From contig NZ_JPMX01000011.1 in assembly GCF_000761485.1 (NCBI RefSeq), forward strand, positions 1-64,000: a stretch of DNA of 64,000 nucleotides, in the 5' to 3' direction. The notes under the pieces are model-generated. The model made no database searches and had not been told where the DNA came from. It saw only the letters and a list, made by a program, of their open reading frames with translations. A program made the position numbers and the translations under genes. Every line of letters starts with the position of its first letter. Position 1 is the stretch's first letter. Origin of the DNA: Modestobacter caceresii (lineage in GTDB: Bacteria; Actinomycetota; Actinomycetes; Mycobacteriales; Geodermatophilaceae). Positions 1-64,000 of this stretch are shown here, one piece after another.

Positions 1-146
1 CGTTCCCCGGTGCGGGGTCCGCGCACGGGTTCGCGTGGTCGACGACGGTGGCGCCGGGCGAGCACCGGGTGTGCGTGTTCGCGATCGACGTGGACGTCCC
101 GTCCCAGAACTCGCTCCTCGGCTGCCGGACGATCACCACGACCTGA
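1..146 (+). CDS. C-terminal tail of a secreted repeat protein (partial, cut by window edge)
   Basis: The reading frame that starts at base 3 runs open to a TGA at 144-146 and gives the last 47 residues of a protein. They contain FPGAGSAHGF, then a cysteine in VCVFAI and a second in LLGC. This is the second half of the ~105-residue repeat found five times each in the proteins at 30761-33655 and 34379-36808, where the same HGF...VCVFAI...LLGC order occurs. It is therefore a third member of that family, probably secreted, with its N-terminus outside the window. It ends 49 bases from the convergent accA gene. The N-terminal domain, and hence the activity, is unknown. Confidence 0.75.
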   Translation, partial: FPGAGSAHGFAWSTTVAPGEHRVCVFAIDVDVPSQNSLLGCRTITTT

Positions 147-195
147 TCGACCCGAGCTGGGAGCCCGGTCGGATCGGCGAGCGTGCCGGCCGGGA

Positions 196-1947
196 TCAGC
201 CGTCGGCGCTGATCGTGCAGAGGACGGCGCCGCTGGTCACGCTGGCGCCGACCTCGGCGGCCAGCCCGGACACCGTGCCGGCCTGGTGCGCCACGATCGG
301 CTGCTCCATCTTCATCGCCTCCAGCACGACCACCAGGTCACCGGCGGCGACGGTGGCGCCGTCGGTCACCGCGACCTTGACGATCGTGCCCTGCATCGGC
401 GCGGTCAGGGAGTCACCCGACGCGGCTGACCCGCCACCCCCGCTGCGCTTGCGCGGCTTGGCCGCACCGGCGGCCGGCGCCGGCCCGCCCGCGGCCAGCC
501 CGGCGGGCAGCGACACCTCCAGGCGGCGGCCGCCGACCTCCACCACGACGGTCTGCCGCGGCTCGGCCTCGTCGGTCTCCGCGGCGGGGCCGTGGGGCTG
601 CACCTGGTTGTCCCACTCGGTCTCGATCCAGCGGGTGTGCACGGTGAACGGCTCGCTGGTGAAGGCCTCGTCGGCGACCACCGCGCGGTGGAACGGGACG
701 ACGGTCGGCATGCCCTCCACGACCAGTTCGTCCAGCGCGCGGCGGGCCCGCTGCAGGGCCTCGGTGCGGGTGGCGCCGGTGACGATGAGCTTGGCAAGCA
801 TCGAGTCGAACGCACCGGCCACCTCGCCGCCGGTCTCGACCCCGGAGTCCCAGCGCACACCCGGGCCCTGGGGGATCTCCAGCCGGGTCACCGGGCCGGG
901 GGCGGGCATGAAGTTGCGGCCGGCGTCCTCGGCGTTGATCCGGAACTCGATGCTGTGCCCGCGCGGGGTGGGGTCCTCGGTGATCTCCAGCGGCAGGCCC
1001 TCGGCGATCCGGAACTGCTGGCGGACCAGGTCGATGCCGGACGTCTCCTCGCTGACCGGGTGCTCGACCTGCAGCCGGGTGTTGACCTCCAGGAAGGAGA
1101 TCGAGCCGTCGGTGCCGACCAGGTACTCGACGGTCCCGGCGCCGACGTAGCCGGCCTCGGCGCAGATGGCCTTGGCCGAGGAGTGGATCCGCTCCCGCTG
1201 CTCGTCGGTGAGGAACGGCGCGGGCGCCTCCTCGACCAGCTTCTGGTTGCGCCGCTGCAGCGAGCAGTCCCGGGTGCCGACGACGACCACCGTGCCGTGC
1301 GTGTCGGCCAGCACCTGGGCCTCCACGTGCCGGGGCTCGTCCAGGAACCGCTCGACGAAGCACTCGCCGCGGCCGAACGCCGAGACGGCCTCGCGCACCG
1401 CGGAGTCGAACAGCTCGGGGATCTCCTCGAGGGTGCGGGCGACCTTCAGGCCGCGACCGCCGCCGCCGAAGGCGGCCTTGATGGCCACCGGCAGGCCGTG
1501 CTCCTGGGCGAAGGCGACCACCTCGTCGGCGTCCGCCACCGGGTCCTTGGTGCCGGGCACCAGCGGGGCGCCGGCGCGGGTGGCGATGTGCCGGGCGGCG
1601 ACCTTGTCGCCGAGGTCGATGATCGCCTGCGGTGAGGGGCCGATCCAGGTGAGCCCCGCGTCGAGGACTGCCTGGGCGAAGTCGGCGTTCTCCGACAGGA
1701 AGCCGTAGCCGGGGTGCACGGCGTCCGCGCCGGACCGGCGGGCAGCGTCGATGATCTTGTCGATCACCAGGTAGGACTCACCCGGGGTGTTCCCGCCGAG
1801 GGCGAAGGCCTCGTCCGCGGTGCGCACGTGCAGGGCGTCCCGGTCGGGCTCGGCGTACACCGCGACGCTGGTCAGCCCGGCGTCCCGGCAGGCGCGGGCC
1901 ACCCGCACCGCGATCTCCCCGCGGTTGGCGATCAGGACCTTCTGCAC
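196..1947 (-). CDS. accA3: Acyl-CoA carboxylase alpha subunit (biotin carboxylase + biotin carrier)
   Basis: ATP-dependent carboxylation of biotin on its own carrier domain, for acetyl/propionyl-CoA carboxylase; the product feeds fatty-acid synthesis. The 583 residues begin with the biotin carboxylase fold ([14 protein letters not shown] near residue 3, [11 protein letters not shown] near 78, glycine-rich ATP loop FGGGGRGLK near 160, [12 protein letters not shown] near 290). A low-complexity Ala/Gly linker follows, then a biotinyl domain with EAMKMEQ, where Lys546 is the expected biotin site. This size and layout match mycobacterial AccA3. The GTG start has AAGGAG eight bases upstream. It is the last gene of the accD-accE-maf-accA operon, 46 bases after maf. 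Product confident; the acyl-CoA substrate depends on the beta subunit. Confidence 0.95.
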
Positions 1948-1993
1948 GTTGGTTCTCCTTCAGTGGCGGGGCGGGCTGACGGGTGCCGGGTGG

Positions 1994-2596
1994 TCAGCGT
2001 CGCCAGAGGTCGGTGATCGCCAGGCCGAGCTTGGCGAGCTGGGTGCGCAGCAGCGGCAGTGAGAGGCCGAGCACCGCGGAGGGGTCGCCCTCGATCCGGC
2101 GGACGAACGGTGCGCCCAGCCCGTCGAGGGTGAACGCGCCGGCCACGCCCAGCGGTTCACCGGTGGCCAGGTAGGCCTCCAGCTCCGCCGGTGACGGCGC
2201 GGCGAAGTGCACCACGGTGGAGGAGACGCCGACGTCGCGCTGGGCCACGCCGCCGTCCCGCACGTCGAAGACCGCCTGCCCGGTGTGCAGGACGCCGCTG
2301 CGCCCGCCCATCCGCTGCCAGCGGCTCCGCGCATCGGCGGTGTCGGCCGGCTTGCCGAGCGACTGGCCGCGGAACTCGAGCACCGAGTCGGCGCCGATCA
2401 CCACCGCGTCGGTCTGGTCCTTGGCGACGACTGCGGCCTTGGCCGCGGCCAGCAGGGCGACCAGCTCGCCGACCCGTGGCGCGGTCACCGCCGTCTCGTC
2501 GACGCCGCTGACCACCACCTCGGGGTTCAGCCCCGCCTGGCGCATCAGCTGCAACCGGGCCGGGGACTGGGAGGCGAGCACGAGGCGGCGGCTCAT
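1994..2596 (-). CDS. maf: Maf-family nucleotide pyrophosphatase
   Basis: Maf proteins hydrolyse nucleoside triphosphates, typically dTTP/UTP or modified bases, to monophosphates and are thought to act as house-cleaning enzymes. The 200-residue product opens with LVLASQSPARLQLM, the family's phosphate-binding N-terminus, followed by GVDE and the conserved GADSVLEF segment. I use the ATG at 2596 because it overlaps the accE stop (ATGA) and puts the family motif at residue 4; a longer frame upstream runs through accE. It lies between accE and accA, as in M. tuberculosis, where maf (Rv3282) follows accE5. Which Maf subfamily it belongs to is not settled here. Confidence 0.9.
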   Translation of the reverse strand: MSRRLVLASQSPARLQLMRQAGLNPEVVVSGVDETAVTAPRVGELVALLAAAKAAVVAKDQTDAVVIGADSVLEFRGQSLGKPADTADARSRWQRMGGRSGVLHTGQAVFDVRDGGVAQRDVGVSSTVVHFAAPSPAELEAYLATGEPLGVAGAFTLDGLGAPFVRRIEGDPSAVLGLSLPLLRTQLAKLGLAITDLWRR

Positions 2597-2811
2597 GACG
2601 CCCGCCCCGAGGCGCGCCAGCCACCGGGGCCGGCCGGGAGCGGCCGGCGCAGCAGGTCGGCCCGCTCGCGCCACGCACCGACCGGCGCGGGACGGCGCCG
2701 CGGACGCCGCTGGGACAGGGCCGCGACGACGACGGTCAGCGCGGCGAGCTCCTCGGCGCTCGGCTCGCCGCGGACCACCTGCAGCAGTGGGGGCTGGGTC
2801 TGTTCGGTCAT
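2593..2811 (-). CDS. accE: Acyl-CoA carboxylase epsilon subunit
   Basis: A 72-residue protein ([20 protein letters not shown]...) matching the small epsilon subunits of actinobacterial acyl-CoA carboxylases. These bridge or stabilise the alpha-beta complex. The diagnostic features are the N-terminal VVRGxPSAEELAAL segment and a basic, Trp-containing tail (WRERADLLRRP). The ATG at 2811 shares one base with the accD stop (TGATG), and its own stop overlaps the maf start, so it is translationally coupled on both sides. The family is poorly conserved beyond the N-terminal motif, and position does much of the identification. Confidence 0.88.
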   Translation of the reverse strand: MTEQTQPPLLQVVRGEPSAEELAALTVVVAALSQRRPRRRPAPVGAWRERADLLRRPLPAGPGGWRASGRAS

Positions 2812-4439
2812 CAGAGGGGGATGTTCCCGTGCTTCTTGGCGGGCAGGGTCTGGCGCTTGTTCGCCAGCAGCCGCAGCGCGCGGACGACGTGGACGCGGGT
2901 GTGCGAGGGCGGGATCACCGCGTCGACGTACCCGCGGTCGGCGGCGATGTAGGGGTTGGCCAGCGTGTCCTCGTAGTCGGTGACCAGCTCGGCGCGCAGC
3001 GACTCCGGGTCCTCGGCCGCGGCCAGCTCCTTGCGGTAGAGGATGCCGACGGCCCCCTGCGCACCGATCACCGCGATCTGCGCGGTCGGCCAGGCCAGGT
3101 TGACGTCGGCGCCGAGGTGCTTGGAGCCCATCACGTCGTACGCGCCGCCGTAGGCCTTGCGGGTGATCACGGTGATCTTCGGGACGGTCGCCTCCGCGTA
3201 GGCGTAGATCAGCTTGGCGCCCCGGCGGATGATCCCGTCCCACTCCTGCGAGGTGCCCGGCAGGAACCCGGGGACGTCGACGAAGGTGAGCACCGGGATG
3301 TTGAAGGCGTCGCAGGTGCGCACGAAGCGAGCGGCCTTCTCGCTGGCGTCGATGTCCAGCGTGCCGGCGAGCTGGGTGGGCTGGTTGGCCACGACGCCGA
3401 CCGGGCGGCCCTCGACCCGGCCGAAGCCGGTGAGGATGTTGGGGCCGAACAGCGCCTGGACCTCGAGGAACTCCCCGTCGTCGAGCACGTGCTCGATGAC
3501 GGTGTGCATGTCGTAGGGCGTGTTGGGCGAGTCCGGGATGAAGATGTCCAGCTCGCGGTCGTCGTCGGTGAGCGCCTCGGGGAGGGCGATGTCGACCGGG
3601 GCGACCTCGATCGCCGGCAGGGGGTCGAGGTTGTTGCTGGGCAGGTGCGACAGCAGGGCCTTAACGTAGTCCAGCGCGTCGGCCTCGTCCTCGGCCAGGT
3701 AGTGCGCGACGCCGGACTTGGTGTTGTGGGTGCGGGCACCGCCGAGCTCCTCGAGGGTGACGTCCTCCCCGGTCACCGTCTTCACCACGTCGGGGCCGGT
3801 GATGAACATCTGGCTGGTCTTGTCGACCATGACGATGAAGTCGGTGAGCGCGGGGGAGTAGACGTGGCCACCGGCGGCGGCGCCCATCACCAGGGAGATC
3901 TGCGGGATGACCCCGGAGGCGTGCACGTTGCGCCGGAAGATCTCGGCGTAGAGGCCGAGGGAGACCACGCCCTCCTGGATCCGCGCGCCACCGCCCTCGT
4001 TGATCCCGATGACCGGGCAGCCGTTGCGCATGGCCAGGTCCAGCACCTTGACGATCTTCTCGCCGTAGACCTCGCCGAGGCTGCCGCCGAACACGGTGAC
4101 GTCCTGGGAGAAGACGCAGACCGGCCGGCCGTCGACCGTGCCGTACCCGGTGACGACGCCGTCCCCGAAGGGCCGCTTGGCGTCCATGCCGAAGTTGGTG
4201 GACCGGTGCCGGGCGAACTCGTCGAGCTCGGTGAACGAGCCCGGGTCCAGCAGCGCCTCGATCCGCTCCCGGGCGGTCATCTTCCCGGCGGCGTGCTGCT
4301 TGTCCACCGCGCGCTGCGACCCGGCGTGCGTGGCTTCCTCCACCCGCCGCTCGAAGTCGGCCAGCTTGCCGGCGGTGGTGTGCAGGTCGAGGTCGGCGGG
4401 GACGTGCTCTCCCGCGCTCTCCAGTTCGGCGGCACTCAC
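2811..4439 (-). CDS. accD5: Acyl-CoA (propionyl-CoA) carboxylase beta subunit
   Basis: Carboxyltransferase subunit that moves CO2 from carboxybiotin on AccA to acetyl- or propionyl-CoA. The 542 residues cover the two crotonase-like halves. The N-terminal half has [30 protein letters not shown] and the oxyanion-hole region [10 protein letters not shown]. The C-terminal half has [15 protein letters not shown] and [10 protein letters not shown]. Length and motifs match AccD5/PccB. The GTG start at 4439 is eight bases from a TACGCT hexamer that overlaps the opposing birA promoter. It is the first gene of the operon accD-accE-maf-accA. Acetyl- versus propionyl-CoA preference cannot be decided by eye. 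Confidence 0.93.
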
Positions 4440-4446
4440 AGCGCCG

Positions 4447-4453
4447 TAGCGTA
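4447..4453. promoter_or_regulatory. Overlapping divergent -10 elements of accD and birA
   Basis: The seven bases TAGCGTA read TAGCGT on the plus strand, seven bases before the birA GTG at 4460. On the minus strand they read TACGCT, eight bases before the accD GTG at 4439. Both fit an actinobacterial -10 hexamer placed for leaderless transcription. The whole intergenic gap is 20 bases, so both polymerases would have to use the same melted region. The assignment is inferred from pattern and spacing. Confidence 0.6.
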
Positions 4454-4459
4454 GGTGAC

Positions 4460-5287
4460 GTGCCCGACAGCCCCCGCACCGCAGCTCCTCCCGCCGACCG
4501 GCCGGGCCTCGACGCCGCCGCGCTGACCGCCGCCCTCACCCCCGGCAGCGGTCTGTGGCGGGCGGTCGAGGTGGTCGAGGCGATCGGGTCGACGAACGCC
4601 GAGCTGGTCGCCCGTGCGGCCGACGGCGCCGCCGAGGGGCTGGTGCTGGTGGCCGAGCACCAGGAGGCCGGCCGCGGACGGCTGGACCGCACCTGGGTCT
4701 CCCCGCCGCGGGCAGGGCTGACGGTCTCGGTGCTGCTGCGGCCCGACGTCCCGGCGGCCCGGCGGGCCTGGCTCTCGCTGCTGACCGGGGTGGCGCTGGC
4801 CGAGGCGGTCGGGGAGGTGGCCGGCGTCCGCACATCGCTGAAGTGGCCCAACGACCTGCTCGCCGCCGACGGCCGGAAGCTGGCCGGCATCCTGGCCGAG
4901 AGCTCGGGCAACGCCGTGGTGGTGGGCGTCGGGCTCAACGTCTCGACCCGCACCGACGAGCTGCCCGACACCGGCACCTCCCTGGAGGTGGTGGGTCAGC
5001 AGCCGGTCGACCGGACGGCGGTGCTGCTGGCCTTCCTGCGGGCGCTGGAGCAGCGCTACGCCCGCTGGTCGCAGGTGCTCGGCGACCCGGTCTCCTCCGG
5101 CCTCGCCCAGGACTACCTGGCCTGGTGCAGCACCGTGGGGGCCGCCGTCGCCGTGACGATGCCCGACGGCTCGACCCTCGACGGGGTCGCCGAGGCGGTG
5201 GACTGGGACGGTCGGCTCGTGGTCCGCACCGACGCGGGGCTCTTGGAGCTCGCGTCCGGCGACGTGCGGCACGTGCGCGGGCGGTGA
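4460..5287 (+). CDS. birA: Biotin--[acetyl-CoA-carboxylase] ligase
   Basis: Activates biotin as biotinyl-AMP and attaches it to the AccA carrier lysine. The 275-residue protein shows the catalytic BirA core: GSTN near residue 43, the biotin-binding loop GRGRLDRTW at 71-79, KWPNDLL at 128-134, GRKLAGIL at 138-145, and a C-terminal SH3-like domain. There is no N-terminal winged helix, so it should be a monofunctional ligase rather than a DNA-binding repressor. It is divergent from accD with only 20 bases between start codons, placing the ligase opposite the carboxylase operon that carries its substrate. Confidence 0.93.
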
Positions 5288-5292
5288 CGGCG

Positions 5293-5316
5293 CCGGACCC
5301 GGTCCGCCGGGTCCGG
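5293..5316 (+). terminator. Possible terminator after birA
   Basis: An 8-bp perfect stem (CCGGACCC / GGGTCCGG) with an 8-base loop starts six bases after the birA stop. A second small palindrome, GCCGACttGTCGGC, lies at 5335-5348. There is no U-run, as is usual for high-G+C actinobacteria. Confidence 0.45.
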
Positions 5317-5465
5317 GGCTGGTGTGACAGGTGTGCCGACTTGTCGGCTTCGCACAACAGGTGCAGGGCACTTGGTGGTGTCGTCGACTCAACTCGGCGT
5401 CATCGGCCGATAACTTTCCGTTCACGGGCTTCCCAGCTGAGGTCGACCATGAACGAAGGACTCCA

Positions 5466-6860
5466 GTGCCAACTCCAGCGCATGCCTCCCCGGCCGCACC
5501 CCGCACCGGACAGAGTGAAATCCGTGCCCTGACCGGTCTGCGCATCATCGCGGCCGGCTGGGTGGTGCTGGTCCACTTCGGCGCCTTCCTGGCCCCGTAC
5601 ACCGACCAGTTCGTGTTCGTGCGGGCGGTCCTCGGGGCGGGCTGGATCGGGGTGGAGCTCTTCTTCATCCTCAGCGGCTTCCTGCTGACCCGCGGTTACC
5701 TCGACGAGTGCGGCCGTCGTCCGACCCCGCGCACGGTCGGTCGGTTCCTGTTCAACCGGTTCGCGCGGGTCTGGCCCGCCTGGGCGCTGGTGACGGTGCT
5801 GATGGGCGGCTGGCTGTTCCTGGTGCGGGCCAGCGGCCGGACCGCGGACGTCTACACGGTCCACCCCGAGGTGACGGTGGAGGCGATCGCCCGCCAGCTG
5901 AGCATGACCCAGATGTGGGGCATGCCGAACATGGTGGGCGCCAGCTTCGTGGCGCCCGGATGGTCCATCAGTGCCGAGTGGACCGCCTACCTCGCGTTCC
6001 CCGTGCTCGCCGTGCTGCTGCGCCCGCTGCGCCACCTGCACCCGGTGGTCAACCTCGGGCTGGCGCACGCGGCGGTCGTGCCGCTGGCCCTCGTCGCCTA
6101 CCGGACCGGGCCGATGGACGCCGACTCGAGCTGGGTCCTCCGGATCGCCTGCGGCTTCCTCGCCGGGGTGTTCGTGGCGCTCGCCCTGCGGGACGTGCGG
6201 CCGAGCGCGCGCACGGAGTCGATCGGCCTGGCCCTCTCGGTCGCCAGCATCTTCCTGCTCGTCATGCTCTGCTTCTGGGCCACCTGGCGGCGGGGCGGCG
6301 AGCTGGCCGACTACTCGCAGGTGGCCGTGCTGGCCTTCCCCGGGCTCATCGCCGGGCTCGCCCTGACCACCCGGGGACCGGCCCGGCTGCTCGCGACCCC
6401 GGCCCTCGTCTACGGCGGCAGGATCTCCTACTGCCTGTACCTGACGCACTACCTGCTCCTCGACGTGATGTGCACCGTGCTGTGGCAGGACCCCGCCCAG
6501 CGATGGGTGTTGACCCCGGCGATCACCCTGGGCATGCCATTCCTGCTGCTCGCCACGCTGCCGGTCAGTGCGGCGCTGTACCACCTCGTGGAGGAGCCGG
6601 CGCGCCGGGCCCTGGTGGGTCTGCTCCGGCCGGCCCAGCGGCCGGCGGCCAAGGGGCCGGTCCGGGTCGGGGCGTCGGTGCACGTGTTGCCCGTGGTCCC
6701 ACGCACGGGGCTGCACACCGTCGCCGCGCCGGGCGACCCGAGCCGGCCGCAGGCGCCCCGGACCTCGGTCTCGGCGGCCGTGCCGTCGGTGCCGCACCCC
6801 CGCCGGGCGGTCCCGGTGGAGTCGCAGACCGACTGGCTGCCGGCCCAGGTCGGCACCTGA
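5466..6860 (+). CDS. Acyltransferase family 3 membrane protein (OafA/YrhL type)
   Basis: Integral membrane O-acyltransferase that probably transfers acetyl or another acyl group to an envelope sugar. The 464-residue product shows EIRALTGLRIIAAGWVVLVHFG at its start, the family's first helix with a conserved His. About ten hydrophobic segments follow, including FILSGFLLTRGYL and a segment with SAEWTAYLAFPVLAVL, then a ~90-residue Pro/Arg-rich cytoplasmic tail. I chose the GTG at 5466 because AAGGA lies five bases upstream; a frame open from 5331 would add an unlikely 45-residue leader. The tail after residue ~375 has no recognisable domain. The acceptor sugar is unknown; the glycan genes downstream make a wall polysaccharide plausible. 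Confidence 0.85.
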   Translation: MPTPAHASPAAPRTGQSEIRALTGLRIIAAGWVVLVHFGAFLAPYTDQFVFVRAVLGAGWIGVELFFILSGFLLTRGYLDECGRRPTPRTVGRFLFNRFARVWPAWALVTVLMGGWLFLVRASGRTADVYTVHPEVTVEAIARQLSMTQMWGMPNMVGASFVAPGWSISAEWTAYLAFPVLAVLLRPLRHLHPVVNLGLAHAAVVPLALVAYRTGPMDADSSWVLRIACGFLAGVFVALALRDVRPSARTESIGLALSVASIFLLVMLCFWATWRRGGELADYSQVAVLAFPGLIAGLALTTRGPARLLATPALVYGGRISYCLYLTHYLLLDVMCTVLWQDPAQRWVLTPAITLGMPFLLLATLPVSAALYHLVEEPARRALVGLLRPAQRPAAKGPVRVGASVHVLPVVPRTGLHTVAAPGDPSRPQAPRTSVSAAVPSVPHPRRAVPVESQTDWLPAQVGT

Positions 6861-6944
6861 TCCTCGGCCCGTCGGCGGAGGGCGTCGGCCCGACACGCGT
6901 GCGCAGAGCGGTGACGGCGAGGGCTGGTGCACCATCCTGTCGTC

Positions 6945-7508
6945 ATGGCCTATCCGGACAAGGTCCTGGCCGGCGACGAGGAGGTCGTCCGCCACCTGCA
7001 CCCGCACTGGCTGACCGTCTTCTGGCCGATCGTGGCGTTCCTGGCGCTGGTCGGCCTGGCCTCCTTCGGCGCCGCCGTCGTCCCCGCGGGGGACCAGCAG
7101 GGGACGTACCGGCTGGTCGTCGTCGGCGTCGCCGTCGTCCTCACGGTGTTCCTGGTCGTCGCCCCGCTGCTGCGCTGGCGCACCACGCACTACGTGGTCA
7201 CCACCCACCGGTTGCTGTACCGGGCCGGCATCCTCTCCCGGCACGGCCGCGACATCGGCCTGTCCCGGATCACCGACGTCTCCTACCGGCAGACGCTGGG
7301 GGAGCGGCTGGTCAACTCGGGCACGGTCTCGATCGAGACGGCGGGGGAGGGCGGCCCGACCGTGTTCCGGGCGATCCCGGACAGCGAGGGGGTGCAGCAG
7401 CTGCTCAACCAGCTCGTCGAGGAGGACGCCGACCGGCGGGCCCGGGAGAGCGCCGCGTACCTGGGCGAGTACCACCGCGGGGACACGCACCCGACCCAGC
7501 AGTTCTGA
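6945..7508 (+). CDS. Bacterial PH-domain membrane protein
   Basis: A 187-residue protein with two adjacent membrane helices (about residues 23-75) followed by a bacterial PH (bPH2-type) domain. The domain holds TTHYVVTTHRLLYRAGILSR and SRITDVSYRQTLGERLVNSGTV. Its place near birA and GtrA matches M. tuberculosis Rv3278c, a conserved membrane protein of unknown role. The ATG at 6945 is preferred over one 18 bases upstream because homologues begin close to the YPDKVL segment. Function is not established; PH-domain proteins of this type are thought to sit at the membrane. Confidence 0.82.
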   Translation: MAYPDKVLAGDEEVVRHLHPHWLTVFWPIVAFLALVGLASFGAAVVPAGDQQGTYRLVVVGVAVVLTVFLVVAPLLRWRTTHYVVTTHRLLYRAGILSRHGRDIGLSRITDVSYRQTLGERLVNSGTVSIETAGEGGPTVFRAIPDSEGVQQLLNQLVEEDADRRARESAAYLGEYHRGDTHPTQQF

Positions 7509-7600
7509 GCCGTAGGAAGTCCTGGGCCGTAGGAGCGCCTCCGGCGCCGCCGGACCGGTCCGTCACGGCGTGCCTGGACGGTTCTGTCGGAGGGGCCACC

Positions 7601-7606
7601 TAACGT
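7601..7606 (+). promoter_or_regulatory. Leaderless-type -10 of sbcDC
   Basis: TAACGT sits seven bases before the sbcD ATG, and there is no convincing ribosome-binding site between them. The spacing puts the transcript start at or next to the start codon. Confidence 0.5.
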
Positions 7607-7613
7607 CCCGGGC

Positions 7614-8762
7614 ATGCGGCTGCTGCACACCTCGGACTGGCACATCGGCCGCTCTCTGCACGGCACCGACCTGCTCGCCGAGCAGGAGCAGGTGCTGGGC
7701 GGGCTGGCCGACGTCGTCCGCGCGGAGTCCGTCGACGTGGTCCTGGTCGCCGGCGACGTCTACGACCGCGCCGTCCCCTCGGCGGACGCCACCGGTGTGC
7801 TGGACCGGGTGCTGATGCGGCTGCGGAGCGCGGGCGCCCAGGTGGTCCTCACCCCCGGCAACCACGACTCGGCCCGCCGGCTGGGGTTCGGCGCCGGGCT
7901 GCTGGCCCGGTCCGGGGTGCACGTCCGGGCGATGACCCCGGCGCTCGACGAGCCGGTGATGCTGGACGACGAGCACGGTGACGTCGCGGTGTACGGCCTG
8001 CCCTACCTCGAGCCGGAGGTGGCCCGGCACGAGCTGGGGCTCCCCGACGCCCGCGGCCACGAGGCGGTCGTGGGCGCGGCGATGGACCGGGTCCGGGCCG
8101 ACCTGTTCCTCCGCCCGCGCACCCGGTCGGTCGTGCTGGCGCACGCCTTCGTCGGCGGCGGGCTCCCCAGCGAGAGCGAGCGGGACATCTGCGTGGGTGG
8201 GGTCGACCTGGTCTCCGCCGCGGTCTTCGACGGCATCGACTACGTCGCGCTGGGGCACCTGCACCGGCCGCAGTCGCTCAGCGACCGGATCCGCTACAGC
8301 GGTTCGCCGCTCGCCTACTCCTTCGGCGAGGCCGGTCAGCAGAAGCAGGCCTGGCTGGTCGACCTCGACGCCTCCGGGCTGTCCGAGGTGCGGCCGGTCC
8401 CGCTCCCGACGCCCCGGCCGCTGACCGTGCTGCGCGGCGAGCTCGCCGAGCTGCTCGCCGACCCGGAGCTGGCGTCGGTGACCGAGCACTTCGTCTCCGC
8501 CCAGCTCACCGATGCGATCCGGCCGGCCGACCCGATGCGCCAACTGCAGGGCCGCTTCCCGCACGCCGTGCACCTGGAGTGGGCCGGCACGGGCCCGGCC
8601 GGCGATCAGCGCAGCTACACCGAGCGGCTGGCCGGCCGCAGTGACCTGGAGGTCGCCGGCGAGTTCGTCTCCCACGTCCGCACGGTGGGCGCCACCCCGG
8701 CCGAGCTCGAGCTGCTGGGCCGCGCGCTGGCCGCGGCTGCGCACGAGGAGGCGCTGGCATGA
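7614..8762 (+). CDS. sbcD: Exonuclease SbcCD, nuclease subunit SbcD
   Basis: Mre11-type Mn2+ nuclease that works with SbcC to cut hairpins and process DNA ends. The 382 residues begin with LLHTSDWHIGR (metal ligands Asp and His), then VLVAGDVYDRA, LTPGNHDS, and the later histidine motifs VLAHAF and YVALGHLHRPQ. All phosphoesterase motifs are present in order. The stop overlaps the sbcC start by four bases (ATGA), so the two subunits should be made in step. Length is typical. Confidence 0.95.
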   Translation: MRLLHTSDWHIGRSLHGTDLLAEQEQVLGGLADVVRAESVDVVLVAGDVYDRAVPSADATGVLDRVLMRLRSAGAQVVLTPGNHDSARRLGFGAGLLARSGVHVRAMTPALDEPVMLDDEHGDVAVYGLPYLEPEVARHELGLPDARGHEAVVGAAMDRVRADLFLRPRTRSVVLAHAFVGGGLPSESERDICVGGVDLVSAAVFDGIDYVALGHLHRPQSLSDRIRYSGSPLAYSFGEAGQQKQAWLVDLDASGLSEVRPVPLPTPRPLTVLRGELAELLADPELASVTEHFVSAQLTDAIRPADPMRQLQGRFPHAVHLEWAGTGPAGDQRSYTERLAGRSDLEVAGEFVSHVRTVGATPAELELLGRALAAAAHEEALA

Positions 8763-11719
8763 GGGTCCACACCCTCGCGCTGAGCGCCTTCGGACCGTTC
8801 GCCGACCGGGTCGAGGTCGACCTGGACGACGTGGGCCGGGACGGGCTGTTCCTGCTCTGGGGCCCGACCGGCGCCGGCAAGACGACGCTGCTCGACGCGG
8901 TGGTGTACGCCCTCTACGGCACCGTCCCGGGAGCCCGGGGCGAGGAGAAGCGGTTGCGCAGCGACCACGCCGCCGAGCAGGTCCGCACCGAGGTGGAGTG
9001 CGAGGTCACCCTCGGCGGGGAGCGCTTGCTGGTCACCCGCCGGCCCGAGCAGCAGCGGCCCAAGCGGCGCGGCACCGGCTGGACGACGGAGCAGGCCAAG
9101 CTCACCGTGCAGCGCTGGACGGCGGCCGGCTGGGAGCCGGTCAGCACCCGGATCGACGAGGGCTCCGAGCACCTGCGCAGCCGGCTGGGTCTCTCGGCCG
9201 AGCAGTTCTGCCAGGTGGTGCTGCTCCCGCAGGGCGACTTCGCACGCTTCCTGCGGGCCGAGCCGGAGGACCGCGGCCGGCTGCTCCGCACCCTCTTCGA
9301 CGTCGGCCGCTTCGCCCGGGTCGAGGAGTGGCTCGCCGACCAGCGGTCCGTCGCCCGCGGGCAGTGGGACGAGGCGCGGCTGCGGGCCAGCACGCTGCTC
9401 GCCCGGGTGGCGCAGGTGGCCGACGTCGACGTTCCCGAGGAGCTGGCCCCGGAGCTGGTCGGTGCCACGCCGCACGCCTCGGCCGGTGCATGGGTGCAGC
9501 GCGTCCGGGCGGAGGTCGCCGGCCGGCTCGCCGACCAGGTGATCGAGGCCGAGCGGGCGGCCGCCGAGGTCGAGCGGGTCGACGCCGTGCTGGCCGACGC
9601 CCGGGCCGAGCTCGACCGGCACACCCGGCGTGACCGGGCCCGTGCCGAGCTCGGCCGGCTGCAGGCCGAGGAGGCGGAGCTGGTGCCCCTGCGTGGGGCG
9701 CTGGACGCCGGTGGCCGGGCAGAGCCGGTGCGCGACGTGCTGGAGGCGGCCGGTCGGGCGGCGCTGGACGCCGAGGGCGCCGCGGGGCACCTGGAGTCGG
9801 TCCGCCGCCGCTGGACGGAGGTGGCCGCCGGCCGCCCGGCCGACACCGTGCTGGCGCGGGCGCTGCGCGACGAGGTCGCTGCGCTCCGCGCACTGCTGCC
9901 CGACGTCGACCGCGCCGCCGAACTGGCCCGCGTGGTCGGCGAGGCCACTCGCCGGGTCGAGGCGCTGCAGACGCGCTGCGCCCAGGACGAGGCGGCCGCG
10001 CAGGAGTGGCCGACGCGGCTGGCCGAGCAGGAGGCCGGGGTCGGCGAGGCCGCGGAGGCGGCGTCGAGCCTGCCCGGGCTGACCGCCGCGCTCGAGGGCC
10101 GGCGCACCGCCCTCGCCGCGGCCCGGGCCGCCGACTCGCTGGCCGGCCGCCGGGAGCAGCAGCGCGACGACGTCGACGCCGCCCGGGAGGCCTGGCTGGA
10201 CGCCCGGGAGAAGTGGGGTGACCTGCGCACCCGGCGGCTGGACGGGATGGCCGCCGAGCTGGCCACCGGCCTGGCCGACGGCCAGGACTGCCCGGTGTGC
10301 GGTGCGCTGGAGCACCCGCGGCTCGCCCAGCACGACGGCCCACTGGTGACCCAGGCCGACGAGGACGCCGCCCGCACGGCCGCAGAGGAGCGCGAGGCCC
10401 GGCTCAGCGTCCTGCGCACCGCCCTCGAGGAGACCGACCGGGAGCTCGCGGTGCTCCGTGCCCAGGCCGGTCCGGAGCCGTTGGCCGACAAGGAGGCCGC
10501 CCTCGCCGAGGCCGCTCACCAGGAGGCGCAGGCGCGCACCGCGGCCGGGACCCTGGACGGCGCACGCCAGGCGCTGACCGCGCTGGTGGCCCAGCGGGAC
10601 GCCGCGCTGGCGGCCGCCGCCACTGCCCGCGAGGAGCTGGCGCGGCTGACCGCCGAGCGCGCCGCGGCGCAGGAGACGCTCGCCACGGTGCAGCAGCGGC
10701 TGCGCGCCGCACAGGGGGAGGACCCCGGCATCGCCCCCCGGATCAGCCGCCTCACCACCGAGGCCGAACGGTGCGAGGCGCTCGTGGAGGCCGAGGGCGC
10801 CGAACTGCGCGCCCGCACGGCGGCCGACGCAGCTCGTCGGCTCGCCGAGGAACGCGTCGCCGACGCCGGGTTCCCCGATCTGCTGGCCGCCGCGGACGCC
10901 CTGCTGGACCGGGCCACCGCCGCGTCGACCGGCCGGCGGGTGGCCGAGCACGACCAGCGGTGGTCGGTGGTCACCGCGACGCTCGCCGAACCGGAGCTCG
11001 CCGACCTCGCACCCCGGCCGGACCTGGACGCGCTCACCGCCAGCTGCCGCGGCGCGACCCGCACCCGGGAGGCCGCTGTGGGCGCGCTGGCCGAGGTGCG
11101 CCGCTGCGCGGACGACCTGGAGTCCCTCACCGCCGACCTCACCGAGATCGAGGTGGAGCTGGACGAGCGCCGGGCCCACGCCGAGCAGGTCACCGCGCTC
11201 GCCGACCTGGTCAACGGCCGCGGGGCCAACACCCTGCGGATGCGGCTGCAGTCGTTCGTGCTCGCCGCCCGGCTGGAGCAGGTCGCGGCCGTCGCCAGTC
11301 GGCGGCTGCGGGACATGTCCGGCGGCCGGTACACGTTCCTGCACAGCGACGCCCAGGGGCGGCACGGGGCCCGCGGCGGGCTGGGCCTGGACGTCCTCGA
11401 CGAGTACACCGGCGTCCGGCGGCCGACCAAGACGCTCTCCGGCGGGGAGAGCTTCATGGCCTCCCTGGCCCTCGCCCTGGGCCTGGCCGACGTCGTCACG
11501 GCCGAGAGCGGTGGGGTCCGGATCGACACGCTCTTCGTCGACGAGGGCTTCGGCACCCTGGACCCGCAGTCGCTGGACGCGGTGATGACCGTCCTGGACG
11601 AGCTCCGCCGGGGCGGCCGGACCGTCGGCGTGATCAGTCACGTCGAGGAGCTGCGGACCAGGATCAGCAGCCGCCTGGAGGTGATCGCGAGCCGGGAGGG
11701 CTCCCGGCTCGCGAGCTGA
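8759..11719 (+). CDS. sbcC: Exonuclease SbcCD, ATPase subunit SbcC
   Basis: Rad50-like SMC ATPase. The 986 residues show Walker A GPTGAGKTT at 35-43, a long Ala/Glu/Arg-rich coiled coil, a CPVC zinc hook at about 511-514 in the middle of the coil, the ABC signature LSGGES at about 893, and Walker B LFVDEGFG at about 925. The hook lets two SbcC molecules join at the coil tips. The compositionally biased coil creates a long open frame on the opposite strand that is not a gene. It is coupled to sbcD by a 4-bp overlap. Confidence 0.95.
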   Translation: MRVHTLALSAFGPFADRVEVDLDDVGRDGLFLLWGPTGAGKTTLLDAVVYALYGTVPGARGEEKRLRSDHAAEQVRTEVECEVTLGGERLLVTRRPEQQRPKRRGTGWTTEQAKLTVQRWTAAGWEPVSTRIDEGSEHLRSRLGLSAEQFCQVVLLPQGDFARFLRAEPEDRGRLLRTLFDVGRFARVEEWLADQRSVARGQWDEARLRASTLLARVAQVADVDVPEELAPELVGATPHASAGAWVQRVRAEVAGRLADQVIEAERAAAEVERVDAVLADARAELDRHTRRDRARAELGRLQAEEAELVPLRGALDAGGRAEPVRDVLEAAGRAALDAEGAAGHLESVRRRWTEVAAGRPADTVLARALRDEVAALRALLPDVDRAAELARVVGEATRRVEALQTRCAQDEAAAQEWPTRLAEQEAGVGEAAEAASSLPGLTAALEGRRTALAAARAADSLAGRREQQRDDVDAAREAWLDAREKWGDLRTRRLDGMAAELATGLADGQDCPVCGALEHPRLAQHDGPLVTQADEDAARTAAEEREARLSVLRTALEETDRELAVLRAQAGPEPLADKEAALAEAAHQEAQARTAAGTLDGARQALTALVAQRDAALAAAATAREELARLTAERAAAQETLATVQQRLRAAQGEDPGIAPRISRLTTEAERCEALVEAEGAELRARTAADAARRLAEERVADAGFPDLLAAADALLDRATAASTGRRVAEHDQRWSVVTATLAEPELADLAPRPDLDALTASCRGATRTREAAVGALAEVRRCADDLESLTADLTEIEVELDERRAHAEQVTALADLVNGRGANTLRMRLQSFVLAARLEQVAAVASRRLRDMSGGRYTFLHSDAQGRHGARGGLGLDVLDEYTGVRRPTKTLSGGESFMASLALALGLADVVTAESGGVRIDTLFVDEGFGTLDPQSLDAVMTVLDELRRGGRTVGVISHVEELRTRISSRLEVIASREGSRLAS

Positions 11720-11747
11720 CCGGCTCTGGGTGGACCGGCTCTGGGTG
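11718..11747. repeat. Two 15-bp tandem repeats between convergent genes
   Basis: GACCGGCTCTGGGTG occurs twice in direct succession (11718-11732 and 11733-11747) and a third copy begins (GACCGG). The repeat starts inside the sbcC stop codon and fills the 34-base gap to the convergent GtrA gene. Confidence 0.8.
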
Positions 11748-11753
11748 GACCGG

Positions 11754-12251
11754 TCAGGCGGTGCCGTCGCTGAGCACCGGCTGACGTGGGCCGGTGCGGG
11801 CGTGGACGGAGTCGAGGGCCGGGAAGACCCAGCGACGGTAGGACAGGTACCGGATGGCGGTGCCGAGGACGATGGAGGCGATGTTCGCGGCCTGCATCAC
11901 CAGGGCGCTCTCCTGGTCCAGGCCGTACCGGACCGCGGCGACGATGCCCAGCCCGAGCAGCAGCGTCGCGCCGTTGATCATGGCGAAGAGCGCGTACTCC
12001 CGCCCGACCCCGGTGCGCGCCCGATGGGCGAACGACCAGTAACGGTGCCCGAGGTAGGCCACCGTCATCGAGACCAGGGTCGACCCCAGCTTGGCCGTGA
12101 CGGCGCCCGTGCCCACGTGCGCGTAGAGCAGCTGGAACAAGCCGATGTCGATGAAGAAGCAGATCCCGCCCACGACGCCGAAGGCGCTGAACTCCTTCAG
12201 CAGCAGCCGCCACCCTCTGCGCAGGCGGCCACCCGGTGGGTCGAAGGACAT
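11754..12251 (-). CDS. GtrA-family membrane protein
   Basis: A 165-residue, four-helix GtrA protein. The family is thought to flip or escort polyprenyl-phosphate-linked sugars for envelope glycosylation. Visible features are FSAFGVVGGICFFIDIGLF in helix 1, LGHRYWSFAHR after helix 2, and IRYLSYRRWVFP near the end. M. tuberculosis Rv3277 occupies the same place next to purK. A TAGGCT hexamer lies six bases before the ATG, suggesting a leaderless message. A second GtrA gene starts 115 bases away on the other strand. The sugar carried is unknown. Confidence 0.88.
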   Translation of the reverse strand: MSFDPPGGRLRRGWRLLLKEFSAFGVVGGICFFIDIGLFQLLYAHVGTGAVTAKLGSTLVSMTVAYLGHRYWSFAHRARTGVGREYALFAMINGATLLLGLGIVAAVRYGLDQESALVMQAANIASIVLGTAIRYLSYRRWVFPALDSVHARTGPRQPVLSDGTA

Positions 12252-12257
12252 GCCTCC

Positions 12258-12263
12258 AGCCTA
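12258..12263 (-). promoter_or_regulatory. Leaderless-type -10 of the minus-strand GtrA gene
   Basis: TAGGCT on the minus strand, six bases before the ATG at 12251. The GGAGG next to the ATG is too close to serve as a ribosome-binding site, which supports leaderless initiation. Confidence 0.45.
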
Positions 12264-12353
12264 GGAGGCCCGCGGAGTCGGGGCCTGTGCTGCGCCGGCG
12301 CGCTGGTGCGCCGGGCCGCCTGCGGCCCGACGGGTGGCAGCACCGCGCTGCAC

Positions 12354-12359
12354 TAGCGT
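12354..12359 (+). promoter_or_regulatory. Leaderless-type -10 of the plus-strand GtrA gene
   Basis: TAGCGT, six bases before the GTG at 12366, with no ribosome-binding site between. Confidence 0.5.
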
Positions 12360-12365
12360 GCCCAC

Positions 12366-12767
12366 GTGACCGTCCCACCCCCAGCCCGGCTCCCGCGGAT
12401 CTCGCCCACGATGGTCCGGTACGTCGGCGTCGGGGTGCTGAGCCTCGTCGTGGACGCCGGGACCCTGTGGCTCCTCTACGACGTCGTGGGACGGTCGCTG
12501 TGGCTGGCCACGACGGCGGGCTTCTGGCTGAGCTTCGCGGTCAACTTCATGGCCAACAAGTACTTCACCTTCGGGGTACGCACCGACGGCACTCGCCAAC
12601 TGCTCCGGTACGGCCTGCTGGTGGTGCTCAACTACCTCGCCAACCTGGGGATCGTGACCGGCCTGGTGGCGGTCGGCCTCCCGGCGGTGCTGGCCAAGGT
12701 GATCGCGGTGGCGCTGCTCACCGGGTTGAACTTCTTCGCCTACCGCCACTGGGTCTTCCGTTCCTGA
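12366..12767 (+). CDS. GtrA-family membrane protein (second copy, divergent)
   Basis: A 133-residue GtrA protein with four hydrophobic helices. FWLSFAVNFMANKYFTF matches the GtrA segment between helices 2 and 3, and LNFFAYRHWVFRS is the typical C-terminus. It is clearly different in sequence from its divergent neighbour, so this is not a recent duplication. Together they may serve different lipid-linked sugars. It starts at GTG 12366 behind a TAGCGT hexamer. Confidence 0.88.
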   Translation: MTVPPPARLPRISPTMVRYVGVGVLSLVVDAGTLWLLYDVVGRSLWLATTAGFWLSFAVNFMANKYFTFGVRTDGTRQLLRYGLLVVLNYLANLGIVTGLVAVGLPAVLAKVIAVALLTGLNFFAYRHWVFRS

Positions 12768-12872
12768 GTGGCCGGGACGCCGGTTCCGTGGACCCGGCGG
12801 AGCCCCGGGGCAGCTGGCGGCCCGGATGACCCGGCCGGCGACCCCGGAGGCGTGCCGGGTGGACGAGCGATC

Positions 12873-12878
12873 TAGCCT
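12873..12878 (+). promoter_or_regulatory. Probable -10 of purK-purE
   Basis: TAGCCT, ten bases before the purK ATG at 12889. The predicted transcript would have a leader of only a few bases or none. Confidence 0.4.
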
Positions 12879-12888
12879 TCCGGGCACC

Positions 12889-14094
12889 ATGGGCACTCCC
12901 ACAGACCGCCGCACCGGACTCCCGGTCGTAGCCATGGTCGGCGGGGGCCAGTTGTCCCGGATGACGCACCAGGCGGCGATCGCGCTGGGCCAGTCGCTCC
13001 GGGTGCTGGCCGCCGACCCGGCCGAGTCCGCGGCCCTCGTGGCCGCCGACGTCCAGCTCGGCGACCACAACGAGCTCGCCGACCTCCGCCGCCTCGCCGC
13101 GGGCGCCACCGTGGTCACCTTCGACCACGAGCACGTCCCGACCGAGCACCTGCGCGCGCTGGAGGCCGACGGCCACCGGGTCGCCCCCGGCCCCGCCGCC
13201 CTGGTGCACGCCCAGGACAAGCTGGTGCTCCGCCGGGCACTGGCCGAGGCGGGGGAGCCGCAGCCGGCCTGGGCCGAGGTCCGCACGGTGCACGACGTGA
13301 CCGCCTTCGCCGACGGCGTCGGCTGGCCGGTGGTGCTGAAGACCCCCCGCGGCGGCTACGACGGCAAGGGCGTGTTCGTCGTCTCCGGCCCCGACCAGGT
13401 CGCCGACCTCCTCGAGCGGCACGGCACCCTGCTCGCCGAGGAGCGGGTGGGCATGGTCCGCGAGCTGTCGGCGCAGGTCGCCCGGTCCCCGTTCGGCCAG
13501 GTCGCGGTGTGGCCGGTGGTCGAGACGATCCAGCGGGACGGCGTCTGCAACGAGGTGCTGGCGCCGGCCCCCGGCCTGTCCGAGGAGCTGGCCACCGCCG
13601 CCCAGGAGCTCGCCGTCCGGATCGCCGACCGGCTCGGGGTGGTGGGCATGCTGGCCGTGGAGCTGTTCGAGACCGCCGACGGGGTCCTGGTCAACGAGCT
13701 GGCGATGCGCCCGCACAACTCCGGGCACTGGACCATCGAGGGCGCCCGCACCAGCCAGTTCGAGCAGCACCTGCGCGCCGTCCTGGACTACCCGCTGGGG
13801 TCGACGGCGATGACCGCGCCGGTGGTCGTCATGGCCAACGTGCTCGGCGGCGCCACCGCGGACGAGAGCTGGGACGGGCCCGGTCTGGACGAGCGGGTCC
13901 ACCACCTGATGGCGCACTGGCCCGACGTGAAGCTGCACTGGTACGGCAAGGGCCAGCGCCGCGGTCGCAAGCTCGGCCACGTCACCGCGCTGGGCGACGA
14001 CCTGGCCGAGGTGCGGGCCCGCGCGGTGGCTGCCGCCCGCTACCTGGCCGACGGCGTCGTCGACCCCGCGTTCGCCTTCGACACCGAGCACTGA
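12889..14094 (+). CDS. purK: 5-(carboxyamino)imidazole ribonucleotide synthase
   Basis: ATP-dependent carboxylation of AIR to N5-CAIR in de novo purine synthesis. The 401-residue ATP-grasp protein starts with the PurK Rossmann motif VVAMVGGGQLSRMTHQAA. It continues with FDHEHVP, the ATP-binding run PVVLKTPRGGYDGKGV, and the metal/ATP segment VLVNELAMRPHNSGHWTIEGA, followed by a C-terminal domain. I use the ATG at 12889, since 21 upstream codons of the open frame show no family similarity. It is followed three bases later by purE, the next enzyme. Confidence 0.95.
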   Translation: MGTPTDRRTGLPVVAMVGGGQLSRMTHQAAIALGQSLRVLAADPAESAALVAADVQLGDHNELADLRRLAAGATVVTFDHEHVPTEHLRALEADGHRVAPGPAALVHAQDKLVLRRALAEAGEPQPAWAEVRTVHDVTAFADGVGWPVVLKTPRGGYDGKGVFVVSGPDQVADLLERHGTLLAEERVGMVRELSAQVARSPFGQVAVWPVVETIQRDGVCNEVLAPAPGLSEELATAAQELAVRIADRLGVVGMLAVELFETADGVLVNELAMRPHNSGHWTIEGARTSQFEQHLRAVLDYPLGSTAMTAPVVVMANVLGGATADESWDGPGLDERVHHLMAHWPDVKLHWYGKGQRRGRKLGHVTALGDDLAEVRARAVAAARYLADGVVDPAFAFDTEH

Positions 14095-14103
14095 GGAGTG
14101 GCC

Positions 14104-14604
14104 GTGAGCGACCCGATCGTCGGCATCGTCATGGGCAGCGACTCCGACTGGCCGATGATGGAGCCCGCCGCCCAGGCGCTGGCCGAGTTCGACGTCCCGT
14201 GGGAGGCGCACGTCGTCTCCGCGCACCGCACCCCGCGGCGGATGCTCGACTACGCCGAGTCCGCTGCGGGCCGGGGGCTGCGGGTGGTGATCGCCGGAGC
14301 CGGGGGAGCAGCGCACCTGCCCGGGATGGTCGCCGCAGCGACGCCGCTGCCGGTGATCGGCGTGCCCCGGCCGTTGGACCGGTTGGACGGGCTGGACAGC
14401 CTGCTGTCGATCGTGCAGATGCCGGCCGGCGTCCCGGTGGCGACGGTGTCGATCGGCGGCGGGCGCAACGCCGGCCTGCTCGCGGTGCGCATCCTGGCGG
14501 CCGGCGACGACCGGTTGCGCGCCGCCGTGGAGCGGTTCCAGGCGGACCTGGCGGCGTCCGTCGTCGCCCGGGACGACGCGCTGCAGCAGCGGATCGCACC
14601 CTGA
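14104..14604 (+). CDS. purE: N5-carboxyaminoimidazole ribonucleotide mutase
   Basis: Rearranges N5-CAIR from PurK to CAIR. The 166-residue protein shows the class I PurE signature [13 protein letters not shown] at the N-terminus, then [11 protein letters not shown] with the catalytic His, and [14 protein letters not shown]. The GTG at 14104 is favoured over the in-frame GTG at 14098 because AGGAG lies five bases before it. Only nine bases separate it from the purK stop, so they form an operon. Confidence 0.95.
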
Positions 14605-14659
14605 CCGGTCACCACCCCGCCGTGGGGTGAGTCGCTTCCCTGGGCAGCCCGGCCGGGCT

Positions 14660-14665
14660 TAGCAT
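14660..14665 (+). promoter_or_regulatory. Leaderless-type -10 of the acyl-CoA dehydrogenase gene
   Basis: TAGCAT, six bases before the GTG at 14672; no ribosome-binding site lies between them. Confidence 0.45.
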
Positions 14666-14671
14666 CTACCG

Positions 14672-15826
14672 GTGGGTAACAACGCCGGGCTGTACGCGCT
14701 GACCGAGGAGCACGAGGCGATCCGGGAGGCGGTCCGCGAGATCGCCGAACGGGAGATCGCCCCCTTCGCCGCGGAGGTGGACGCCGAGTCCCGCTACCCG
14801 GTGGAGGCGCAGAAGGCGCTCACCGCGGCGGGCTTCCACGCCACGCACGTCCCGGAGGCCTACGGCGGTGAGGGCGCCGACGCGATCGCCACCTGCATCG
14901 TGATCGAGGAGGTCGCCCGGGTCGACGTCAGCGCCTCGCTGATCCCCGCGGTGAACAAGCTCGGCTCGGTGCCGGTGATCCTGTCGGCGTCCGAGGACCT
15001 CAAGCAGCGGGTGCTGCCCTCGATCGCCGCCGGCGACGCGATGATCAGCTACGGGCTCTCCGAGCGCGAGGCCGGCTCCGACGCCGCGGCGATGCGGACC
15101 CGGGCCCGGCTCGAGGGCGACAGCTGGGTGCTCAACGGGACCAAGGCGTGGATCACCAACGCGAGCGTCTCGGAGTGGTTCACGGTCATGGCCGTCACCG
15201 ACCCGGAGAAGGGCGCCAACGGGATCTCCGCCTTCGTCGTGCACCGCGACGACCCCGGCTTCGCCGTGGGCCCCAAGGAGAAGAAGATGGGCATCAAGGG
15301 CTCGCCCACCTGCGAGCTCTACTTCACCGACTGCACCATCCCCGCCGACCGGATCGTGGGAGAGCCCGGCACCGGGTTCAAGACGGCGCTGCGGACGCTG
15401 GACTTCACCCGGCCGACCATCGGGGCCCAGGCGGTCGGGGTCGCCCAGGGCGCACTGGACGCCGCGATCGCCTACACCAAGGACCGCCGCCAGTTCGGCT
15501 CCGCGGTCAGCGACTTCCAGGGCGTCCAGTTCATGCTCGCCGACATGGACATGAGGATCCAGGCAGCCCGGCACCTGGTGTACGTGGCAGCTGCCGCCGG
15601 TGAGCAGGGGCGCCCCGACGTCACCCGGGTCTCCGCTGCGGCCAAGGCCTTCGCCTCCGACACCGCCATGCAGGTGACCACCGACGCCGTCCAGCTCTTC
15701 GGCGGGGCCGGTTACACCCAGGACTTCCCGGTCGAGCGGATGATGCGCGACGCCAAGATCACCCAGATCTACGAGGGCACCAACCAGGTGCAGCGCATGG
15801 TCATCGCCCGGAGCCTCCTGAGGTAG
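14672..15826 (+). CDS. Acyl-CoA dehydrogenase (FadE25-like)
   Basis: FAD-dependent alpha,beta-dehydrogenation of acyl-CoA. The 384 residues show the three ACAD regions: an N-terminal helical part, the FAD/substrate motif ISYGLSEREAGSDAA near 125 with WITNAS near 160, and the C-terminal part with FGGAGYTQDFPVERMMRDA and IYEGTNQVQR, in which Glu368 is the expected catalytic base. Position after purE and before the glycan cluster matches M. tuberculosis fadE25 (Rv3274c). Twelve codons of a homologous 3' end recur at 18412. Chain-length preference cannot be read from the sequence. Confidence 0.92.
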   Translation: MGNNAGLYALTEEHEAIREAVREIAEREIAPFAAEVDAESRYPVEAQKALTAAGFHATHVPEAYGGEGADAIATCIVIEEVARVDVSASLIPAVNKLGSVPVILSASEDLKQRVLPSIAAGDAMISYGLSEREAGSDAAAMRTRARLEGDSWVLNGTKAWITNASVSEWFTVMAVTDPEKGANGISAFVVHRDDPGFAVGPKEKKMGIKGSPTCELYFTDCTIPADRIVGEPGTGFKTALRTLDFTRPTIGAQAVGVAQGALDAAIAYTKDRRQFGSAVSDFQGVQFMLADMDMRIQAARHLVYVAAAAGEQGRPDVTRVSAAAKAFASDTAMQVTTDAVQLFGGAGYTQDFPVERMMRDAKITQIYEGTNQVQRMVIARSLLR

Positions 15827-15830
15827 GTCG

Positions 15831-15852
15831 CCGGCCGGTCGAGGTCGGCCGG
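15831..15852. terminator. Weak bidirectional hairpin between convergent genes
   Basis: CCGGCC and GGCCGG flank a 10-base loop in the 33-base gap between the acyl-CoA dehydrogenase and the convergent PucR-type regulator. The stem is short but all G/C. Confidence 0.35.
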
Positions 15853-15859
15853 GTCCGGG

Positions 15860-17065
15860 TCAGGTGTCCAGCGGCAGCGGCCTGGCCGGCCACTCCAGCA
15901 GGCGGGCGCCCAGCACGGCGGCGTGCAGGGACAGCCGCTGGTCGGGCCGCCCGACGCTGTAGCCGCTGAGCTCGGCGACCCGGGCCAGCCGGTAGGTGAC
16001 GGTGCGCACCGAGACGTGCAACCGCTGGGCGGCCTCGGTGGCGACGTTCCCGGCCTCGAAGTACGCCAGCAGGGTCTCCAGCAGCACGCCCGCGCCGTTG
16101 CGGCTGCGCTGCAGCGGGCCGAGCACGTCGCCGACCAGGTCCGCGATCGCCGCCTGGTCCCGGCCCAGCACCCGGTAGACCAGCAGGTCGCGGGCGTGCA
16201 CGACGTCGGTGTCCAGCCCGAGCCGGTCGGCGAACACGAGGGCCTCCCGGGCCTCCTCGTAGGACCGGGCGACGCCGTAGGCGCCGGGGAACGCGCGCCC
16301 TGCGGCCACCCGCCAGCGCCGGCCGCCGTCGACCTGGTCGAGCTGGGCACGGATCAGCGCACCGAGGTCCACCGCCCGGGAGGTCACGGTCGCGCTCCCC
16401 GCCGGCACGACGACCACCACCCGCGCGTCCTTGGTGGCGACCAGCACGTCCCGGTCGCCGAACCGGTCCACGACGGCCCGCTCCAGTGCGATGGCCGCAC
16501 GGTCGACCGGCCCTTCGGGCTCCCGCGCCGCGGCGAGGGCCACGTGGTGGGCCTTGCCCAGGTCGATGCCGAAGGGCTCGGCGCGCTGGACCATCCGGGC
16601 GACGTCGGCGTCGCCGCGGAGCAGGTCGTCGACGAACCCGCGCCGCAGCGCCTCCTCGTGGCGGATCATCTCCCGCCGCTCGGACTGGTGGCCGTCGACG
16701 AGCACCCCGACGGCGTCGTCGAGGACCCGCAGCACCGCCTCGCCGGCCTGGCGCACCTTCTCCGGGTCACTGGAGCGCACCACCGCCGGCAGCTGCCGCC
16801 AGAGCCGCCAGGACGCGGACAGGTAGAGGTCCACCGCGCCCCGGGCACTGACACCCTGCGCCGCCGCTCGCCGTCCCAGCTCACGGACCGCAGCCAGCTC
16901 CCTCGGCTCCGGACGGCGCCCGTGGATGGCCGCGTCGGCCAGCATCGGCAGGTAGTCGCCGAGCAGGTCCACCGGGGCGGAACAGGCGGCGGCTGCCGAC
17001 GCCGCCACGGCGTCCAGCCAGTCCTCGCCCGCCGGCCCGTCGCCGGACTGCCGGTCGTCGGTCAT
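15860..17065 (-). CDS. PucR/CdaR-type transcriptional regulator
   Basis: A 401-residue cytoplasmic regulator. The N-terminal ~150 residues are helical and Ala-rich (sensor-like), the middle is a degenerate GGDEF-like/PucR region with DVLVATKDARVVVVVP, and the end is the PucR helix-turn-helix with EAAQRLHVSVRTVTYRLARV. The ATG at 17065 is chosen because GGAGG precedes it at seven bases; a frame open from 17128 adds 21 unconserved residues. It is the last of four minus-strand genes that each have a good ribosome-binding site. The ligand and target genes are unknown; the convergent fadE gene is one possible target. Confidence 0.82.
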   Translation of the reverse strand: MTDDRQSGDGPAGEDWLDAVAASAAAACSAPVDLLGDYLPMLADAAIHGRRPEPRELAAVRELGRRAAAQGVSARGAVDLYLSASWRLWRQLPAVVRSSDPEKVRQAGEAVLRVLDDAVGVLVDGHQSERREMIRHEEALRRGFVDDLLRGDADVARMVQRAEPFGIDLGKAHHVALAAAREPEGPVDRAAIALERAVVDRFGDRDVLVATKDARVVVVVPAGSATVTSRAVDLGALIRAQLDQVDGGRRWRVAAGRAFPGAYGVARSYEEAREALVFADRLGLDTDVVHARDLLVYRVLGRDQAAIADLVGDVLGPLQRSRNGAGVLLETLLAYFEAGNVATEAAQRLHVSVRTVTYRLARVAELSGYSVGRPDQRLSLHAAVLGARLLEWPARPLPLDT

Positions 17066-17164
17066 CGGCAGGCCTCCGTCTCGCCGGCGTCCCGGACCGG
17101 CGTTGCCGGACATCGGGGACGCCAGCATGCCCCGGCTGACCGCGGCGTCGGGCCGATCGGCGTC

Positions 17165-17545
17165 TCAGCGGTCCGGTCGGGGGGTGGGCGCATCGCCCAC
17201 CAGCGAGCCCAGGCGGGTCGGCTGCAGCTGGTCCAGGACGGTGCGCCGGCCGGCGCACCGCAGGACCAGCCGGGCACCGCGCCGCCGGCACCGACGGTGC
17301 GCCCGGGTGAGCGCGGTGACGCCGGCGGGGCCCAGGACGGTGACCTCGGCGAGGTCGACGACGAGCTCACGGAGCTCCCGCTGGGCGGTCTGGCTGTCCA
17401 GGCACAGCCGGAGCAGCGGGGCGGTGGCGTTGTCCACCTCGCCGGTGACGTCGACGAGGACACGACCCGGCCGGTCCCCGCGCACGGTGGTGACGGACAG
17501 CAGTTGGTCGTCGGGGACGGCACGAGCGGCGGACGGAGCGGACAC
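17165..17545 (-). CDS. STAS-domain protein lacking the usual phosphorylation site
   Basis: A 126-residue single STAS domain, the fold of anti-sigma-factor antagonists. The strands LVDVTGEVDNATAPLL and LVVDLAEVTVLGPAGVTAL are clear. In classical antagonists the second motif carries D-S/T-S-G with a phosphorylated Ser/Thr; here that position reads GPAG (72-75), so kinase control is unlikely. The GTG start at 17545 has GAGGAG seven bases upstream. It lies between a C4 zinc-finger gene and the PucR-type regulator. No anti-sigma factor is encoded in the window, so its partner is unknown. Confidence 0.8.
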   Translation of the reverse strand: MSAPSAARAVPDDQLLSVTTVRGDRPGRVLVDVTGEVDNATAPLLRLCLDSQTAQRELRELVVDLAEVTVLGPAGVTALTRAHRRCRRRGARLVLRCAGRRTVLDQLQPTRLGSLVGDAPTPRPDR

Positions 17546-17571
17546 GGGGCGGCTCCTCGCGGTCAGTGTGG

Positions 17572-17907
17572 TCACAGGCAGGAGACGCAGTTCGCTGCGA
17601 ACGGGCGGAACTCGAGTCGCTCCGGGGGGATGGCCGATCCGCAGTGCGCGCAGGAGCCGTACGTGCCGGTCGCGATCCGGTCCAGCGCCGCGTCGATCTC
17701 CTGGATGGTGCGCAGCAGGCTGTCGGCCCGGCGGAGGGCGACCGGGTCGGGCACCGACGTGACCGTCTCGGCCAGGGCGAGTTCGCGCTGACGGAGGCAG
17801 TCGGCGCGCTGGGCCTCCAGCAGCGCCCGGGAGGACGTCCAGTCCGTCCCCGGAGTCGCGGAGGGTGTGGCGGTGGCTGTGGCGGTGGCGGTGGCGGTGG
17901 TGCGCAT
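17572..17907 (-). CDS. DksA/TraR-type C4 zinc-finger protein
   Basis: A 111-residue protein with a helical stretch (residues ~25-75, RALLEAQRADCLRQRELA) and a C-terminal zinc finger, CxxC at 86/89 and CxxC at 107/110, as in DksA/TraR-family RNA-polymerase-binding proteins. The ATG at 17907 has AGGAG six bases upstream and is preferred to one 12 codons earlier. The N-terminus is a run of alternating Thr-Ala (residues 3-13) encoded by hexanucleotide repeats. The coiled-coil-tip acidic residues that define true DksA activity are not obvious, so the link to ppGpp-type transcription control is only a family inference. Confidence 0.75.
   Translation of the reverse strand: MRTTATATATATATPSATPGTDWTSSRALLEAQRADCLRQRELALAETVTSVPDPVALRRADSLLRTIQEIDAALDRIATGTYGSCAHCGSAIPPERLEFRPFAANCVSCL
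17869..17898. repeat. Hexanucleotide repeat coding for Thr-Ala
   Basis: Five consecutive 6-base units (four GGCGGT, one GGCTGT) on the plus strand. They encode the alternating Thr-Ala run at the N-terminus of the zinc-finger protein. Slippage by whole units would change protein length but not frame. Confidence 0.85.
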
Positions 17908-17985
17908 GGACTGCTCCTGGGGACGGCGGAGAGCACGCGCCATCGGATCGGGGCGCGCGAGGAGGAACGAGGGACCCGCAGCGGG

Positions 17986-18159
17986 TCAGGTGCGCCGAGG
18001 GGGCGCCCGGTCCTGGCTGCGGCGCAGCACGTCCAGGCCACGCAGGCCGCGCGCCCGCAGGTTCGTCGCCAGGGCCAGCCGCTCGGCTCCGGTGACCGGC
18101 GACCGATGACGTCCGGGTGGCACGGGCAGCGCAGCCGTGCCGCTGTGTGGTGCGGACAC
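17986..18159 (-). CDS. Small basic hypothetical protein
   Basis: An open frame of 57 codons with GTG at 18159, nine bases after a strong GAGGAG, and 78 bases upstream of the zinc-finger gene on the same strand. The product is rich in Arg, Ala and Leu (RLALATNLRARGLRGLDVLRR) and could form one amphipathic helix. I recognise no family. Support comes from the ribosome-binding site and operon-like position only, and it may be spurious. Confidence 0.35.
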   Translation of the reverse strand: MSAPHSGTAALPVPPGRHRSPVTGAERLALATNLRARGLRGLDVLRRSQDRAPPRRT

Positions 18160-18481
18160 CCCGGTCACCTCCTCGTCGCCGGCAGGTCCAGACGCCGGCT
18201 GTCACGGACAGCGCCCAGCACCTGGGGACCTGGAGTCAGCCTGCCCGCACACGGGGAGGGGGGACAGGTCGGTGACCGGCCATCCCGATCGCGGTGGGGT
18301 TGCCGGTCACCGGCAATCCCGGGCACCGGACCGGCTGCTCTGCGCCCGGGGCAGGGCCGGGCGACCTGGTGCGCGACCGGGCGACGGCCTCCTCAGTCCA
18401 GCAGCCGGGAGGTGCAGCGCATGGTGATCGCCCGCAGCCTGCTCCGCTGATCGCCAGCGCGATCGCTGGTCCGGCCGTCCG
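18160..18481. other. Intergenic stretch with a palindrome and a gene remnant
   Basis: No complete gene is visible. At 18299-18315 lies an 8-bp inverted repeat with a single central base (TTGCCGGT c ACCGGCAA). It could be an operator upstream of the small regulator operon or a terminator for the minus-strand membrane-protein gene that ends at 18482. At 18412-18450 is a fragment of an acyl-CoA dehydrogenase 3' end, listed separately. Confidence 0.6.
18412..18450 (+). pseudogene. Remnant: last 12 codons of an acyl-CoA dehydrogenase gene
   Basis: Translates to VQRMVIARSLLR and a stop, identical to residues 373-384 of the acyl-CoA dehydrogenase at 14672-15826. The 36 coding bases differ at six positions, and every difference is synonymous. 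The upstream frame has no further similarity. Purely synonymous divergence indicates descent from a functional homologue, not a fresh copy of the neighbouring gene. It is probably the scar of a deleted or replaced paralogue. Confidence 0.7.
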
Positions 18482-19870
18482 TCAGCCGCCGGTCACGATC
18501 CCGCAGGTGAGCTCGACGGCCCAGGGCTCGGTGGGGGCGATGGGGAGCACCACCACCTGGTCGGGGCCGCCGGCCGCGCACTCCTGCTCCGCGCCCTCCA
18601 CTGAGTCCGACCACTCCGGGGCGGTGGCGCGCGGGTCGGGTTCGCTGCGGTAGTCGAACCCGGCCATCAGGGCGACGGGGACGAGCGCGGTCACCAGGAC
18701 GAGTGCACGCCAGCTGCCCGACAGCCGCTCGGCGACGCCCTGGGCAGCCACAGCGAGCGCCGACAAGAGCAGCAGCGACGGCACGATGGTGTAGCGCGCG
18801 CTCAGGTGGAGGTCGTTCGCCAGTGCCCCGGCCGGGGGGTACTCGACGTTGAGGGCGAAGAGGCTCTCCACGCAGAACAGCCCGACCGAGGCGACGGCCG
18901 CCGTGACGATGAGCGGACGGCGTTCGGGCCGGGAGAAGAGGAGGGCGACGAGCAGTGCGGCCGCGACCACCACCCCGACCGTCCAGACGAGCTCACGACC
19001 GCCCGCGCCGACCAGCCGCTGGGTTCCCCCGTTGCCCACGATCGAGGTCGACACCACGCGGAGCGCGTAGCCGAAGGCGATCTCCATCGCAGCCGGGCGT
19101 GCGCCGGTCGTCCGCTCGGCGGACAGGACGACGATCAGCTGGACGGTCATCGCGATGAGGTACGTCCCGGCCACCCACCACTCACGGCGGGGCAGCAGGA
19201 CCAGGCGGCCGAGCGCCAGCGGGAGGAGCACGACGGCGAGGGGGTCGCTCAGTGCGGCCAGCATCACGATGAGGGCGGGCAGGACGTGGCCCCAGGCCGA
19301 CCGGCGTCGGCCGATGAGCGCCCAGAAGGCGGCGAAGATCAGGAACCAGTGGCTGTTCGCGACGTTGTCGGCGGCCTCCAGGCCACCGGCGGGCACCAGT
19401 GCGACGGCGGCCGCAAGGCCACCACGCAGCCAGGGAGAGGGCAGGTGGGCCCGCCCGAACACCCACACCGACCAGGAGGCGGTCCCGACGACCAGCGCCG
19501 CGGAGATGCTGAAGACGAGGCCGGCCAGGTGCAGCGGCAACCAGCTGGCGACCTCGGCGACCAGCCGGGGGAGCAGGTGCAGGTAGCCGGAGTACGGCCG
19601 GAAGAGGGGACCCAGTCCCATGCTCTCCTCGGCCTGGCGCAGGAAGACGACGCCGTCCTCTGCCCAGATCGTGTCCAGCCGGCCCGGGGGGAGCCGGAAC
19701 AGCGCCACCGCAGCGGACAGCAGGAGGACGACGGCGCCCTCGTACCAGGGGGTTCGGGGAGTGGGGCGGTAGAGCCAGTCACCCAGGCGGCGCCGCGCGG
19801 TGGGCGAGCTGGTGCGGCCGCTCGAGGAACCCGTGCGCTCGGTCGCAACGGGTTGGTCTCGGTTGACCAC
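18482..19870 (-). CDS. Multi-pass membrane protein, GT-C-like, unassigned
   Basis: A 462-residue protein with roughly ten hydrophobic segments after a 40-residue cytoplasmic N-terminus. The first external loop carries IWAEDGVVFLRQ, an acidic E-D pair in the position where GT-C glycosyltransferases keep catalytic Asp/Glu. Near the end is a soluble segment with two Cys. The GTG at 19870 has GGGAG six bases upstream. No specific family is recognised. A polyprenyl-phosphate-sugar-dependent transferase is plausible given the surrounding glycan genes, but it is not shown. Confidence 0.7.
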   Translation of the reverse strand: MVNRDQPVATERTGSSSGRTSSPTARRRLGDWLYRPTPRTPWYEGAVVLLLSAAVALFRLPPGRLDTIWAEDGVVFLRQAEESMGLGPLFRPYSGYLHLLPRLVAEVASWLPLHLAGLVFSISAALVVGTASWSVWVFGRAHLPSPWLRGGLAAAVALVPAGGLEAADNVANSHWFLIFAAFWALIGRRRSAWGHVLPALIVMLAALSDPLAVVLLPLALGRLVLLPRREWWVAGTYLIAMTVQLIVVLSAERTTGARPAAMEIAFGYALRVVSTSIVGNGGTQRLVGAGGRELVWTVGVVVAAALLVALLFSRPERRPLIVTAAVASVGLFCVESLFALNVEYPPAGALANDLHLSARYTIVPSLLLLSALAVAAQGVAERLSGSWRALVLVTALVPVALMAGFDYRSEPDPRATAPEWSDSVEGAEQECAAGGPDQVVVLPIAPTEPWAVELTCGIVTGG

Positions 19871-19954
19871 GCAGTGCTCCCGCCCTCACCGAGTCGCATG
19901 CTCTCGACCTCGTCCTGGACGGACTCTAACCGGCGGCTCGCTCGGGGGCGGGGG

Positions 19955-20776
19955 TCATTCCAGCAGCCGGGAGACCCCAGCCAGCCGGGAGTCGCCGGCC
20001 ATCGACGTCAGCCACGTCGACCAGCCCGGGCGGGCGCGCACGGCCTCCAGGGCGCTACGGGCTGCGGCCCGGTCGCCGCGGCGGGAGGCGGCCAGTGCCG
20101 CGTACAGGTCCCGGGCTCCCTCCGGCGCGAAGACCGCGAGGGTCTCGTAGTCGCGCTCGTCGTAGGCGCGCTGCAGGTTGCGCAGCATCCGCAGCTGGGC
20201 GACGGGGTCTCCGGAGTCGTCGACCCGCAGGTCCACCCGAACGCCGTCGTCGTCCTCGGTGTCGGGGGTCCCGCTGACCACCTGCAGCGCGGCGGACTGG
20301 CGGCCGCGGAGGTCGCCGCCGGCGTCCTGCCCGGCGGTCAGTGCCGCGATGAGCCGATCGGCCAGCGCGCCGCCGGTGGCGCCCAGGGCCTGGGCCATGG
20401 CCGGCAGGACGTCGGGGGAGGCGAGCATGTTGCCCTGCACGCTGAAACCCTCACCCAGCACGTGCCCGCTGGTGGGCAGGGACCCCGGCCCGGTGTCGGC
20501 GGCCACCCGGCCGGTGGCGTCCAGGACGGCGATCTGGCGGTCGGCGTCGTCGGCGGCGTGCGCGGCCCGGCGCACCAGGTCCTGCGGCGAGGCGCCGTCG
20601 GCCAGGCCGGCCAGCAGGGAGGTGCCCAGCCCTCGCCGGCTGCGCGCCTGGACCGCGATCACCCCCACCCCGGGCCGGACCGTGGGGACGGCCCGGCCGA
20701 CGGCCAGGATGCAGGAGGAGACCGCGATGCCCAGGTCGCCCGTCGCGGCGTCCCGGGCGATGACGGAGAAGGTCAT
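19955..20776 (-). CDS. DUF1028 (Ntn-hydrolase-like) protein
   Basis: A 273-residue protein opening with TFSVIARDAATGDLGIAVSS and continuing through GVGVIAVQARSRRGLG and FSVQGNMLAS, the defining parts of the DUF1028 family. The family has an Ntn-hydrolase-like fold, but its substrate is not established. The last ~70 residues form a helical extension (RNLQRAYDERDYETLAVF) seen in some members. It lies in minus orientation upstream of the GT-C-like gene, 84 bases apart, with no obvious functional link. Confidence 0.85.
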   Translation of the reverse strand: MTFSVIARDAATGDLGIAVSSCILAVGRAVPTVRPGVGVIAVQARSRRGLGTSLLAGLADGASPQDLVRRAAHAADDADRQIAVLDATGRVAADTGPGSLPTSGHVLGEGFSVQGNMLASPDVLPAMAQALGATGGALADRLIAALTAGQDAGGDLRGRQSAALQVVSGTPDTEDDDGVRVDLRVDDSGDPVAQLRMLRNLQRAYDERDYETLAVFAPEGARDLYAALAASRRGDRAAARSALEAVRARPGWSTWLTSMAGDSRLAGVSRLLE

Positions 20777-20806
20777 CGACTCTCGTTCCCGGACCGCGTA
20801 CGGCCC

Positions 20807-20850
20807 CCCTGCAGGGGCCCGCGCCGAGCGTGCGAGGCGTGGGGGGCAGG
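20807..20850 (-). repeat. Dispersed 44-bp repeat, copy A (intergenic)
   Basis: Read on the minus strand this 44-bp element matches 24801-24844 at 41 of 44 bases. The element ends in the palindrome CCCTGCAGGG. Copy A lies between the DUF1028 gene and the scoB stop codon. It is part of a G/C-rich stretch with long runs of C or G. Confidence 0.85.
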
Positions 20851-20861
20851 GGGGTCCTTCT

Positions 20862-21530
20862 TCACACGGTGGCCGGCAGCGCCATGGTGGGCACCTCGCC
20901 GTCGACCTGCAGCGGGGCGCCGGTGGCGGCGACGACGTCGGCGACGGTGACGCCGGGAGCGGTCTCGCGGAGCACCAGCCCGGTGTCGGTGACGTCGATG
21001 ACGGCCAGGTCGGTGATGATGCGGTCGACGCAGCCCTTGCCGGTCAGCGGCAGGGAGCACTCCTCGACGATCTTGGGGGAGCCGTCGCGGGCGACGTGCT
21101 CCATCATCACGATCACCTCGCGGGCACCGTGGACGAGGTCCATCGCCCCGCCCATCCCGTTGACCATCTTGCCGGGGATCAGCCAGTTGGCCAGGTCGCC
21201 GCGGGTGTTGACCTGCATGGCCCCGAGGACGGCGACGTCGATGTGGTGGCCGCGGATCATGCCGAAGGACAGCGAGGAGTCGAAGAAGCTGGCCCCGGGC
21301 AGGATCGTGATCGTCTCCTTGCCGGCGTTGATCAGATCGGCGTCCTCCTCGCCCTCGAAGGGGTAGGGGCCGACGCCGAGCACGCCGTTCTCGCTCTGCA
21401 GCACCACGTGCACCCCGTCGGGGATGTGGTTGGGCACCAGGGTGGGCATGCCGATGCCGAGGTTCACGTACTGGCCGTCCTGCAGGTCCAGGGCGACCCG
21501 GGCGGCGAGCTCGTCGCGGGACAGTGCCAT
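20862..21530 (-). CDS. scoB: 3-oxoacid CoA-transferase subunit B
   Basis: Beta subunit of succinyl-CoA:3-ketoacid CoA-transferase, which activates acetoacetate with succinyl-CoA. The 222 residues include the family start [23 protein letters not shown] and the [12 protein letters not shown] segment that carries the catalytic Glu (CoA-thioester site). MGGAMDLV follows later. The ATG at 21530 is one base after the scoA stop (TGA g ATG). The open frame upstream overlaps scoA and is not coding. Confidence 0.93.
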
Positions 21531-21531
21531 C

Positions 21532-22329
21532 TCAGGCCTCCGTGGTCTCGGTGCCGGCGGCCGCGGGTGCAGCCGCGCCGGGGCGGGGGCGGGTGGTGCG
21601 CTTCTCGATCCGCTTCCCCTCGTCGCCGACGACGACCACCCGTTGCACGAACACCCCGGGCAGGTGCACGGCCTCGGGCGGGATCTGCCCGGGCTCCACC
21701 AGCCGCTCGACCTCGGCGATGGTGACCGCCGCGGCCATGCCGCACAGCGGGTTGAAGTTGCGGGCCGACTCGCGGAAGACCAGGTTGCCGTGCCGGTCAC
21801 CGACCGCCGCGCGGACCAGGCCGAAGTCGGCGGTCAGTGCCGTCTCCAGCACGAAGTCCTGGTCGCCGAACCGGCGGACCTCCTTGGGCTCGCTGGTGGC
21901 CACCACGTTGCCCTCGGCGTCGTAGCGCACCGGGATGCCGCCGTCGGCCACCAGGGTGCCCACCCCGGTGGGCGTGTAGAAGGCGGGGATGCCGGTGCCC
22001 CCGGCGCGCAGCCGCTCGGCCAGCGACCCCTGCGGGGTCAGCTCGACCTCCAGCTCGCCGGAGAGGTACAGCCGCGCCAGTTCCTTGTTGCCGCCCACGA
22101 AGGAGCTGATCGTCTTCGCGATCCGCCCGGCGTAGAGCAGCACCCCGAGCGCCTGGTCGTCGACCCCGCAGTTGTTCGAGATGGTCGTCAGGCCCGACGC
22201 GCCCTGCTCCAGCAGCGCGTCGATGAGCGCGACCGGCACCCCGCACAACCCGAACCCACCGACCGAGAGGGTCGCTCCGTCGGGCACGTCGGCCACGGCC
22301 TCCCGTGCGCTCGCGACGACCTTGTCCAT
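21532..22329 (-). CDS. scoA: 3-oxoacid CoA-transferase subunit A
   Basis: Alpha subunit partner of ScoB. The 265 residues show the CoA-binding glycine loop [32 protein letters not shown], and a [10 protein letters not shown] segment. The last ~25 residues are Pro/Ala/Thr-rich and probably disordered. Gene order TIGR03089-scoA-scoB on one strand with short gaps suggests one transcript for ketone-body or branched acyl-CoA use. Confidence 0.93.
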
Positions 22330-22370
22330 GCGCTGACCACCGTCCGTTCGAGGGCTGGGCAGGCGGTGCG

Positions 22371-23174
22371 TCAGGCGGGGCGGCCCAGCTCGCGGATCCC
22401 GTCGAGCTTCAGCCCGAGCGTAGCGGTGACCCGTTCGGTCTCCGCCCGACGGAGCAGGCCGGACGGTGCGGCCGCGCGGCAGAGCACGAGCGAGGCCCCG
22501 GCCGCCAGCGGCGCCAGCAGCCAGGCGACCGGCCCGGCCTCCGTCGCTGCCTGCTGGTCGACCAGCACCCGGTCACCGGCGGTCATCCCCAGCCGGCCGG
22601 CCAGCTCGGTCGCCGTCTCGACCAGGGCGGACAGGCTCAGCTGCCCCCCGCCGAGCACCAGGCCGACCCCGGCGGGGTCGACCGGCTGCCAGGGGGAGAA
22701 GACGTCGCCGTGGCCGCGCACCTCGAGCGCGAAGTCCCGGGCCGGGCCGGTGTACCCGGTCATGCCCATCCCGAGTGGGTGCAGGGACAGGCCCAGCAGC
22801 TCGTCGAGGCCCAGCTCCTCCAGGGCGGGCAGCCGGTCGGCGTCGGCCAGCACGACGTCGGCGTCGGTGAGCCGGTCGTCGTCCTCGGCGGCGGTCTCCC
22901 ACACCGCGGCCCCGCAGCTCCAGACCCCGAGCAGCACCGCGGCGGTCTGCCAGTGCACCGGCAGCGCCAGGCCGACGGTGCTGCCCGGGCCGACGTCGAA
23001 CTCCTCCTGCAGCAGGTTGGCGGTCTTGGCGACCCAGTTGGCCAGGGTGGTGGCCGAGAGCTCGGTCCGCTCGCCGGACACGTCGTCGTAGAAGGTGATC
23101 AGCGGGGCGGCGGGGTCCCGGCGGAGGTTTGCGTTCAGCAGGTCGGTCGGGGTGGCAGGTCGGCTGGCGGGCAC
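22371..23174 (-). CDS. TIGR03089-family protein (acyl-CoA-synthetase-related)
   Basis: A 267-residue protein matching the actinobacterial TIGR03089 family, which resembles the N-terminal half of AMP-forming acyl-CoA synthetases. Visible are LITFYDDVSGERTELSATTLANWVAKTANLL (start of the family), VGLALPVHWQTAAVLLGVW, and a glycine-rich GLVLGGGQLSLSAL where synthetases carry the ATP-binding loop. The C-terminal catalytic subdomain of true synthetases is absent. The GTG at 23174 is used; an ATG at 23216 is possible. It lies 41 bases upstream of scoA. Biochemical role unknown. Confidence 0.82.
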   Translation of the reverse strand: MPASRPATPTDLLNANLRRDPAAPLITFYDDVSGERTELSATTLANWVAKTANLLQEEFDVGPGSTVGLALPVHWQTAAVLLGVWSCGAAVWETAAEDDDRLTDADVVLADADRLPALEELGLDELLGLSLHPLGMGMTGYTGPARDFALEVRGHGDVFSPWQPVDPAGVGLVLGGGQLSLSALVETATELAGRLGMTAGDRVLVDQQAATEAGPVAWLLAPLAAGASLVLCRAAAPSGLLRRAETERVTATLGLKLDGIRELGRPA

Positions 23175-23240
23175 CTGGCCAGGATCGCAGGTGCGCGACG
23201 GAGCTGTCCTTCTCATCCGGCTCGGCGGGTCCTCCCCCGC

Positions 23241-23246
23241 TACGAT
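23241..23246 (+). promoter_or_regulatory. Leaderless-type -10 of the DPA operon
   Basis: TACGAT, nine bases before the ATG at 23256 of the PAP2 gene, with no ribosome-binding site between. It is the only promoter-like element seen for the four-gene operon 23256-26938. Confidence 0.5.
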
Positions 23247-23255
23247 CGACCCTCG

Positions 23256-23792
23256 ATGAGCGCAACCTCGGGCATGGCGCTGACCCGGCTCGACCACGCG
23301 CTGCTCCGCCGTACCCGGCAGGTCCTGGGGCAGGGCCCGGCCGTCCCCGTGGCCCGGGGGCTCTCCCACTTCGGGGAGCACGCGCTCGGCTGGATCGCCC
23401 TGGGCGCGACGGGGTGGCTGAGCGGGCGGCGCCGATCCGACTGGGCCGCAGGGGTGATGGGCGTGGTGGCGGCACACGCTGCCGGCGTCGTCGTGAAGCG
23501 GCTGGTCCGCCGGGTGCGGCCTGCGCTAGAGGACGTCCCGCCGCTGGTCGCCACCTCCAGCCGGCTCTCCTTCCCCAGCGCGCACAGCACGTCGACGGCG
23601 GCCGCGGCGGTCGGGTTCGGCCCGATGCTCGGCGGGCCGCTCATGACCGGGGTCACAGGTGCCATGCTCGTGTCTCGGGTACTGCTGGGTGTGCACTACC
23701 CGTCGGACGTCCTCTCCGGCGCGGTCCTGGGTGCCAGCGTCGCCACCGTCGTCCGACGGCGGATGCGCAGTTCCGTCGTCAGGGAGGCGTGA
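23256..23792 (+). CDS. PAP2-family phosphatase, probable decaprenylphosphoryl-phosphoribose phosphatase
   Basis: A 178-residue membrane phosphatase with the three PAP2 motifs: KRLVRRVRP, PSAHST and SRVLLGVHYPSD. In M. tuberculosis the PAP2 protein Rv3807c is next to the UbiA synthase Rv3806c and is the proposed enzyme removing the 5-phosphate from decaprenylphosphoryl-5-phosphoribose. Here the gene is first in an operon with UbiA, DprE1 and DprE2 homologues, so the same role is inferred. The stop is two bases from the next start. Undecaprenyl-diphosphate phosphatase activity is the main alternative. Confidence 0.8.
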   Translation: MSATSGMALTRLDHALLRRTRQVLGQGPAVPVARGLSHFGEHALGWIALGATGWLSGRRRSDWAAGVMGVVAAHAAGVVVKRLVRRVRPALEDVPPLVATSSRLSFPSAHSTSTAAAAVGFGPMLGGPLMTGVTGAMLVSRVLLGVHYPSDVLSGAVLGASVATVVRRRMRSSVVREA

Positions 23793-23794
23793 TC

Positions 23795-24790
23795 ATGTCC
23801 GCCAGGCCCGACCACACGCAGGTGCCCGGAGCAGTGCACGGTCTGCCGAACGGCTTCGAGGCGAACGCCGTGCTCCCGCTCCCGGTCGAACAGGCGCCTC
23901 GACCGGCCGGCTTCCGCGGTGGCCGGCTCTGGGGGGTGGTTCGTGCCCTGCGCCCCCGCCAGTGGGTCAAGAACGGGCTGGTGCTCGCCGCCCCTCTCGC
24001 TGCCGGTGAGGTCTTCGACCCCGACGTCATGGGCCCGACGGCGGTGGCCTTCCTGCTGTTCTGCCTGTCGGCGTCCGGGGTCTACCTGGTCAACGACTCG
24101 ATCGACGTCGAGGAGGACCGCCGGCACCCGCGGAAGCGGTACCGCCCGATCGCCGCGGGCCTGGTGCCCCGGCCACTCGCGGTGGCGCTCGCCGTGGTGC
24201 TCTTCGCCGTCGCCCTCACGACCGCGGTGCTGCTGACCCGGCCTGCGCTGGCGGGGGTGCTGGGCAGCTACGTGGTCATCCAGCTCGCCTACTGCGTGTT
24301 CCTGAAGAACCAGCCGGTCATCGACCTGGCCGTGGTGGCCTCCGGCTTCCTGCTGCGCGGCATCGCCGGCGGTGTCGCGGCGGGCCTGTGGCTCTCCCAG
24401 TGGTTCCTGCTGGTGGCCGCCTTCGGCTCGCTCTTCATGGTCGCCGGCAAGCGCTACTCCGAGTTCGTGCTCGTGGGCGACGAGGCAGCCACGCGCAAGA
24501 CGCTGCAGGAGTACTCGGCCAGCTACCTGCGCTTCGTCTGGAGCCTGTCGGCCGGTGTGGCCGTCACTGCCTACTGCCTGTGGGCCTTCGAGATGGCCGA
24601 GATCCAGGACGGCGTGCCGTGGGCGACCATCTCGATCGCACCGTTCGTGATGGCGATCCTGCGGTACGCGCGGGACGTCGACAAGGGCGCCGCCGGTGCC
24701 CCGGAGGAGATCGTCCTGCACGACCATGTCCTGCTCGTCCTCGGCGCCCTGTGGGTGCTGACCGTCGGCCTGGGGGTCTTCGGTGTCTGA
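23795..24790 (+). CDS. ubiA: Decaprenyl-phosphate phosphoribosyltransferase (UbiA superfamily)
   Basis: Transfers 5-phosphoribosyl from PRPP to decaprenyl phosphate, the entry step to the arabinose donor DPA. The 331-residue protein has a ~45-residue cytoplasmic N-terminus, then about nine membrane helices with the UbiA Asp motifs NDSIDVEEDRRHPRKRYRP (DxxxD type) and, later, FMVAGKRYSE with a conserved Lys-Arg. These match Rv3806c. GGGAGG precedes the ATG at 23795. The stop overlaps dprE1 by eight bases. Confidence 0.92.
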   Translation: MSARPDHTQVPGAVHGLPNGFEANAVLPLPVEQAPRPAGFRGGRLWGVVRALRPRQWVKNGLVLAAPLAAGEVFDPDVMGPTAVAFLLFCLSASGVYLVNDSIDVEEDRRHPRKRYRPIAAGLVPRPLAVALAVVLFAVALTTAVLLTRPALAGVLGSYVVIQLAYCVFLKNQPVIDLAVVASGFLLRGIAGGVAAGLWLSQWFLLVAAFGSLFMVAGKRYSEFVLVGDEAATRKTLQEYSASYLRFVWSLSAGVAVTAYCLWAFEMAEIQDGVPWATISIAPFVMAILRYARDVDKGAAGAPEEIVLHDHVLLVLGALWVLTVGLGVFGV

Positions 24791-26186
24791 CGGAACACTC
24801 CCTGCCCCCCACCCCTCGCACGCTCGCGGCGGGCCCCTGCAGGGAGCCGTCCCGCTGGTCGGGTGGGGCCGCACCGCGCCCACCCGTGCCGCGCTGGTCC
24901 CGGTCCACGGTGACGACGACGTCCGCGCCGCCGTGCTCGCCGCCACCGGTCGAGGTGTGGTGGCCCGTGGCCTGGCCCGCAGCTACGGCGACGCCGCGCA
25001 GAACGCCGGCGGCACCGTCCTCGACATGACCACCTCCGCCCGGGTCCTGCACGCGGACCTGGAGTCCGGCCTGGTCGACGTCGAGGCCGGCATCTCCCTC
25101 GACGAGCTGATGAACCGGTTCGTGCCGCAGGGCTTCTTCGTCCCGGTGACGCCGGGCACCAGGCTGGTGACCGTGGGCGGGGCCATCGCCGCCGACATCC
25201 ACGGCAAGAACCACCACGTCGCCGGCAGCTTTGGCCAGCACGTCCGGTGGTTGGACCTGCTCACCGCCGACGGCCAGGTCCGCCGGGTCAGCCCGGAGTC
25301 CGACCCCGACCTGTTCTGGGCCACCGTCGGCGGCATGGGCCTGACCGGCGTCGTCCTCCGGGCGCAGGTGCAGATGAAGGCGATCGAGTCCTCGCGCTGC
25401 CTGGTCGACACCGACCGCACGCCCGACCTCGACTCCCTGATGACCCTGCTGGCCGAGACCGACCACCTCTACGAGTACTCGGTGGCCTGGATCGACACCC
25501 TCGCCAAGGGCAGGCGGATGGGCCGCTCGGTGGTCACCCGCGGCCGGTTCGCGAAGCTGGACGAGCTGCCGGCCAAGCGCCGGACCGACCCGCTGGGGTA
25601 CCACGGGTCGGTCAAGGCGTCCGTGCCCGACGTCTTCCCGCCCGGCCTGCTGAACCTGGCCACGGTCGCGGCGTTCAACGAGCTCTGGTACCGCAAGGCC
25701 CCGAAGCTCAAGCGGGACCAGCTGCAGAGCATCCCGACGTTCTTCCACCCGCTGGACGCCGTGGGAGGCTGGAACCGCATCTACGGCCCCCGCGGCTTCG
25801 TGCAGTACCAGGTGACCGTGCCCTTCGGGCAGGAGGAGGCCATGCGCGAGGTGCTGGACCGCCTCAGCTCCTTCGGGACGGCGTCCTTCCTCGCCGTCCT
25901 CAAGCGGTTCGGGCCGGGCAACCCCGGCATGCTGTCCTACCCCTCGCCCGGCTGGACGTTGGCGCTGGACATCCCGGTGATGAAGGGGCTGGCCGGCCTG
26001 CTGGACTCCCTCGACGAGGTCGTCATCGCAGCAACGGGTCGGACCTACCTGGCGAAGGACTCCCGGGTGCGCCCGGAGACCTTCGAGAAGATGTACGACC
26101 GCCTCGACGACTTCCGGGCCGTGCGCAAGCAGGTCGACCCGGACGGCGTCTTCACCTCCGACCTGGCCAGGAGGCTCGGGCTGTGA
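24783..26186 (+). CDS. dprE1: Decaprenylphosphoryl-beta-D-ribose oxidase (DprE1)
   Basis: FAD enzyme oxidising decaprenylphosphoryl-ribose at C2', in the periplasmic/cytoplasmic-membrane DPA pathway. The 467 residues show GWGRTAPT, the FAD-binding run ARGLARSYGDAAQNAGG near 60-75, ADIHGKNHHVAGSFG with the paired His, and the C-terminal YLAKDSR with the conserved Lys. At the site of M. tuberculosis Cys387 (GWNICVD) this protein has Ala394 (GWTLALD), a substitution found in naturally benzothiazinone-resistant species. Residues 7-21 are encoded by a dispersed 44-bp repeat; GTG 24783 is the only ATG/GTG start before the FAD domain. It overlaps dprE2 by four bases. Confidence 0.93.
   Translation: MSDGTLPAPHPSHARGGPLQGAVPLVGWGRTAPTRAALVPVHGDDDVRAAVLAATGRGVVARGLARSYGDAAQNAGGTVLDMTTSARVLHADLESGLVDVEAGISLDELMNRFVPQGFFVPVTPGTRLVTVGGAIAADIHGKNHHVAGSFGQHVRWLDLLTADGQVRRVSPESDPDLFWATVGGMGLTGVVLRAQVQMKAIESSRCLVDTDRTPDLDSLMTLLAETDHLYEYSVAWIDTLAKGRRMGRSVVTRGRFAKLDELPAKRRTDPLGYHGSVKASVPDVFPPGLLNLATVAAFNELWYRKAPKLKRDQLQSIPTFFHPLDAVGGWNRIYGPRGFVQYQVTVPFGQEEAMREVLDRLSSFGTASFLAVLKRFGPGNPGMLSYPSPGWTLALDIPVMKGLAGLLDSLDEVVIAATGRTYLAKDSRVRPETFEKMYDRLDDFRAVRKQVDPDGVFTSDLARRLGL
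24801..24844 (+). repeat. Dispersed 44-bp repeat, copy B (inside dprE1)
   Basis: Matches copy A (20807-20850, opposite strand) at 41 of 44 positions, including the terminal CCCTGCAGGG. In this copy it encodes residues 7-21 of DprE1, a stretch rich in Pro, His and Gly just before the conserved GWGRT. The reading frame stays open through the element. Confidence 0.85.
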
Positions 26187-26938
26187 TCGACGCGCTCGGT
26201 TCGCCCAGCTCGCTGCTGCTCGTCGGCGGCACCTCCGACATCGCGGTGGCCACCGCGCACCGCTACCTCGCGGAGCGCCCGCTGCGGGTGGTCGTCGCCG
26301 CGCGGGACACCCCACGCCGCAGCGCCGTCGCCGCGGAGCTCACCGCCGCCGGCGCGAAGGTCCAGGTCGTCGACTTCGACGCCGACGACCCGGCGTCGCC
26401 GGGCCGGATGGTCGCCGAGGCAGCTGCCGCGGGAGACATCGACATCGCGGTGGTCGCCTTCGGGCTGCTGGGGTCGGCCGACCAGCTGCGCACGGACGCG
26501 ACGGCCGTGGCCCGGCTGGCCCAGGTCAACTACGTCGCGCCCACGGTGGTGGGCACCGAGCTGGCCAACCAGATGCGTCAGCAGGGGCACGGCGTCATCG
26601 TCGCGCTCTCCTCGGTGGCCGGTGAGCGACCGCGGGCGTCCAACTTCGTCTACGGCTCCACCAAGGCCGGACTGGACGCCTTCTACTCCGGGCTGGCCGA
26701 CTCGCTGGTCGGCACCGGCGTCTCCGTGCTCGTCGTCCGGCCGGGCTTCGTGCGGTCCAAGATGACCGAGGGCCTGGACGACGCGCCGCTGGCGACCACC
26801 CCGGAGGCCGTCGCCGAGGCGATCGTCACCGGCATCCGCAAGGACCGGCACACGGTCTGGGTGCCCGGCGCGATGCGCTGGGTCATGAGCGGGCTGCGGC
26901 ACACCCCGCGCGCGCTGTTCCGCCGCCTGCCCATCTGA
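26183..26938 (+). CDS. dprE2: Decaprenylphosphoryl-2-keto-ribose reductase (DprE2)
   Basis: NAD(P)H-dependent SDR that reduces the keto product of DprE1 to decaprenylphosphoryl-arabinose. The 251 residues contain the cofactor motif LLVGGTSDIAVA (atypical SDR glycine pattern typical of DprE2), VAFGLLG, a Ser in ALSSVAGERPR, and the catalytic YGSTKAG. The GTG at 26183 overlaps the dprE1 stop (GTGA). It is the last gene of the DPA operon, followed 22 bases later by a strong palindromic terminator. Confidence 0.92.
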   Translation: MIDALGSPSSLLLVGGTSDIAVATAHRYLAERPLRVVVAARDTPRRSAVAAELTAAGAKVQVVDFDADDPASPGRMVAEAAAAGDIDIAVVAFGLLGSADQLRTDATAVARLAQVNYVAPTVVGTELANQMRQQGHGVIVALSSVAGERPRASNFVYGSTKAGLDAFYSGLADSLVGTGVSVLVVRPGFVRSKMTEGLDDAPLATTPEAVAEAIVTGIRKDRHTVWVPGAMRWVMSGLRHTPRALFRRLPI

Positions 26939-26959
26939 GCCGCGCACGCCCCACGTACG

Positions 26960-26997
26960 CGAGGGAGGTCCCACCCGATCGGGTGGGACCTCCCTCG
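26960..26997. terminator. 38-bp perfect palindrome, bidirectional terminator
   Basis: The sequence from 26960 to 26997 is a perfect palindrome: CGAGGGAGGTCCCACCCGA and its exact complement, with GATC at the centre. It lies between dprE2 (plus strand, ends 26938) and the LCP gene (minus strand, ends 27023), so it can stop transcripts from both sides. Confidence 0.85.
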
Positions 26998-27022
26998 TGT
27001 GTGCCGTGTATGCCGCGTCGGC

Positions 27023-28543
27023 TCAGTTGATGCAGTCGGTGTCAGCGGCGGTCCGGGCGTCCGCGCCCTCCGTCACCGGGGCCGGCGGTGCGGCGGTCAC
27101 GGCCTGTCCCACGCCGTTGAAGTCGGAGCCGAGCACCAGCTGGACGGTGCCGCTGGCCGCGTCGTCGACGACCTTGGTGATCGCACCGGGGACCTGGGCG
27201 GCCAGCGCCGCCGCCAGCGCCTCGTCCCCGGCGGCGTGCCGGATCTCGGTGACCTCGTAGTCCATGGAGTCGGCGTTCGCCGTCCCGGTGACCTGGAAGC
27301 CCGACGCCGTCAGCTCCTCGCCGGCGTCGCCGGCCAGCCCGGAGATGCCGGAGCCGTTGTAGACCTCCACGTCCACGTCGGCGGCGCTGACCGCTGCGGG
27401 TGCCTCGGTCTCGGCCGTCTCCTCCGCCGGCGCGGGCTCTGCGTTGAGCTGGGCGAAGAAGGCGTGCAGGGTCTTCTCGTCCTCCAGTCGGATGATCGAC
27501 CGGTCCTGCTCGTCCCGGTCGGTCCCGACGTAGGGGACGGTCTGGAAGTCGATGCTGCCCGGGGTGACCGACTGCATCTGCTGTGCCAGCCGGAGCAGGT
27601 CGAGGTTCTGGTCGACGGTCAGGGCGTCCGCGGCGGCCTGGACCAGCTCGCGCTGCTTGCCCAGGTCCAGCAGCACGTTGTCGCTGAGCATCTTGCGGAT
27701 CATGCCGCCGATGAACGTCTGCTGCCGGACGATGCGGTCGAAGTCGCCCCGCGGCAGGCCGTGTCGCTGGCGCACGAAGGCCAGCGCCTGCTCGCCGCTG
27801 ATGGTCTGCACGCCGGCGGGCAGGTCCACGCCGGAGAAGCTGTCCTTCGCCGGTTCGCAGAGGTTGACCTCCACGCCGCCGACGACGGTGGACAGCTTGA
27901 AGAAGCCCAGCAGGTCGACCTCGGCGTAGTGGTCGATCCGCAGGCCGGTCAGCGAGCTGATCGTCTGGATCAGCAGCTGCGCACCGGCTGCCTGCACCGC
28001 GGCGTCGGAAGCGCCGTCCGGGGCCTCCATCCCGCCGTAGGCGTAGGCGGCGTTGAGCTTGTCCCACCCGTAGCCGGGGATCTCCACGTAGGAGTCGCGC
28101 GGGAAGGAGACGAACGACGCTGCGGACCCGTCGGCCGGGACGTGCGCCAGGATCATGGTGTCGGTGTTCAGCCCGGGGTTGGCCTCGGTGTTGAGCAGGG
28201 CCAGCTCCTCCTCCGTGGCGCCTGCGCGGCTGTCGTTGCCCACGAGCAGCAGGTTCATCGCCGCGCCGGTGTCCACGGTCTGCTCGTTGCCCGAGGTGGG
28301 GATGGCGTTCGTGCGGTTGACGCTGGCGTCGGCGACGCGGCCGAGGTACCAGCCCCACCCGCTGGTGCCCAGCAGGACCAGGGAGAGCAGGCCGGCGACC
28401 ACCCGGGCGCCGGCGGCGAGTCGGCGGCGGCCGGGACCGGTCGGGTCCCCGGGCGCAGCGGGTCGCGAGGGACGGCCGGCGCGCGGGTCCAGCCGGGGCG
28501 GCAGCGGGCGGGAGGCCCCGGTGCGGTCGTCGTGGTAGCTCAC
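27023..28543 (-). CDS. LytR-CpsA-Psr (LCP) family cell-wall glycopolymer ligase
   Basis: Transfers lipid-linked glycopolymers to peptidoglycan at the outer face of the membrane. The 506-residue protein has a Pro/Arg-rich cytoplasmic start, one membrane helix at about 45-65 (VVAGLLSLVLLGTSGWGWYL), then the LCP domain with LLLVGNDSR, DTMILAHV, FVSFPRDSYVEIPGYG, and ALAFVRQRHG...GDFDRIVRQQ carrying the conserved arginines. A LytR_C domain (VEVYNGSGISGLA) follows. The GTG at 28543 is preferred (GAGGA six bases before). It corresponds to M. tuberculosis Rv3267 by position next to rml genes. It is divergent from rmlB. Confidence 0.9.
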   Translation of the reverse strand: MSYHDDRTGASRPLPPRLDPRAGRPSRPAAPGDPTGPGRRRLAAGARVVAGLLSLVLLGTSGWGWYLGRVADASVNRTNAIPTSGNEQTVDTGAAMNLLLVGNDSRAGATEEELALLNTEANPGLNTDTMILAHVPADGSAASFVSFPRDSYVEIPGYGWDKLNAAYAYGGMEAPDGASDAAVQAAGAQLLIQTISSLTGLRIDHYAEVDLLGFFKLSTVVGGVEVNLCEPAKDSFSGVDLPAGVQTISGEQALAFVRQRHGLPRGDFDRIVRQQTFIGGMIRKMLSDNVLLDLGKQRELVQAAADALTVDQNLDLLRLAQQMQSVTPGSIDFQTVPYVGTDRDEQDRSIIRLEDEKTLHAFFAQLNAEPAPAEETAETEAPAAVSAADVDVEVYNGSGISGLAGDAGEELTASGFQVTGTANADSMDYEVTEIRHAAGDEALAAALAAQVPGAITKVVDDAASGTVQLVLGSDFNGVGQAVTAAPPAPVTEGADARTAADTDCIN

Positions 28544-28713
28544 AGATGTCCTCACGTAGCGGCGCCGGCCTCGGTCGTTCAGCGCGCCTCAGGTCTCGCG
28601 GCGGAGTGCGGGCGACGATACGTGCAGAACACGTCCACGCCGGGCAGCGACGCAGTTCTGCGAGACTGCTCGACACCACCTGTCCGCCCAGTCACTCGAA
28701 GGGCTCTTCTCAG

Positions 28714-29709
28714 ATGCGCATCCTGGTCACCGGCGGCGCCGGCTTCATCGGCTCGCACTACGTGCGGACCATGCTCTCCGGCGGTTACCCCGGCTTCGAG
28801 GACGCCGAGGTGACGGTCTTCGACAAGCTGACCTACGCCGGTAACCTCGCGAACCTCGCTCCGGTGGCGGAGAACCCGCGGTACCGGTTCGTGCAGGGCG
28901 ACATCTGCTCGGCCGAGGACCTCGACGCCGTCCTGCCCGGGCACGACGCGGTGGTCCACTTCGCCGCCGAGTCGCACGTCGACCGGTCGATCACCGGTGC
29001 GGCCGGGTTCGTGCTGGCCAACGTGCTGGGGTCGCAGCAGGTCTTCGAGTCGGCTCTCCGCGCGGAGGTGGGCCGGGTCGTGCACGTCTCCACCGACGAG
29101 GTCTACGGCTCCATCGACGAGGGCTCCTGGACCGAGGACCACATCCTGGAGCCGAACTCCCCGTACTCCGCGTCCAAGGCCGGCAGCGACCTCATCGCCC
29201 GGGCGTACGCCAAGACCTACGGGATGAACATCTCCATCACCCGGTGCAGCAACAACTACGGGCCGTACCACTTCCCGGAGAAGGTCATCCCGCTGTTCGT
29301 CACCAACCTGCTCGACGGGCTCACGGTGCCGCTGTACGGCGAGGGTGCGAACGTCCGCGACTGGCTGTTCGTCGACGACCACTGCCGTGGCATCCAGCTG
29401 GTGCTGGAGAAGGGCGCGCCCGGCGAGTACTACAACATCGGCGGCGGCCGCGAGCTGTCCAACCGTGAGCTCACCGAGAAGCTGCTGGAGGCGACCGGGC
29501 GGGACTGGAGCCACGTCGAGCACATCGTCGACCCGCGCGGTGGCGGGCACGACCTGCGCTACTCGGTCGACTACTCGAAGACCGGCGCGCTCGGTTACGC
29601 CCCCCGGATGTCCTTCGAGGACGGGCTCGCGCTCACCGTGCAGTGGTACCGGGACAACCGCGCCTGGTGGGAGCCGCTCAAGGCCGCCGCGGCGACCGCG
29701 CGCGCATGA
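28714..29709 (+). CDS. rmlB: dTDP-glucose 4,6-dehydratase
   Basis: Second step of dTDP-L-rhamnose synthesis. The 331-residue extended SDR shows the NAD motif VTGGAGFIGSHYV, FAAESHVDRS, STDEVYGS with the catalytic Thr-Asp-Glu, SPYSASKAGSD (YxxxK), and RCSNNYGPYHFPEKVIP. GAAGGG lies about 13 bases before the ATG. The stop overlaps rmlD by four bases. Confidence 0.95.
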   Translation: MRILVTGGAGFIGSHYVRTMLSGGYPGFEDAEVTVFDKLTYAGNLANLAPVAENPRYRFVQGDICSAEDLDAVLPGHDAVVHFAAESHVDRSITGAAGFVLANVLGSQQVFESALRAEVGRVVHVSTDEVYGSIDEGSWTEDHILEPNSPYSASKAGSDLIARAYAKTYGMNISITRCSNNYGPYHFPEKVIPLFVTNLLDGLTVPLYGEGANVRDWLFVDDHCRGIQLVLEKGAPGEYYNIGGGRELSNRELTEKLLEATGRDWSHVEHIVDPRGGGHDLRYSVDYSKTGALGYAPRMSFEDGLALTVQWYRDNRAWWEPLKAAAATARA

Positions 29710-30599
29710 GCACCGCCTCGCCGATCAGTTGGCTGGTCACCGGCGCCCGCGGGCAGCTGGGCCACGACCTGCTCGGGGTGCTCTCCGGGCGGCCGGACGA
29801 CCAGGTGACGGCGGTCGGCCGGGCCGAGGTCGACCTCACCGACGAGTCCTCCGTCCGGGCCACGGTGCGCGACTGGCTGGACCGGTCCGCCGGTTCCCGG
29901 GCGGTGCTGCTGAACGCCGCCGCGTACACGGCGGTCGACCCGGCCGAGACCGACGAGGCCACCGCCCAGGTCGTCAACGGCGCGGCGCCGGGGTGGCTGG
30001 CCGAGGAGATGGCCGGCCGCGGGCGGCTGGTGCACGTTTCCACCGACTACGTCTTCGACGGCTCCGCCACCGAGCCCTACCGGGTGGACTCGCCCACGGC
30101 TCCCCGGTCGGCGTACGGCCGCACCAAGCTGGCCGGCGAGCAGGCGATCGCCGCGGTCGGGGACGACGCGACCGTGGTCCGCACCGCATGGGTGTACGGC
30201 CGGCACGGTGGGAACTTCGTCCGCACGATGACCAACCTGGAGGCCCAGCGCGAGACCCTCTCGGTCGTCGACGACCAGGTCGGCTCGCCGACGTGGTCGG
30301 CCGACCTCGCCGCGGGACTCGTCGAGCTGGGGGAGCGGGTCGACGCCGTCCCACCGGTGCTGCACTGCACGAACAGCGGGCAGGTCAGCTGGTTCGGCCT
30401 GGCTCGCGCCGTGTTCGAGGAGCTGGGTGCCGACCCGGAGCGGGTGCAGCCGACGACCACGGATGCCTTCCCCCGCCCGGCGCCGCGACCGGCGTACTCG
30501 GTCCTCGACGGGTCCGCGTGGGGGGCGGCAGGGCTCACCCCGACCCGTCCCTGGCGTGAGGCGCTCCACGTGGCCATGCAGCAGGGGTTCCGCGACTGA
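29706..30599 (+). CDS. rmlD: dTDP-4-dehydrorhamnose reductase
   Basis: Last step of dTDP-L-rhamnose synthesis. The 297 residues start with WLVTGARGQLGHDL, then NAAAYTAVDPAE, STDYVFDG, and YGRTKLAGEQ (YxxxK), all typical of RmlD. The ATG at 29706 forms an ATGA overlap with rmlB; the longer frame from 29643 lies inside rmlB. rmlA and rmlC are elsewhere in the window. Confidence 0.95.
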   Translation: MSTASPISWLVTGARGQLGHDLLGVLSGRPDDQVTAVGRAEVDLTDESSVRATVRDWLDRSAGSRAVLLNAAAYTAVDPAETDEATAQVVNGAAPGWLAEEMAGRGRLVHVSTDYVFDGSATEPYRVDSPTAPRSAYGRTKLAGEQAIAAVGDDATVVRTAWVYGRHGGNFVRTMTNLEAQRETLSVVDDQVGSPTWSADLAAGLVELGERVDAVPPVLHCTNSGQVSWFGLARAVFEELGADPERVQPTTTDAFPRPAPRPAYSVLDGSAWGAAGLTPTRPWREALHVAMQQGFRD

Positions 30600-30645
30600 T
30601 CTGCGGTTCGCGGTCGCGCGCCGCAGCCCGGCACATCACGTTGTG

Positions 30646-30660
30646 GTGACTTTTCGTCAC
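30646..30660. promoter_or_regulatory. Inverted repeat upstream of the amidase operon
   Basis: GTGACttttcGTCAC lies 100 bases before the amidase GTG in a locally A/T-richer patch. It resembles a CRP-family half-site pair, but the two halves are one base further apart than the usual N6 spacing. Function is a guess; it could also be a weak rmlD terminator. Confidence 0.3.
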
Positions 30661-30760
30661 TTGCTGCTTCAGGTACACGCGCGGTCCTGCCGATGAGATG
30701 GACAGAGAACCGGTCTGACCCCTGGGTCGACCACCGCTGTCGCTCATCGGAGGACCCCTC

Positions 30761-33655
30761 GTGCGCCGCACCACCGCGGGCCTGACTGCATTCATCGCCA
30801 TGACGGGTGCGTTCATCGTGCTGCCGGTCTATGTCGCGTCGGGACCAGCTCCCGAGCCCGTCGCACCGTCGGTGGACACCATCGCTCTCGGGTCGTTCGA
30901 GGCGTCGGCCGACTCGACAGAGCTCGCCGAGGACACCGTCGGCGGCGCACCCGCTGCACCGGCCGCACCCACCGCACCGGCCGAACCCACCGGCAGCCGC
31001 CCCGCGGTCGGGCAGCCTGCGGACGGCGAGGACGTGGACGAGGTCGCCCCGCCGGCCACCGGGGAGGAGATCCCCGGGCTGCCCGCTCTGACGGTCTCGC
31101 GGCCGGAGTCCGCCCCCTTCTCCGCGGTGGGGGTGACCTGGGAGCGGGACGACTCGGTCGAGGAGGTCGTCGCCCAGGTGCGGGTGCGGGCCGAGGGCGG
31201 GTCCTGGGGCTCGTGGACCCGGCTGGAGAAGGACGACGCGGAGCAGACCGACCCCGGCGACGGCGTCCGGGACGGCACCGCGCCGTACTACACCGGGCCG
31301 GCCTCGGGGATGGAGGTGATCGTCCAGGCACTGGACGGGAGCTCCCCGCAGGACGTCCGGATCGAGCTGATCGACCCGGGCACCAGCCCCGCGGACGCCG
31401 CGGTCTCGGAGTCCAGGGCGCTGGACGAGGCCGAGGCCGCCACGCCGATGCCCCCGATCTACTCCCGCGCGCAGTGGGGCGCGGATGAGTCCATCCGCGC
31501 CTGGGACCCGAGCTACGCGCCGTCGATCAAGGCGGCGACCATCCACCACACGGCGGACAAGAACAGCTACACCGCCGACGCGGTGCCGGGGATCATGCGG
31601 GCGATCTACGCCTACCACGCCATCAGCCGGGGCTGGGGGGACATCGGCTACAACGTCATCGTCGACAAGTTCGGCCGCGCCTGGGAGGGGCGCTACAGCG
31701 GGGATCGCGGCATCGCCAGCCCGGTTGTCGGCGCCCACGCCGGCGGCTTCAACACCGGCACGTTCGGCGTCTCCATGCTCGGTGACTACTCCACCACCAC
31801 GCCGAGCGAGGCGGTGGTGGACACGGTGGCAGCGCTGGTGGCCTGGAAGCTCTCCCTCTACGGCGTCGACCCGCGCGGCACCACGACCCTCGTGTCCGGG
31901 GGTGGCGGCACCGCCAAGTACGCCGCCGGTACGAGTGTCCGGGTCCCGACGGTCTTCGGGCACCGGGACGTGGGCAGCACGTCGTGTCCGGGGCAGGCCG
32001 GGTACGCCAAGCTGGGCGACATCCGCACGCGGGCCGCGGCGGCCGTGGCTGCGTCGATGGCACACGACCCGCGGGGCTCGGTGGACTCGTTGGCCGTCAC
32101 GCCGAGCGGGGTCACCGCAGCAGGCTGGGCCTACGACCCGGACGCGGTCTCCTCCCGAGCCGTGGTCGGCTTGGTCATCGACGGTGCCAAGGTCAGCGGT
32201 ACCTCGGTCACCGAGGCGAGGCCGGACGTCGATGCGGCCTTCGGGGTGGGTCCCGACCACGGCTTCCGGGTGTCCGCCCTGCTGGCCCACGGCGTGCACG
32301 ACGTGTGCGTGTTCGTGGAGAACAGTGCCGGGCCGGGGTCGGCGGTGCGTCTCGGGTGCGCAGAGGTCAACTTCACCAACCGGGCCCCCGTCTTCTCGGT
32401 GGACCAGTTCGCCGAGCAAGCAGACGGCACCGTGCGGATCAGCGGGTGGGCCTTCGACCCCGACGGCTCACCTCCGGAGCTGCAGCTGTACGACAACGAC
32501 CGGGGTCGCGCGTACGCGACGACGGTCGCGCGTCCGGACGTACACGCCGCCTTCCCGGCTGCCGGGCCGACGGCGGGTTTCGCGATCACGGTCGGACCGC
32601 TGACCGGGGGGCACCGGTTGTGCCTCTTCGTGGCCGACACCGTGGCCGCGGGCAACAACGTCTTCGACGGTTGCCGTGACGTCAGGTACCGGGAGCCGTT
32701 GGGCTCGCTGGACAACGTGGTGGAGACCACCACCGGCGAGCTGCGGGTGACCGGCTGGGCGATGGACGAGAGCTCGGCGCAGACCGCGCTGGACGTCCAC
32801 GTCTACGTGAACGGCCGGGGGACGGCGATCGGTGCCGGCGGCTCCCGACCGGACATCGGGAGGGCGTTCCCCGGCGCGGGTGACGCGCACGGCTTCGACG
32901 CCACCCTCCCCGCCGGCGCAGGCTCGAACCGGGTGTGCGCCTTCGCGATCAACGTCGGGATCGGCGGGGTGAACCCCCTGCTGGGATGCCGGACGGTCTC
33001 CACGGAGTACGTGGCCCCGGACGGAGTGGTCGACGCCTATGCCCCCGTGGGCGACGGGCGGCTGCGGGTCAGTGGCTGGGCCGTGGACCGCAGCGTCCCG
33101 TCGGCTCCGGTCGGCGTGCACTTCTACGTCGACGGGCAGTACCAGCGCGCGGTGCAGGCCACCAACTCCCGCCCGGACATCGCCTCGGCGTTCCCCGGGG
33201 CGGGTCCGCAGCACGGCTTCAGCGAGATCTTCGACCTCACTCCCGGGCAGCACTCGGTCTGCGTGTTCGCGATCAACCTGGGGACCGCCGGCACCAACCC
33301 GCTGATGGGCTGCCGGACGGTGACGGTCCACGACCGGTCGCCCGTGGGATCGGTGGACTCCATCGGAGCCGCTGGTGCAGGGCAGCTGCGGGTGTCCGGG
33401 TGGGCGTTCGACCCGGATGCGCCGACCAGGAGCACGACGGTGCAGGTCTCCGTGGACGGCGTGGACCAGGGCAGCTTCGCCGCCGACGCGTCCCGGCCCG
33501 ACGTCGGTCGGGTGTACCCGGAGGCCGGCGCCGCGCACGGCTTCTCGATCGACCTGGCAGTTCCCTCCGGCCTGCGCGAGGTCTGCGTCTCGGCCCGGTC
33601 CACGGACATCAGGACGACCCCGACCCTCATGCGGTGTGCGCAGGTCACCGTGTGA
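30761..33655 (+). CDS. Secreted N-acetylmuramoyl-L-alanine amidase (PGRP) with five C-terminal repeats
   Basis: Probable zinc amidase that cleaves the peptide stem from peptidoglycan. The 964-residue protein has a signal peptide (RRTTAGLTAFIAMTGAFIVL), a variable acidic region to ~225, and a PGRP/amidase_2 domain (~228-425) with YSRAQWGADE, IHHTADKN (zinc His), GWGDIGYNVIVDKFG, and GHRDVGSTSCPG (His and Cys ligands). From ~436 it has five ~105-residue repeats, each with GW.xDPD-like, RPD(V/I)..AFPxAG..HGF and two Cys. The GTG at 30761 has GGAGGA before it. The five repeats match, in order, those of the protein at 34379. They are probably wall-binding or spacer modules; this is inference. Confidence 0.88.
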   Translation: MRRTTAGLTAFIAMTGAFIVLPVYVASGPAPEPVAPSVDTIALGSFEASADSTELAEDTVGGAPAAPAAPTAPAEPTGSRPAVGQPADGEDVDEVAPPATGEEIPGLPALTVSRPESAPFSAVGVTWERDDSVEEVVAQVRVRAEGGSWGSWTRLEKDDAEQTDPGDGVRDGTAPYYTGPASGMEVIVQALDGSSPQDVRIELIDPGTSPADAAVSESRALDEAEAATPMPPIYSRAQWGADESIRAWDPSYAPSIKAATIHHTADKNSYTADAVPGIMRAIYAYHAISRGWGDIGYNVIVDKFGRAWEGRYSGDRGIASPVVGAHAGGFNTGTFGVSMLGDYSTTTPSEAVVDTVAALVAWKLSLYGVDPRGTTTLVSGGGGTAKYAAGTSVRVPTVFGHRDVGSTSCPGQAGYAKLGDIRTRAAAAVAASMAHDPRGSVDSLAVTPSGVTAAGWAYDPDAVSSRAVVGLVIDGAKVSGTSVTEARPDVDAAFGVGPDHGFRVSALLAHGVHDVCVFVENSAGPGSAVRLGCAEVNFTNRAPVFSVDQFAEQADGTVRISGWAFDPDGSPPELQLYDNDRGRAYATTVARPDVHAAFPAAGPTAGFAITVGPLTGGHRLCLFVADTVAAGNNVFDGCRDVRYREPLGSLDNVVETTTGELRVTGWAMDESSAQTALDVHVYVNGRGTAIGAGGSRPDIGRAFPGAGDAHGFDATLPAGAGSNRVCAFAINVGIGGVNPLLGCRTVSTEYVAPDGVVDAYAPVGDGRLRVSGWAVDRSVPSAPVGVHFYVDGQYQRAVQATNSRPDIASAFPGAGPQHGFSEIFDLTPGQHSVCVFAINLGTAGTNPLMGCRTVTVHDRSPVGSVDSIGAAGAGQLRVSGWAFDPDAPTRSTTVQVSVDGVDQGSFAADASRPDVGRVYPEAGAAHGFSIDLAVPSGLREVCVSARSTDIRTTPTLMRCAQVTV

Positions 33656-33806
33656 TCGGCCCAGTCACTCACTGCAAGTAATCAATCAGACACCTGAAGG
33701 TACGAACGCCCGGCGCGGCGGCTCGTGCCGAAGCGGGGGTGCCCTGCACCCTCAACTGCGGTCGTCCGTCGGGCGGCCGCGTCACGGAGCGGCGAAGGGC
33801 ATCGGG

Positions 33807-34382
33807 ATGACGACGACGACGAGGCGACGGGGCGTGTTCCTCCTGGTGGGTGCGGTGCTGGCCGCCGCGGTGGTGGCCGTGGCCCTCTCCGCAGGCAGGG
33901 CGGACCCCGCCCCGGCCGCGAGCCGGCCGACGGCCGCCGCCCCGACGGAGTCCGCACCCACGGCGTCCGCACCCACGGAGGACCCCGACCCGGCCGCGGG
34001 TGCGGACGCCGGCACGACACCAGTGGCGCCGATCAGTGCCACTCCGACCACCCCGGCGAGCAACGCGCCGGAGCTCACGACGGCCGTGGTCGGGCTGGCC
34101 TACGCCGACTGGGCCGTCGCCGAAGGCCGGGTGGAGGCCGCCGGGTTCGTCGCTGGTGTGATCGAGTCCGGTGGCACGTGCACCCTGGAGCTCGTCCGCG
34201 GCGCCGCGGAGGTCACCGGCACGAGCACCGGCGAGGCCGATGCGACGACGACCAACTGTGGCCTCATCACGATCCCCGGGGACGGGCTCGAGGCAGGGGA
34301 GTGGCAGGCCACGCTCTCGTACGAGTCGCAGACCACGCGCGGCTCCTCGGAGCCCATGCCGGTCGAGGTGCCGACCCGATGA
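33807..34382 (+). CDS. Secreted/anchored small hypothetical protein
   Basis: A 191-residue protein with an N-terminal signal-anchor (RRGVFLLVGAVLAAAVVAVALSA after TTTTRR), a low-complexity Ala/Pro/Thr linker (~30-85), and a ~100-residue C-terminal domain with two cysteines (GGTCTLEL and TTNCGLI) that may form a disulfide. The C-terminal part looks like a small Ig-like beta domain, ending VEVPTR. I recognise no family. Its stop overlaps the start of the next gene (ATGA), tying it to the large repeat protein. Confidence 0.75.
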   Translation: MTTTTRRRGVFLLVGAVLAAAVVAVALSAGRADPAPAASRPTAAAPTESAPTASAPTEDPDPAAGADAGTTPVAPISATPTTPASNAPELTTAVVGLAYADWAVAEGRVEAAGFVAGVIESGGTCTLELVRGAAEVTGTSTGEADATTTNCGLITIPGDGLEAGEWQATLSYESQTTRGSSEPMPVEVPTR

Positions 34383-36808
34383 GCAGGCTGGTGCGCCGGG
34401 TCGTGGTGGCGCTCGCCGTCCTGGTGACGGCAGGGTCACTGCTCACGCTGCAGGGGACGCGACCGGACGACCTGTGGCCGTTCGACCGGGTGGCGGACCT
34501 GAGCCAGTTCGACGCGGGCAACATCATCAGCGACGAGGTCTTCTTCGCCGGCTACGCGATGTCGGCGGGGGACGTGCAGACCTTCCTCAACGCCAAGGTC
34601 GGGGACTGCAAGCCGGGAGCCGATGGCTCGCCGTGCCTGAAGGACTACCGGCAGGACACGAACAACCGGCCGGCGGACGTCTACTGCAACGGCTACGCCG
34701 GCGCGCCCGGGGAGTCGGCGGCGACGATCATCGCCAAGACGGCGATCTCCTGCAGCATCAACCCCAAGGTGCTGCTCGTCATGCTGCAGAAGGAGCAGGG
34801 GCTGGTGCTCGGCTCCGGCTCGGGCCTCACCGCCACCCGTTACAAGAAGGCCATGGGCTTCGCCTGCCCGGACACGGCCCCGTGCGACGAGGCCTACTTC
34901 GGCTTCCACAACCAGGTGTACAGCGCCGCGCGGCAGTACCAGCGGTACACGGCGAACGCCGCCAACTACGCCTACCGAGCCGGTCGGACGGTGAACGTGC
35001 TGTGGAGCCCGAACACCAACTGCGGATCCGGTCCGGTCACCATCGCCAACCAGGCGACGGCGAACCTCTACATCTACACCCCGTACCAGCCCAACGCTGC
35101 CGCGCTGCGTGCCGGGTACGGCACCGGCGACGGCTGCTCCGCCTACGGCAACCGCAACTTCTGGCTGTACTTCACCGACTGGTTCGGGTCCACCCAGAGT
35201 GACGCGATCGCCGCCGCGACCCCCAAGGGGATCGCCGACACCCTCTCGCTCACGGCCACGGGCTTCACCGCCAAGGGGTGGGCCTTCGACCCGGACGCAC
35301 CCCACTCGCCGGTCACGGTGCGCGCGACGGTGGACGGCGCGACGGTGGCCTCGACCTCGGCCGGTGGATCACGCCCGGACGTGGGCTCGGTGCACGGCGT
35401 GGGGCCGAACCACGGGTTCGAGGTGTCCGGGCTGCTCAGCTACGGCACCCACCAGGTCTGCCTGATCGCGGACAACCTCGCCGGTCAGGGGATGAACTTC
35501 CAGTTCGGTTGCCGTCCGGTCACCTTCACCGACCGCGCTCCGGAGATGTCCCTGGACGTCCTGGCCGAGCAGCCCGACGGCTCGGTCCTGCTGTCGGGGT
35601 GGGTCTACGACCCCGACGGGAACCCGCCTCAGGTCCACGTCTACACGAACGGGCGCGGCGTGGCCCACACCCCGAACGTCCCCCGGCCGGACGTCCAGGC
35701 CGCGTTCCCGGCGGCGGGACCGGCCGCCGGGTTCCGGATCACCGTGGGTCCGCTCTCGGGCAAGACGGACCTGTGCGTCTTCGCCGTGGACGGCGTCGCC
35801 CCGGGGAACAACCGCATCGCCGCCTGCCGGGACTACGCCTATCGCGCACCCGTCGGGTCGGTCGACTCCATCGCCGAGACCGTGGACGGGAAGATCCGCA
35901 TCCAGGGGTGGGCGCTGGACGAGAGCATGCCCGAGGCGCCGATCCAGGTGCACGCCTACGTCAACGGACGGGGGGTGGCCATCGACGCCACCGGGACGCG
36001 GGAGGACATCGGTCGGGCGTACCCGGGAGCGGGGAAGGCGCACGGCTTCGACGCGACGCTCCCCTCGTCCCCGGGACGCAACCAGATCTGCGTGTTCGGG
36101 ATCAACATCGGTGTCGCCGGGACCAACCCGGTGATCGGTTGCACCGCGACCGACCTGCAGTACAAGGCGCCGCAAGGTGTGGTGGACGCCGTTGCCCCGG
36201 TGGGTGACGGGCGGGTCCGCGTCGGGGGCTGGGTCTTCGACCCCAGCGTCCCGACCGCGCCGGCGAACGTCCACATCTACGTCGACGGCCGCTACCACGG
36301 TGCGTTCACGGCCGACGGGCACCGGCCGGACATCGCCGCAGCGTTCCCCGGGGTCGGGGCAGCGCACGGCTTCAACACGTACCTCGACATCGGTACGGGG
36401 CGGCACAAGGTCTGCACCTTCGCCATCAACCTCGGTCTCGCCGGGACCAACCCCCTCCTCGACTGCTCCGAGGTGACGGTCACCGACCGCATGCCCATGG
36501 GATCGGTGGACTCCGTCGCGGTCGGCGCGCCCGGTGAGGTCGCGATCCAGGGTTGGACGTTCGATCCGGACGCGCCGACCCAGACCGTGCAGGTGCGGGT
36601 GGCCATCGACGGCGTCGACCAGGGGGTGTTCCCCGCCGCTGGCTCCCGCCCGGACGTGGGACGGGTGCACCCCGAGGCCGGGGCTGCGCACGGGTTCGCG
36701 ATCAGGCTGCCGCTGGCAGCCGGCCCGCACGAGGTCTGTGTCTCCGCACACTCCACCGGGGTGGGCGGGACGCCCACGGTCCTCCGGTGCGTCCGGTTGA
36801 CCGCCTGA
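34379..36808 (+). CDS. Secreted lysozyme-like/hemagglutinin-type protein with five C-terminal repeats
   Basis: An 809-residue exported protein: N-terminal hydrophobic segment (VRRVVVALAVLVTAGSLLTL), a ~230-residue domain (about 40-275), then five ~105-residue repeats from ~284. The N-terminal domain has SAGDVQTFLNAKV, SINPKVLLVMLQKEQGLV and eight or so Cys. The Glu in LQKEQGL sits as in lytic transglycosylase/lysozyme folds, so a glycan hydrolase is possible. Such proteins are often labelled hemagglutinin without evidence. The repeat array matches that of the amidase one-to-one. It is coupled to the preceding gene by a 4-bp overlap and followed by a terminator hairpin. Confidence 0.75.
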   Translation: MSRLVRRVVVALAVLVTAGSLLTLQGTRPDDLWPFDRVADLSQFDAGNIISDEVFFAGYAMSAGDVQTFLNAKVGDCKPGADGSPCLKDYRQDTNNRPADVYCNGYAGAPGESAATIIAKTAISCSINPKVLLVMLQKEQGLVLGSGSGLTATRYKKAMGFACPDTAPCDEAYFGFHNQVYSAARQYQRYTANAANYAYRAGRTVNVLWSPNTNCGSGPVTIANQATANLYIYTPYQPNAAALRAGYGTGDGCSAYGNRNFWLYFTDWFGSTQSDAIAAATPKGIADTLSLTATGFTAKGWAFDPDAPHSPVTVRATVDGATVASTSAGGSRPDVGSVHGVGPNHGFEVSGLLSYGTHQVCLIADNLAGQGMNFQFGCRPVTFTDRAPEMSLDVLAEQPDGSVLLSGWVYDPDGNPPQVHVYTNGRGVAHTPNVPRPDVQAAFPAAGPAAGFRITVGPLSGKTDLCVFAVDGVAPGNNRIAACRDYAYRAPVGSVDSIAETVDGKIRIQGWALDESMPEAPIQVHAYVNGRGVAIDATGTREDIGRAYPGAGKAHGFDATLPSSPGRNQICVFGINIGVAGTNPVIGCTATDLQYKAPQGVVDAVAPVGDGRVRVGGWVFDPSVPTAPANVHIYVDGRYHGAFTADGHRPDIAAAFPGVGAAHGFNTYLDIGTGRHKVCTFAINLGLAGTNPLLDCSEVTVTDRMPMGSVDSVAVGAPGEVAIQGWTFDPDAPTQTVQVRVAIDGVDQGVFPAAGSRPDVGRVHPEAGAAHGFAIRLPLAAGPHEVCVSAHSTGVGGTPTVLRCVRLTA

Positions 36809-36884
36809 CGCGCGAGCTGCGCGCCGGAGGACCTGGCTCACGCCGGGGAGGTCCGCCCGGCTCGTCCTGATCGTGCAGGTGCCC

Positions 36885-36921
36885 GATGCCCGCTCCCCGC
36901 CGTCGGCGGGGGGCGGGCATC
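36885..36921 (+). terminator. Terminator after the repeat-protein operon
   Basis: A 17-bp stem with one T-G wobble and a 3-base loop (GATGCCCGCTCCCCGCC gtc, then its partner), 77 bases after the 36808 stop. Confidence 0.75.
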
Positions 36922-37204
36922 GCGCTTCCCGGGACCCGCCCCTCCTGCTCGTCCCCGACGGTCAGGCGCAGCAGACCGCGGTCCGGGCCGGGGTGGGCCC
37001 TGGTTCCACCGGGCCGGCGCTGAGAGCGCCGGGCGGCGGGCCGGCGCCCTGGTGCCGGGGAACACCTCCGGGGAACACCTCCGTGACCCACCGCCGGCGG
37101 TGCCCTGGTCGCCAGGCTGCACACGAGGCTGACGACGGGCTCAACGCTGCGGACCGACGCCGCACGGGGGACGCCCGGTCCTGCACGGCGGTCCGGAACG
37201 CGAA

Positions 37205-37249
37205 GAGACCTCCGCGGAACACCCGTGCTGGGTGCTCCGCGGAGGTCTC
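37205..37249. terminator. Terminator hairpin before the convergent membrane-protein gene
   Basis: Twenty-base arms (GAGACCTCCGCGGAACACCC and partner) with one A-C mismatch and a 5-base loop. It lies 64 bases past the end of the minus-strand gene 37313-38746, and plus-strand transcripts could also stop here. Confidence 0.75.
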
Positions 37250-37312
37250 CGCAGGGGACAGGCGTCCGATCTCCGTCGCTGGCGGACAGGGCTCAGGACC
37301 CTGCCGTCGGCG

Positions 37313-38746
37313 TCAGGTGAGCATCGTGTGGGCCATCCCGGCGGCCGACGCGACGGCCACGGCAGCGAAGGCCACGCGAGCCGGCTTGGGGCGGATCATC
37401 GTCAGCCCGATGGCGAGCGCGGCCGGGACGAGCGACAGGCCGTACCGGGAGGTGATCAGGACGAAGATGTTGACCGCTTCGTAGTTCACGATGATCAGCA
37501 GCATCGGGACGAACAGCGCCGTGCCGCCCAGGGCGAACGCCAGCGCGCGGACCTGGCTGCCCCGTGCGGCCATCACGGCGCCGAGGATCGTCAGGGTGAT
37601 CAACCCGTAGTCGGTCAGCACCGCGACGAGCCGGGCCGTGTCCCCGGTCAGGGTCGTGTCGTAGAACTCCGGGTTGATCGGCGTGAAGAACGCGTCCATG
37701 GAGCTGATCAGCCACATCGGCTCGAAACTGGGGGCGAAGAACGACTGGTTCTGCGGGACCAGCAGCGGGTCCATGGTCTGCAGCTGGGCCTGGACGACGG
37801 TCCAGGCCAGCCCCACGACGGCGGAGGTGACCCCGAGGGCGACGATGGCCAGCAGGGGCCTGCGGGACGGCAGCCACTCCCTCCAGGAACGGGGGTTCGT
37901 GCCCTGCCAGTGTCGGGCGAGCACGAACAACGCGACCGCGATGACCATCGTCACGTTGGTCGACTTGATGGCCACGGCGACGGCCGCGATCAGCACCAGC
38001 CACCGGAGTCCGAGCAGGCCCCGGTCCCATCTCAGCGCGGCCAGGGTCAGCGCCGCGCCGGCCGGCAGGGCCGTGACGTCGTTGTTGACGATGGTGAAGG
38101 TCTGCAGGATCACCGGCGAGGCGGCCAGGACCAGGATGCCGGCCGCGCCGACCCACTTGTGCACGCCCAGCTCACGGAAGAGCCGCCACGCGATCCCCAC
38201 GAACAGTGCCCACCACAGGACGGAGGAGAAGCGCATGACGTTGACCAGGTCGCCGTCGACGCCCAGTGCGCTGCCCGCGAGCGCGGCGACCGCCGGGGTG
38301 ACGTAGTAGAACGGCGCGTGGATGTAGGCGGTGTCGTAACCACCGCCGGGCATCCGGCTCAGGTCGTACGGACCTCCGCACGGCATGCCGAGGGGAGCCG
38401 CCGTGTCGATCCACCGGCAGGCCAGGATGTCCTGTCCCTCCTCGGTGAAGGTGTCCCCGGCTCCGACGGCGTTCCCGTCCAGCAGGTGCAGGACGTAGTC
38501 GATGTGCTGGATCTCGTCCACGGGCGACAGTGGGTTGTAGATCGCGATGTGGAGGACGAACAGGGCGGAGGTGACCACCAGCGCGCCCCACCAGGCGATC
38601 GAGTTCCTCGCGCGGGCGAGGAACCGGCCCCCGGTCCTGGCGGCGTGGGACCCGGTCGAGGTCGTCGAGCCGGGGCCGGTCCCTTCGGCGAGCACGTCGT
38701 GCTGGTGCCCCGCCTCGGCTCTGCCATCTATCTCAGTGCTCGTCAT
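37313..38746 (-). CDS. Multi-pass membrane protein, GT-C glycosyltransferase-like
   Basis: A 477-residue protein: ~45 polar N-terminal residues, then about ten to eleven membrane helices. The first external loop has PLSPVDEIQHIDYVLHLLDG, with an acidic motif as in GT-C enzymes, followed by AYIHAPFYYVTPAVAAL, a loop pattern common in DUF2142-like and related GT-C proteins. The ATG at 38746 is used; the open frame further upstream is non-coding. It is divergent from the WbdD-like gene. Likely substrate: a polyprenyl-phosphate sugar for the exported glycan (inference). Confidence 0.72.
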   Translation of the reverse strand: MTSTEIDGRAEAGHQHDVLAEGTGPGSTTSTGSHAARTGGRFLARARNSIAWWGALVVTSALFVLHIAIYNPLSPVDEIQHIDYVLHLLDGNAVGAGDTFTEEGQDILACRWIDTAAPLGMPCGGPYDLSRMPGGGYDTAYIHAPFYYVTPAVAALAGSALGVDGDLVNVMRFSSVLWWALFVGIAWRLFRELGVHKWVGAAGILVLAASPVILQTFTIVNNDVTALPAGAALTLAALRWDRGLLGLRWLVLIAAVAVAIKSTNVTMVIAVALFVLARHWQGTNPRSWREWLPSRRPLLAIVALGVTSAVVGLAWTVVQAQLQTMDPLLVPQNQSFFAPSFEPMWLISSMDAFFTPINPEFYDTTLTGDTARLVAVLTDYGLITLTILGAVMAARGSQVRALAFALGGTALFVPMLLIIVNYEAVNIFVLITSRYGLSLVPAALAIGLTMIRPKPARVAFAAVAVASAAGMAHTMLT

Positions 38747-39115
38747 GACCCTTTTCCATCGTCCGGCGGGGTGTGGCGCAGGGGCGCGGTCCGGCGTGCG
38801 CGCCGAGGCCGGCGGTGTCGCTGCGGCCCGGCGAATGTAATCAGCTCCGGCCGGGCATTTGGGGCCACGAGCCCGGGACCGTGCCGTCCGGCGCCACAGC
38901 AGTCTCGCGCGGCGCTGTGACCTCACGGGCCGCACCGGGTGCTGGCCACCGAGGTCCGGGTGCGCTTTCCTCAGGGTCTTGCCCCCGGGTCCTGCCTCGA
39001 CCGCCGGACGGTCGATGGCGCCAGAGCGGGTAGCCTGCTCGCCGTCGTCGCGGCTGTGTGCCACGTCCCGGTGAGTGACGCTTCCAAGCCCTCCTCCCTC
39101 AAGACAGAGGTCGCA
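38747..39115. other. Divergent promoter region
   Basis: 369 bases between start codons at 38746 (minus) and 39116 (plus). TAGCCT at 39031-39036 could be the -10 of the plus-strand gene, giving a leader of about 70 bases. TACATT on the minus strand (38834-38839) could serve the membrane-protein gene. No open frame looks coding. Confidence 0.5.
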
Positions 39116-41068
39116 ATGCCCCCCACCGTTCCCTCCGTAGCCGTCGAGACCGCCACGCCGATCCGGCAGGCACGTCCGGACGCGGTGTCGGGGAGCCCGA
39201 CGCTGCTCCGGGACGTCGGTTCCGGCTACCGGGACGGCGCCGAGGAGGCGCTGCTGGAGCTGGTGCGCGGCAGCGAGGACCGTGGGTCCCTCAACGAGGA
39301 GCTCCACTCCCGGGCGGGCGGCTGGGCCGAGCGCTACCACCTGGACCGCCAGCGGGCGAACGTGCTGCGGGCGTTCGAGGTCGGGTCGGCCACCCGGGTG
39401 CTCGAGGTGGGTGCCGGGTGCGGCGCCATGAGCCGTTACCTGGCCGAGGAGTGCGCCGTCGTGGACGCCCTCGAGCCGGTGCCGGCGCGCGCGGCCGTGG
39501 CCGCCGCGCGGCTGGCCGACCGCCCCGGGGCCCGGGTCTTCACCGGTGAGCTCGCGGACCTGCCGGACGAGCCCTCCTACGACCTGGTGGTCGTCATCGG
39601 CGTGCTGGAGTACGTGGGCGGCGGAACGGCCGAGGAGGCCCCCTACCTGGCGTTCCTCGACGAGATCCGTCGCCGGCTGCTGCCCGGAGGGCGGCTGCTG
39701 CTGGCCATCGAGAACAAGCTCGGTGTCAAGTACCTGGCAGGTTCACCCGAGGACCACAGCGACCGGGCCTACGACTCGCTGGAGGACTACCCGGTCGGCT
39801 CCCCGGCGCGGACCTTCGACCGGGCGGCGCTGGGCAGCCTGTTCCAGCGCGCCGGCATGGACCCCACCTTCTTCAGTGCGTTCCCCGACTACAAGCTCAC
39901 CCGCGCCGTGATCGCCGACGAGCTCATGGTCCACCCCTCGGGGCTGGCCGGTCGCCTGCCGCGTTTCCCGAGCCCCGACTGGCAGACCGCCCGGGACTTC
40001 GGCCCGAGCGAGGAGCTGCTGTGGCGCACCCTGGTCTCGGCCGGCCAGGGCAAGGAGCACGGCAACTCGTTCGTCGTCGTCGGCACCCCTGACGGCAGCC
40101 AGCAGGACCTCTGGCCGACCGACCGGCGGGCCGCCTTCTACACGACGGAGCGGCGTCCCGGGCGGGCCACCGAGAGCGTCGTCCGTCAGGACGGGACGGG
40201 CCTGGTGCTCGAGCGCAGCGTGCTCGGGGACCGACGCGAATCGGCTGGACCTGCGCACCGCGTCAACTCCGGCCCGATCCTGCCCGGCAGCTCGCTCGTC
40301 GACGAGATCGCCAAGGGCGACGTGGAGTTCACCCGCCGTGCGCTGACCGAGTGGCGCGAGCTGGTGGAGGCCTCGGCCGCGGAGCCCGACGGGGTGGCCG
40401 TCGACCTCGTCCCGCACAACCTGCTGGTCGACGAGGACGGCGGGCTGGTCCACATCGACGACGAGTGGCGCAGCACGGAGTGGACTGTCGACGACGTCGT
40501 CGCACGAGGCCTCATCTGGTTGTGCGAGCGGCTGTCCACCGTGCCGACCCCGTGGCAGACCCGGCCGTCCCGGCGGGCCCTGCTGGACGAGTTGGGCGCG
40601 CTGGTCGACGTGCACCTCGACGACGAGCGGCTGTCCCGGACCCTGCACCGCGAGGCCGTGCTGCAGACCGAGCTCCTGCGCTGTGGCCGCGACGACGAGG
40701 CCTTCGCAGCGGAGGTCGAGCGCACCGAGGGTGAGCTCAAGGGGCTGCTGGACCACCCCATGTCACCGCTGCGCCCCAAGCTCGGCCCGCTCATCGCCGA
40801 GCGGGACCAGGCGCGGGCCGAGGTGGCGCAGCTGCGTTCGGAGGCCGAGCAGGCCCGGCAGCTCGAGGCGCAGCTGCACGACGAGGTGGCGCGCACCCAT
40901 GCCGCGCTCGAGGTGACGGTGCAGGAGCTGACCGGGATCAAGGAGTCGGGCGGGTACCGCGCCCTGTCTCGTGGCCGGGTCGTCGCCGGCCGGGTGGTGC
41001 CCCGTGGCTCGGTCCGGCGCTCGGTCCTCGGCGGTGTCCTGGACGCCGTCCGCCGCCGGGTCCGGTGA
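39116..41068 (+). CDS. WbdD-like methyltransferase/kinase-like protein with C-terminal coiled coil
   Basis: A 650-residue protein with three parts. Residues ~70-290 are a class I SAM methyltransferase: VLEVGAGCGAMSRYL at 95-109, YDLVVVIGVLEYV near 155, LLPGGRLLLAIEN near 185. Residues ~330-540 look like a protein-kinase/APH fold: beta strands SVVRQDGTGLVLERS, a catalytic-loop-like DLVPHN at 430-435, and a metal-site-like HIDDEW at 446-451. Residues ~555-610 form a coiled coil (ERDQARAEVAQLRSEAEQAR...), ending in a basic amphipathic tail. This is the architecture of E. coli WbdD, which methylates/phosphorylates the O-antigen end and sets its length. ATG 39116 has AGAGG upstream. The ABC exporter follows. 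The kinase part is inferred. Confidence 0.72.
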   Translation: MPPTVPSVAVETATPIRQARPDAVSGSPTLLRDVGSGYRDGAEEALLELVRGSEDRGSLNEELHSRAGGWAERYHLDRQRANVLRAFEVGSATRVLEVGAGCGAMSRYLAEECAVVDALEPVPARAAVAAARLADRPGARVFTGELADLPDEPSYDLVVVIGVLEYVGGGTAEEAPYLAFLDEIRRRLLPGGRLLLAIENKLGVKYLAGSPEDHSDRAYDSLEDYPVGSPARTFDRAALGSLFQRAGMDPTFFSAFPDYKLTRAVIADELMVHPSGLAGRLPRFPSPDWQTARDFGPSEELLWRTLVSAGQGKEHGNSFVVVGTPDGSQQDLWPTDRRAAFYTTERRPGRATESVVRQDGTGLVLERSVLGDRRESAGPAHRVNSGPILPGSSLVDEIAKGDVEFTRRALTEWRELVEASAAEPDGVAVDLVPHNLLVDEDGGLVHIDDEWRSTEWTVDDVVARGLIWLCERLSTVPTPWQTRPSRRALLDELGALVDVHLDDERLSRTLHREAVLQTELLRCGRDDEAFAAEVERTEGELKGLLDHPMSPLRPKLGPLIAERDQARAEVAQLRSEAEQARQLEAQLHDEVARTHAALEVTVQELTGIKESGGYRALSRGRVVAGRVVPRGSVRRSVLGGVLDAVRRRVR

Positions 41069-41158
41069 CCCCTGGGGCCGGCCGTGACCACCGGGGTCAC
41101 TGGGACGGCTCCCCTCGGCGCGTCGCTCGAGACGGCCGTTCCGCCAGGTACTGAGAGG

Positions 41159-41194
41159 TAAGGTTCCGTCACGATGCGAGAACAACAGTCATGA
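41159..41194 (+). promoter_or_regulatory. Possible promoter and six-codon leader ORF coupled to wzm
   Basis: TAAGGT at 41159-41164 lies nine bases before an ATG at 41174. That ATG opens a six-codon frame (MREQQS) whose TGA at 41192-41194 overlaps the wzm ATG at 41191 (ATGA). wzm itself has no ribosome-binding site, so coupling through this tiny frame would explain its initiation. Confidence 0.4.
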
Positions 41195-42024
41195 GCGTCG
41201 TGAGTGACCTCAAGGACTCCCGAGGGCTCCTGGTCAACCTGACCCTCCGCGAGGTCCGGGGCAAGTACAAGCGCACCCTGCTCGGTCAGGGGTGGTCGCT
41301 GCTCAACCCGATCGCGACCCTGCTGATCTACACCCTGGTCTTCGGGTTCGTGCTCCGCGTGCCGGTGCCCGTGGGCGAGGACAGCGGCCTGCAGGTGTTC
41401 GTCCTCTTCCTGGCCTGTGCCCTGCTGCCGTGGAACTTCTTCAACAACGCGGTGAGCAGTGGCATGGGCTCGCTCATCGCCAACGCCAACCTGCTGCGCA
41501 AGGTCTTCTTCTGGCGGCCGACGCTGGTGGTCGCGACGGTCCTGTCGTTGAACGTCACCTTCGCCATCGAGCTGGGCGTGCTGGTGGTGCTGCTGCTGGT
41601 CTTCGGCAGCATGCCGCTGCCGTGGATCCCGTTGCTGGTCGTCGTCGTCGTCCTGCTGACGGCCTTCGCCCTCGGCATCGCGCTGCTGCTGTCGATCGCC
41701 AACGTCTACTTCCGGGACACCCAGCACTTCGTCACCATCGGCATGCAGCTGTGGTTCTACGCGACGCCGATCGTCTACCCGTACCAGCTCATCCAGGACC
41801 AGGCCGCCCGCATGCGGGCGGCCGGGAACGACTTCCCGCTGGAGACGATCTACCGCCTCAACCCGCTGGAGCGGTTCGTGAGCGTCTTCCGGGCCATGCT
41901 CTACGACAACGTCATGCCGTACTGGGGAGACCTGCTCTTCTGCCTCGTGGCGGCAGTCGGCTCCCTGGTGATCGGCATCGTGGTGTTCAACCGGAGTCAG
42001 CACCGCCTCGTGGAGGAACTGTGA
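41191..42024 (+). CDS. wzm: ABC-2 polysaccharide export permease (Wzm)
   Basis: Membrane half of an ABC exporter of lipid-linked polysaccharide. The 277 residues show the amphipathic start LLVNLTLREVRGKYKRTLLGQGWSLLNP, typical of Wzm/TagG/RfbA permeases, then six membrane helices, with VYFRDTQHFVTIGMQLWFYATPIVYP before the last pair. The stop overlaps wzt by four bases (GTGA). M. tuberculosis has a related Wzm for galactan export. The upstream chain-terminator-like gene and the Wzt C-terminal domain point to an O9a-like export mode. Confidence 0.93.
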   Translation: MSVVSDLKDSRGLLVNLTLREVRGKYKRTLLGQGWSLLNPIATLLIYTLVFGFVLRVPVPVGEDSGLQVFVLFLACALLPWNFFNNAVSSGMGSLIANANLLRKVFFWRPTLVVATVLSLNVTFAIELGVLVVLLLVFGSMPLPWIPLLVVVVVLLTAFALGIALLLSIANVYFRDTQHFVTIGMQLWFYATPIVYPYQLIQDQAARMRAAGNDFPLETIYRLNPLERFVSVFRAMLYDNVMPYWGDLLFCLVAAVGSLVIGIVVFNRSQHRLVEEL

Positions 42025-43292
42025 GCAGCACCCCGGCCGTCGTGGTCGACGAGGTCTCGAAGCGGTTCCGGCTGTACAAGGAGCGCAACCAGTCCCTCAA
42101 GGCGGCCCTCATGCGCGGGGGCCGGGCGAGCTACGACGAGTACTGGGCGCTGCGCGGCGTCTCCTTCGAGATCCCGCAGGGCTCGACCTTCGCGCTGATC
42201 GGCGAGAACGGGTCGGGCAAGTCGACCCTGCTCAAGTGCATCGCCCGGATCCTGGAGCCGGAGAAGGGGGACATCCGCACCCAGGGCACGGTCGCCGCCC
42301 TGCTGGAGCTGGGGTCGGGCTTCCACCCCGAGTTGTCCGGTCGGGAGAACGTCTTCCTCAACGGCTCGATCCTGGGCATGACCAAGCGTGAGCTGGAGCG
42401 CAAGTTCGACGAGATCGTCGACTTCGCCGGCATCGAGGCCTTCATCGACCAGCCGGTCAAGAACTACTCCTCGGGCATGTACATGCGCCTGGGCTTCTCC
42501 GTGGCGATCAACGTCGACCCGGACGTGCTCCTGGTCGACGAGGTGCTCGCCGTCGGCGACGCCGCCTTCCAGGAGAAGTGCATGGAGAAGTTCGTCGACT
42601 TCCGCCGCGCGGGCAAGACGGTGGTCATCGTCAGCCACGCGATGGGGTCCATGCGGACGCTGTGCGACCAGGCCGCGTGGCTCGACCGCGGCTCTCTCGT
42701 GGAGGTCGGCCGGGCGGACCAGATCGTCGACCGCTACGTCGACAAGAGCCACGAGAAGGAGGTCGCCCCCTCGTCCTCGGCCACGCCGGCGTCGTCGGAC
42801 GGCGCCACTCCCGACGGCGCACCGGTCAAGACGCGGATCGGGTCCGGCGAGGCGATCCTGACGGACGTCACCGTCCTGGACGCCCAGGGACTGCCGGCCA
42901 ACCGGTTCCGGACCGGCGAGCAGGCCACCATCCGGATCTCCTACGAGTGCTCGGAGCGAGTCGAGCGGCCGGCCTTCGCGCTGGCGCTGGACACCGTCGA
43001 CGGCATGCGCATCTGGGCGCACCACACCCGCGACGGCGGGCTGGACATCGCCTACATCGAGGGGTCGGGCCACATCGACCTCGCGATCCCCAGCCTCACC
43101 CTGCAGCCCTACACGTTCGACCTCAGCGCCCGCATCCTGGACCACACGCTCACCCACACCTACGACTTCCTGCGCCACTGCTACCGGTTCGTCGTCGAGA
43201 CCGGTGAGCTGCGCGAGTCCGGGGGAGTGGTCGCGCTCGGTGGTCGTTGGAACGCAGATCTTCCCTCAATCGCCTCGGAGGCCACCGTCTGA
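42021..43292 (+). CDS. wzt: Polysaccharide ABC exporter ATPase with C-terminal glycan-recognition-type domain (Wzt)
   Basis: The 423 residues have an ATPase domain (1-~245) with Walker A GENGSGKST at 61-69, signature YSSGMYMRLGF near 150, Walker B VLLVDEVLAVGD near 168 and the switch His in VSHAMG. A Ser/Pro/Asp-rich linker follows, then a ~150-residue beta-rich domain from ~274 (AILTDVTVLDAQG, TIRISYECSERVERPAFALAL, ending VVALGGRWN). This domain matches the Wzt C-terminal fold that in E. coli O9a/O8 binds the modified glycan end. The mycobacterial galactan Wzt lacks it. GTG 42021 overlaps wzm; the stop shares a base with the next start. Confidence 0.92.
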   Translation: MSSTPAVVVDEVSKRFRLYKERNQSLKAALMRGGRASYDEYWALRGVSFEIPQGSTFALIGENGSGKSTLLKCIARILEPEKGDIRTQGTVAALLELGSGFHPELSGRENVFLNGSILGMTKRELERKFDEIVDFAGIEAFIDQPVKNYSSGMYMRLGFSVAINVDPDVLLVDEVLAVGDAAFQEKCMEKFVDFRRAGKTVVIVSHAMGSMRTLCDQAAWLDRGSLVEVGRADQIVDRYVDKSHEKEVAPSSSATPASSDGATPDGAPVKTRIGSGEAILTDVTVLDAQGLPANRFRTGEQATIRISYECSERVERPAFALALDTVDGMRIWAHHTRDGGLDIAYIEGSGHIDLAIPSLTLQPYTFDLSARILDHTLTHTYDFLRHCYRFVVETGELRESGGVVALGGRWNADLPSIASEATV

Positions 43293-45796
43293 TGCCCACC
43301 GAACCGCTGGTCTCGGTCGTCCTCGTCAACTACAAGGGCGCCGAGGACACCATCACCTGCCTGCGGTCCCTCGGCGAGCTGGACTGGCCCGCGGACCAGC
43401 TCGAGCTGATCGTCGTGGACAACGACTCCGGGGGCGACGACGTCGACCGGATCCGTCGCGAGGTGCCCGGGGCCGTCGTCATCGAGGCGGGTGAGAACAG
43501 CGGCTTCGCCGGCGGGTGCAACACCGGCGTCCGCCACGCCCGCGGTGAGGTCGTCGGTTTCATCAACAACGACGCCCGCCCCGACCCGCAGTGGGTGCGC
43601 GCCGCCGTCGACGTCCTCCAGCGAGACCGCTCGGTCGCCTCGGTCGCCAGCAAGGTGCTGGACTGGGAGGGCACCCACATCGACTACGTCGACGGGTCCC
43701 TCACCTGGTTCGGCATGGGCTACAAGCGCGAGGTCGAACGGCCCGACAGCGGCGAGTGGGAGACCCCGCGGGACGTGCTCTTCGGCACGGGCGCGGCGAT
43801 GTTCGTCCGCAAGGACGTCTACGAGACCGTCGGCGGTTTCGACGAGCGCTTCTTCATGTTCTACGAGGACGTCGACCTGGGCTGGCGGCTGAACCTGCTG
43901 GGCTGGCGGGTGCGCTACGTGCCCGACTCGATCGCCTTCCACAAGCACCACGCGTCGATGAACAAGTTCGGCAGCTACCGGGAGACGTTCCTGCTGGAGC
44001 GCAACGCGCTGTTCAGCATGATCAAGAACTACGGGGACGACGCCCTGTCGCGCACGTTGGCGCCGGCGCTCATGCTGGCCATCAGCCGGGCCGCTGAGCG
44101 TGGCGAGATCGACCCGGGCGCCCTGGACCTGAAGCGTTCACCCGGCGGCGACGACATCGGCGAGATGAGCGTCCCCAAGGTCACCATGGCCGGGGTGCTG
44201 GCCATCGCCGACGCCGCCACGGACGTGGCCGGGCTGTGGGCGGACCGGGCGCGGCTGCAGGAGCAGCGCACCCGCAACGACCTGGAGCTCGCGCCGCTGT
44301 TCCGCCAGGCCATCGAGCCGGCGTTCCCGCTGGCGCGCTACCTCAAGGCGCACGGTGAGCTCGTCGAGTCCTTCGGCATCGCCGACCTCTTCGCCACCCG
44401 GCGGCGCATCCTGGTGATCACCGGCGACCCGCTGGCGGCCAAGATGGCCGGCCCGGCGATGCGCGCCTGGGCGATCGCCGAGCACCTCTCCGACGAGCAC
44501 GACGTCCGCCTGGTCTCGACCAGCGGGGCGAGCATCTCCGACCCGCGCTTCCAGGTCTCCGCAGTGGGGGTGCCCGACCAGCTCAAGCCGCACGAGGCGT
44601 GGGCCGACATCATCGTCTTCCAGGGCTTCGCCATGGCCGCGGCGCCCTGGCTGGTCCGCTCGCAGAAGATCATCGTCTGCGACATCTACGACCCGATGCA
44701 CCTCGAGCAGCTGGAGCAGACCCGCGGGCAGGAGGGCGGCCAGCGCACGCGCGACGTCGCCAACACGACCACGGTGCTGAACCAGCAGCTCAGCCGCGGT
44801 GACTTCTTCCTCTGCGCGAGCGAGAAGCAGCGGCACTTCTGGCTGGGGCAGATGGCCGCCGTCGGCCGGCTCAACCCGGCGACCTACGATGCGGACTCCT
44901 CGATGAGCAAGCTGCTCGCCGTCGTCCCCTTCGGGCTGAGCTCGGTGGCCCCTCGCCGCACCCGTCCGGCGATCAAGGGCGTCGTCCCCGGCATCGCCGA
45001 GACCGACAAGGTCGTGCTGTGGGCCGGCGGCGTCTACAACTGGTTCGACCCGCTGACCCTGGTCCGGGCGATCGACCAGCTGCGCCAGCGCCACCCCGAT
45101 GTGCGGATGTTCTTCCTGGGCATGCGCAACCCCAACCCGCACGTGCCCGAGATGCGCATGGCCGCGGCGACCCGAGAGCTCTCCGACTCCCTGGGCCTCA
45201 CCGGCAAGCACGTGTTCTTCAACGAGGAGTGGGTCGACTTCCGGGACCGGGAGAACTACCTCCTGGACGCGGACGTCGGCGTGTCCACGCACTTCGAGCA
45301 CGTGGAGACCACGTTCTCCTTCCGGACCCGGATGCTGGACTACCTGTGGGCACAGCTGCCCATCGTGGCCACCGGCGGCGACACGTTCGGCGATCTGATC
45401 TCGGCACAGGGGCTCGGTGTGACGGTGCCCGAGCAGGACGTCGACGCGCTGGCTGCCGGGCTGGAGCGGACGCTCTACGACGAGCCGTTCGCCGCTGCCT
45501 GCCGGGACGCGGTCGACCGGGTCCGCAACGACTACGCGTGGGAGCGGGCGCTCAGCCCGCTGCTGGAGTTCTGCCGCGCCCCGCGTCGGGCGCCCGACCT
45601 CGCCGGCGCGAACGGCAAGGACCTCGAGGCGGTCGTCCAGGGGCGGCTCATCGACACGTCGTACGAGCCGAACCTGCGTGGCGACCTCGGGTTGATCCGG
45701 GAGTACCTGCAGCAGGGCGGACCGCGTGAGCTGGGTCGTCGGGTCGCCGGGCGGGTCCGCAAGAACGTCCGCGACGGGGTCGCCCGCTTCCGGTGA
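43292..45796 (+). CDS. Double glycosyltransferase (GT2 + GT4-like fusion)
   Basis: An 834-residue cytoplasmic protein. The first ~270 residues are a rhamnosyltransferase-type GT2: VSVVLVNYKGAEDT, VVDNDSGG, NSGFAGGCNTG, FINNDARPD (acidic metal motif), and FFMFYEDVDLGWRLN. After a helical linker (~270-365) a second GT-B-type domain runs to ~720 with RRILVITGDPLAAKMAGPAMRAW, VVLWAGGVYNWFDP and FSFRTRMLDYLWAQLPIVATGGD. The tail is basic. One polypeptide carrying two transferases could build a repeating disaccharide. ATG 43292 overlaps the wzt stop (TGATG), making it the last gene of the export operon. Confidence 0.85.
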   Translation: MPTEPLVSVVLVNYKGAEDTITCLRSLGELDWPADQLELIVVDNDSGGDDVDRIRREVPGAVVIEAGENSGFAGGCNTGVRHARGEVVGFINNDARPDPQWVRAAVDVLQRDRSVASVASKVLDWEGTHIDYVDGSLTWFGMGYKREVERPDSGEWETPRDVLFGTGAAMFVRKDVYETVGGFDERFFMFYEDVDLGWRLNLLGWRVRYVPDSIAFHKHHASMNKFGSYRETFLLERNALFSMIKNYGDDALSRTLAPALMLAISRAAERGEIDPGALDLKRSPGGDDIGEMSVPKVTMAGVLAIADAATDVAGLWADRARLQEQRTRNDLELAPLFRQAIEPAFPLARYLKAHGELVESFGIADLFATRRRILVITGDPLAAKMAGPAMRAWAIAEHLSDEHDVRLVSTSGASISDPRFQVSAVGVPDQLKPHEAWADIIVFQGFAMAAAPWLVRSQKIIVCDIYDPMHLEQLEQTRGQEGGQRTRDVANTTTVLNQQLSRGDFFLCASEKQRHFWLGQMAAVGRLNPATYDADSSMSKLLAVVPFGLSSVAPRRTRPAIKGVVPGIAETDKVVLWAGGVYNWFDPLTLVRAIDQLRQRHPDVRMFFLGMRNPNPHVPEMRMAAATRELSDSLGLTGKHVFFNEEWVDFRDRENYLLDADVGVSTHFEHVETTFSFRTRMLDYLWAQLPIVATGGDTFGDLISAQGLGVTVPEQDVDALAAGLERTLYDEPFAAACRDAVDRVRNDYAWERALSPLLEFCRAPRRAPDLAGANGKDLEAVVQGRLIDTSYEPNLRGDLGLIREYLQQGGPRELGRRVAGRVRKNVRDGVARFR

Positions 45797-45818
45797 CGCC
45801 TGCTGCCGGTGACGCCTG
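45790..45818. repeat. 13-bp direct repeat at the end of the double GT gene
   Basis: CCGGTGACGCCTG occurs at 45790-45802, spanning the stop codon, and again at 45806-45818, in the short gap to the convergent GT2 gene. Confidence 0.75.
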
Positions 45819-45833
45819 GCCGGCCGGGTGGCC

Positions 45834-46892
45834 TCAGTCGGCGACGAGGTGGGTCGCGGTCTGCGCTCGCGGGACGAGCGCGGACCGGCCCGCCGCCCGG
45901 CGCACCCGCACGGCGCTGGGGAGCAACCGCAGGTAGGAGCCGAGCGCCCGCAGCCGGGTGACCGTCATCGCCGCGGCGGGCCCTTGGCGCAGGGTCAGGT
46001 GCAGCACGGTCACCGGGTACCGCAGGGCCGCCCGCACGGCCAGCCGGCCGGGGGCGTTCCGCGTCAGCACCAGGAGCCGGTTCCGGTCGTCGTGGAAGCG
46101 GAACAGCGCCGACCTGACGTCGCTGCTGGCAGCGTGCTCGTGCCGGACGACCGCCGTCGGCTCGTACCGGATCGTCCACCCGGCCGTGCGGAGCCGCCAC
46201 GACAGGTCGGTGTCCTCGTAGTACAGGAACAGCCGGGGCTCGAAGTCGCCGACCTCGGCCAGCGCGGCGGCGCGCAGCAACACCGCTGCCCCGCAGAAGG
46301 CGAAGACCTCGGCAGGGGGTTCCCGCCCCTCGTCCGGCTGCAACCACCCGCGGTCCCGGCCGTAGCCCGACCGGGTCACCTCGTTGCCGGTGGAGTTGAT
46401 CAGGTCGACGTCGCCGTCCGGGGTCGGGCGGTAGGTGCCCGTCGGTGCCACCACGTCGCCCTCGGCGGCCGGGGCGCCGGGCGGCAACCGGCGGAAGCGC
46501 GGGCGGAGCAGCACCTTGCCGGTCACGGCAGCCACCCGCTCGGCCCCGGGCGCCTCGATCGCCCGCAGCAGCGCCGACAGGAAGCCCGGCTCGGGGACCG
46601 CGTCGTTGTTCAGCAGCACCGCGTACGGGGTCGACGCCTCCGCCAGGGCGCGGTGCGCACCTCCCGCGAAACCGGTGTTGTACGGCGCGGTCAGGACCCG
46701 GACGTCGGGGTGGTGCCGGGCCAGGTGCTCGACGGTCCCGTCGGTGGAGGCGTTGTCGAGCACCACCACGTCGAAACGGTGCCGACCCAGATCCTGCCGG
46801 GCCACGCCGGCGAGGCAGTCGTCGAGGAGGTGCCGACCGTTCCAGCTGACGATCACGACGGTGAGCACGGGACGCCGCGGGGTGTCGTTCAC
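45834..46892 (-). CDS. Family 2 glycosyltransferase
   Basis: A 352-residue GT2 enzyme: LTVVIVSWNGRHLLDDCL at the start, VVLDNASTDGTVEHL, NTGFAGGAHRAL, LLNNDAVPEPGFL (acidic metal motif), and the rhamnosyltransferase-like YYEDTDLSWRLRTAGW near 255. A C-terminal amphipathic region (~280-340) may sit on the membrane. The GTG at 46892 overlaps the stop of the upstream GT4 gene (GTGA), so the pair is co-translated. Donor sugar not determinable; dTDP-rhamnose is likely from the family branch. Confidence 0.88.
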   Translation of the reverse strand: MNDTPRRPVLTVVIVSWNGRHLLDDCLAGVARQDLGRHRFDVVVLDNASTDGTVEHLARHHPDVRVLTAPYNTGFAGGAHRALAEASTPYAVLLNNDAVPEPGFLSALLRAIEAPGAERVAAVTGKVLLRPRFRRLPPGAPAAEGDVVAPTGTYRPTPDGDVDLINSTGNEVTRSGYGRDRGWLQPDEGREPPAEVFAFCGAAVLLRAAALAEVGDFEPRLFLYYEDTDLSWRLRTAGWTIRYEPTAVVRHEHAASSDVRSALFRFHDDRNRLLVLTRNAPGRLAVRAALRYPVTVLHLTLRQGPAAAMTVTRLRALGSYLRLLPSAVRVRRAAGRSALVPRAQTATHLVAD

Positions 46893-47971
46893 CCGACGGC
46901 CCGTCGGTAGGCGTCGACGGTCGCCTCGGCGCAGGCCCGCCACGTGTGCTGTCGTGCCCAGGCCGCAGCCTCGGCCCGGCGTGGTCCATCCGAGGGCGCA
47001 GCGGTGGTGAGCGCCTCGGCCCAGCCGTCCACGTCCGTCGGGGCGACCAGGGTGGCGTGCCCGCCGGCGACCTCCCGGTGTGCCGGGACGTCGCTGGCGA
47101 CCACCGCGGTGCCGGCGGCCATGGCCTCCAGCAGCGGCAACCCGAAGCCCTCGTAGTGGGACGGCAGGAGCACGGCCCGGGCCCGGGCGACCACACCGTG
47201 CAGCTCGGACTGGCTCAGCCAGCCGGTCACGTGCACTCCGGCGCCCTGCTCGGCCTCCGGCCCCCAGCCGGCCGGCCCGGCGAGCACCAGGTCGGGGACC
47301 GTGCCCTCCGCGCGCGCCCGCCGGTGTGCATCGAGCAGGGTGCTGAGGTTCTTCCGCGGCTCGCGTGCCCCGACGAAGAGCAGGAACTCGTCCGGCAGGC
47401 CCCGGGCCGCCAGCCACGCATCGTCGACCGGGTGGGCCCCGAACCAGGCCGGGTCCACCCCGAGCGGGGTCACGACGACCCGGTCCTCCGGCAGGGAGTA
47501 GGCCGCGGTCACCTCGTCGGCGACCGCCCGGGTCGGGGTGACGACCACGGTGCCCAGCCGGTCCAGCGCGCGGGGCACCAGGTCCCGGTAGCGCAGCACC
47601 GCGTCGGTCACCCACTCGGGGAAACGGAGGTAGGTCAGGTCGTGCACGGTCACGACCGACGCCGTGCGCAGCGCCGGCGGCGCGACGAAGTTGGTGGCGT
47701 GGAAGACGTCGACCCTGCCGCTGAACGCCTCGACCGGCGGGAGGGGAGCCCGCGTCCAGGCGGCCTGCAGCGCTCGGGCGGGCACCGGCAGATGCCGCCA
47801 CTGCACCGCCGGGGGCAGTTCGGCCGGACGCCGCCCGCCACGCAGCGTGAACGGCACGGCCCGCAGGTCCAGGCCGGGCAGTTCCGCCAACCCGGACGTG
47901 AGGCCGCGGACGTATGTGCCGACCCCGGTGCTACGGCCGAGCAGCGGGGTGGCGTCGAGGGCGATCTTCAT
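46889..47971 (-). CDS. Family 4 glycosyltransferase
   Basis: A 360-residue GT-B enzyme. N-terminal domain: KIALDATPLLGRSTGVGTYVRGL and HATNFVAPPAL, VTVHDLTYLRFP. C-terminal domain: LLFVGAREPRKNLSTLLDA and LLPSHYEGFGLPLLEAMAAGTAVV, the GT4 E-x7-E signature that binds the nucleotide sugar. ATG 47971. It is the first gene of a two-gene minus-strand unit with the GT2 at 45834, and divergent from another GT4 gene. The mannosyl/rhamnosyl class is typical of this subgroup but the donor is unproven. Confidence 0.9.
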   Translation of the reverse strand: MKIALDATPLLGRSTGVGTYVRGLTSGLAELPGLDLRAVPFTLRGGRRPAELPPAVQWRHLPVPARALQAAWTRAPLPPVEAFSGRVDVFHATNFVAPPALRTASVVTVHDLTYLRFPEWVTDAVLRYRDLVPRALDRLGTVVVTPTRAVADEVTAAYSLPEDRVVVTPLGVDPAWFGAHPVDDAWLAARGLPDEFLLFVGAREPRKNLSTLLDAHRRARAEGTVPDLVLAGPAGWGPEAEQGAGVHVTGWLSQSELHGVVARARAVLLPSHYEGFGLPLLEAMAAGTAVVASDVPAHREVAGGHATLVAPTDVDGWAEALTTAAPSDGPRRAEAAAWARQHTWRACAEATVDAYRRAVG

Positions 47972-48036
47972 CCGGCGACATGGTCTCACGGGGCGGGGCC
48001 CCGCGGGCCGGGGCGGCCGGCTCCCGTGCCGGGACC

Positions 48037-48042
48037 TAGGGT
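48037..48042 (+). promoter_or_regulatory. Leaderless-type -10 of the GT4 gene
   Basis: TAGGGT, seven bases before the GTG at 48050; no ribosome-binding site lies between. Confidence 0.5.
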
Positions 48043-48049
48043 CGGGGCC

Positions 48050-49147
48050 GTGGAGGTGGCCGTCGTCCTGGAACAGTGCTTGAGCCCTGTCCCCGGCGGA
48101 ACCGGCCGGTACTCCGCGGAACTGGCCCGCTCGCTGGTGCGCCCGCCGGGCATCGACGTCCGTGGCTGGGTCGCCTGGCACCGGCACACCACCGCTGCGC
48201 AGGTCCCGGGTGTCCGGGGACCGCGACGGCTCCCCCTGGCCCGGCGTCCCCTGGTCGCGGCATGGGAGCGGGGCGTCGGGCCCGCTCCGCGACGTGCGGA
48301 CCTGGTCCACGCGCCGACCCTCCTGTTCCCGCCGCGGCGCGGTCGCCCGCTCGTGGTGACCATCCACGACGCCGTCCCCTGGACGCACCCCGAGACTCTG
48401 ACCCCGCGGGGGGTCCGCTGGCACCGGTCCATGGCCGAGCGCGCAGCAGAGCAGGCGGATGCCGTCGTCGTCCCGACCCGCGCGGTGGAGGCGGCGCTGC
48501 GCCCGCACGTGCGGCTGCCCCGGGTGGAGGTCGTGGGTGAGGGCGTCGCGGCCGTCCTCACCGGCCCCGTCCCCGACGCCGAGGCACGTGCCGACCGGCT
48601 CGGGCTGCCCCCGGGCGGGTACCTGCTCAGTCTCGCCACCCTCGAGCCACGCAAGGGGCTCGACGTGCTGCTGGCGGCGCTGGCCCTCCCCGGCGCCCCC
48701 GATCTGCCGCTCCTGGTCGCCGGCCAGGCCGGATGGGGCGGCGTCGACCCGCTGCGGCGAGCTGCGGAGCTCGGGCTGCCCCCGGGCCGGGTGCGGGTCC
48801 TCGGGCGGGTCACCGACGAGGACCTGGCCGTCCTCCTCGCCCGAGCGACCGTGCTGGTGGTGCCCAGCCGGGCCGAGGGGTTCGGCCTGCCGGTCCTGGA
48901 GGGGATGGCGGCCGGGGTCCCGGTGGTCACCTCCGACGACCCGGCGTTGCTCGAGGTGGGGGACGGGGCGACCCGGACGGCGCCGGTGGGCGACGCGCCG
49001 GCGTTGGCCCGGGTGCTGGGCGAGGTCGTGGGTGAGCCGGGGGCGCGGGCGGAGATGGTGGCCGCCGGGCGACAGGTGTCGGCCGCGGCGACCTGGGACC
49101 GGGCAGCCGACCGTCTGGTGGAGCTGTACGCCGAGCTGTGCGGTTGA
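48050..49147 (+). CDS. Family 4 glycosyltransferase
   Basis: A 365-residue GT-B enzyme: VAVVLEQCLSPVPGGTGRYSAEL, VTIHDAVPWTHPE, then SLATLEPRKGLDVLLAAL and VVPSRAEGFGLPVLEGMAAGVPVV with the E-x7-E motif. The domain layout is like the GT4 at 46889 but the sequences are well diverged. GTG 48050 is the first codon after the leaderless-type hexamer. It is followed about 100 bases later by a large membrane protein with its own promoter. Confidence 0.88.
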   Translation: MEVAVVLEQCLSPVPGGTGRYSAELARSLVRPPGIDVRGWVAWHRHTTAAQVPGVRGPRRLPLARRPLVAAWERGVGPAPRRADLVHAPTLLFPPRRGRPLVVTIHDAVPWTHPETLTPRGVRWHRSMAERAAEQADAVVVPTRAVEAALRPHVRLPRVEVVGEGVAAVLTGPVPDAEARADRLGLPPGGYLLSLATLEPRKGLDVLLAALALPGAPDLPLLVAGQAGWGGVDPLRRAAELGLPPGRVRVLGRVTDEDLAVLLARATVLVVPSRAEGFGLPVLEGMAAGVPVVTSDDPALLEVGDGATRTAPVGDAPALARVLGEVVGEPGARAEMVAAGRQVSAAATWDRAADRLVELYAELCG

Positions 49148-49236
49148 GGTCGGGGACCCTGGGGCGGGTGGGCAGCCTGTGCAGCGCCGGTCGCGAACTC
49201 GCCAGCACCGTGCCGGGGAGCCGGTGGCCGGCGGGT

Positions 49237-49242
49237 TAGCGT
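49237..49242 (+). promoter_or_regulatory. Leaderless-type -10 of the following membrane-protein gene
   Basis: TAGCGT, five bases before the GTG at 49248. Confidence 0.4.
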
Positions 49243-49247
49243 CGCGC

Positions 49248-51083
49248 GTGCCGTACTCCGCCGTCCGGGAACGCGCCGCCACGGACTCGTCTGCCGTGGC
49301 CGGCTCCGGGCGTCTCGCAGCCGGCGGTCCGGCGAGCCGGGTCACCCGCACGCTCGACCTCGCGGTCCTGGCCGGGCTGGCCCTCTTCGCCGCCTGGACC
49401 GCTGCCTACCTCCTGGCCCTGGCCGGTGCGATCCCGGCGGCCTGGGCCTTCTGGGGGTGGGTCGCCCTCGTGCCGGTGGTCGTGATCGCCGTCCGGCGGT
49501 CGCTGGCCCCCACCCTCGCGGCCTCCCCGGTGGCCGGGCCGTGGGTGCCGCTGGCGGTGTCGGCGCTCCTGGCGGGCCTCGCGGCCGTCATCGTCCGGCC
49601 TGACCTGGACGACGCGTCGTACGTCGTCCGCACCACGTGGATCGCCGCGCACGGCGACGTCCGGGTCGGGGACGTCATCTTCTCCGGTGGCCAGTGGCCC
49701 GGACTGCCGGCCCAGACCCCCTACCTCCCGTCCATCGAGGCGCTCCTGGGCTGGGTCTCCCGGGTGACCGGTCTCAGCGTGGGCGACGTGGCCTACGTCC
49801 TCCTGCCCCCGCTGGCCACGGCGGGCGCGGTCTGGGCGCTCTGGATGCTGCTCCGGGCGTGGCGGGTCCGTCGCCCCGCGGTCGGGCTGCTCCTCGCCAC
49901 CCTCTTCATCGTGCTCGGGGGTGCGACGCACGCGTCGTGGGGGAACCTGCACCTGGCCCGCATGTGGCAGGGCAAGGTCCTGTTCCTCGCCATCGTCGTC
50001 CCGTTGCTCTACGCGGCGTGCGCCTGGCTGTGGGCCGCGAGGGCCGGGCGGGAGCGCCGGGCCGCGATCGCGGTGGTGGGGCTGGCGTCCGTGGCGGCCG
50101 TCGGCCTCACCCCGGCTGCCGTCTTCGTGGTCCCCGGGGTCGTCCTGGCCGGCAGCGTGCCCGGCGCACTGCGTCGCCGGTGGGCCGACGTCGGTCTGCT
50201 CCTGGCGATCGGCGCCGGCCCAGCACTGGCCGCCGGTGTGGTGATGCTCGTCGCCGGGGGCACCGGGCGGGGCGGTTTCGTCCCGAACGCCGCCGGTGAG
50301 GACCCCTGGGAGAAGGTGCTCGGTACCGGTCTCCCGGCCGTCGTGGCCCTCGCGGCGGCCGTCGTCGTCGTTGCCGGCTGCCTCCTGCCGGAGCGCTGGG
50401 CGACCTGCGCCCCCGGGGCTCGCTGGACGGCGCTGGCGGCGGTCGCCGCCGGCCTGCTCATCGCGGTGCCGGCGCTCTACGACCTGGCCGGGACGGTGAT
50501 GGGGACCGATGCCATCGCGTGGCGGCTGACCTGGATCGTCCCCGTGCCGGCCCTCGTCGCGTTGCTCGGCGGGGTGCCCGGCCTGGTGAAGGGCGGTGTG
50601 GTCGCCGTGGGCGCGGCAGCCGCGCTGCTGGTGGGAGGACTCCCGTTGTGGAGCCCGCTGAACGGGGCGACCGTCGCCGCGCCGGGCACGTGGGAGCTCC
50701 CGGCCGGTCCGCTGGCCGCGGCGCGGTGGGCGGCGGCCGAGGCGTCCGGCGAGCGTGTGCTGGCGCCGGTCGACGTGATCGCAGCGCTCGGGGTGGTCCA
50801 GCCCGACGCCCGTCCGGTCAGCTCCCGCGGGGAGTACCTCGAGGTGTACGCGGATCGGCCCGGAGCTCAGGTCGCCACGCGTCTGCTGCTCCAGCGGCTG
50901 GTCGAGGGAGGCACGGACCCCGCCGACCTGGCGCGCGCTCCCGAGGCACTGACGACGTTGGACGTGGGCGTGGTGTGCCACCGCACCGGACTCGTCGAAC
51001 TGGCGACCGTCCTCGAGGGGCAGGGCATGGAGGTCGGCTACACCGGGACCGACGACCTCGTCTGCCGGGTGCGGGCCGCCTGA
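49248..51083 (+). CDS. Large multi-pass membrane protein, GT-C-like
   Basis: A 611-residue protein with ~12 membrane helices after a 35-residue polar N-terminus and a ~140-residue soluble C-terminal part. The first external loop has IVRPDLDDASYVVRTTWIAAHGD, a D-D pair where GT-C enzymes place catalytic acids, and THASWGNLHLARMWQGK lies further on. It may belong to the actinobacterial DUF6077 type, but I am not certain. It stands among glycosyltransferases and ends before two hairpin terminators. A role in wall glycan assembly is inferred from context. Confidence 0.7.
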   Translation: MPYSAVRERAATDSSAVAGSGRLAAGGPASRVTRTLDLAVLAGLALFAAWTAAYLLALAGAIPAAWAFWGWVALVPVVVIAVRRSLAPTLAASPVAGPWVPLAVSALLAGLAAVIVRPDLDDASYVVRTTWIAAHGDVRVGDVIFSGGQWPGLPAQTPYLPSIEALLGWVSRVTGLSVGDVAYVLLPPLATAGAVWALWMLLRAWRVRRPAVGLLLATLFIVLGGATHASWGNLHLARMWQGKVLFLAIVVPLLYAACAWLWAARAGRERRAAIAVVGLASVAAVGLTPAAVFVVPGVVLAGSVPGALRRRWADVGLLLAIGAGPALAAGVVMLVAGGTGRGGFVPNAAGEDPWEKVLGTGLPAVVALAAAVVVVAGCLLPERWATCAPGARWTALAAVAAGLLIAVPALYDLAGTVMGTDAIAWRLTWIVPVPALVALLGGVPGLVKGGVVAVGAAAALLVGGLPLWSPLNGATVAAPGTWELPAGPLAAARWAAAEASGERVLAPVDVIAALGVVQPDARPVSSRGEYLEVYADRPGAQVATRLLLQRLVEGGTDPADLARAPEALTTLDVGVVCHRTGLVELATVLEGQGMEVGYTGTDDLVCRVRAA

Positions 51084-51085
51084 CC

Positions 51086-51105
51086 GGGGCGCGTGACCGC
51101 GCCCC
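51086..51105 (+). terminator. Terminator hairpin 1 (GGGGCGCG stem)
   Basis: A perfect 8-bp stem, GGGGCGCG tgac CGCGCCCC, three bases after the 51083 stop codon. Confidence 0.6.
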
Positions 51106-51113
51106 TCGCCGTC

Positions 51114-51149
51114 CCCACCTCGGCCTGCGGAGCCGGAGGCCGAGGTGGG
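51114..51149. terminator. Terminator hairpin 2, between convergent genes
   Basis: A 13-bp perfect stem (CCCACCTCGGCCT and partner) with a 10-base loop, between the plus-strand membrane-protein gene and rmlA on the minus strand. Confidence 0.75.
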
Positions 51150-51170
51150 TCGACGGGGAGGACCTCGTCC

Positions 51171-52046
51171 TCAGTCCAGTCCGGGCTCGGCCAGGAGGTT
51201 GAGGAGGTAGTCGCCGTAGCCGCTCTTCTGCAGGGGCTTGGCGAGCGCCTCGAGCTGCCCGGCGTCGATGTAGCCCCGCCGCCAGGCGATCTCCTCGATG
51301 CAGCCGATCTTCCAGCCCTGCCGGTCCTCGACCACCCGGACGAACTCCGAGGCCTGCATCATCGAGACGTGCGTGCCGGTGTCCAGCCACGCGGTGCCAC
51401 GCTCCAGCACGGTGACGGTGAGCTCGCCGCGGCGCAGGTACTCGTCGTTGATCGCGGTGATCTCCAGCTCGCCTCGCTCGCTGGGCGTGATCTTCGAGGC
51501 GATCTCGACGACCCGGTTGTCGTAGAAGTAGAGGCCGGGCACCGCGTAGTTGCTCTTGGGCACGGCCGGCTTCTCCTCGATGGAGATGACCCGGCCGTCG
51601 GCGTCGAACTCCACGACGCCGTAGTCGCGGGGGTTGGCCACGTGATAGGCGAAGACGCGGCCACCGATGGGGTCGGTGTTGGCCCGGAGGTTCTTGCCCA
51701 GGCCGGTGCCGTAGAAGATGTTGTCGCCGAGCACGAGCGCCACCGGCTGGTCGCCGATGAACTCCGCGCCGATGACGAAGGCCTGGGCCAGCCCCTCGGG
51801 CTTCGGCTGGACGGCGTAGCTGATCTCGATGCCGACGTCGGAACCGTCGCCGAGCAGCCGCTGGAACTGCGCCTGGTCGTCGGGGGTGGTGATGATCAGG
51901 ACCTCACGGATCCCGGCGTTCATCAGCAACGACAAGGGGTAGTAGATCATCGGCTTGTCGTAGATGGGCATCAGCTGCTTGCTGATGGCCTTGGTGATCG
52001 GGTAGAGCCGGGTGCCACTTCCGCCCGCCAGGATGATGCCTCGCAT
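51171..52046 (-). CDS. rmlA: Glucose-1-phosphate thymidylyltransferase
   Basis: First step of dTDP-L-rhamnose synthesis (dTTP + glucose-1-P). The 291 residues begin with [24 protein letters not shown], the nucleotidyltransferase loop, then [25 protein letters not shown] and VISIEEKP, all as in RmlA. The ATG at 52046 puts the motif at residue 2, and TACGCT lies six bases upstream; the frame continues 20 codons further without family support. Divergent from a GT4 gene. Confidence 0.96.
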
Positions 52047-52052
52047 CGGGTC

Positions 52053-52058
52053 AGCGTA
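52053..52058 (-). promoter_or_regulatory. Leaderless-type -10 of rmlA
   Basis: TACGCT on the minus strand, six bases before the rmlA ATG. This is the same hexamer as at the accD promoter. Confidence 0.5.
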
Positions 52059-52151
52059 TCGGCGACGTCCGGCAGCGGCCCTCTCGTAGTCTCGAACAGC
52101 CCCCACCCGCCTCGACCGCCCCCGGAGTCACTCCTGAGCAACCGACCTCGC

Positions 52152-53252
52152 GTGCTCGTCGACGCCACCGCCGTACCCGCCGACCGGGGTGGGGTGGGCC
52201 GCTACGTCGACGAGCTGCTGCCGGCGCTGCAGACCGAGGGTGCGGACCTGGTCGTCGTCTGTCAGGCGCACGACGTCGCCCACTACCAGCGGCTGCTCCC
52301 CGGCGTCGAGCTGTTGGCCGCGCCCGCCGGGATCGGCCGGCGGCCGGCCCGGCTGGCCTGGGAGCAGGTCGGCCTGCCGCTGCTGGCCCGGCGGGCCCGC
52401 GCCGACGTGCTGCACTGCCCGCACTACACGATGCCCCTGGCCGGAGGGCTGCCCGTCGTGACGACGCTGCACGACGCCACCTTCTTCACCCACCCGGAGC
52501 TGCACCTGGCGGTCAAGCGCCGGTTCTTCACCACCTGGACCCGGGTGTCCCTGACCCGGGCTGCCCGGTGCATCACGCCGTCGGCCGCCACGCGCCAGGA
52601 GCTGGTGCGGGTGGCCGGTGCCGACCCCGCCCGGGTCGACGTCGCCCACCTCGGGGTGGACGCTGCCCGGTTCCACGTCCCCTCGGACGCCGAACGCGCG
52701 GCGGTGCGGGAGCACCTCGGCCTCCCCGGCCCCTACGTCGGTTTCCTCGGCACGCTGGAACCGCGCAAGAACGTGCCGGCGCTCATCCGGGCGTGGAGCG
52801 CGCTGACCGACCCGCCCGCCCTGGTCCTGGCCGGGGGCCGGGGATGGGATGCGGAGGTGGACCGGGCGGCCGCCGAGGTGCCGGACACGCACCGGCTGCT
52901 GCGCCCGGGCTACCTGCCGCTGGAGATGCTCGCCGGCTTCCTGGGTGAGGCGACGGTGGTCGCCTATCCCAGCCTGGGCGAGGGGTTCGGCCTGCCGGTG
53001 CTGGAGGCGATGGCCTCCGGTGCGCCGGTGCTGACCACCCGGCTGCTGTCCCTCCCCGAGGTCGGCGGCGACGCCGTGGCCTACACCGAGCCCGACGCAC
53101 CGGCGATCACCGTGGCGCTCCGGGACCTCCTGGCCGACCCCGTCCGCCGGGCCGAGCTGGCTGCCGCCGGCCGGGCCCGCGCGGCGTCGTTCGACTGGCG
53201 TGCCTGTGCCCGGGCGCACCTCACTGCCTACGCCGCGGCGGCCGCGGCGTGA
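52152..53252 (+). CDS. Family 4 glycosyltransferase
   Basis: A 366-residue GT-B enzyme: VLVDATAVPADRGGVGRYVDEL, LHCPHYTMPLAGGLPVVTTLHD, VGFLGTLEPRKNVPALIRAW, and VAYPSLGEGFGLPVLEAMASGAPVL. GTG 52152 is used; a CTG at 52134 with GGAG six bases before it could be the true start and would add six residues. The stop overlaps the wbbL-like gene by four bases. It heads the run GT4-wbbL-manC. Confidence 0.88.
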   Translation: MLVDATAVPADRGGVGRYVDELLPALQTEGADLVVVCQAHDVAHYQRLLPGVELLAAPAGIGRRPARLAWEQVGLPLLARRARADVLHCPHYTMPLAGGLPVVTTLHDATFFTHPELHLAVKRRFFTTWTRVSLTRAARCITPSAATRQELVRVAGADPARVDVAHLGVDAARFHVPSDAERAAVREHLGLPGPYVGFLGTLEPRKNVPALIRAWSALTDPPALVLAGGRGWDAEVDRAAAEVPDTHRLLRPGYLPLEMLAGFLGEATVVAYPSLGEGFGLPVLEAMASGAPVLTTRLLSLPEVGGDAVAYTEPDAPAITVALRDLLADPVRRAELAAAGRARAASFDWRACARAHLTAYAAAAAA

Positions 53253-54163
53253 CCGGCCCGCTGCGCGTCGTCGCCGTCACCTACTCGCCCGGTGAGGCGA
53301 TCGAGGGCCTCCTCAGCAGCCTGCGGCGGGCGACGACCCGACCGCTGGACGTCGTCCTCGCCGACAACGGCTCGACCGACGGCTGGCCCGAGCGGGTCGC
53401 GGCCGGTGCGGACGACGTCCGGCTCCTGCCGATCGGCGGGAACGTCGGGTACGGCCCGGCCGCGAACGCCGGGTTGGCCGACCTGCTCACCGGCTGGGCG
53501 GTGGTGGTCAACCCCGACGTCCGTTTCGAGGACGGCGCGGTCGACGAGCTGCTCGCCGCGGCGGCCCGCTGGCCCCGGGCCGCGACCCTGGGGCCGGCGA
53601 TCCACACCCCGGAGGGGGCGCTGTACCCCTCGGCGCGGGACCTGCCCTCGCTCTCGACCGGGATCGGTCACGCCCTGCTGGGCTGGGCATGGCCCAGCAA
53701 TCCGTGGACCGCCCGCTACCGACGCGAGCGGGAGGCGCCCCGGGAGCGCCCCGCGGGCTGGCTGTCCGGGTCCTGCCTGCTGGTCGACCTGGAGGCGTTC
53801 CACTCGGTCGGCGGTTTCGACCCGGGCTACTTCATGTACTTCGAGGACGTCGACCTGGCCGAGCGGCTCGGCCGGCGCGGCTACCTGCACATCTACGTGC
53901 CCACCGCGGTGGTGGTGCACGAGGGCGGCCACGCCACCCGCCGGGAGCCGCACCGGATGCAGCGGGTGCACCACACCAGCGCCCTGCGCTACCTGTCCGG
54001 CCAGTACCCCCGCCGGCGGCACGCGCCGCTGCGCTGGGTGCTGCGCGGCGGTCTCGGCGCCCGGATGCTGACGTCCTACGTCAGTGCGCGGGTCGGTGCG
54101 GGCGCGCAGCCGCAGCAGCGCGCCGAGCAGCTGCCCGGTCGCCGCCGGTGGCGCAGACGATGA
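53249..54163 (+). CDS. wbbL: Rhamnosyltransferase of the WbbL type (GT2)
   Basis: A 304-residue GT2 with VVAVTYSPGEAIEGLLSSL, VLADNGSTDGWPE, NVGYGPAANAGL, VVNPDVRF, a late YFMYFEDVDLAERL, and EGGHATRREPHRMQRVHHTSALRYL near the end. This matches mycobacterial WbbL, which adds rhamnose to GlcNAc-PP-decaprenol to make the arabinogalactan linker. Position directly before the GDP-mannose pyrophosphorylase gene equals Rv3265c-Rv3264c. GTG 53249 overlaps the upstream stop. The linker role in this organism is inferred. Confidence 0.75.
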   Translation: MTGPLRVVAVTYSPGEAIEGLLSSLRRATTRPLDVVLADNGSTDGWPERVAAGADDVRLLPIGGNVGYGPAANAGLADLLTGWAVVVNPDVRFEDGAVDELLAAAARWPRAATLGPAIHTPEGALYPSARDLPSLSTGIGHALLGWAWPSNPWTARYRREREAPRERPAGWLSGSCLLVDLEAFHSVGGFDPGYFMYFEDVDLAERLGRRGYLHIYVPTAVVVHEGGHATRREPHRMQRVHHTSALRYLSGQYPRRRHAPLRWVLRGGLGARMLTSYVSARVGAGAQPQQRAEQLPGRRRWRRR

Positions 54164-54188
54164 CCTCCCCGACGGACTGGAGTCAGCA

Positions 54189-55286
54189 GTGCAGCACGCG
54201 GTGATCATGGCCGGCGGGTCCGGCACGCGGCTGTGGCCGCTGTCCCGGGCCGCCCGGCCCAAGCAGCTCCTCGACGTCGTCGCCGACGGCGCCGGGGCCC
54301 ACAGCCTGCTCGCCGAGGCGTTCACCCGGCTGCAGGCCGTGCTGCCCGCCGAGCAGATATGGGTCTGCACCGCCGCCCGGTACGGCGACCAGGTCCGGGC
54401 TGCGCTGCCCGAGCTGCGCGCCGACCGGCTGGTGCTGGAGCCGGTCGCCCGGGACACCGCCAACGCCGTCGGGCTGGCCGCGGCGCTCGTCGCCGACGTC
54501 GACCCGGACGCCGAGCTGGCCGTGGTCAGCGCCGACCACGTGATCCGGCCGGTCGAGCGGTTCGCCGACGCGCTGCGCACCGCCTACGACCTGCTCGCCG
54601 TCCGGCCGCGGGCGCTGGTGACCCTGGGCGTCACCCCGACGTCGCCGGCCACCGGCTTCGGGTACGTGCAGAAGGGCGCGGCGACCGAGGTGGCCGGCGC
54701 GAGCGAGGCCGCCTCGTTCCGGGAGAAGCCGGACCGGGCCACCGCCGAGCAGTACCTGGCCAGCGGCGAGTACGTGTGGAACTCCGGGATGTTCGTCTGG
54801 CGGGCGCAGACCGTCCTGGACGCGCTCGCCGACCACCTGCCGGAGTCCGCCGCCGGCCTGGGGCGCATCGTCGCCGCACCGGCCGGCCCGGAGCGGGAGG
54901 CCGTGCTCGCCGAGGTCTTCCCGACACTGCCCAAGATCAGCGTCGACTACGCCGTCCTCGAGCCGGCGGCCGCCGAGCCGGGCCGGGTGGCCGTGGTCGA
55001 CCTGGACGTCGACTGGCTGGACGTCGGCTCCTGGCCGGCCTTGGCCCACACGCTCAGCACCGACGCCGCCGGCAACGCGACCCGTGGGCTGACCGTCCTG
55101 CTGGACAGCTCGGGCAACGTGGTGCTCAGTGACGACCCCGACCACCTGGTCGCGCTGGTCGGCGTCCGGGACAGCGTGGTCGTGCACACCGCGGACGTGA
55201 CGATGGTGTGCCCGGTCGGGGACGCCGAGCGGGTCAAGCAGTTGCTGGCCACGGTGGAGGAGCGGTGCGGCCGGGGCTTCAGTTGA
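54189..55286 (+). CDS. manC: Mannose-1-phosphate guanylyltransferase
   Basis: Makes GDP-mannose for mannosyltransferases. The 365 residues start [26 protein letters not shown], then LEPVARDTANAVGLAA, VVSADHVI, ATGFGYVQKG, FREKPD, and NSGMFVWRA: the complete short ManC/Rv3264c pattern without a fused isomerase domain. GTG 54189 has GGAG seven bases upstream. It follows wbbL by 25 bases. Confidence 0.93.
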   Translation: MQHAVIMAGGSGTRLWPLSRAARPKQLLDVVADGAGAHSLLAEAFTRLQAVLPAEQIWVCTAARYGDQVRAALPELRADRLVLEPVARDTANAVGLAAALVADVDPDAELAVVSADHVIRPVERFADALRTAYDLLAVRPRALVTLGVTPTSPATGFGYVQKGAATEVAGASEAASFREKPDRATAEQYLASGEYVWNSGMFVWRAQTVLDALADHLPESAAGLGRIVAAPAGPEREAVLAEVFPTLPKISVDYAVLEPAAAEPGRVAVVDLDVDWLDVGSWPALAHTLSTDAAGNATRGLTVLLDSSGNVVLSDDPDHLVALVGVRDSVVVHTADVTMVCPVGDAERVKQLLATVEERCGRGFS

Positions 55287-55345
55287 CGGTGTGGTGCACG
55301 AGGCGGGTGCTGTGGCGGGTCTTCGGTCCGGACGCGTCCCGGTAC

Positions 55346-55351
55346 TACATT
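55346..55351 (+). promoter_or_regulatory. Leaderless-type -10 of the GT2/DUF2304 pair
   Basis: TACATT, eight bases before the ATG at 55360. Confidence 0.4.
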
Positions 55352-55359
55352 CGGCGGCG

Positions 55360-56115
55360 ATGAACCCCAGCCAAGCGCGTCCTGAGGCCGTCGCGGAGTT
55401 CGCGGCCCCGCACGGCGCTTCCGCCGAGTGGGCGGACACGGTGGTCGTGGTCCGCGTCTTCAACGAGGCGCCCGTCGTCGGCGGGGTGATCGCCGAGCTG
55501 ATCACCGCCGGGCTCACCGTCATCGCCGTCGACGACGCGTCCACGGACGCGTCCGCGGACGAGATCGACAAGACCGGGGCGCTGCGCGTGACGCACCCGG
55601 TGAACCTGGGCGCCGGTGGCGCCCTCCAGACCGGTTACGAGGCGGCGGTCCGGTTCACGGAGGCCCGCTACGTGGCCTGCTTCGACGCCGACGGTCAGCA
55701 CCAGCTCGACGACCTCCTGGGCATGATCCGGCTGATCCGTGAAGGCCATGACGTCGTCATCGGCTCCCGCTTCCTGGACGGGAAGACGGAGATGAGCTGG
55801 CTGCGCAGCATCATGCTGCGGACGGCCACGAAGCTCCTCAACCGTGGGGCCGGGACGCGGCTGACGGACGCGCACAACGGGCTGCGCATCGTCACGCGGG
55901 AGATCGCCTCGCAGATCAAGCTCTCCCACTCCGGCATGGCGTACGCGTCGGAGCTCGAGTACTTCCTGACCCGCCCGCAGAACAAGATCATCGAGTACCC
56001 GGTGCACATCCTCTACACGGACTACTCGCGCTCGAAGGGCCAGCCCTTGCTCAACAGCGTCAACATCCTGGTCGACACCCTCGCCCACCGGGTCAGCCAC
56101 GGGCGGCGCACGTGA
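55360..56115 (+). CDS. Family 2 glycosyltransferase of the polyprenyl-phosphate sugar type
   Basis: A 251-residue DPM1-like GT2 that probably loads a sugar on polyprenyl phosphate. It shows VVVVRVFNEAPVVGGVI, VIAVDDASTDASAD, HPVNLGAGGALQTGYEAAV, CFDADGQHQLDDLLGM (DxD), IGSRFLDG, and DAHNGLRIVTRE. It lacks membrane helices of its own. The next gene overlaps by four bases and encodes a small DUF2304 membrane protein; this pair is a common actinobacterial unit. The lipid-linked product may feed the GT-C-like proteins in the window. Confidence 0.88.
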   Translation: MNPSQARPEAVAEFAAPHGASAEWADTVVVVRVFNEAPVVGGVIAELITAGLTVIAVDDASTDASADEIDKTGALRVTHPVNLGAGGALQTGYEAAVRFTEARYVACFDADGQHQLDDLLGMIRLIREGHDVVIGSRFLDGKTEMSWLRSIMLRTATKLLNRGAGTRLTDAHNGLRIVTREIASQIKLSHSGMAYASELEYFLTRPQNKIIEYPVHILYTDYSRSKGQPLLNSVNILVDTLAHRVSHGRRT

Positions 56116-56492
56116 TCATCAAGTGGCTCCTCGTCCCGGCGCTGGTGGCGGCCGTCGTCCTGTCGTTGCGGGCGCGGTCGTCGCTGCGGGGTCAGGCCCG
56201 GCGGAAGATCATGGCCGGGTTGACCGTCGTCGCCGGCGCGATCGCGGTGTTGTTCCCCGACCTCCTCCAGGGGGCGGCAGATGCCGTGGGTGTCACTCGC
56301 GGTGCCGACCTGATGCTCTACGGACTGGCGCTCGCCTTCATCTACCTGGTGGGCAGTACCGGCGTCCGGTTCCGGGAGCAGGAGGCGCGGATGGTCACGC
56401 TGGCCCGTGCGGTCGCCCTGACCGAGGCGGAGGCGCGACTCGCCGACCGGAGACAGCCCTCAGGGCCACGAGCCCAGGGCTCGGCCGCCTGA
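56112..56492 (+). CDS. DUF2304 small membrane protein
   Basis: A 126-residue protein with three hydrophobic helices ([20 protein letters not shown], a middle one, and [21 protein letters not shown]) and a helical charged C-terminus ([23 protein letters not shown]). This is the DUF2304 pattern. GTG 56112 overlaps the stop of the DPM1-like GT2 (GTGA), so it is probably the membrane anchor or partner of that enzyme. Confidence 0.85.
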
Positions 56493-56564
56493 CCGCCTGA
56501 ACGGCGCCGACCTCCCGAACGCTCGTGGGCCCGGCTCCTGCAGTCGCGGGCAGGCGACCCTGGT

Positions 56565-56570
56565 TAACCT
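56565..56570 (+). promoter_or_regulatory. Leaderless-type -10 of the SDR gene
   Basis: TAACCT, seven bases before the ATG at 56578. Confidence 0.5.
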
Positions 56571-56577
56571 CGGGCGC

Positions 56578-57348
56578 ATGAAGAACCTCGACGTCGCCGC
56601 GGTCGTCACCGGAGGGGCCTCCGGCCTCGGTGAGGCCACCACCCGTGCGCTGACCGCGGCCGGTGTCGCGGTCACCGTCCTGGACCTGCAGGAGGAGCGC
56701 GGGCAGGCGCTGGCTGCCGAGCTGGGTGGCCACACGACCTTCGTGCGCACCGACGTCACCGACGAGGCGTCGGTGCAGGCGGCGATCGAGGACGCGACGG
56801 GCAAGGACCGCCCGCTGCGGATCGCGGTCAACTGCGCCGGCATCGGCTGGGCGCAGCGGGTGCTCGGCCGCGACGGCTCCCCGCACGACCTGGCCCCGTT
56901 CAGCCGCACCGTGACCGTCAACCTGATCGGCACCTTCAACGTGCTGCGCCTGGCGGCTGCTGCGATGGCGCGTACCGAGCCCGACGAGGACGGCGAGCGG
57001 GGCGTGGTCGTCAACACGGCCTCGATCGCCGCCTACGACGGCCAGATCGGGCAGATCGCCTACGCCGCCTCCAAGGGCGGCATCGTCGGGCTGACCCTGC
57101 CGGCGGCGCGCGACCTCTCCTCGGTGGGGGTGCGGGTCTGCACCATCGCCCCGGGGCTGGTCGACACGCCCCTGCTCGCCGCCCTGCCCGAGGAGGCCCG
57201 GACGGCGCTCGCCGCCGGCATCCCCTTCCCCAAGCGGCTGGGCCGCCCCGAGGACTTCGCCGAGCTGGCCCTGGACGTCGTCCGGCACGGTTACCTGAAC
57301 GGCGAGGTCATCCGGATGGACGGCGCGCTGCGGATGGCGCCCCGCTGA
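56578..57348 (+). CDS. Short-chain dehydrogenase, 3-hydroxyacyl-CoA dehydrogenase type II-like
   Basis: A 256-residue classical SDR: cofactor loop [48 protein letters not shown] with the catalytic Ser and Tyr and the following Lys in YAASKGG, and [12 protein letters not shown]. The AAYDGQIGQ...[15 protein letters not shown] pattern is that of HSD17B10-like 3-hydroxyacyl-CoA dehydrogenases. It probably acts in acyl-CoA oxidation; no direct partner is adjacent. Confidence 0.88.
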
Positions 57349-57374
57349 CGGCAGCGCAGGCTGGGGGGAACGCC

Positions 57375-58310
57375 ATGGGGGAGCGGCTGCTGGTCGTCGA
57401 CGCGCCGGTCCACGACCAGGTCTGGACGCCGGACTGGCCGCTGGACGTCCGCCGGACGCTGTCCCGGGACCGTCGCGGTACCGGTGACCCGACGCTGCGC
57501 TACGCCGAGGACGGCGTCTGGCGGACGACGACCACCCCCGACGGCCCGGCCACCGTGCGGCTGACCGGGGGTCCCGCCGCGATCCGGGTGCAGGCCTGGG
57601 GTCCGGGGGCCGGCTGGGCCGGACCGGCCGTGCCCCGCTGGCTGGGCGCCGAGGACCGGGCCGACGGTTTCGACCCGGCGCGGCACCCGCTCGTCGCCCG
57701 GCTGCACCATGGGGCGCCCTGGCTGCGGCTGGGCAGCACCGGGCGGGTGTGGGACGCCCTGGTGCCGGCCGTCCTGGAGCAGAAGGTGACCGGCATCGAG
57801 GCGCACCGCACCTGGCGAGAGCTGCTGCGGCTGGCAGGTGAACCGGCGCCCGGACCGGCGCCGGCGGGGATGCGGGTGGTGCCCTCGGCCGAGCGGGTGC
57901 TCGCGGTCACCGACTGGGAGTGGCACGGTTGCGGCCTCGACGGCGCCCGCCGGCGCGCGCTGCGGGCGGTCGCCTCGGTCGCCTCCCGACTCGAGGCCGG
58001 CGTGCACGACGACTGCGCCGACCTGCGCCGCCGGCTGCAGTCGGTGCCCGGCATCGGCGTGTGGACCGCCGCCGAGGTGGCCCAGCGCGCCGTCGGCTGC
58101 CCGGACTCGGTCAGCGTCGGTGACTACCACCTGAAGAACCTGGTGGGCTGGTCGCTGGCCGGCCGGAAGACCGACGACGACGGGATGCTCGCGCTGCTGG
58201 AGCCCTGGCGCGGGCACCGGCAGCGCGTCGTCCGGCTGCTGGAGGTCGGCGGCAGCATGCCGCCCAAGCGGGGTCCCCGGATGGCGCCCACCCAGTACCG
58301 GTCGATCTGA
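57375..58310 (+). CDS. HhH-GPD DNA glycosylase, AlkA-like
   Basis: A 311-residue protein with an N-terminal beta domain and a helix-hairpin-helix glycosylase domain: WDALVPAVLEQKVTG (~140), LQSVPGIGVWTAAEVAQRAVG (HhH), and SVSVGDYHLKN with the catalytic Asp in GDYH. This matches actinobacterial 3-methyladenine glycosylase-type proteins that remove alkylated bases. The GGGGGGA upstream could be the ribosome-binding site. It is unrelated to the glycan genes around it. Confidence 0.88.
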   Translation: MGERLLVVDAPVHDQVWTPDWPLDVRRTLSRDRRGTGDPTLRYAEDGVWRTTTTPDGPATVRLTGGPAAIRVQAWGPGAGWAGPAVPRWLGAEDRADGFDPARHPLVARLHHGAPWLRLGSTGRVWDALVPAVLEQKVTGIEAHRTWRELLRLAGEPAPGPAPAGMRVVPSAERVLAVTDWEWHGCGLDGARRRALRAVASVASRLEAGVHDDCADLRRRLQSVPGIGVWTAAEVAQRAVGCPDSVSVGDYHLKNLVGWSLAGRKTDDDGMLALLEPWRGHRQRVVRLLEVGGSMPPKRGPRMAPTQYRSI

Positions 58311-58319
58311 GCAGGGACC

Positions 58320-60056
58320 TCAGCAGAACTGGGCCTGCGCCTCGGCCGGGTCGGCCGGGATCCGCAGCGAGGTGCGGGACGGAGCCCCGGTGAGGTTGTC
58401 CCAGAAGCGTCCCCAGGTCAGCGGCGCGTTGGTGGCCTCGAGCAGCTCACGCACCGGGCCGCAGTCGAGGGTGGCCCGGGCAGCTGCCACGTCGGCGGGA
58501 GCGGGCAGACCCGTCGTGGCCTCCTCGGCGAGCTCAGGGGCGCCGTACCGCGCCAGGAACCACTCCGCGGGGAACGACTTCTCGTGCCCGGCGCGGCCGG
58601 GCGGAGGTGCCTCCATGTGCGAGCCGATGGGGTCGGTGAGCCCCAGCCCGTCCACGACCCGGACCTCGAGCCCGGGCGCCACTCCGTAGAAGCCCGCGTT
58701 GCCCACGCCGAACACCACACCGCCGGAGGACGGCGCGATGCGTGCCACCCCGGAGTCCGGGGTCACCACGGGCGGCTGTGCGACGACCAGGTCGGCGTCC
58801 TGCTCGTGCAGCGCAGCCACCTGATCGCTGTAGGGGATGACGCTCTGCGCGCCGTGGTCCTCCAGGGTCACCGGGTTCTCCCGGCCGGCCAGCTCGGCCC
58901 AGTAGCGGCGTTCGTCGGTGATGCCTGCCGAGCTCATGCCCTCCGGGTAGTCCGCACGGAGCACCACCACCGACGCTGCAGCCCACACGGCCAGCACCGT
59001 GAGCACCGCGCTCACCGCGACACCCCGGAGGCGCAGCGCGGGCACCGGGACGACCATGACCGGGCAGAGCACCAGGAACAGGCTCGGCAGGAGCAGTCGA
59101 CCGTGCATGAAGTCCCCGCCCACGCGCACCACGTAGGCAGCGTGGAGCAGCGCGGCGACCAGGACGACGGCGACCAGTGACCACTCGCGGGGCCGCCAGC
59201 CGGCGCGCGGGGCCAGGAGGGCGAGCACTGCGAGGACGAGCGCGAGGGGGAGCCACAGCAGGTGCGGGCCGACCAGGTCGGCCAGGTAGTCGGCACCGCG
59301 GCCCCACACCGCCCGGCTGGACTCCTTCGCCACGGCCGTGTTCGGCACCAGGAGCCCGTAGTACCCCGCTCGGAACACCTCCACGGCCACCGGGAGGCCG
59401 CCGGCTGCCGCGACCCGTGCTGCGCGCGCCGGCCAACTGCCCGGGACGCTGAGCAGCCAGAGGATGAGCAGCGCGCTGATCAGCGCGAGGTCCGGGCGGA
59501 CGAGGGGGCCCATCCCCAGCAGGACGGCCACGCCCAGCGTCCGACGCTGGCCCACGACCTCCCGACGGGCCACGTGGACCAGGGCGGCGAAGGAGGCGCC
59601 GAGCCAGCAGAAGGACAAGCCGGTCTCCAGGCCGGAGCTGGCGAAGTCCCAGAAGGGGGGGAGCGCGGCCACGACCACGGCTCCGCAGGGGACGGCCAGC
59701 CACCGTGGGACGCCGCCGTACAGCCGCCGGCTCCCGAGCGACGCCAGCACCACGCCGGTCAGGGTGGCGACGATCCCGAGCACGACGGAGATCCAGGCGA
59801 CGGCGTTCCCTGGCACCAGGGCCTCGGCGACGGTGATCACCGCCAGCCACAGCGTGCTCGTCGCCACCTCCACCCGTTCCCCGGCGTTGTACACCGGGCC
59901 GTTGCCGGCGAGGAGGTTCTCCACGACGCGGAAGTTGATGAACGCGTCATCGGAGGTCCAGCGTCGCCGCCAGCTCAGGAGGGCCAGGGCGAGCACCACG
60001 AGACCGAGGAGGCCCAGCTCGACCCGGTTGCGGAACCGCGCTCGCGGGTCGTGCAC
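58320..60056 (-). CDS. aftB: AftB-like arabinofuranosyltransferase (GT-C, ZomB-type)
   Basis: Membrane GT-C enzyme; in mycobacteria AftB adds the terminal beta-1,2-arabinofuranose from DPA. The 578-residue protein has ~10 helices and a ~190-residue external C-terminal domain. The first loop reads RRRWTSDDAFINFR then NLLAGNGPVYNAGERVE (Asp36-Asp37), very close to the AftB pattern RRW..DD..I..R...NLLAGNGPV.N.GERVE..TST. FASSGLETGL is also conserved. The GTG at 60056 is chosen; a TTG at 60101 is possible. It lies next to rmlC. Exact linkage made is not provable here. Confidence 0.78.
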   Translation of the reverse strand: MHDPRARFRNRVELGLLGLVVLALALLSWRRRWTSDDAFINFRVVENLLAGNGPVYNAGERVEVATSTLWLAVITVAEALVPGNAVAWISVVLGIVATLTGVVLASLGSRRLYGGVPRWLAVPCGAVVVAALPPFWDFASSGLETGLSFCWLGASFAALVHVARREVVGQRRTLGVAVLLGMGPLVRPDLALISALLILWLLSVPGSWPARAARVAAAGGLPVAVEVFRAGYYGLLVPNTAVAKESSRAVWGRGADYLADLVGPHLLWLPLALVLAVLALLAPRAGWRPREWSLVAVVLVAALLHAAYVVRVGGDFMHGRLLLPSLFLVLCPVMVVPVPALRLRGVAVSAVLTVLAVWAAASVVVLRADYPEGMSSAGITDERRYWAELAGRENPVTLEDHGAQSVIPYSDQVAALHEQDADLVVAQPPVVTPDSGVARIAPSSGGVVFGVGNAGFYGVAPGLEVRVVDGLGLTDPIGSHMEAPPPGRAGHEKSFPAEWFLARYGAPELAEEATTGLPAPADVAAARATLDCGPVRELLEATNAPLTWGRFWDNLTGAPSRTSLRIPADPAEAQAQFC

Positions 60057-60126
60057 GGGGGCGGTGGCGCCGGCGCTGGTCGGGGTCGTCCGGGTGGTCA
60101 ACGGGGGAGCCGGTGGTCGGGGCGGG

Positions 60127-60729
60127 TCAGCGGGCGCGCAGCTCGGCGTACCGCGCCGTGCACTCGGCCATGGTCGGCAGCAGGCCCTGCTCGCGCGCCT
60201 CGGCCAGCGTGGGAGCGGCGGTGTCCTTGGCGGACAGCTCGAACTCGACGTCCGTCGGCCAGGGCAGGTCGAGCGCCGGGTCCATCGGGTTGATCCCGAA
60301 CTCGCGACCGGGGGAGTAGCCACTCGAGACCAGGTAGGTCACCGAGCTGTGGTCGGCCAGCGACACGAACGCGTGGCCCAGGCCCTCGGCCAGGTAGACC
60401 GCGCGCGGCTGCTCGCTGTCCAGCAGCACCGAGTCGTGCACGCCGAAGGTGGGCGAGTCGGCCCGGATGTCGACGATCACGTCGAGCACCTTGCCGGCCG
60501 GGCAGTAGACGTACTTGGCCTGACCCGGGGGCACCAGTGCGAAGTGGACGCCCCGGAGCACGCCGCGGGCGGAGACGCTGTGGTTGGCCTGCGCCAGGGT
60601 GAGCCCGAACCCGGTCTCGGCGGCGAGCACGTCGGCGCGGTACCACTCGGTGAACCGGCCGCGGCTGTCACCGTGCGGGACGAGGTCCAGCACGTAGCTG
60701 TCAGGGACGGCGAGCTCGCGGATCTGCAC
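60127..60729 (-). CDS. rmlC: dTDP-4-dehydrorhamnose 3,5-epimerase
   Basis: Third step of dTDP-L-rhamnose synthesis. The 200-residue cupin shows GRFTEWYRADVL, TLAQANHSVSARGVLRGVHF (catalytic His), PAGKVLDVIVDIRADSPTFG, and EGLGHAFVSLADHSSVTYLVS. GTG 60729 has TAGCGT six bases upstream. It is the first minus-strand gene of a small unit with aftB. Confidence 0.95.
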   Translation of the reverse strand: MQIRELAVPDSYVLDLVPHGDSRGRFTEWYRADVLAAETGFGLTLAQANHSVSARGVLRGVHFALVPPGQAKYVYCPAGKVLDVIVDIRADSPTFGVHDSVLLDSEQPRAVYLAEGLGHAFVSLADHSSVTYLVSSGYSPGREFGINPMDPALDLPWPTDVEFELSAKDTAAPTLAEAREQGLLPTMAECTARYAELRAR

Positions 60730-60735
60730 GGCTCG

Positions 60736-60741
60736 ACGCTA
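60736..60741 (-). promoter_or_regulatory. Leaderless-type -10 of rmlC
   Basis: TAGCGT on the minus strand, six bases before the rmlC GTG. Confidence 0.5.
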
Positions 60742-60779
60742 GCCGAGTGGCTCCCGCCCGGCCCGACCTGGCCCGGGCG

Positions 60780-61862
60780 TCAGCCGGCGTCGGCGCCCAG
60801 CCACAGCCGGCCGGCCAGCGACGCACCGCCGAAGGTGCCGGCCGGCTCCCACCGGGTCGCCCAGCCGTCGGCCTGCAGCTGGACCAGGGCCGCACCGACG
60901 ACCGCGCCGAGGGACAGCGAGGTGACCGGGGTGATCGGGTCGGCCAGGTGGACGTCGACGACGTCCCCGCCGTCGCCCTCCTCGCTGCCCTCCTCGCTGC
61001 CGTAGCGGAAGACCACCGGGAACTCCGGCAGCGCCGCCACGGCGGTCCGGAAGGCCTCGGTGACCGCGGACAGGGCGCCGTCCCGGTGGGCGAGCGTGGC
61101 GGCGGTGCGGCGGCTGCCGACCAGGTCCCTGGTGCCGGTGGGGAACAGGTCACCGGGACCCAGCCGGACCAGCGGACGGGTGCCGGTGTCGGGCTCCGGT
61201 GAGCGGAACCGCAGACCCCGGACGACGGCCACCGGGATGCCCCCGAGCTTGCCCTTCACCAGGTCGCCCGCCGCGGCCAGCTCGTCGACCACCGCGACCT
61301 GGGTGGTCTCGAGCCGGTTGCCGTGCTGGTCGACCGCACCCCGGTGGTCGACCAGTGCGGGCAGCCCGGCCGCACCGATCGCCACGTCGGTGACGCCGTC
61401 CCGCCACGGGCGGCCGAAGGTGTCGCTGACGACGACGGCCACGGTCACCCCGAGCAGCTCGTGCAGCCGGTCGCGCAACCGCCGGGCGGAGGCGTCGGCG
61501 TCCTCGGGCAGCAGGACCAGCGCGTCGGCGGCGACGTTCGAGGCGTCGATCCCCGCTGCGGCGACCACCCAGCCGTGCCGGGTCTCGACGATCCGCAGCG
61601 GCCCGCGGCGGGCGACGACCCGGACGGTCTCCGCGTCGACGGCCTGCTGCCGGGCGGTCTCCCGGTCGGTGCCGGGCTCGACCCGGACCAGGTTGCCCTC
61701 CACCTTGGAGACGGCCTTGGAGGTCACCACCACGACGTCGTCGTCGGCCAGCCACGGCGCCGCCCGGGCGATCGCGGCGGCCAGGTCGTCCCCCGGTGCG
61801 AACTCGGGCAGGCCGGGCACCGGGTGCACGGAGATCCCCGGGGGGAGGCCGGGCCCGGTCAC
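60780..61862 (-). CDS. fbiB: Coenzyme F420-0:L-glutamate ligase (FbiB/CofE) with shortened C-terminal domain
   Basis: Adds glutamates to F420-0. The 360 residues have a complete CofE domain (~1-245): SVHPVPGLPEFAPGDDL, VVVTSKAVSKVEGNLV, ETRHGWVVAAAGIDASNV, VVSDTFGRPWRDGVTDVAIGAAG, and ELAAAGDLVKGKLGGIPVAVVRG. M. tuberculosis FbiB has ~200 further residues of FMN nitroreductase; here the extension is only ~110 residues with a GSEEGSEEG repeat and no clear FMN motif. GTG 61862 overlaps the fbiA stop (GTGA). Reduction of dehydro-F420 may therefore need another protein. Confidence 0.88.
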   Translation of the reverse strand: MTGPGLPPGISVHPVPGLPEFAPGDDLAAAIARAAPWLADDDVVVVTSKAVSKVEGNLVRVEPGTDRETARQQAVDAETVRVVARRGPLRIVETRHGWVVAAAGIDASNVAADALVLLPEDADASARRLRDRLHELLGVTVAVVVSDTFGRPWRDGVTDVAIGAAGLPALVDHRGAVDQHGNRLETTQVAVVDELAAAGDLVKGKLGGIPVAVVRGLRFRSPEPDTGTRPLVRLGPGDLFPTGTRDLVGSRRTAATLAHRDGALSAVTEAFRTAVAALPEFPVVFRYGSEEGSEEGDGGDVVDVHLADPITPVTSLSLGAVVGAALVQLQADGWATRWEPAGTFGGASLAGRLWLGADAG

Positions 61863-62818
61863 GGGGTCGCGACCCCTGCGGCGTCCAGTGCGGCCCGGGC
61901 CAGCGCCCGGGTCGCCTCGGGCGAGCCCATCAGCAACGGGACGGCGCGCACGTCGACCCCGGGCACGGTGGCCGGGTCGTCGGTGTGCACCAGCCAGGCG
62001 TCCAGGAGGCCGTCGGCGGACCGGGCGCCGTAGTGCCGGCCGACGCCCTCCGCGCTGACCTCGACGCCGACCACGGGCAGGCAGCGGTCGGCCATGCCGC
62101 GCAGCGCGGCGCCGTCGACGATGGGGGAGATGCCGACCACGCGCCCGGACGCGGCGCGGACGGCGTCGCGGATGCCGGGCACCCCCAGCACGGTGCCGAT
62201 CGAGACGACCGGGTTGGACGGTGCGAACAGCACCGCGTCGGCGGTGCTCAGGGCCTCGACGACGCCGGGGCCGGGCCGGGCGTCGTCCACCCCGACCTGG
62301 ACGAAGCTGCTGGCGTCCAGGGCCGCCCGGTGCCGGATCCACCACTCCTGGAAGTGGATGGCCCGGGGGCGGCCGGTGTCGGGGTCGGTCACCACGACGT
62401 GCGTCTCGACCCGCTGGTCGCTCATCGGCAGCAGCCGCACCCCGGGCTGCCAGCGCTGGGCGAGCGCGGCGGTGACGTCGGAGAGCGGGTAGCCCGCGTC
62501 GAGCATCCGGGTGCGCACCAGATGGGTCGCGAGGTCGCGGTCGCCGAGGCCGAACCAGGTCGGTTCGGCACCGTAGGCGGCCAGCTCGTCCTTCACCGTC
62601 CAGCTCTCGCCGCGACGGCCCCAGCCACGTTCGTCGTCGATCCCGTCACCGAGCGTGTACATGACGGTGTCCAGGTCGGGGCAGATCCGCAACCCGTGCA
62701 GGGTCACGTCGTCGCCGGTGTTGACCACGGCGGTCACCTCGGCGCCGGGGGCCGCGGCGAGGACGCCGCGCAGGAAGCGGGCGCCGCCGACGCCCCCGGC
62801 GAGTACGACGATGTGCAC
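61859..62818 (-). CDS. fbiA: Phosphoenolpyruvate/2-phospholactate transferase (FbiA/CofD)
   Basis: Joins the lactyl/enolpyruvyl-guanosine donor to Fo in F420 synthesis. The 319 residues begin HIVVLAGGVGGARFLRGVL, then VVNTGDDVTLHGLRICPDLDTVMYTL, GWGRRGESW, WFGLGDRDLATHL, and FAPSNPVVSIGTVL: the full CofD pattern. GTG 62818; a TAGAGT hexamer lies 25 bases before it. Order fbiA-fbiB, with whiB divergent upstream, equals M. tuberculosis Rv3260c-Rv3262. Confidence 0.95.
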   Translation of the reverse strand: MHIVVLAGGVGGARFLRGVLAAAPGAEVTAVVNTGDDVTLHGLRICPDLDTVMYTLGDGIDDERGWGRRGESWTVKDELAAYGAEPTWFGLGDRDLATHLVRTRMLDAGYPLSDVTAALAQRWQPGVRLLPMSDQRVETHVVVTDPDTGRPRAIHFQEWWIRHRAALDASSFVQVGVDDARPGPGVVEALSTADAVLFAPSNPVVSIGTVLGVPGIRDAVRAASGRVVGISPIVDGAALRGMADRCLPVVGVEVSAEGVGRHYGARSADGLLDAWLVHTDDPATVPGVDVRAVPLLMGSPEATRALARAALDAAGVATP

Positions 62819-63007
62819 CCGACCATGGTGCCTGATCGGCAGAACTCTACGGCGGGCCCGGGTCGGTCCCGGATGAACTGCACGAAACCGCTCGGTCTCG
62901 ATGGCAGATGGTGTTCCTGACGGCGGCGTGTCGGGGTCGTCTGTGACGGTCCACGGACGAGTTGTGACCGGTGTGATCGGTGTGGCGCCGCGTTACACCG
63001 GCCCGAC

Positions 63008-63037
63008 TTGACCTCGACTCAACGACACGCGTGTAAT
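63008..63037 (+). promoter_or_regulatory. Promoter of the whiB gene
   Basis: TTGACC and TGTAAT, separated by 18 bases, about 80 bases before the whiB start. This is the best two-box promoter in the window. The ~70-base leader between it and the start codon contrasts with the leaderless pattern of many neighbours. The 297-base fbiA-whiB gap holds nothing else I can name. Confidence 0.6.
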
Positions 63038-63115
63038 TCCGATGTCGTCATCAGGCGCTGGCGACTGGGATCCGCCCAGGAGCAGGCGTCGTGACGCAGC
63101 GAGAGGGGACGCAAC

Positions 63116-63451
63116 GTGATGGCCGAGGTGTCGTGGTTGAGCGAGCACAAGAGCTCCACAGCAGGGGCCGCACCGGCCTCCTACGGGCGGGACGTGCTGG
63201 GCCTGGCCGACGCCGGCCTCCTGGACGTCGAGGACCAGAGCTGGCAGGAACGCGCCCTGTGCGCCGAGACCGACCCGGAGGCGTTCTTCCCGGAGAAGGG
63301 CGGTTCGACCCGGGAGGCGAAGCGGATCTGCACCGGCTGCGAGGTCCGGGCCGAGTGCCTGGAGTACGCCCTGACCATGGACGAGCGCTTCGGCATCTGG
63401 GGCGGGCTCTCCGAGCGCGAGCGTCGTCGCCTTCGCCGCCAGGCCGGCTGA
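63116..63451 (+). CDS. whiB2: WhiB-family iron-sulfur transcription factor (WhiB2/WhmD-like)
   Basis: A 111-residue Wbl protein. Four cysteines at 49, 72, 75 and 81 would bind a [4Fe-4S] cluster; the turn FGIWGGLSERERRRLRR (92-108) is the sigma-factor/DNA-contact motif. The place beside fbiA matches whiB2 (Rv3260c; whmD), a cell-division and septation regulator in mycobacteria. It starts GTG 63116 (ATG 63119 also possible) with AGGGG upstream. It is controlled from a two-box promoter at 63008-63037. Confidence 0.92.
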   Translation: MMAEVSWLSEHKSSTAGAAPASYGRDVLGLADAGLLDVEDQSWQERALCAETDPEAFFPEKGGSTREAKRICTGCEVRAECLEYALTMDERFGIWGGLSERERRRLRRQAG

Positions 63452-63498
63452 CGAAGGACCCACCCGCACCACTGCACCACCCGCTCTCCTCCCGCACG

Positions 63499-63520
63499 GT
63501 CGGCGCAACGACGCGCCGAC
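63499..63520 (+). terminator. Possible terminator after whiB
   Basis: An 8-bp perfect stem, GTCGGCGC aacgac GCGCCGAC, 48 bases after the whiB stop. Confidence 0.5.
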
Positions 63521-63608
63521 GAGCAGCCCGGCGAGGCCCGCTCTCGAGCTGATCGCCCGGCCACTCCCCAGCTCTCGACGACGGGCCCCGTGTGGTCGAC
63601 TGGAACCC

Positions 63609-64000
63609 GTGCACACCCGGGTCGTCGACGGCCGCGCCGCCGTGGTCCGCGAGGTCCGCGCCGCTGCCCCCCTCCTGGCCGAACGCGCCGTTCCCCTCCC
63701 GGCTCGTGGGCCGTGGCTCACCGCCGCGCTGAACGCGCAGGCCGGCCGCCCCTTCGGGCGGGTCCGCCCGCACGCGGTGGTGGTGGAGCGGGACACGCAC
63801 AGCCGTCCCGCCGGGGCGGCCCTGTTGTCGTTCCGGCGCCGCGGCGTCGGCACCGTGGTCGGCCTGCTGGGCGCCGAGCCCGGCCCGCTGCCGCCCGGGC
63901 GGCCCCAGTCCCGGTTGCCCGCGCAGGACGACGACGTCGCCGCACGGCTCGCCGCGGGGGTGATCGGGCTGCTGGACCAGGTCCGTGGCCCGTGGACCCT
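63609..64000 (+). CDS. Unrecognised protein, N-terminal part (cut by window edge)
   Basis: The frame from GTG 63609 is open to the window edge, giving 130 codons with normal high-G+C third-position bias. The product starts VHTRVVDGRAAVVREVRAAAPLLAE and is rich in Arg, Ala and Pro, with VRPHAVVVERDTHSRPAGAALLSFRRRG. I recognise no family. It has no signal peptide or membrane helix in the visible part. The start is tentative; there is only a weak GGA upstream. Confidence 0.55.
   Translation, partial: MHTRVVDGRAAVVREVRAAAPLLAERAVPLPARGPWLTAALNAQAGRPFGRVRPHAVVVERDTHSRPAGAALLSFRRRGVGTVVGLLGAEPGPLPPGRPQSRLPAQDDDVAARLAAGVIGLLDQVRGPWT

Follow-up and report, generated by a model that had tools for sequence, protein, structure and literature searches.

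A 650-residue protein encoded next to an ABC glycan exporter in Modestobacter caceresii raises the question of whether an actinobacterium caps the chains of a surface glycan before exporting them, and with which kind of enzyme. The DNA studied, called the window below, was a 64,000-nt stretch of contig NZ_JPMX01000011.1 (assembly GCF_000761485.1), and its features are listed in Table 1. An earlier note on this DNA had proposed that a WbdD-like coiled-coil methyltransferase-kinase sets the cap and that the C-terminal domain of Wzt (Wzt_C) reads it. Such capping remains the best-supported reading of the locus, but the enzyme was found to be of the O7 type and not WbdD-like.

Table 1. Coordinates of features in the window
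Feature	Position	Strand	Basis or remark
LytR-CpsA-Psr (LCP) glycopolymer transferase	27023..28543	-	locus flank
RmlB-like dTDP-glucose 4,6-dehydratase	28714..29709	+	Pfam family only; name presumed
RmlD	29706..30599	+	
PMT_2-family GT-C protein	37313..38746	-	just upstream of terminator
Putative methyltransferase-kinase chain terminator, O7 (ORF6-O7) type	39116..41068	+	650 aa
SAM methyltransferase domain	39353..39865	+	residues ~80-250
Kinase-fold domain	40088..40759	+	residues 325-548; D430, N435, D448, basic R367
58-residue helix, presumed coiled-coil ruler	40772..40945	+	residues 553-610; model, heptad score
Two basic helices, presumed membrane/polymerase docking tail	40949..41062	+	residues 612-627 and 632-649; model, role presumed
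Wzm, ABC-2 permease	41191..42024	+	Pfam
Wzt, ATPase with C-terminal cap-binding-type domain	42021..43292	+	
Wzt_C domain	42828..43232	+	66.9-71.3 bits, cut-off 30.4
GT2-GT4 glycosyltransferase, presumed polymerase	43292..45796	+	
GT2 glycosyltransferase	45834..46892	-	
GT4 glycosyltransferase	46889..47971	-	
GT4 glycosyltransferase	48050..49147	+	
RmlA-like nucleotidyltransferase	51171..52046	-	Pfam family only; name presumed
ManC-like GDP-mannose pyrophosphorylase	54189..55286	+	
RmlC	60127..60729	-	

Domains and family of the 650-residue protein

The division of the protein into a SAM methyltransferase, a kinase-like part, a coil and a basic tail, as read in the earlier note, was confirmed by its domains and by structure prediction, in which the kinase region was modelled as a kinase fold nearest to aminoglycoside phosphotransferases, with APH(3')-Ia as its best match. 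The kinase domain had no Pfam match, the NCBIfam scan of the protein gave no name above cut-off, and the matches of a fold search at full length were filled by methyltransferases. D430 and N435 were identical in all 11 aligned sequences (the window protein and 10 relatives), and D448 was kept in 10 of them. The helix of residues 553-610 was present in the model at low pLDDT, and its heptad score, a weak, home-made measure judged against shuffled sequences, was higher than that of all 200 shuffles. In the methyltransferase model, CgnL tied for the best match. PDB entries 3ssm, which we take to be MycE, and 8ia9 are labeled 'Methyltransferase' and 'Demethylmacrocin O-methyltransferase', respectively. 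AmiN, CcrZ and TvaE are presumably kinase-like antibiotic- or substrate-modifying proteins.

Seven key residues are reported for ORF6-O7, the Klebsiella pneumoniae O7 terminator that joins a methyltransferase to a kinase (Y28, Y66, G91, G93, E112, Y158 and D441; PMC11231755), and all seven have equivalents in the window protein: Y38, Y74, G99, G101, E120 and Y166 at the SAM site, and D430 for the catalytic Asp, which lies in the Pfam-less kinase-fold domain. The comparison rests on these published residues and on an ORF6-like protein from a Pseudomonas asturiensis plasmid as stand-in. This relative carries Y28, Y66, G91, G93, E112, Y158 and D443, matched the window protein in the methyltransferase-kinase region (E 5e-44, 31.6% over 453 positions), and continues into two GT2 stretches. 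For ORF6-O7 itself, AmiN is described as the best kinase-fold match and CgnL likewise for the methyltransferase (PMC11231755). Both proteins combine a CgnL-like methyltransferase, then an APH-like kinase, then a coil, and both belong with an ABC-transporter-dependent glycan. Unlike ORF6-O7 as described, the window protein lacks fused C-terminal GT2 modules and comes from a Gram-positive host; its helix directly follows the kinase, so that there is no space for the Ig/CBM-like domain of ORF6-O7.

WbdD of E. coli O9a has a like job and also joins a methyltransferase, a kinase and a coil in capped-glycan ABC export, but no sequence kinship with the window protein was found. A sequence search with the latter gave no WbdD match at E<=1, and hhalign of its kinase domain against WbdD-type proteins gave a probability of 0.3; on these grounds, the protein being WbdD itself was ruled out. 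In a profile search of the PDB, WbdD was absent from the best 60 of 180 matches, and the lower ones may hold one. The WbdD kinase is described as tyrosine-kinase-like (PMC3482155). By its residues and modelled folds, the window protein is assigned to the ORF6-O7 group and not to WbdD.

Two further kinase-methyltransferase families can be compared by their published descriptions only (PMC9758233). The Lcin_0519 family, reported as remote from WbdD and with proteobacterial groups named, resembles the window protein in its methyltransferase, atypical kinase and coil and in its vicinity to Wzt, Wzm and glycosyltransferase genes. The Lani_1194/NoeA family, reported from Actinobacteria (Micromonosporales) and Methanoculleus, shares an Arg where Lys is usual; the passages describing it do not mention Wzm/Wzt neighbours.

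The Wzm/Wzt exporter and co-occurrence with terminators

The Wzm and Wzt genes that the earlier note saw after the terminator were borne out, and the C-terminal β domain of Wzt is Wzt_C, well identified by Pfam score (Table 1). Among the 150 of 184 candidates scored in the source genome, this Wzt was by far the best Wzt-class match (179.4 bits, the next 93.5), and no second Wzt-class exporter was found. Against the mycobacterial galactan Wzm/Wzt equivalogs NF050108 and NF050109, scores stayed below the required level (177.8 of 400 and 78.4 of 380 bits). The cap-binding pocket of Aquifex Wzt comprises N313, H350 and W362; the profile alignment of the window Wzt to this protein (8dku) ended at the ATPase domain, short of these residues.

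Wzt_C was present in all 11 other genomes or records with an O7-type terminator, one of which holds half the protein. The two lay at most ~5 kb apart in seven, ~15 kb apart in two and on separate contigs in two. Counting the source genome, the full-length terminator was found in 1 of 23 genomes of the genus, 3 of 96 of the Geodermatophilaceae and 4 of 396 of the Actinomycetota, whereas Wzt_C exceeded its cut-off in 34 of the 96 and 205 of the 396. The survey suggested in the earlier note thus upheld the association in one direction, from terminator to Wzt_C, and a two-way correlation was rejected because Wzt_C is common and the terminator rare. Of the 396 genomes, 73 responded to the terminator search; beyond the four and G124, which has the methyltransferase half only, the matches listed cover only part of the methyltransferase region.

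Terminators of the O7 type, the WbdD type and a sugar-O-methyltransferase relative (Mt24-type) occurred in 3, 3 and 5 of the 96 family genomes, without overlap. Wzt_C exceeded its cut-off in 10 of these 11 genomes and in 24 of the 85 others (Fisher p 9.5e-5, a value biased because proximity to Wzt_C was how the WbdD-type and Mt24 families were discovered). The exception, G080, is fragmented and 84% complete and has a WbdD-type protein with no Wzt_C match. Blastococcus tunisiensis (G060; L003, L005 and L146, with equal coordinates) was counted once in the genome tallies; strain DSM 46838 of this species has the same cassette, with a terminator 67% identical to the window protein.

Proposed route of the glycan and its alternatives

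Taken together, 39116-45796 is probably one cassette for the synthesis, termination and export of a surface glycan that contains rhamnose, and its 650-residue protein would phosphorylate and then methylate the chain end before export by Wzm/Wzt. All four rml gene kinds are present in the window (RmlA and RmlB by family only), an RgpF-type rhamnan synthesis gene adjoins the Cellulomonas homologue, and in Herbiconiux (L008) the terminator is fused to GT2 and GT4 domains, the same pair as in the presumed polymerase of the window. The GT2-GT4 protein and neighbouring glycosyltransferases would build up a lipid-linked chain in the cytoplasm, while the terminator would be bound to the membrane by its basic tail, with the coil spacing the catalytic head off the membrane. 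A chain reaching the head would be phosphorylated on its end sugar by the APH-like kinase; the methyltransferase would then methylate the phosphate, and growth would stop. The two reactions and their order are suggested by analogy with ORF6-O7 (PMC11231755). Wzt_C would bind the cap, Wzm/Wzt would export the chain, and the LCP enzyme may attach it to peptidoglycan.

The claim of the earlier note that this mode is undescribed for Gram-positive walls was too strong. Capped ABC-exported glycans are already known in Firmicutes. The S-layer rhamnan of Geobacillus stearothermophilus ends in 2-O-methyl rhamnose, and its Wzt is predicted to bind this cap (PMC2943079). This system (WsaE with Wzm/Wzt) resembles the window in its Gram-positive host, methyl cap and predicted cap reader, and differs in that the cap is 2-O-methyl, the published account names no kinase, and the glycan is destined for an S-layer protein. 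Clostridioides difficile SLCT-11 likewise exports by ABC transporter an S-layer glycan with terminal phosphorylated rhamnose, but the phosphate there is cyclic, and the passages describing it name no capping enzyme (PMC6254364). A literature search found no capped ABC-exported glycan for Actinomycetota; the locus would bring to this phylum the interplay of polymerase, terminator and exporter known from capped O antigens.

Both precedents end on S-layers, and a destination on protein (S-layer or other), or as free extracellular glycan, is a possible though less likely alternative to the wall that is compatible with capping. It is also favored by WsaF-type transferases, which BLAST labels place in 8 of the 33 related loci (Pfam-checked in three), and by the PMT_2-family gene, whose family includes protein mannosyltransferases. 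The LCP transferase flanking the locus, which recurs at at least 59% identity in 9 of the 33 fetched family stretches, argues for the wall; this argument is not decisive, since the gene may serve another polymer.

That the protein is a terminator whose cap is plain O-methyl or plain phosphate, one catalytic domain being idle as such, is unlikely: both active-site sets are kept (the SAM residues and D430/N435/D448). Such caps have parallels in E. coli O8 WbdD, described as a methyltransferase only (PMC3482155), in the cyclic phosphate of SLCT-11, in the incomplete methylation seen in the ORF6-O7 assay (PMC11231755), and in the Mt24-type proteins of related loci, which are methyltransferases only, as is the half protein of G124. 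Internal decoration of the glycan, or another target, with the Wzt adjacency reflecting shared regulation only, is very improbable given the Herbiconiux fusion, Wzt_C within ~15 kb in 9 of the 11 genomes or records, and the characterised O7 homologue being a terminator (PMC11231755), even though L141, L161 and L163 have the same polymerase type without this protein and the Lani_1194/NoeA proteins are thought to decorate secreted molecules (PMC9758233).

Candidate terminators at the corresponding locus of related genomes

At the corresponding locus, related genomes carry a true WbdD homologue, the Mt24-type protein or an FkbM methyltransferase (labeled by Pfam for L137 and by BLAST for five others; L145 is in two pieces). 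Loci were taken as the same when at least one window flank gene was present at >=60% identity, which holds for 24 of the 33 other family loci, L147 qualifying solely through genes from the far left end of the window; the other nine (L160, L161, L169-L175) have no window flank gene in common. Genes were called with a codon model trained on the window, whose calls are to be trusted less in L148-L150, loci from outside the family; in L149 it missed the terminator that the search of the 396 genomes recovers.

A Wzt tree was built from the window and 32 of these loci (L170, without a Wzt call, was omitted, and L145 entered as a 276-aa piece). Terminator type required 7 changes on the 33 rows against 15.9 when shuffled, and host genus 20 against 19.8; 16 rows were labeled 'none', meaning none of five sought types within the fetched stretch. 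On the 17 rows of known type, the values were 4 against 9.7 for type and 10 against 9.0 for genus. Terminator type follows the Wzt tree and host genus does not; terminator and Wzt are co-inherited. Tentatively, a single chromosomal locus of the Geodermatophilaceae might direct a surface glycan that resembles O antigens and varies by serotype. Four unrelated terminators (the O7-type kinase-methyltransferase, WbdD with an N-terminal coil, the sugar-O-methyltransferase relative with a C-terminal coil, and the FkbM methyltransferase) would there be exchanged among genera, each along with the Wzt that reads its cap, and cap and exporter would co-evolve as a cassette in a Gram-positive envelope. Swapped terminators with matched Wzt in sister genomes offer a natural test set for cap recognition by the transporter.

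The L134 protein matched WbdD with an E of 1.5e-40, and H132, H133 and R203 of the WbdD methyltransferase correspond to its H211, H212 and R287 (hand count on the alignment). Its coil lies at the N-terminus, the opposite end from that of the window protein, making the ruler model testable from the other end. Coil scores of L139 and L142 exceeded all their own shuffles, that of L134 (0.95) passed the 95% level only, and those of L137 (FkbM) and L146 did not clearly pass it.

An O7-type candidate terminator and the putative operon next to it

The coordinates and motifs that an earlier note gave for the terminator, Wzm and Wzt region of the window (genome of 4.95 Mb in 139 contigs) held on re-reading. 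The terminator, of 650 residues, has a methyltransferase domain above the Pfam cut-off, followed by a stretch without Pfam match; in the structure model its C-terminal part forms a 58-residue helix and then two basic helices. By our own gene calls, Wzm and Wzt overlap by 4 bases and Wzt and the GT2-GT4 gene by 1 base, which suggests that these three genes form one operon. Among the Wzt-class ATPase matches of its genome the window Wzt led by a wide margin: it reached 179.4 bits and the runner-up 93.5 (150 of 184 candidates scored).

Features of the window and related loci
Feature	Location	Remarks
Terminator	39116-41068 (+)	
Wzm	41191-42024	directly after terminator
Wzt	42021-43292	Wzt_C domain 66.9 bits (cut-off 30.4)
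GT2-GT4 protein	43292-45796	follows Wzt
PMT_2-family gene	37313-38746	directly upstream of terminator
PAP2, UbiA, DprE1-like, DprE2-like genes	23274-26938	adjoin locus
Small frame	33834-34382	before 809-aa gene
809-aa protein	34379-36808	no Pfam match
RmlC	60127-60729 (minus strand); with F420 genes 60127-62818	adjoins F420 genes (F420 ligase, CofD families)
Fused terminator, Herbiconiux daphne	L008:7896-12008	one 1370-aa frame, runs on into GT2 + GT4 domains
Methyltransferase half alone	L012 / G124:C3:18816-19700	328-aa open frame; Wzt_C ~4 kb off
Terminator between two Wzt_C matches	G128:C15:17577-23813	the two matches differ
WbdD homologue	L134:8829-10367 (G025)	E 1.5e-40 to 4uw0
WbdD homologue	L139:5327-6790 (G011)	
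Methyltransf_24 protein	L132:10285-11493	adjoins Wzt; kin in G052, G038, G050, G048

The protein had been called WbdD-like, an assignment that is not upheld: WbdD gave no sequence match to it at E ≤ 1, WbdD-type proteins gave no profile alignment with its kinase domain, and the methyltransferase halves aligned weakly by profile (probability 25). In ORF6-O7, the Klebsiella pneumoniae O7 terminator, the kinase is described as unannotated, AmiN-like and inactivated by D441A (PMC11231755). Each ORF6-O7 residue named there has an equivalent in the window protein, and the spacing 66-91-93-112-158 is exactly preserved as 74-99-101-120-166. A Pseudomonas asturiensis plasmid protein (L017), which has two GT2 stretches at its C-terminus, shares the methyltransferase residue numbers of ORF6-O7 and aligned with the window protein at E 5e-44. 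CgnL was the tied top structural match of the window methyltransferase model and is also the closest match reported in that paper for ORF6-O7. Given these residues and spacing, the plasmid kinship, the CgnL match and the unmatched WbdD, the window protein is, by the features examined, an O7-type terminator of predicted activity. The Herbiconiux relative lacks the three tyrosines among the named residues and keeps the kinase residues.

The enzyme kind is already known. ORF6-O7 phosphorylates and methylates a rhamnose terminus, a direct precedent for the proposed reactions, and its orthologues are reported as proteobacterial, cyanobacterial and from one methanogen (PMC11231755). Work on Aquifex Wzt is a direct precedent for cap binding (PMC9445017). 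The Lcin_0519 family is perhaps of the same enzyme kind, and Lani_1194 represents another methyltransferase-kinase family, reported in Actinobacteria without Wzm/Wzt (both PMC9758233); either family may be the nearer to the window protein. The earlier note knew of no such mode for Gram-positive walls. Capped, ABC-exported glycans are in fact known from Firmicutes S-layers (PMC2943079, PMC6254364); for Actinomycetota no report of such a system was found in literature that was mainly open-licence, with few subscription journals. New here are an actinobacterial O7-type branch linked to Wzm/Wzt and candidate terminators that are exchanged, each together with its Wzt, at a single locus.

Rml-type genes, ManC and an RgpF-type gene next to the Cellulomonas homologue point to rhamnose and mannose as the probable sugars. 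Whole-cell rhamnose is recorded for some Blastococcus strains and not for others (PMC9686282), which fits a strain-variable glycan. The chain may be attached to peptidoglycan, as the LCP gene at the locus flank would suggest, or else to protein, as the PMT_2-family gene would suggest.

Distribution and linkage to Wzt_C

Full-length relatives occurred, own genome counted, in 1 of 23 genomes of the genus, 3 of 96 of the family Geodermatophilaceae and 4 of 396 of the phylum. Nakamurella, Cellulomonas and Herbiconiux have others, and two more are plasmid-borne, one in Citrobacter braakii and one in P. asturiensis. On a tree of 11 terminator rows, those of the window, Blastococcus, G091, Nakamurella, Cellulomonas and Herbiconiux formed one group (98/99); the more distant phylum members G113, G128 and G163 fell outside it, G163 with the plasmid rows (91/91). 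The Herbiconiux fusion corresponds to the window terminator and its GT2-GT4 neighbour as a single polypeptide, an echo of the O7 layout.

The expected co-occurrence was found in one direction. Wzt_C exceeded the cut-off in each of the 11 other genomes or records that carry a terminator (G124 the methyltransferase half only). The two lie within ~5 kb of each other in seven (Blastococcus tunisiensis G060, G091, G113, G128, G124 and both plasmids); in G491 and G493 they share a contig at a distance of ~15 kb, and in G163 and G492 they are on separate contigs. The reverse fails, Wzt_C itself being present in 34/96 family and 205/396 phylum genomes.

Exchange of candidate terminators at a shared locus

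Stretches were fetched in sets of 20 (17 from the family) and 16 (all family), which took in every other family genome with Wzt_C above the cut-off. At least one window flank gene was present at ≥60% identity in 24 of 33 family stretches (L147 solely via genes at the extreme left of the window), the flank genes being PAP2, UbiA, DprE1/E2 and LCP on one side and GT4, GT2, ManC, SDR and Rml genes on the other. Wzm, Wzt and the glycosyltransferases vary among the flank-sharing stretches, and the methyltransferases near Wzt differ from locus to locus in the family. The O7-type terminator was found in the window, G060 and G091, and true WbdD homologues (487-512 aa) in G025, of the same genus, G011 and G080, the last on a stretch without Wzt. 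According to PMC3482155, WbdD phosphate methylation requires H132, H133 and R203; these are kept in L134 as H211, H212 and R287 (counted by hand on the 4uw0 alignment). In the L134 and L139 homologues a coil-like segment and basic start are N-terminal and not C-terminal. In five genomes a Methyltransf_24 protein was found whose C-terminus forms a coil-like tail; its L132 member, the one examined for kinship, is related to a macrolide-sugar O-methyltransferase, and a WsaF-type gene was present at 5/5 of these loci (BLAST label; Pfam-checked in L132). An FkbM methyltransferase near Wzt, an additional candidate terminator, was present in L137, L140, L145, L151, L167 and L168 (Pfam-checked in L137 only), and 16 of 33 tree rows had none of the methyltransferase types looked for.

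On the 33-protein Wzt tree the terminator label changed 7 times, against a mean of 15.9 and a minimum of 12 in 300 shuffles, and the genus label 20 times (shuffled mean 19.8). The Methyltransf_24 rows formed one clade spanning three genera, and the WbdD rows and window plus G060 one each spanning two (all 100/99). Against coupling, the G091 row is set off by a long branch, and the rows closest to the window clade (G022; next G067, G076 and G064) were of the same GT2-GT4 type without O7-type terminator, G067 having another methyltransferase two genes further on. Despite these rows, the label changes and multi-genus clades indicate that exporter and terminator have mostly been inherited jointly, and not with the host genus.

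The PAP2, UbiA and DprE1/E2-like genes of the window we take to be the decaprenyl-phospho-arabinose route; L133, L140 and L167 had UbiA beside the locus without DprE1/E2 labels. The 809-aa protein was kept at 41-52% in L132, L135, L138, L146, L160, L162 and L163, and the small frame before it was likewise retained in some related loci.
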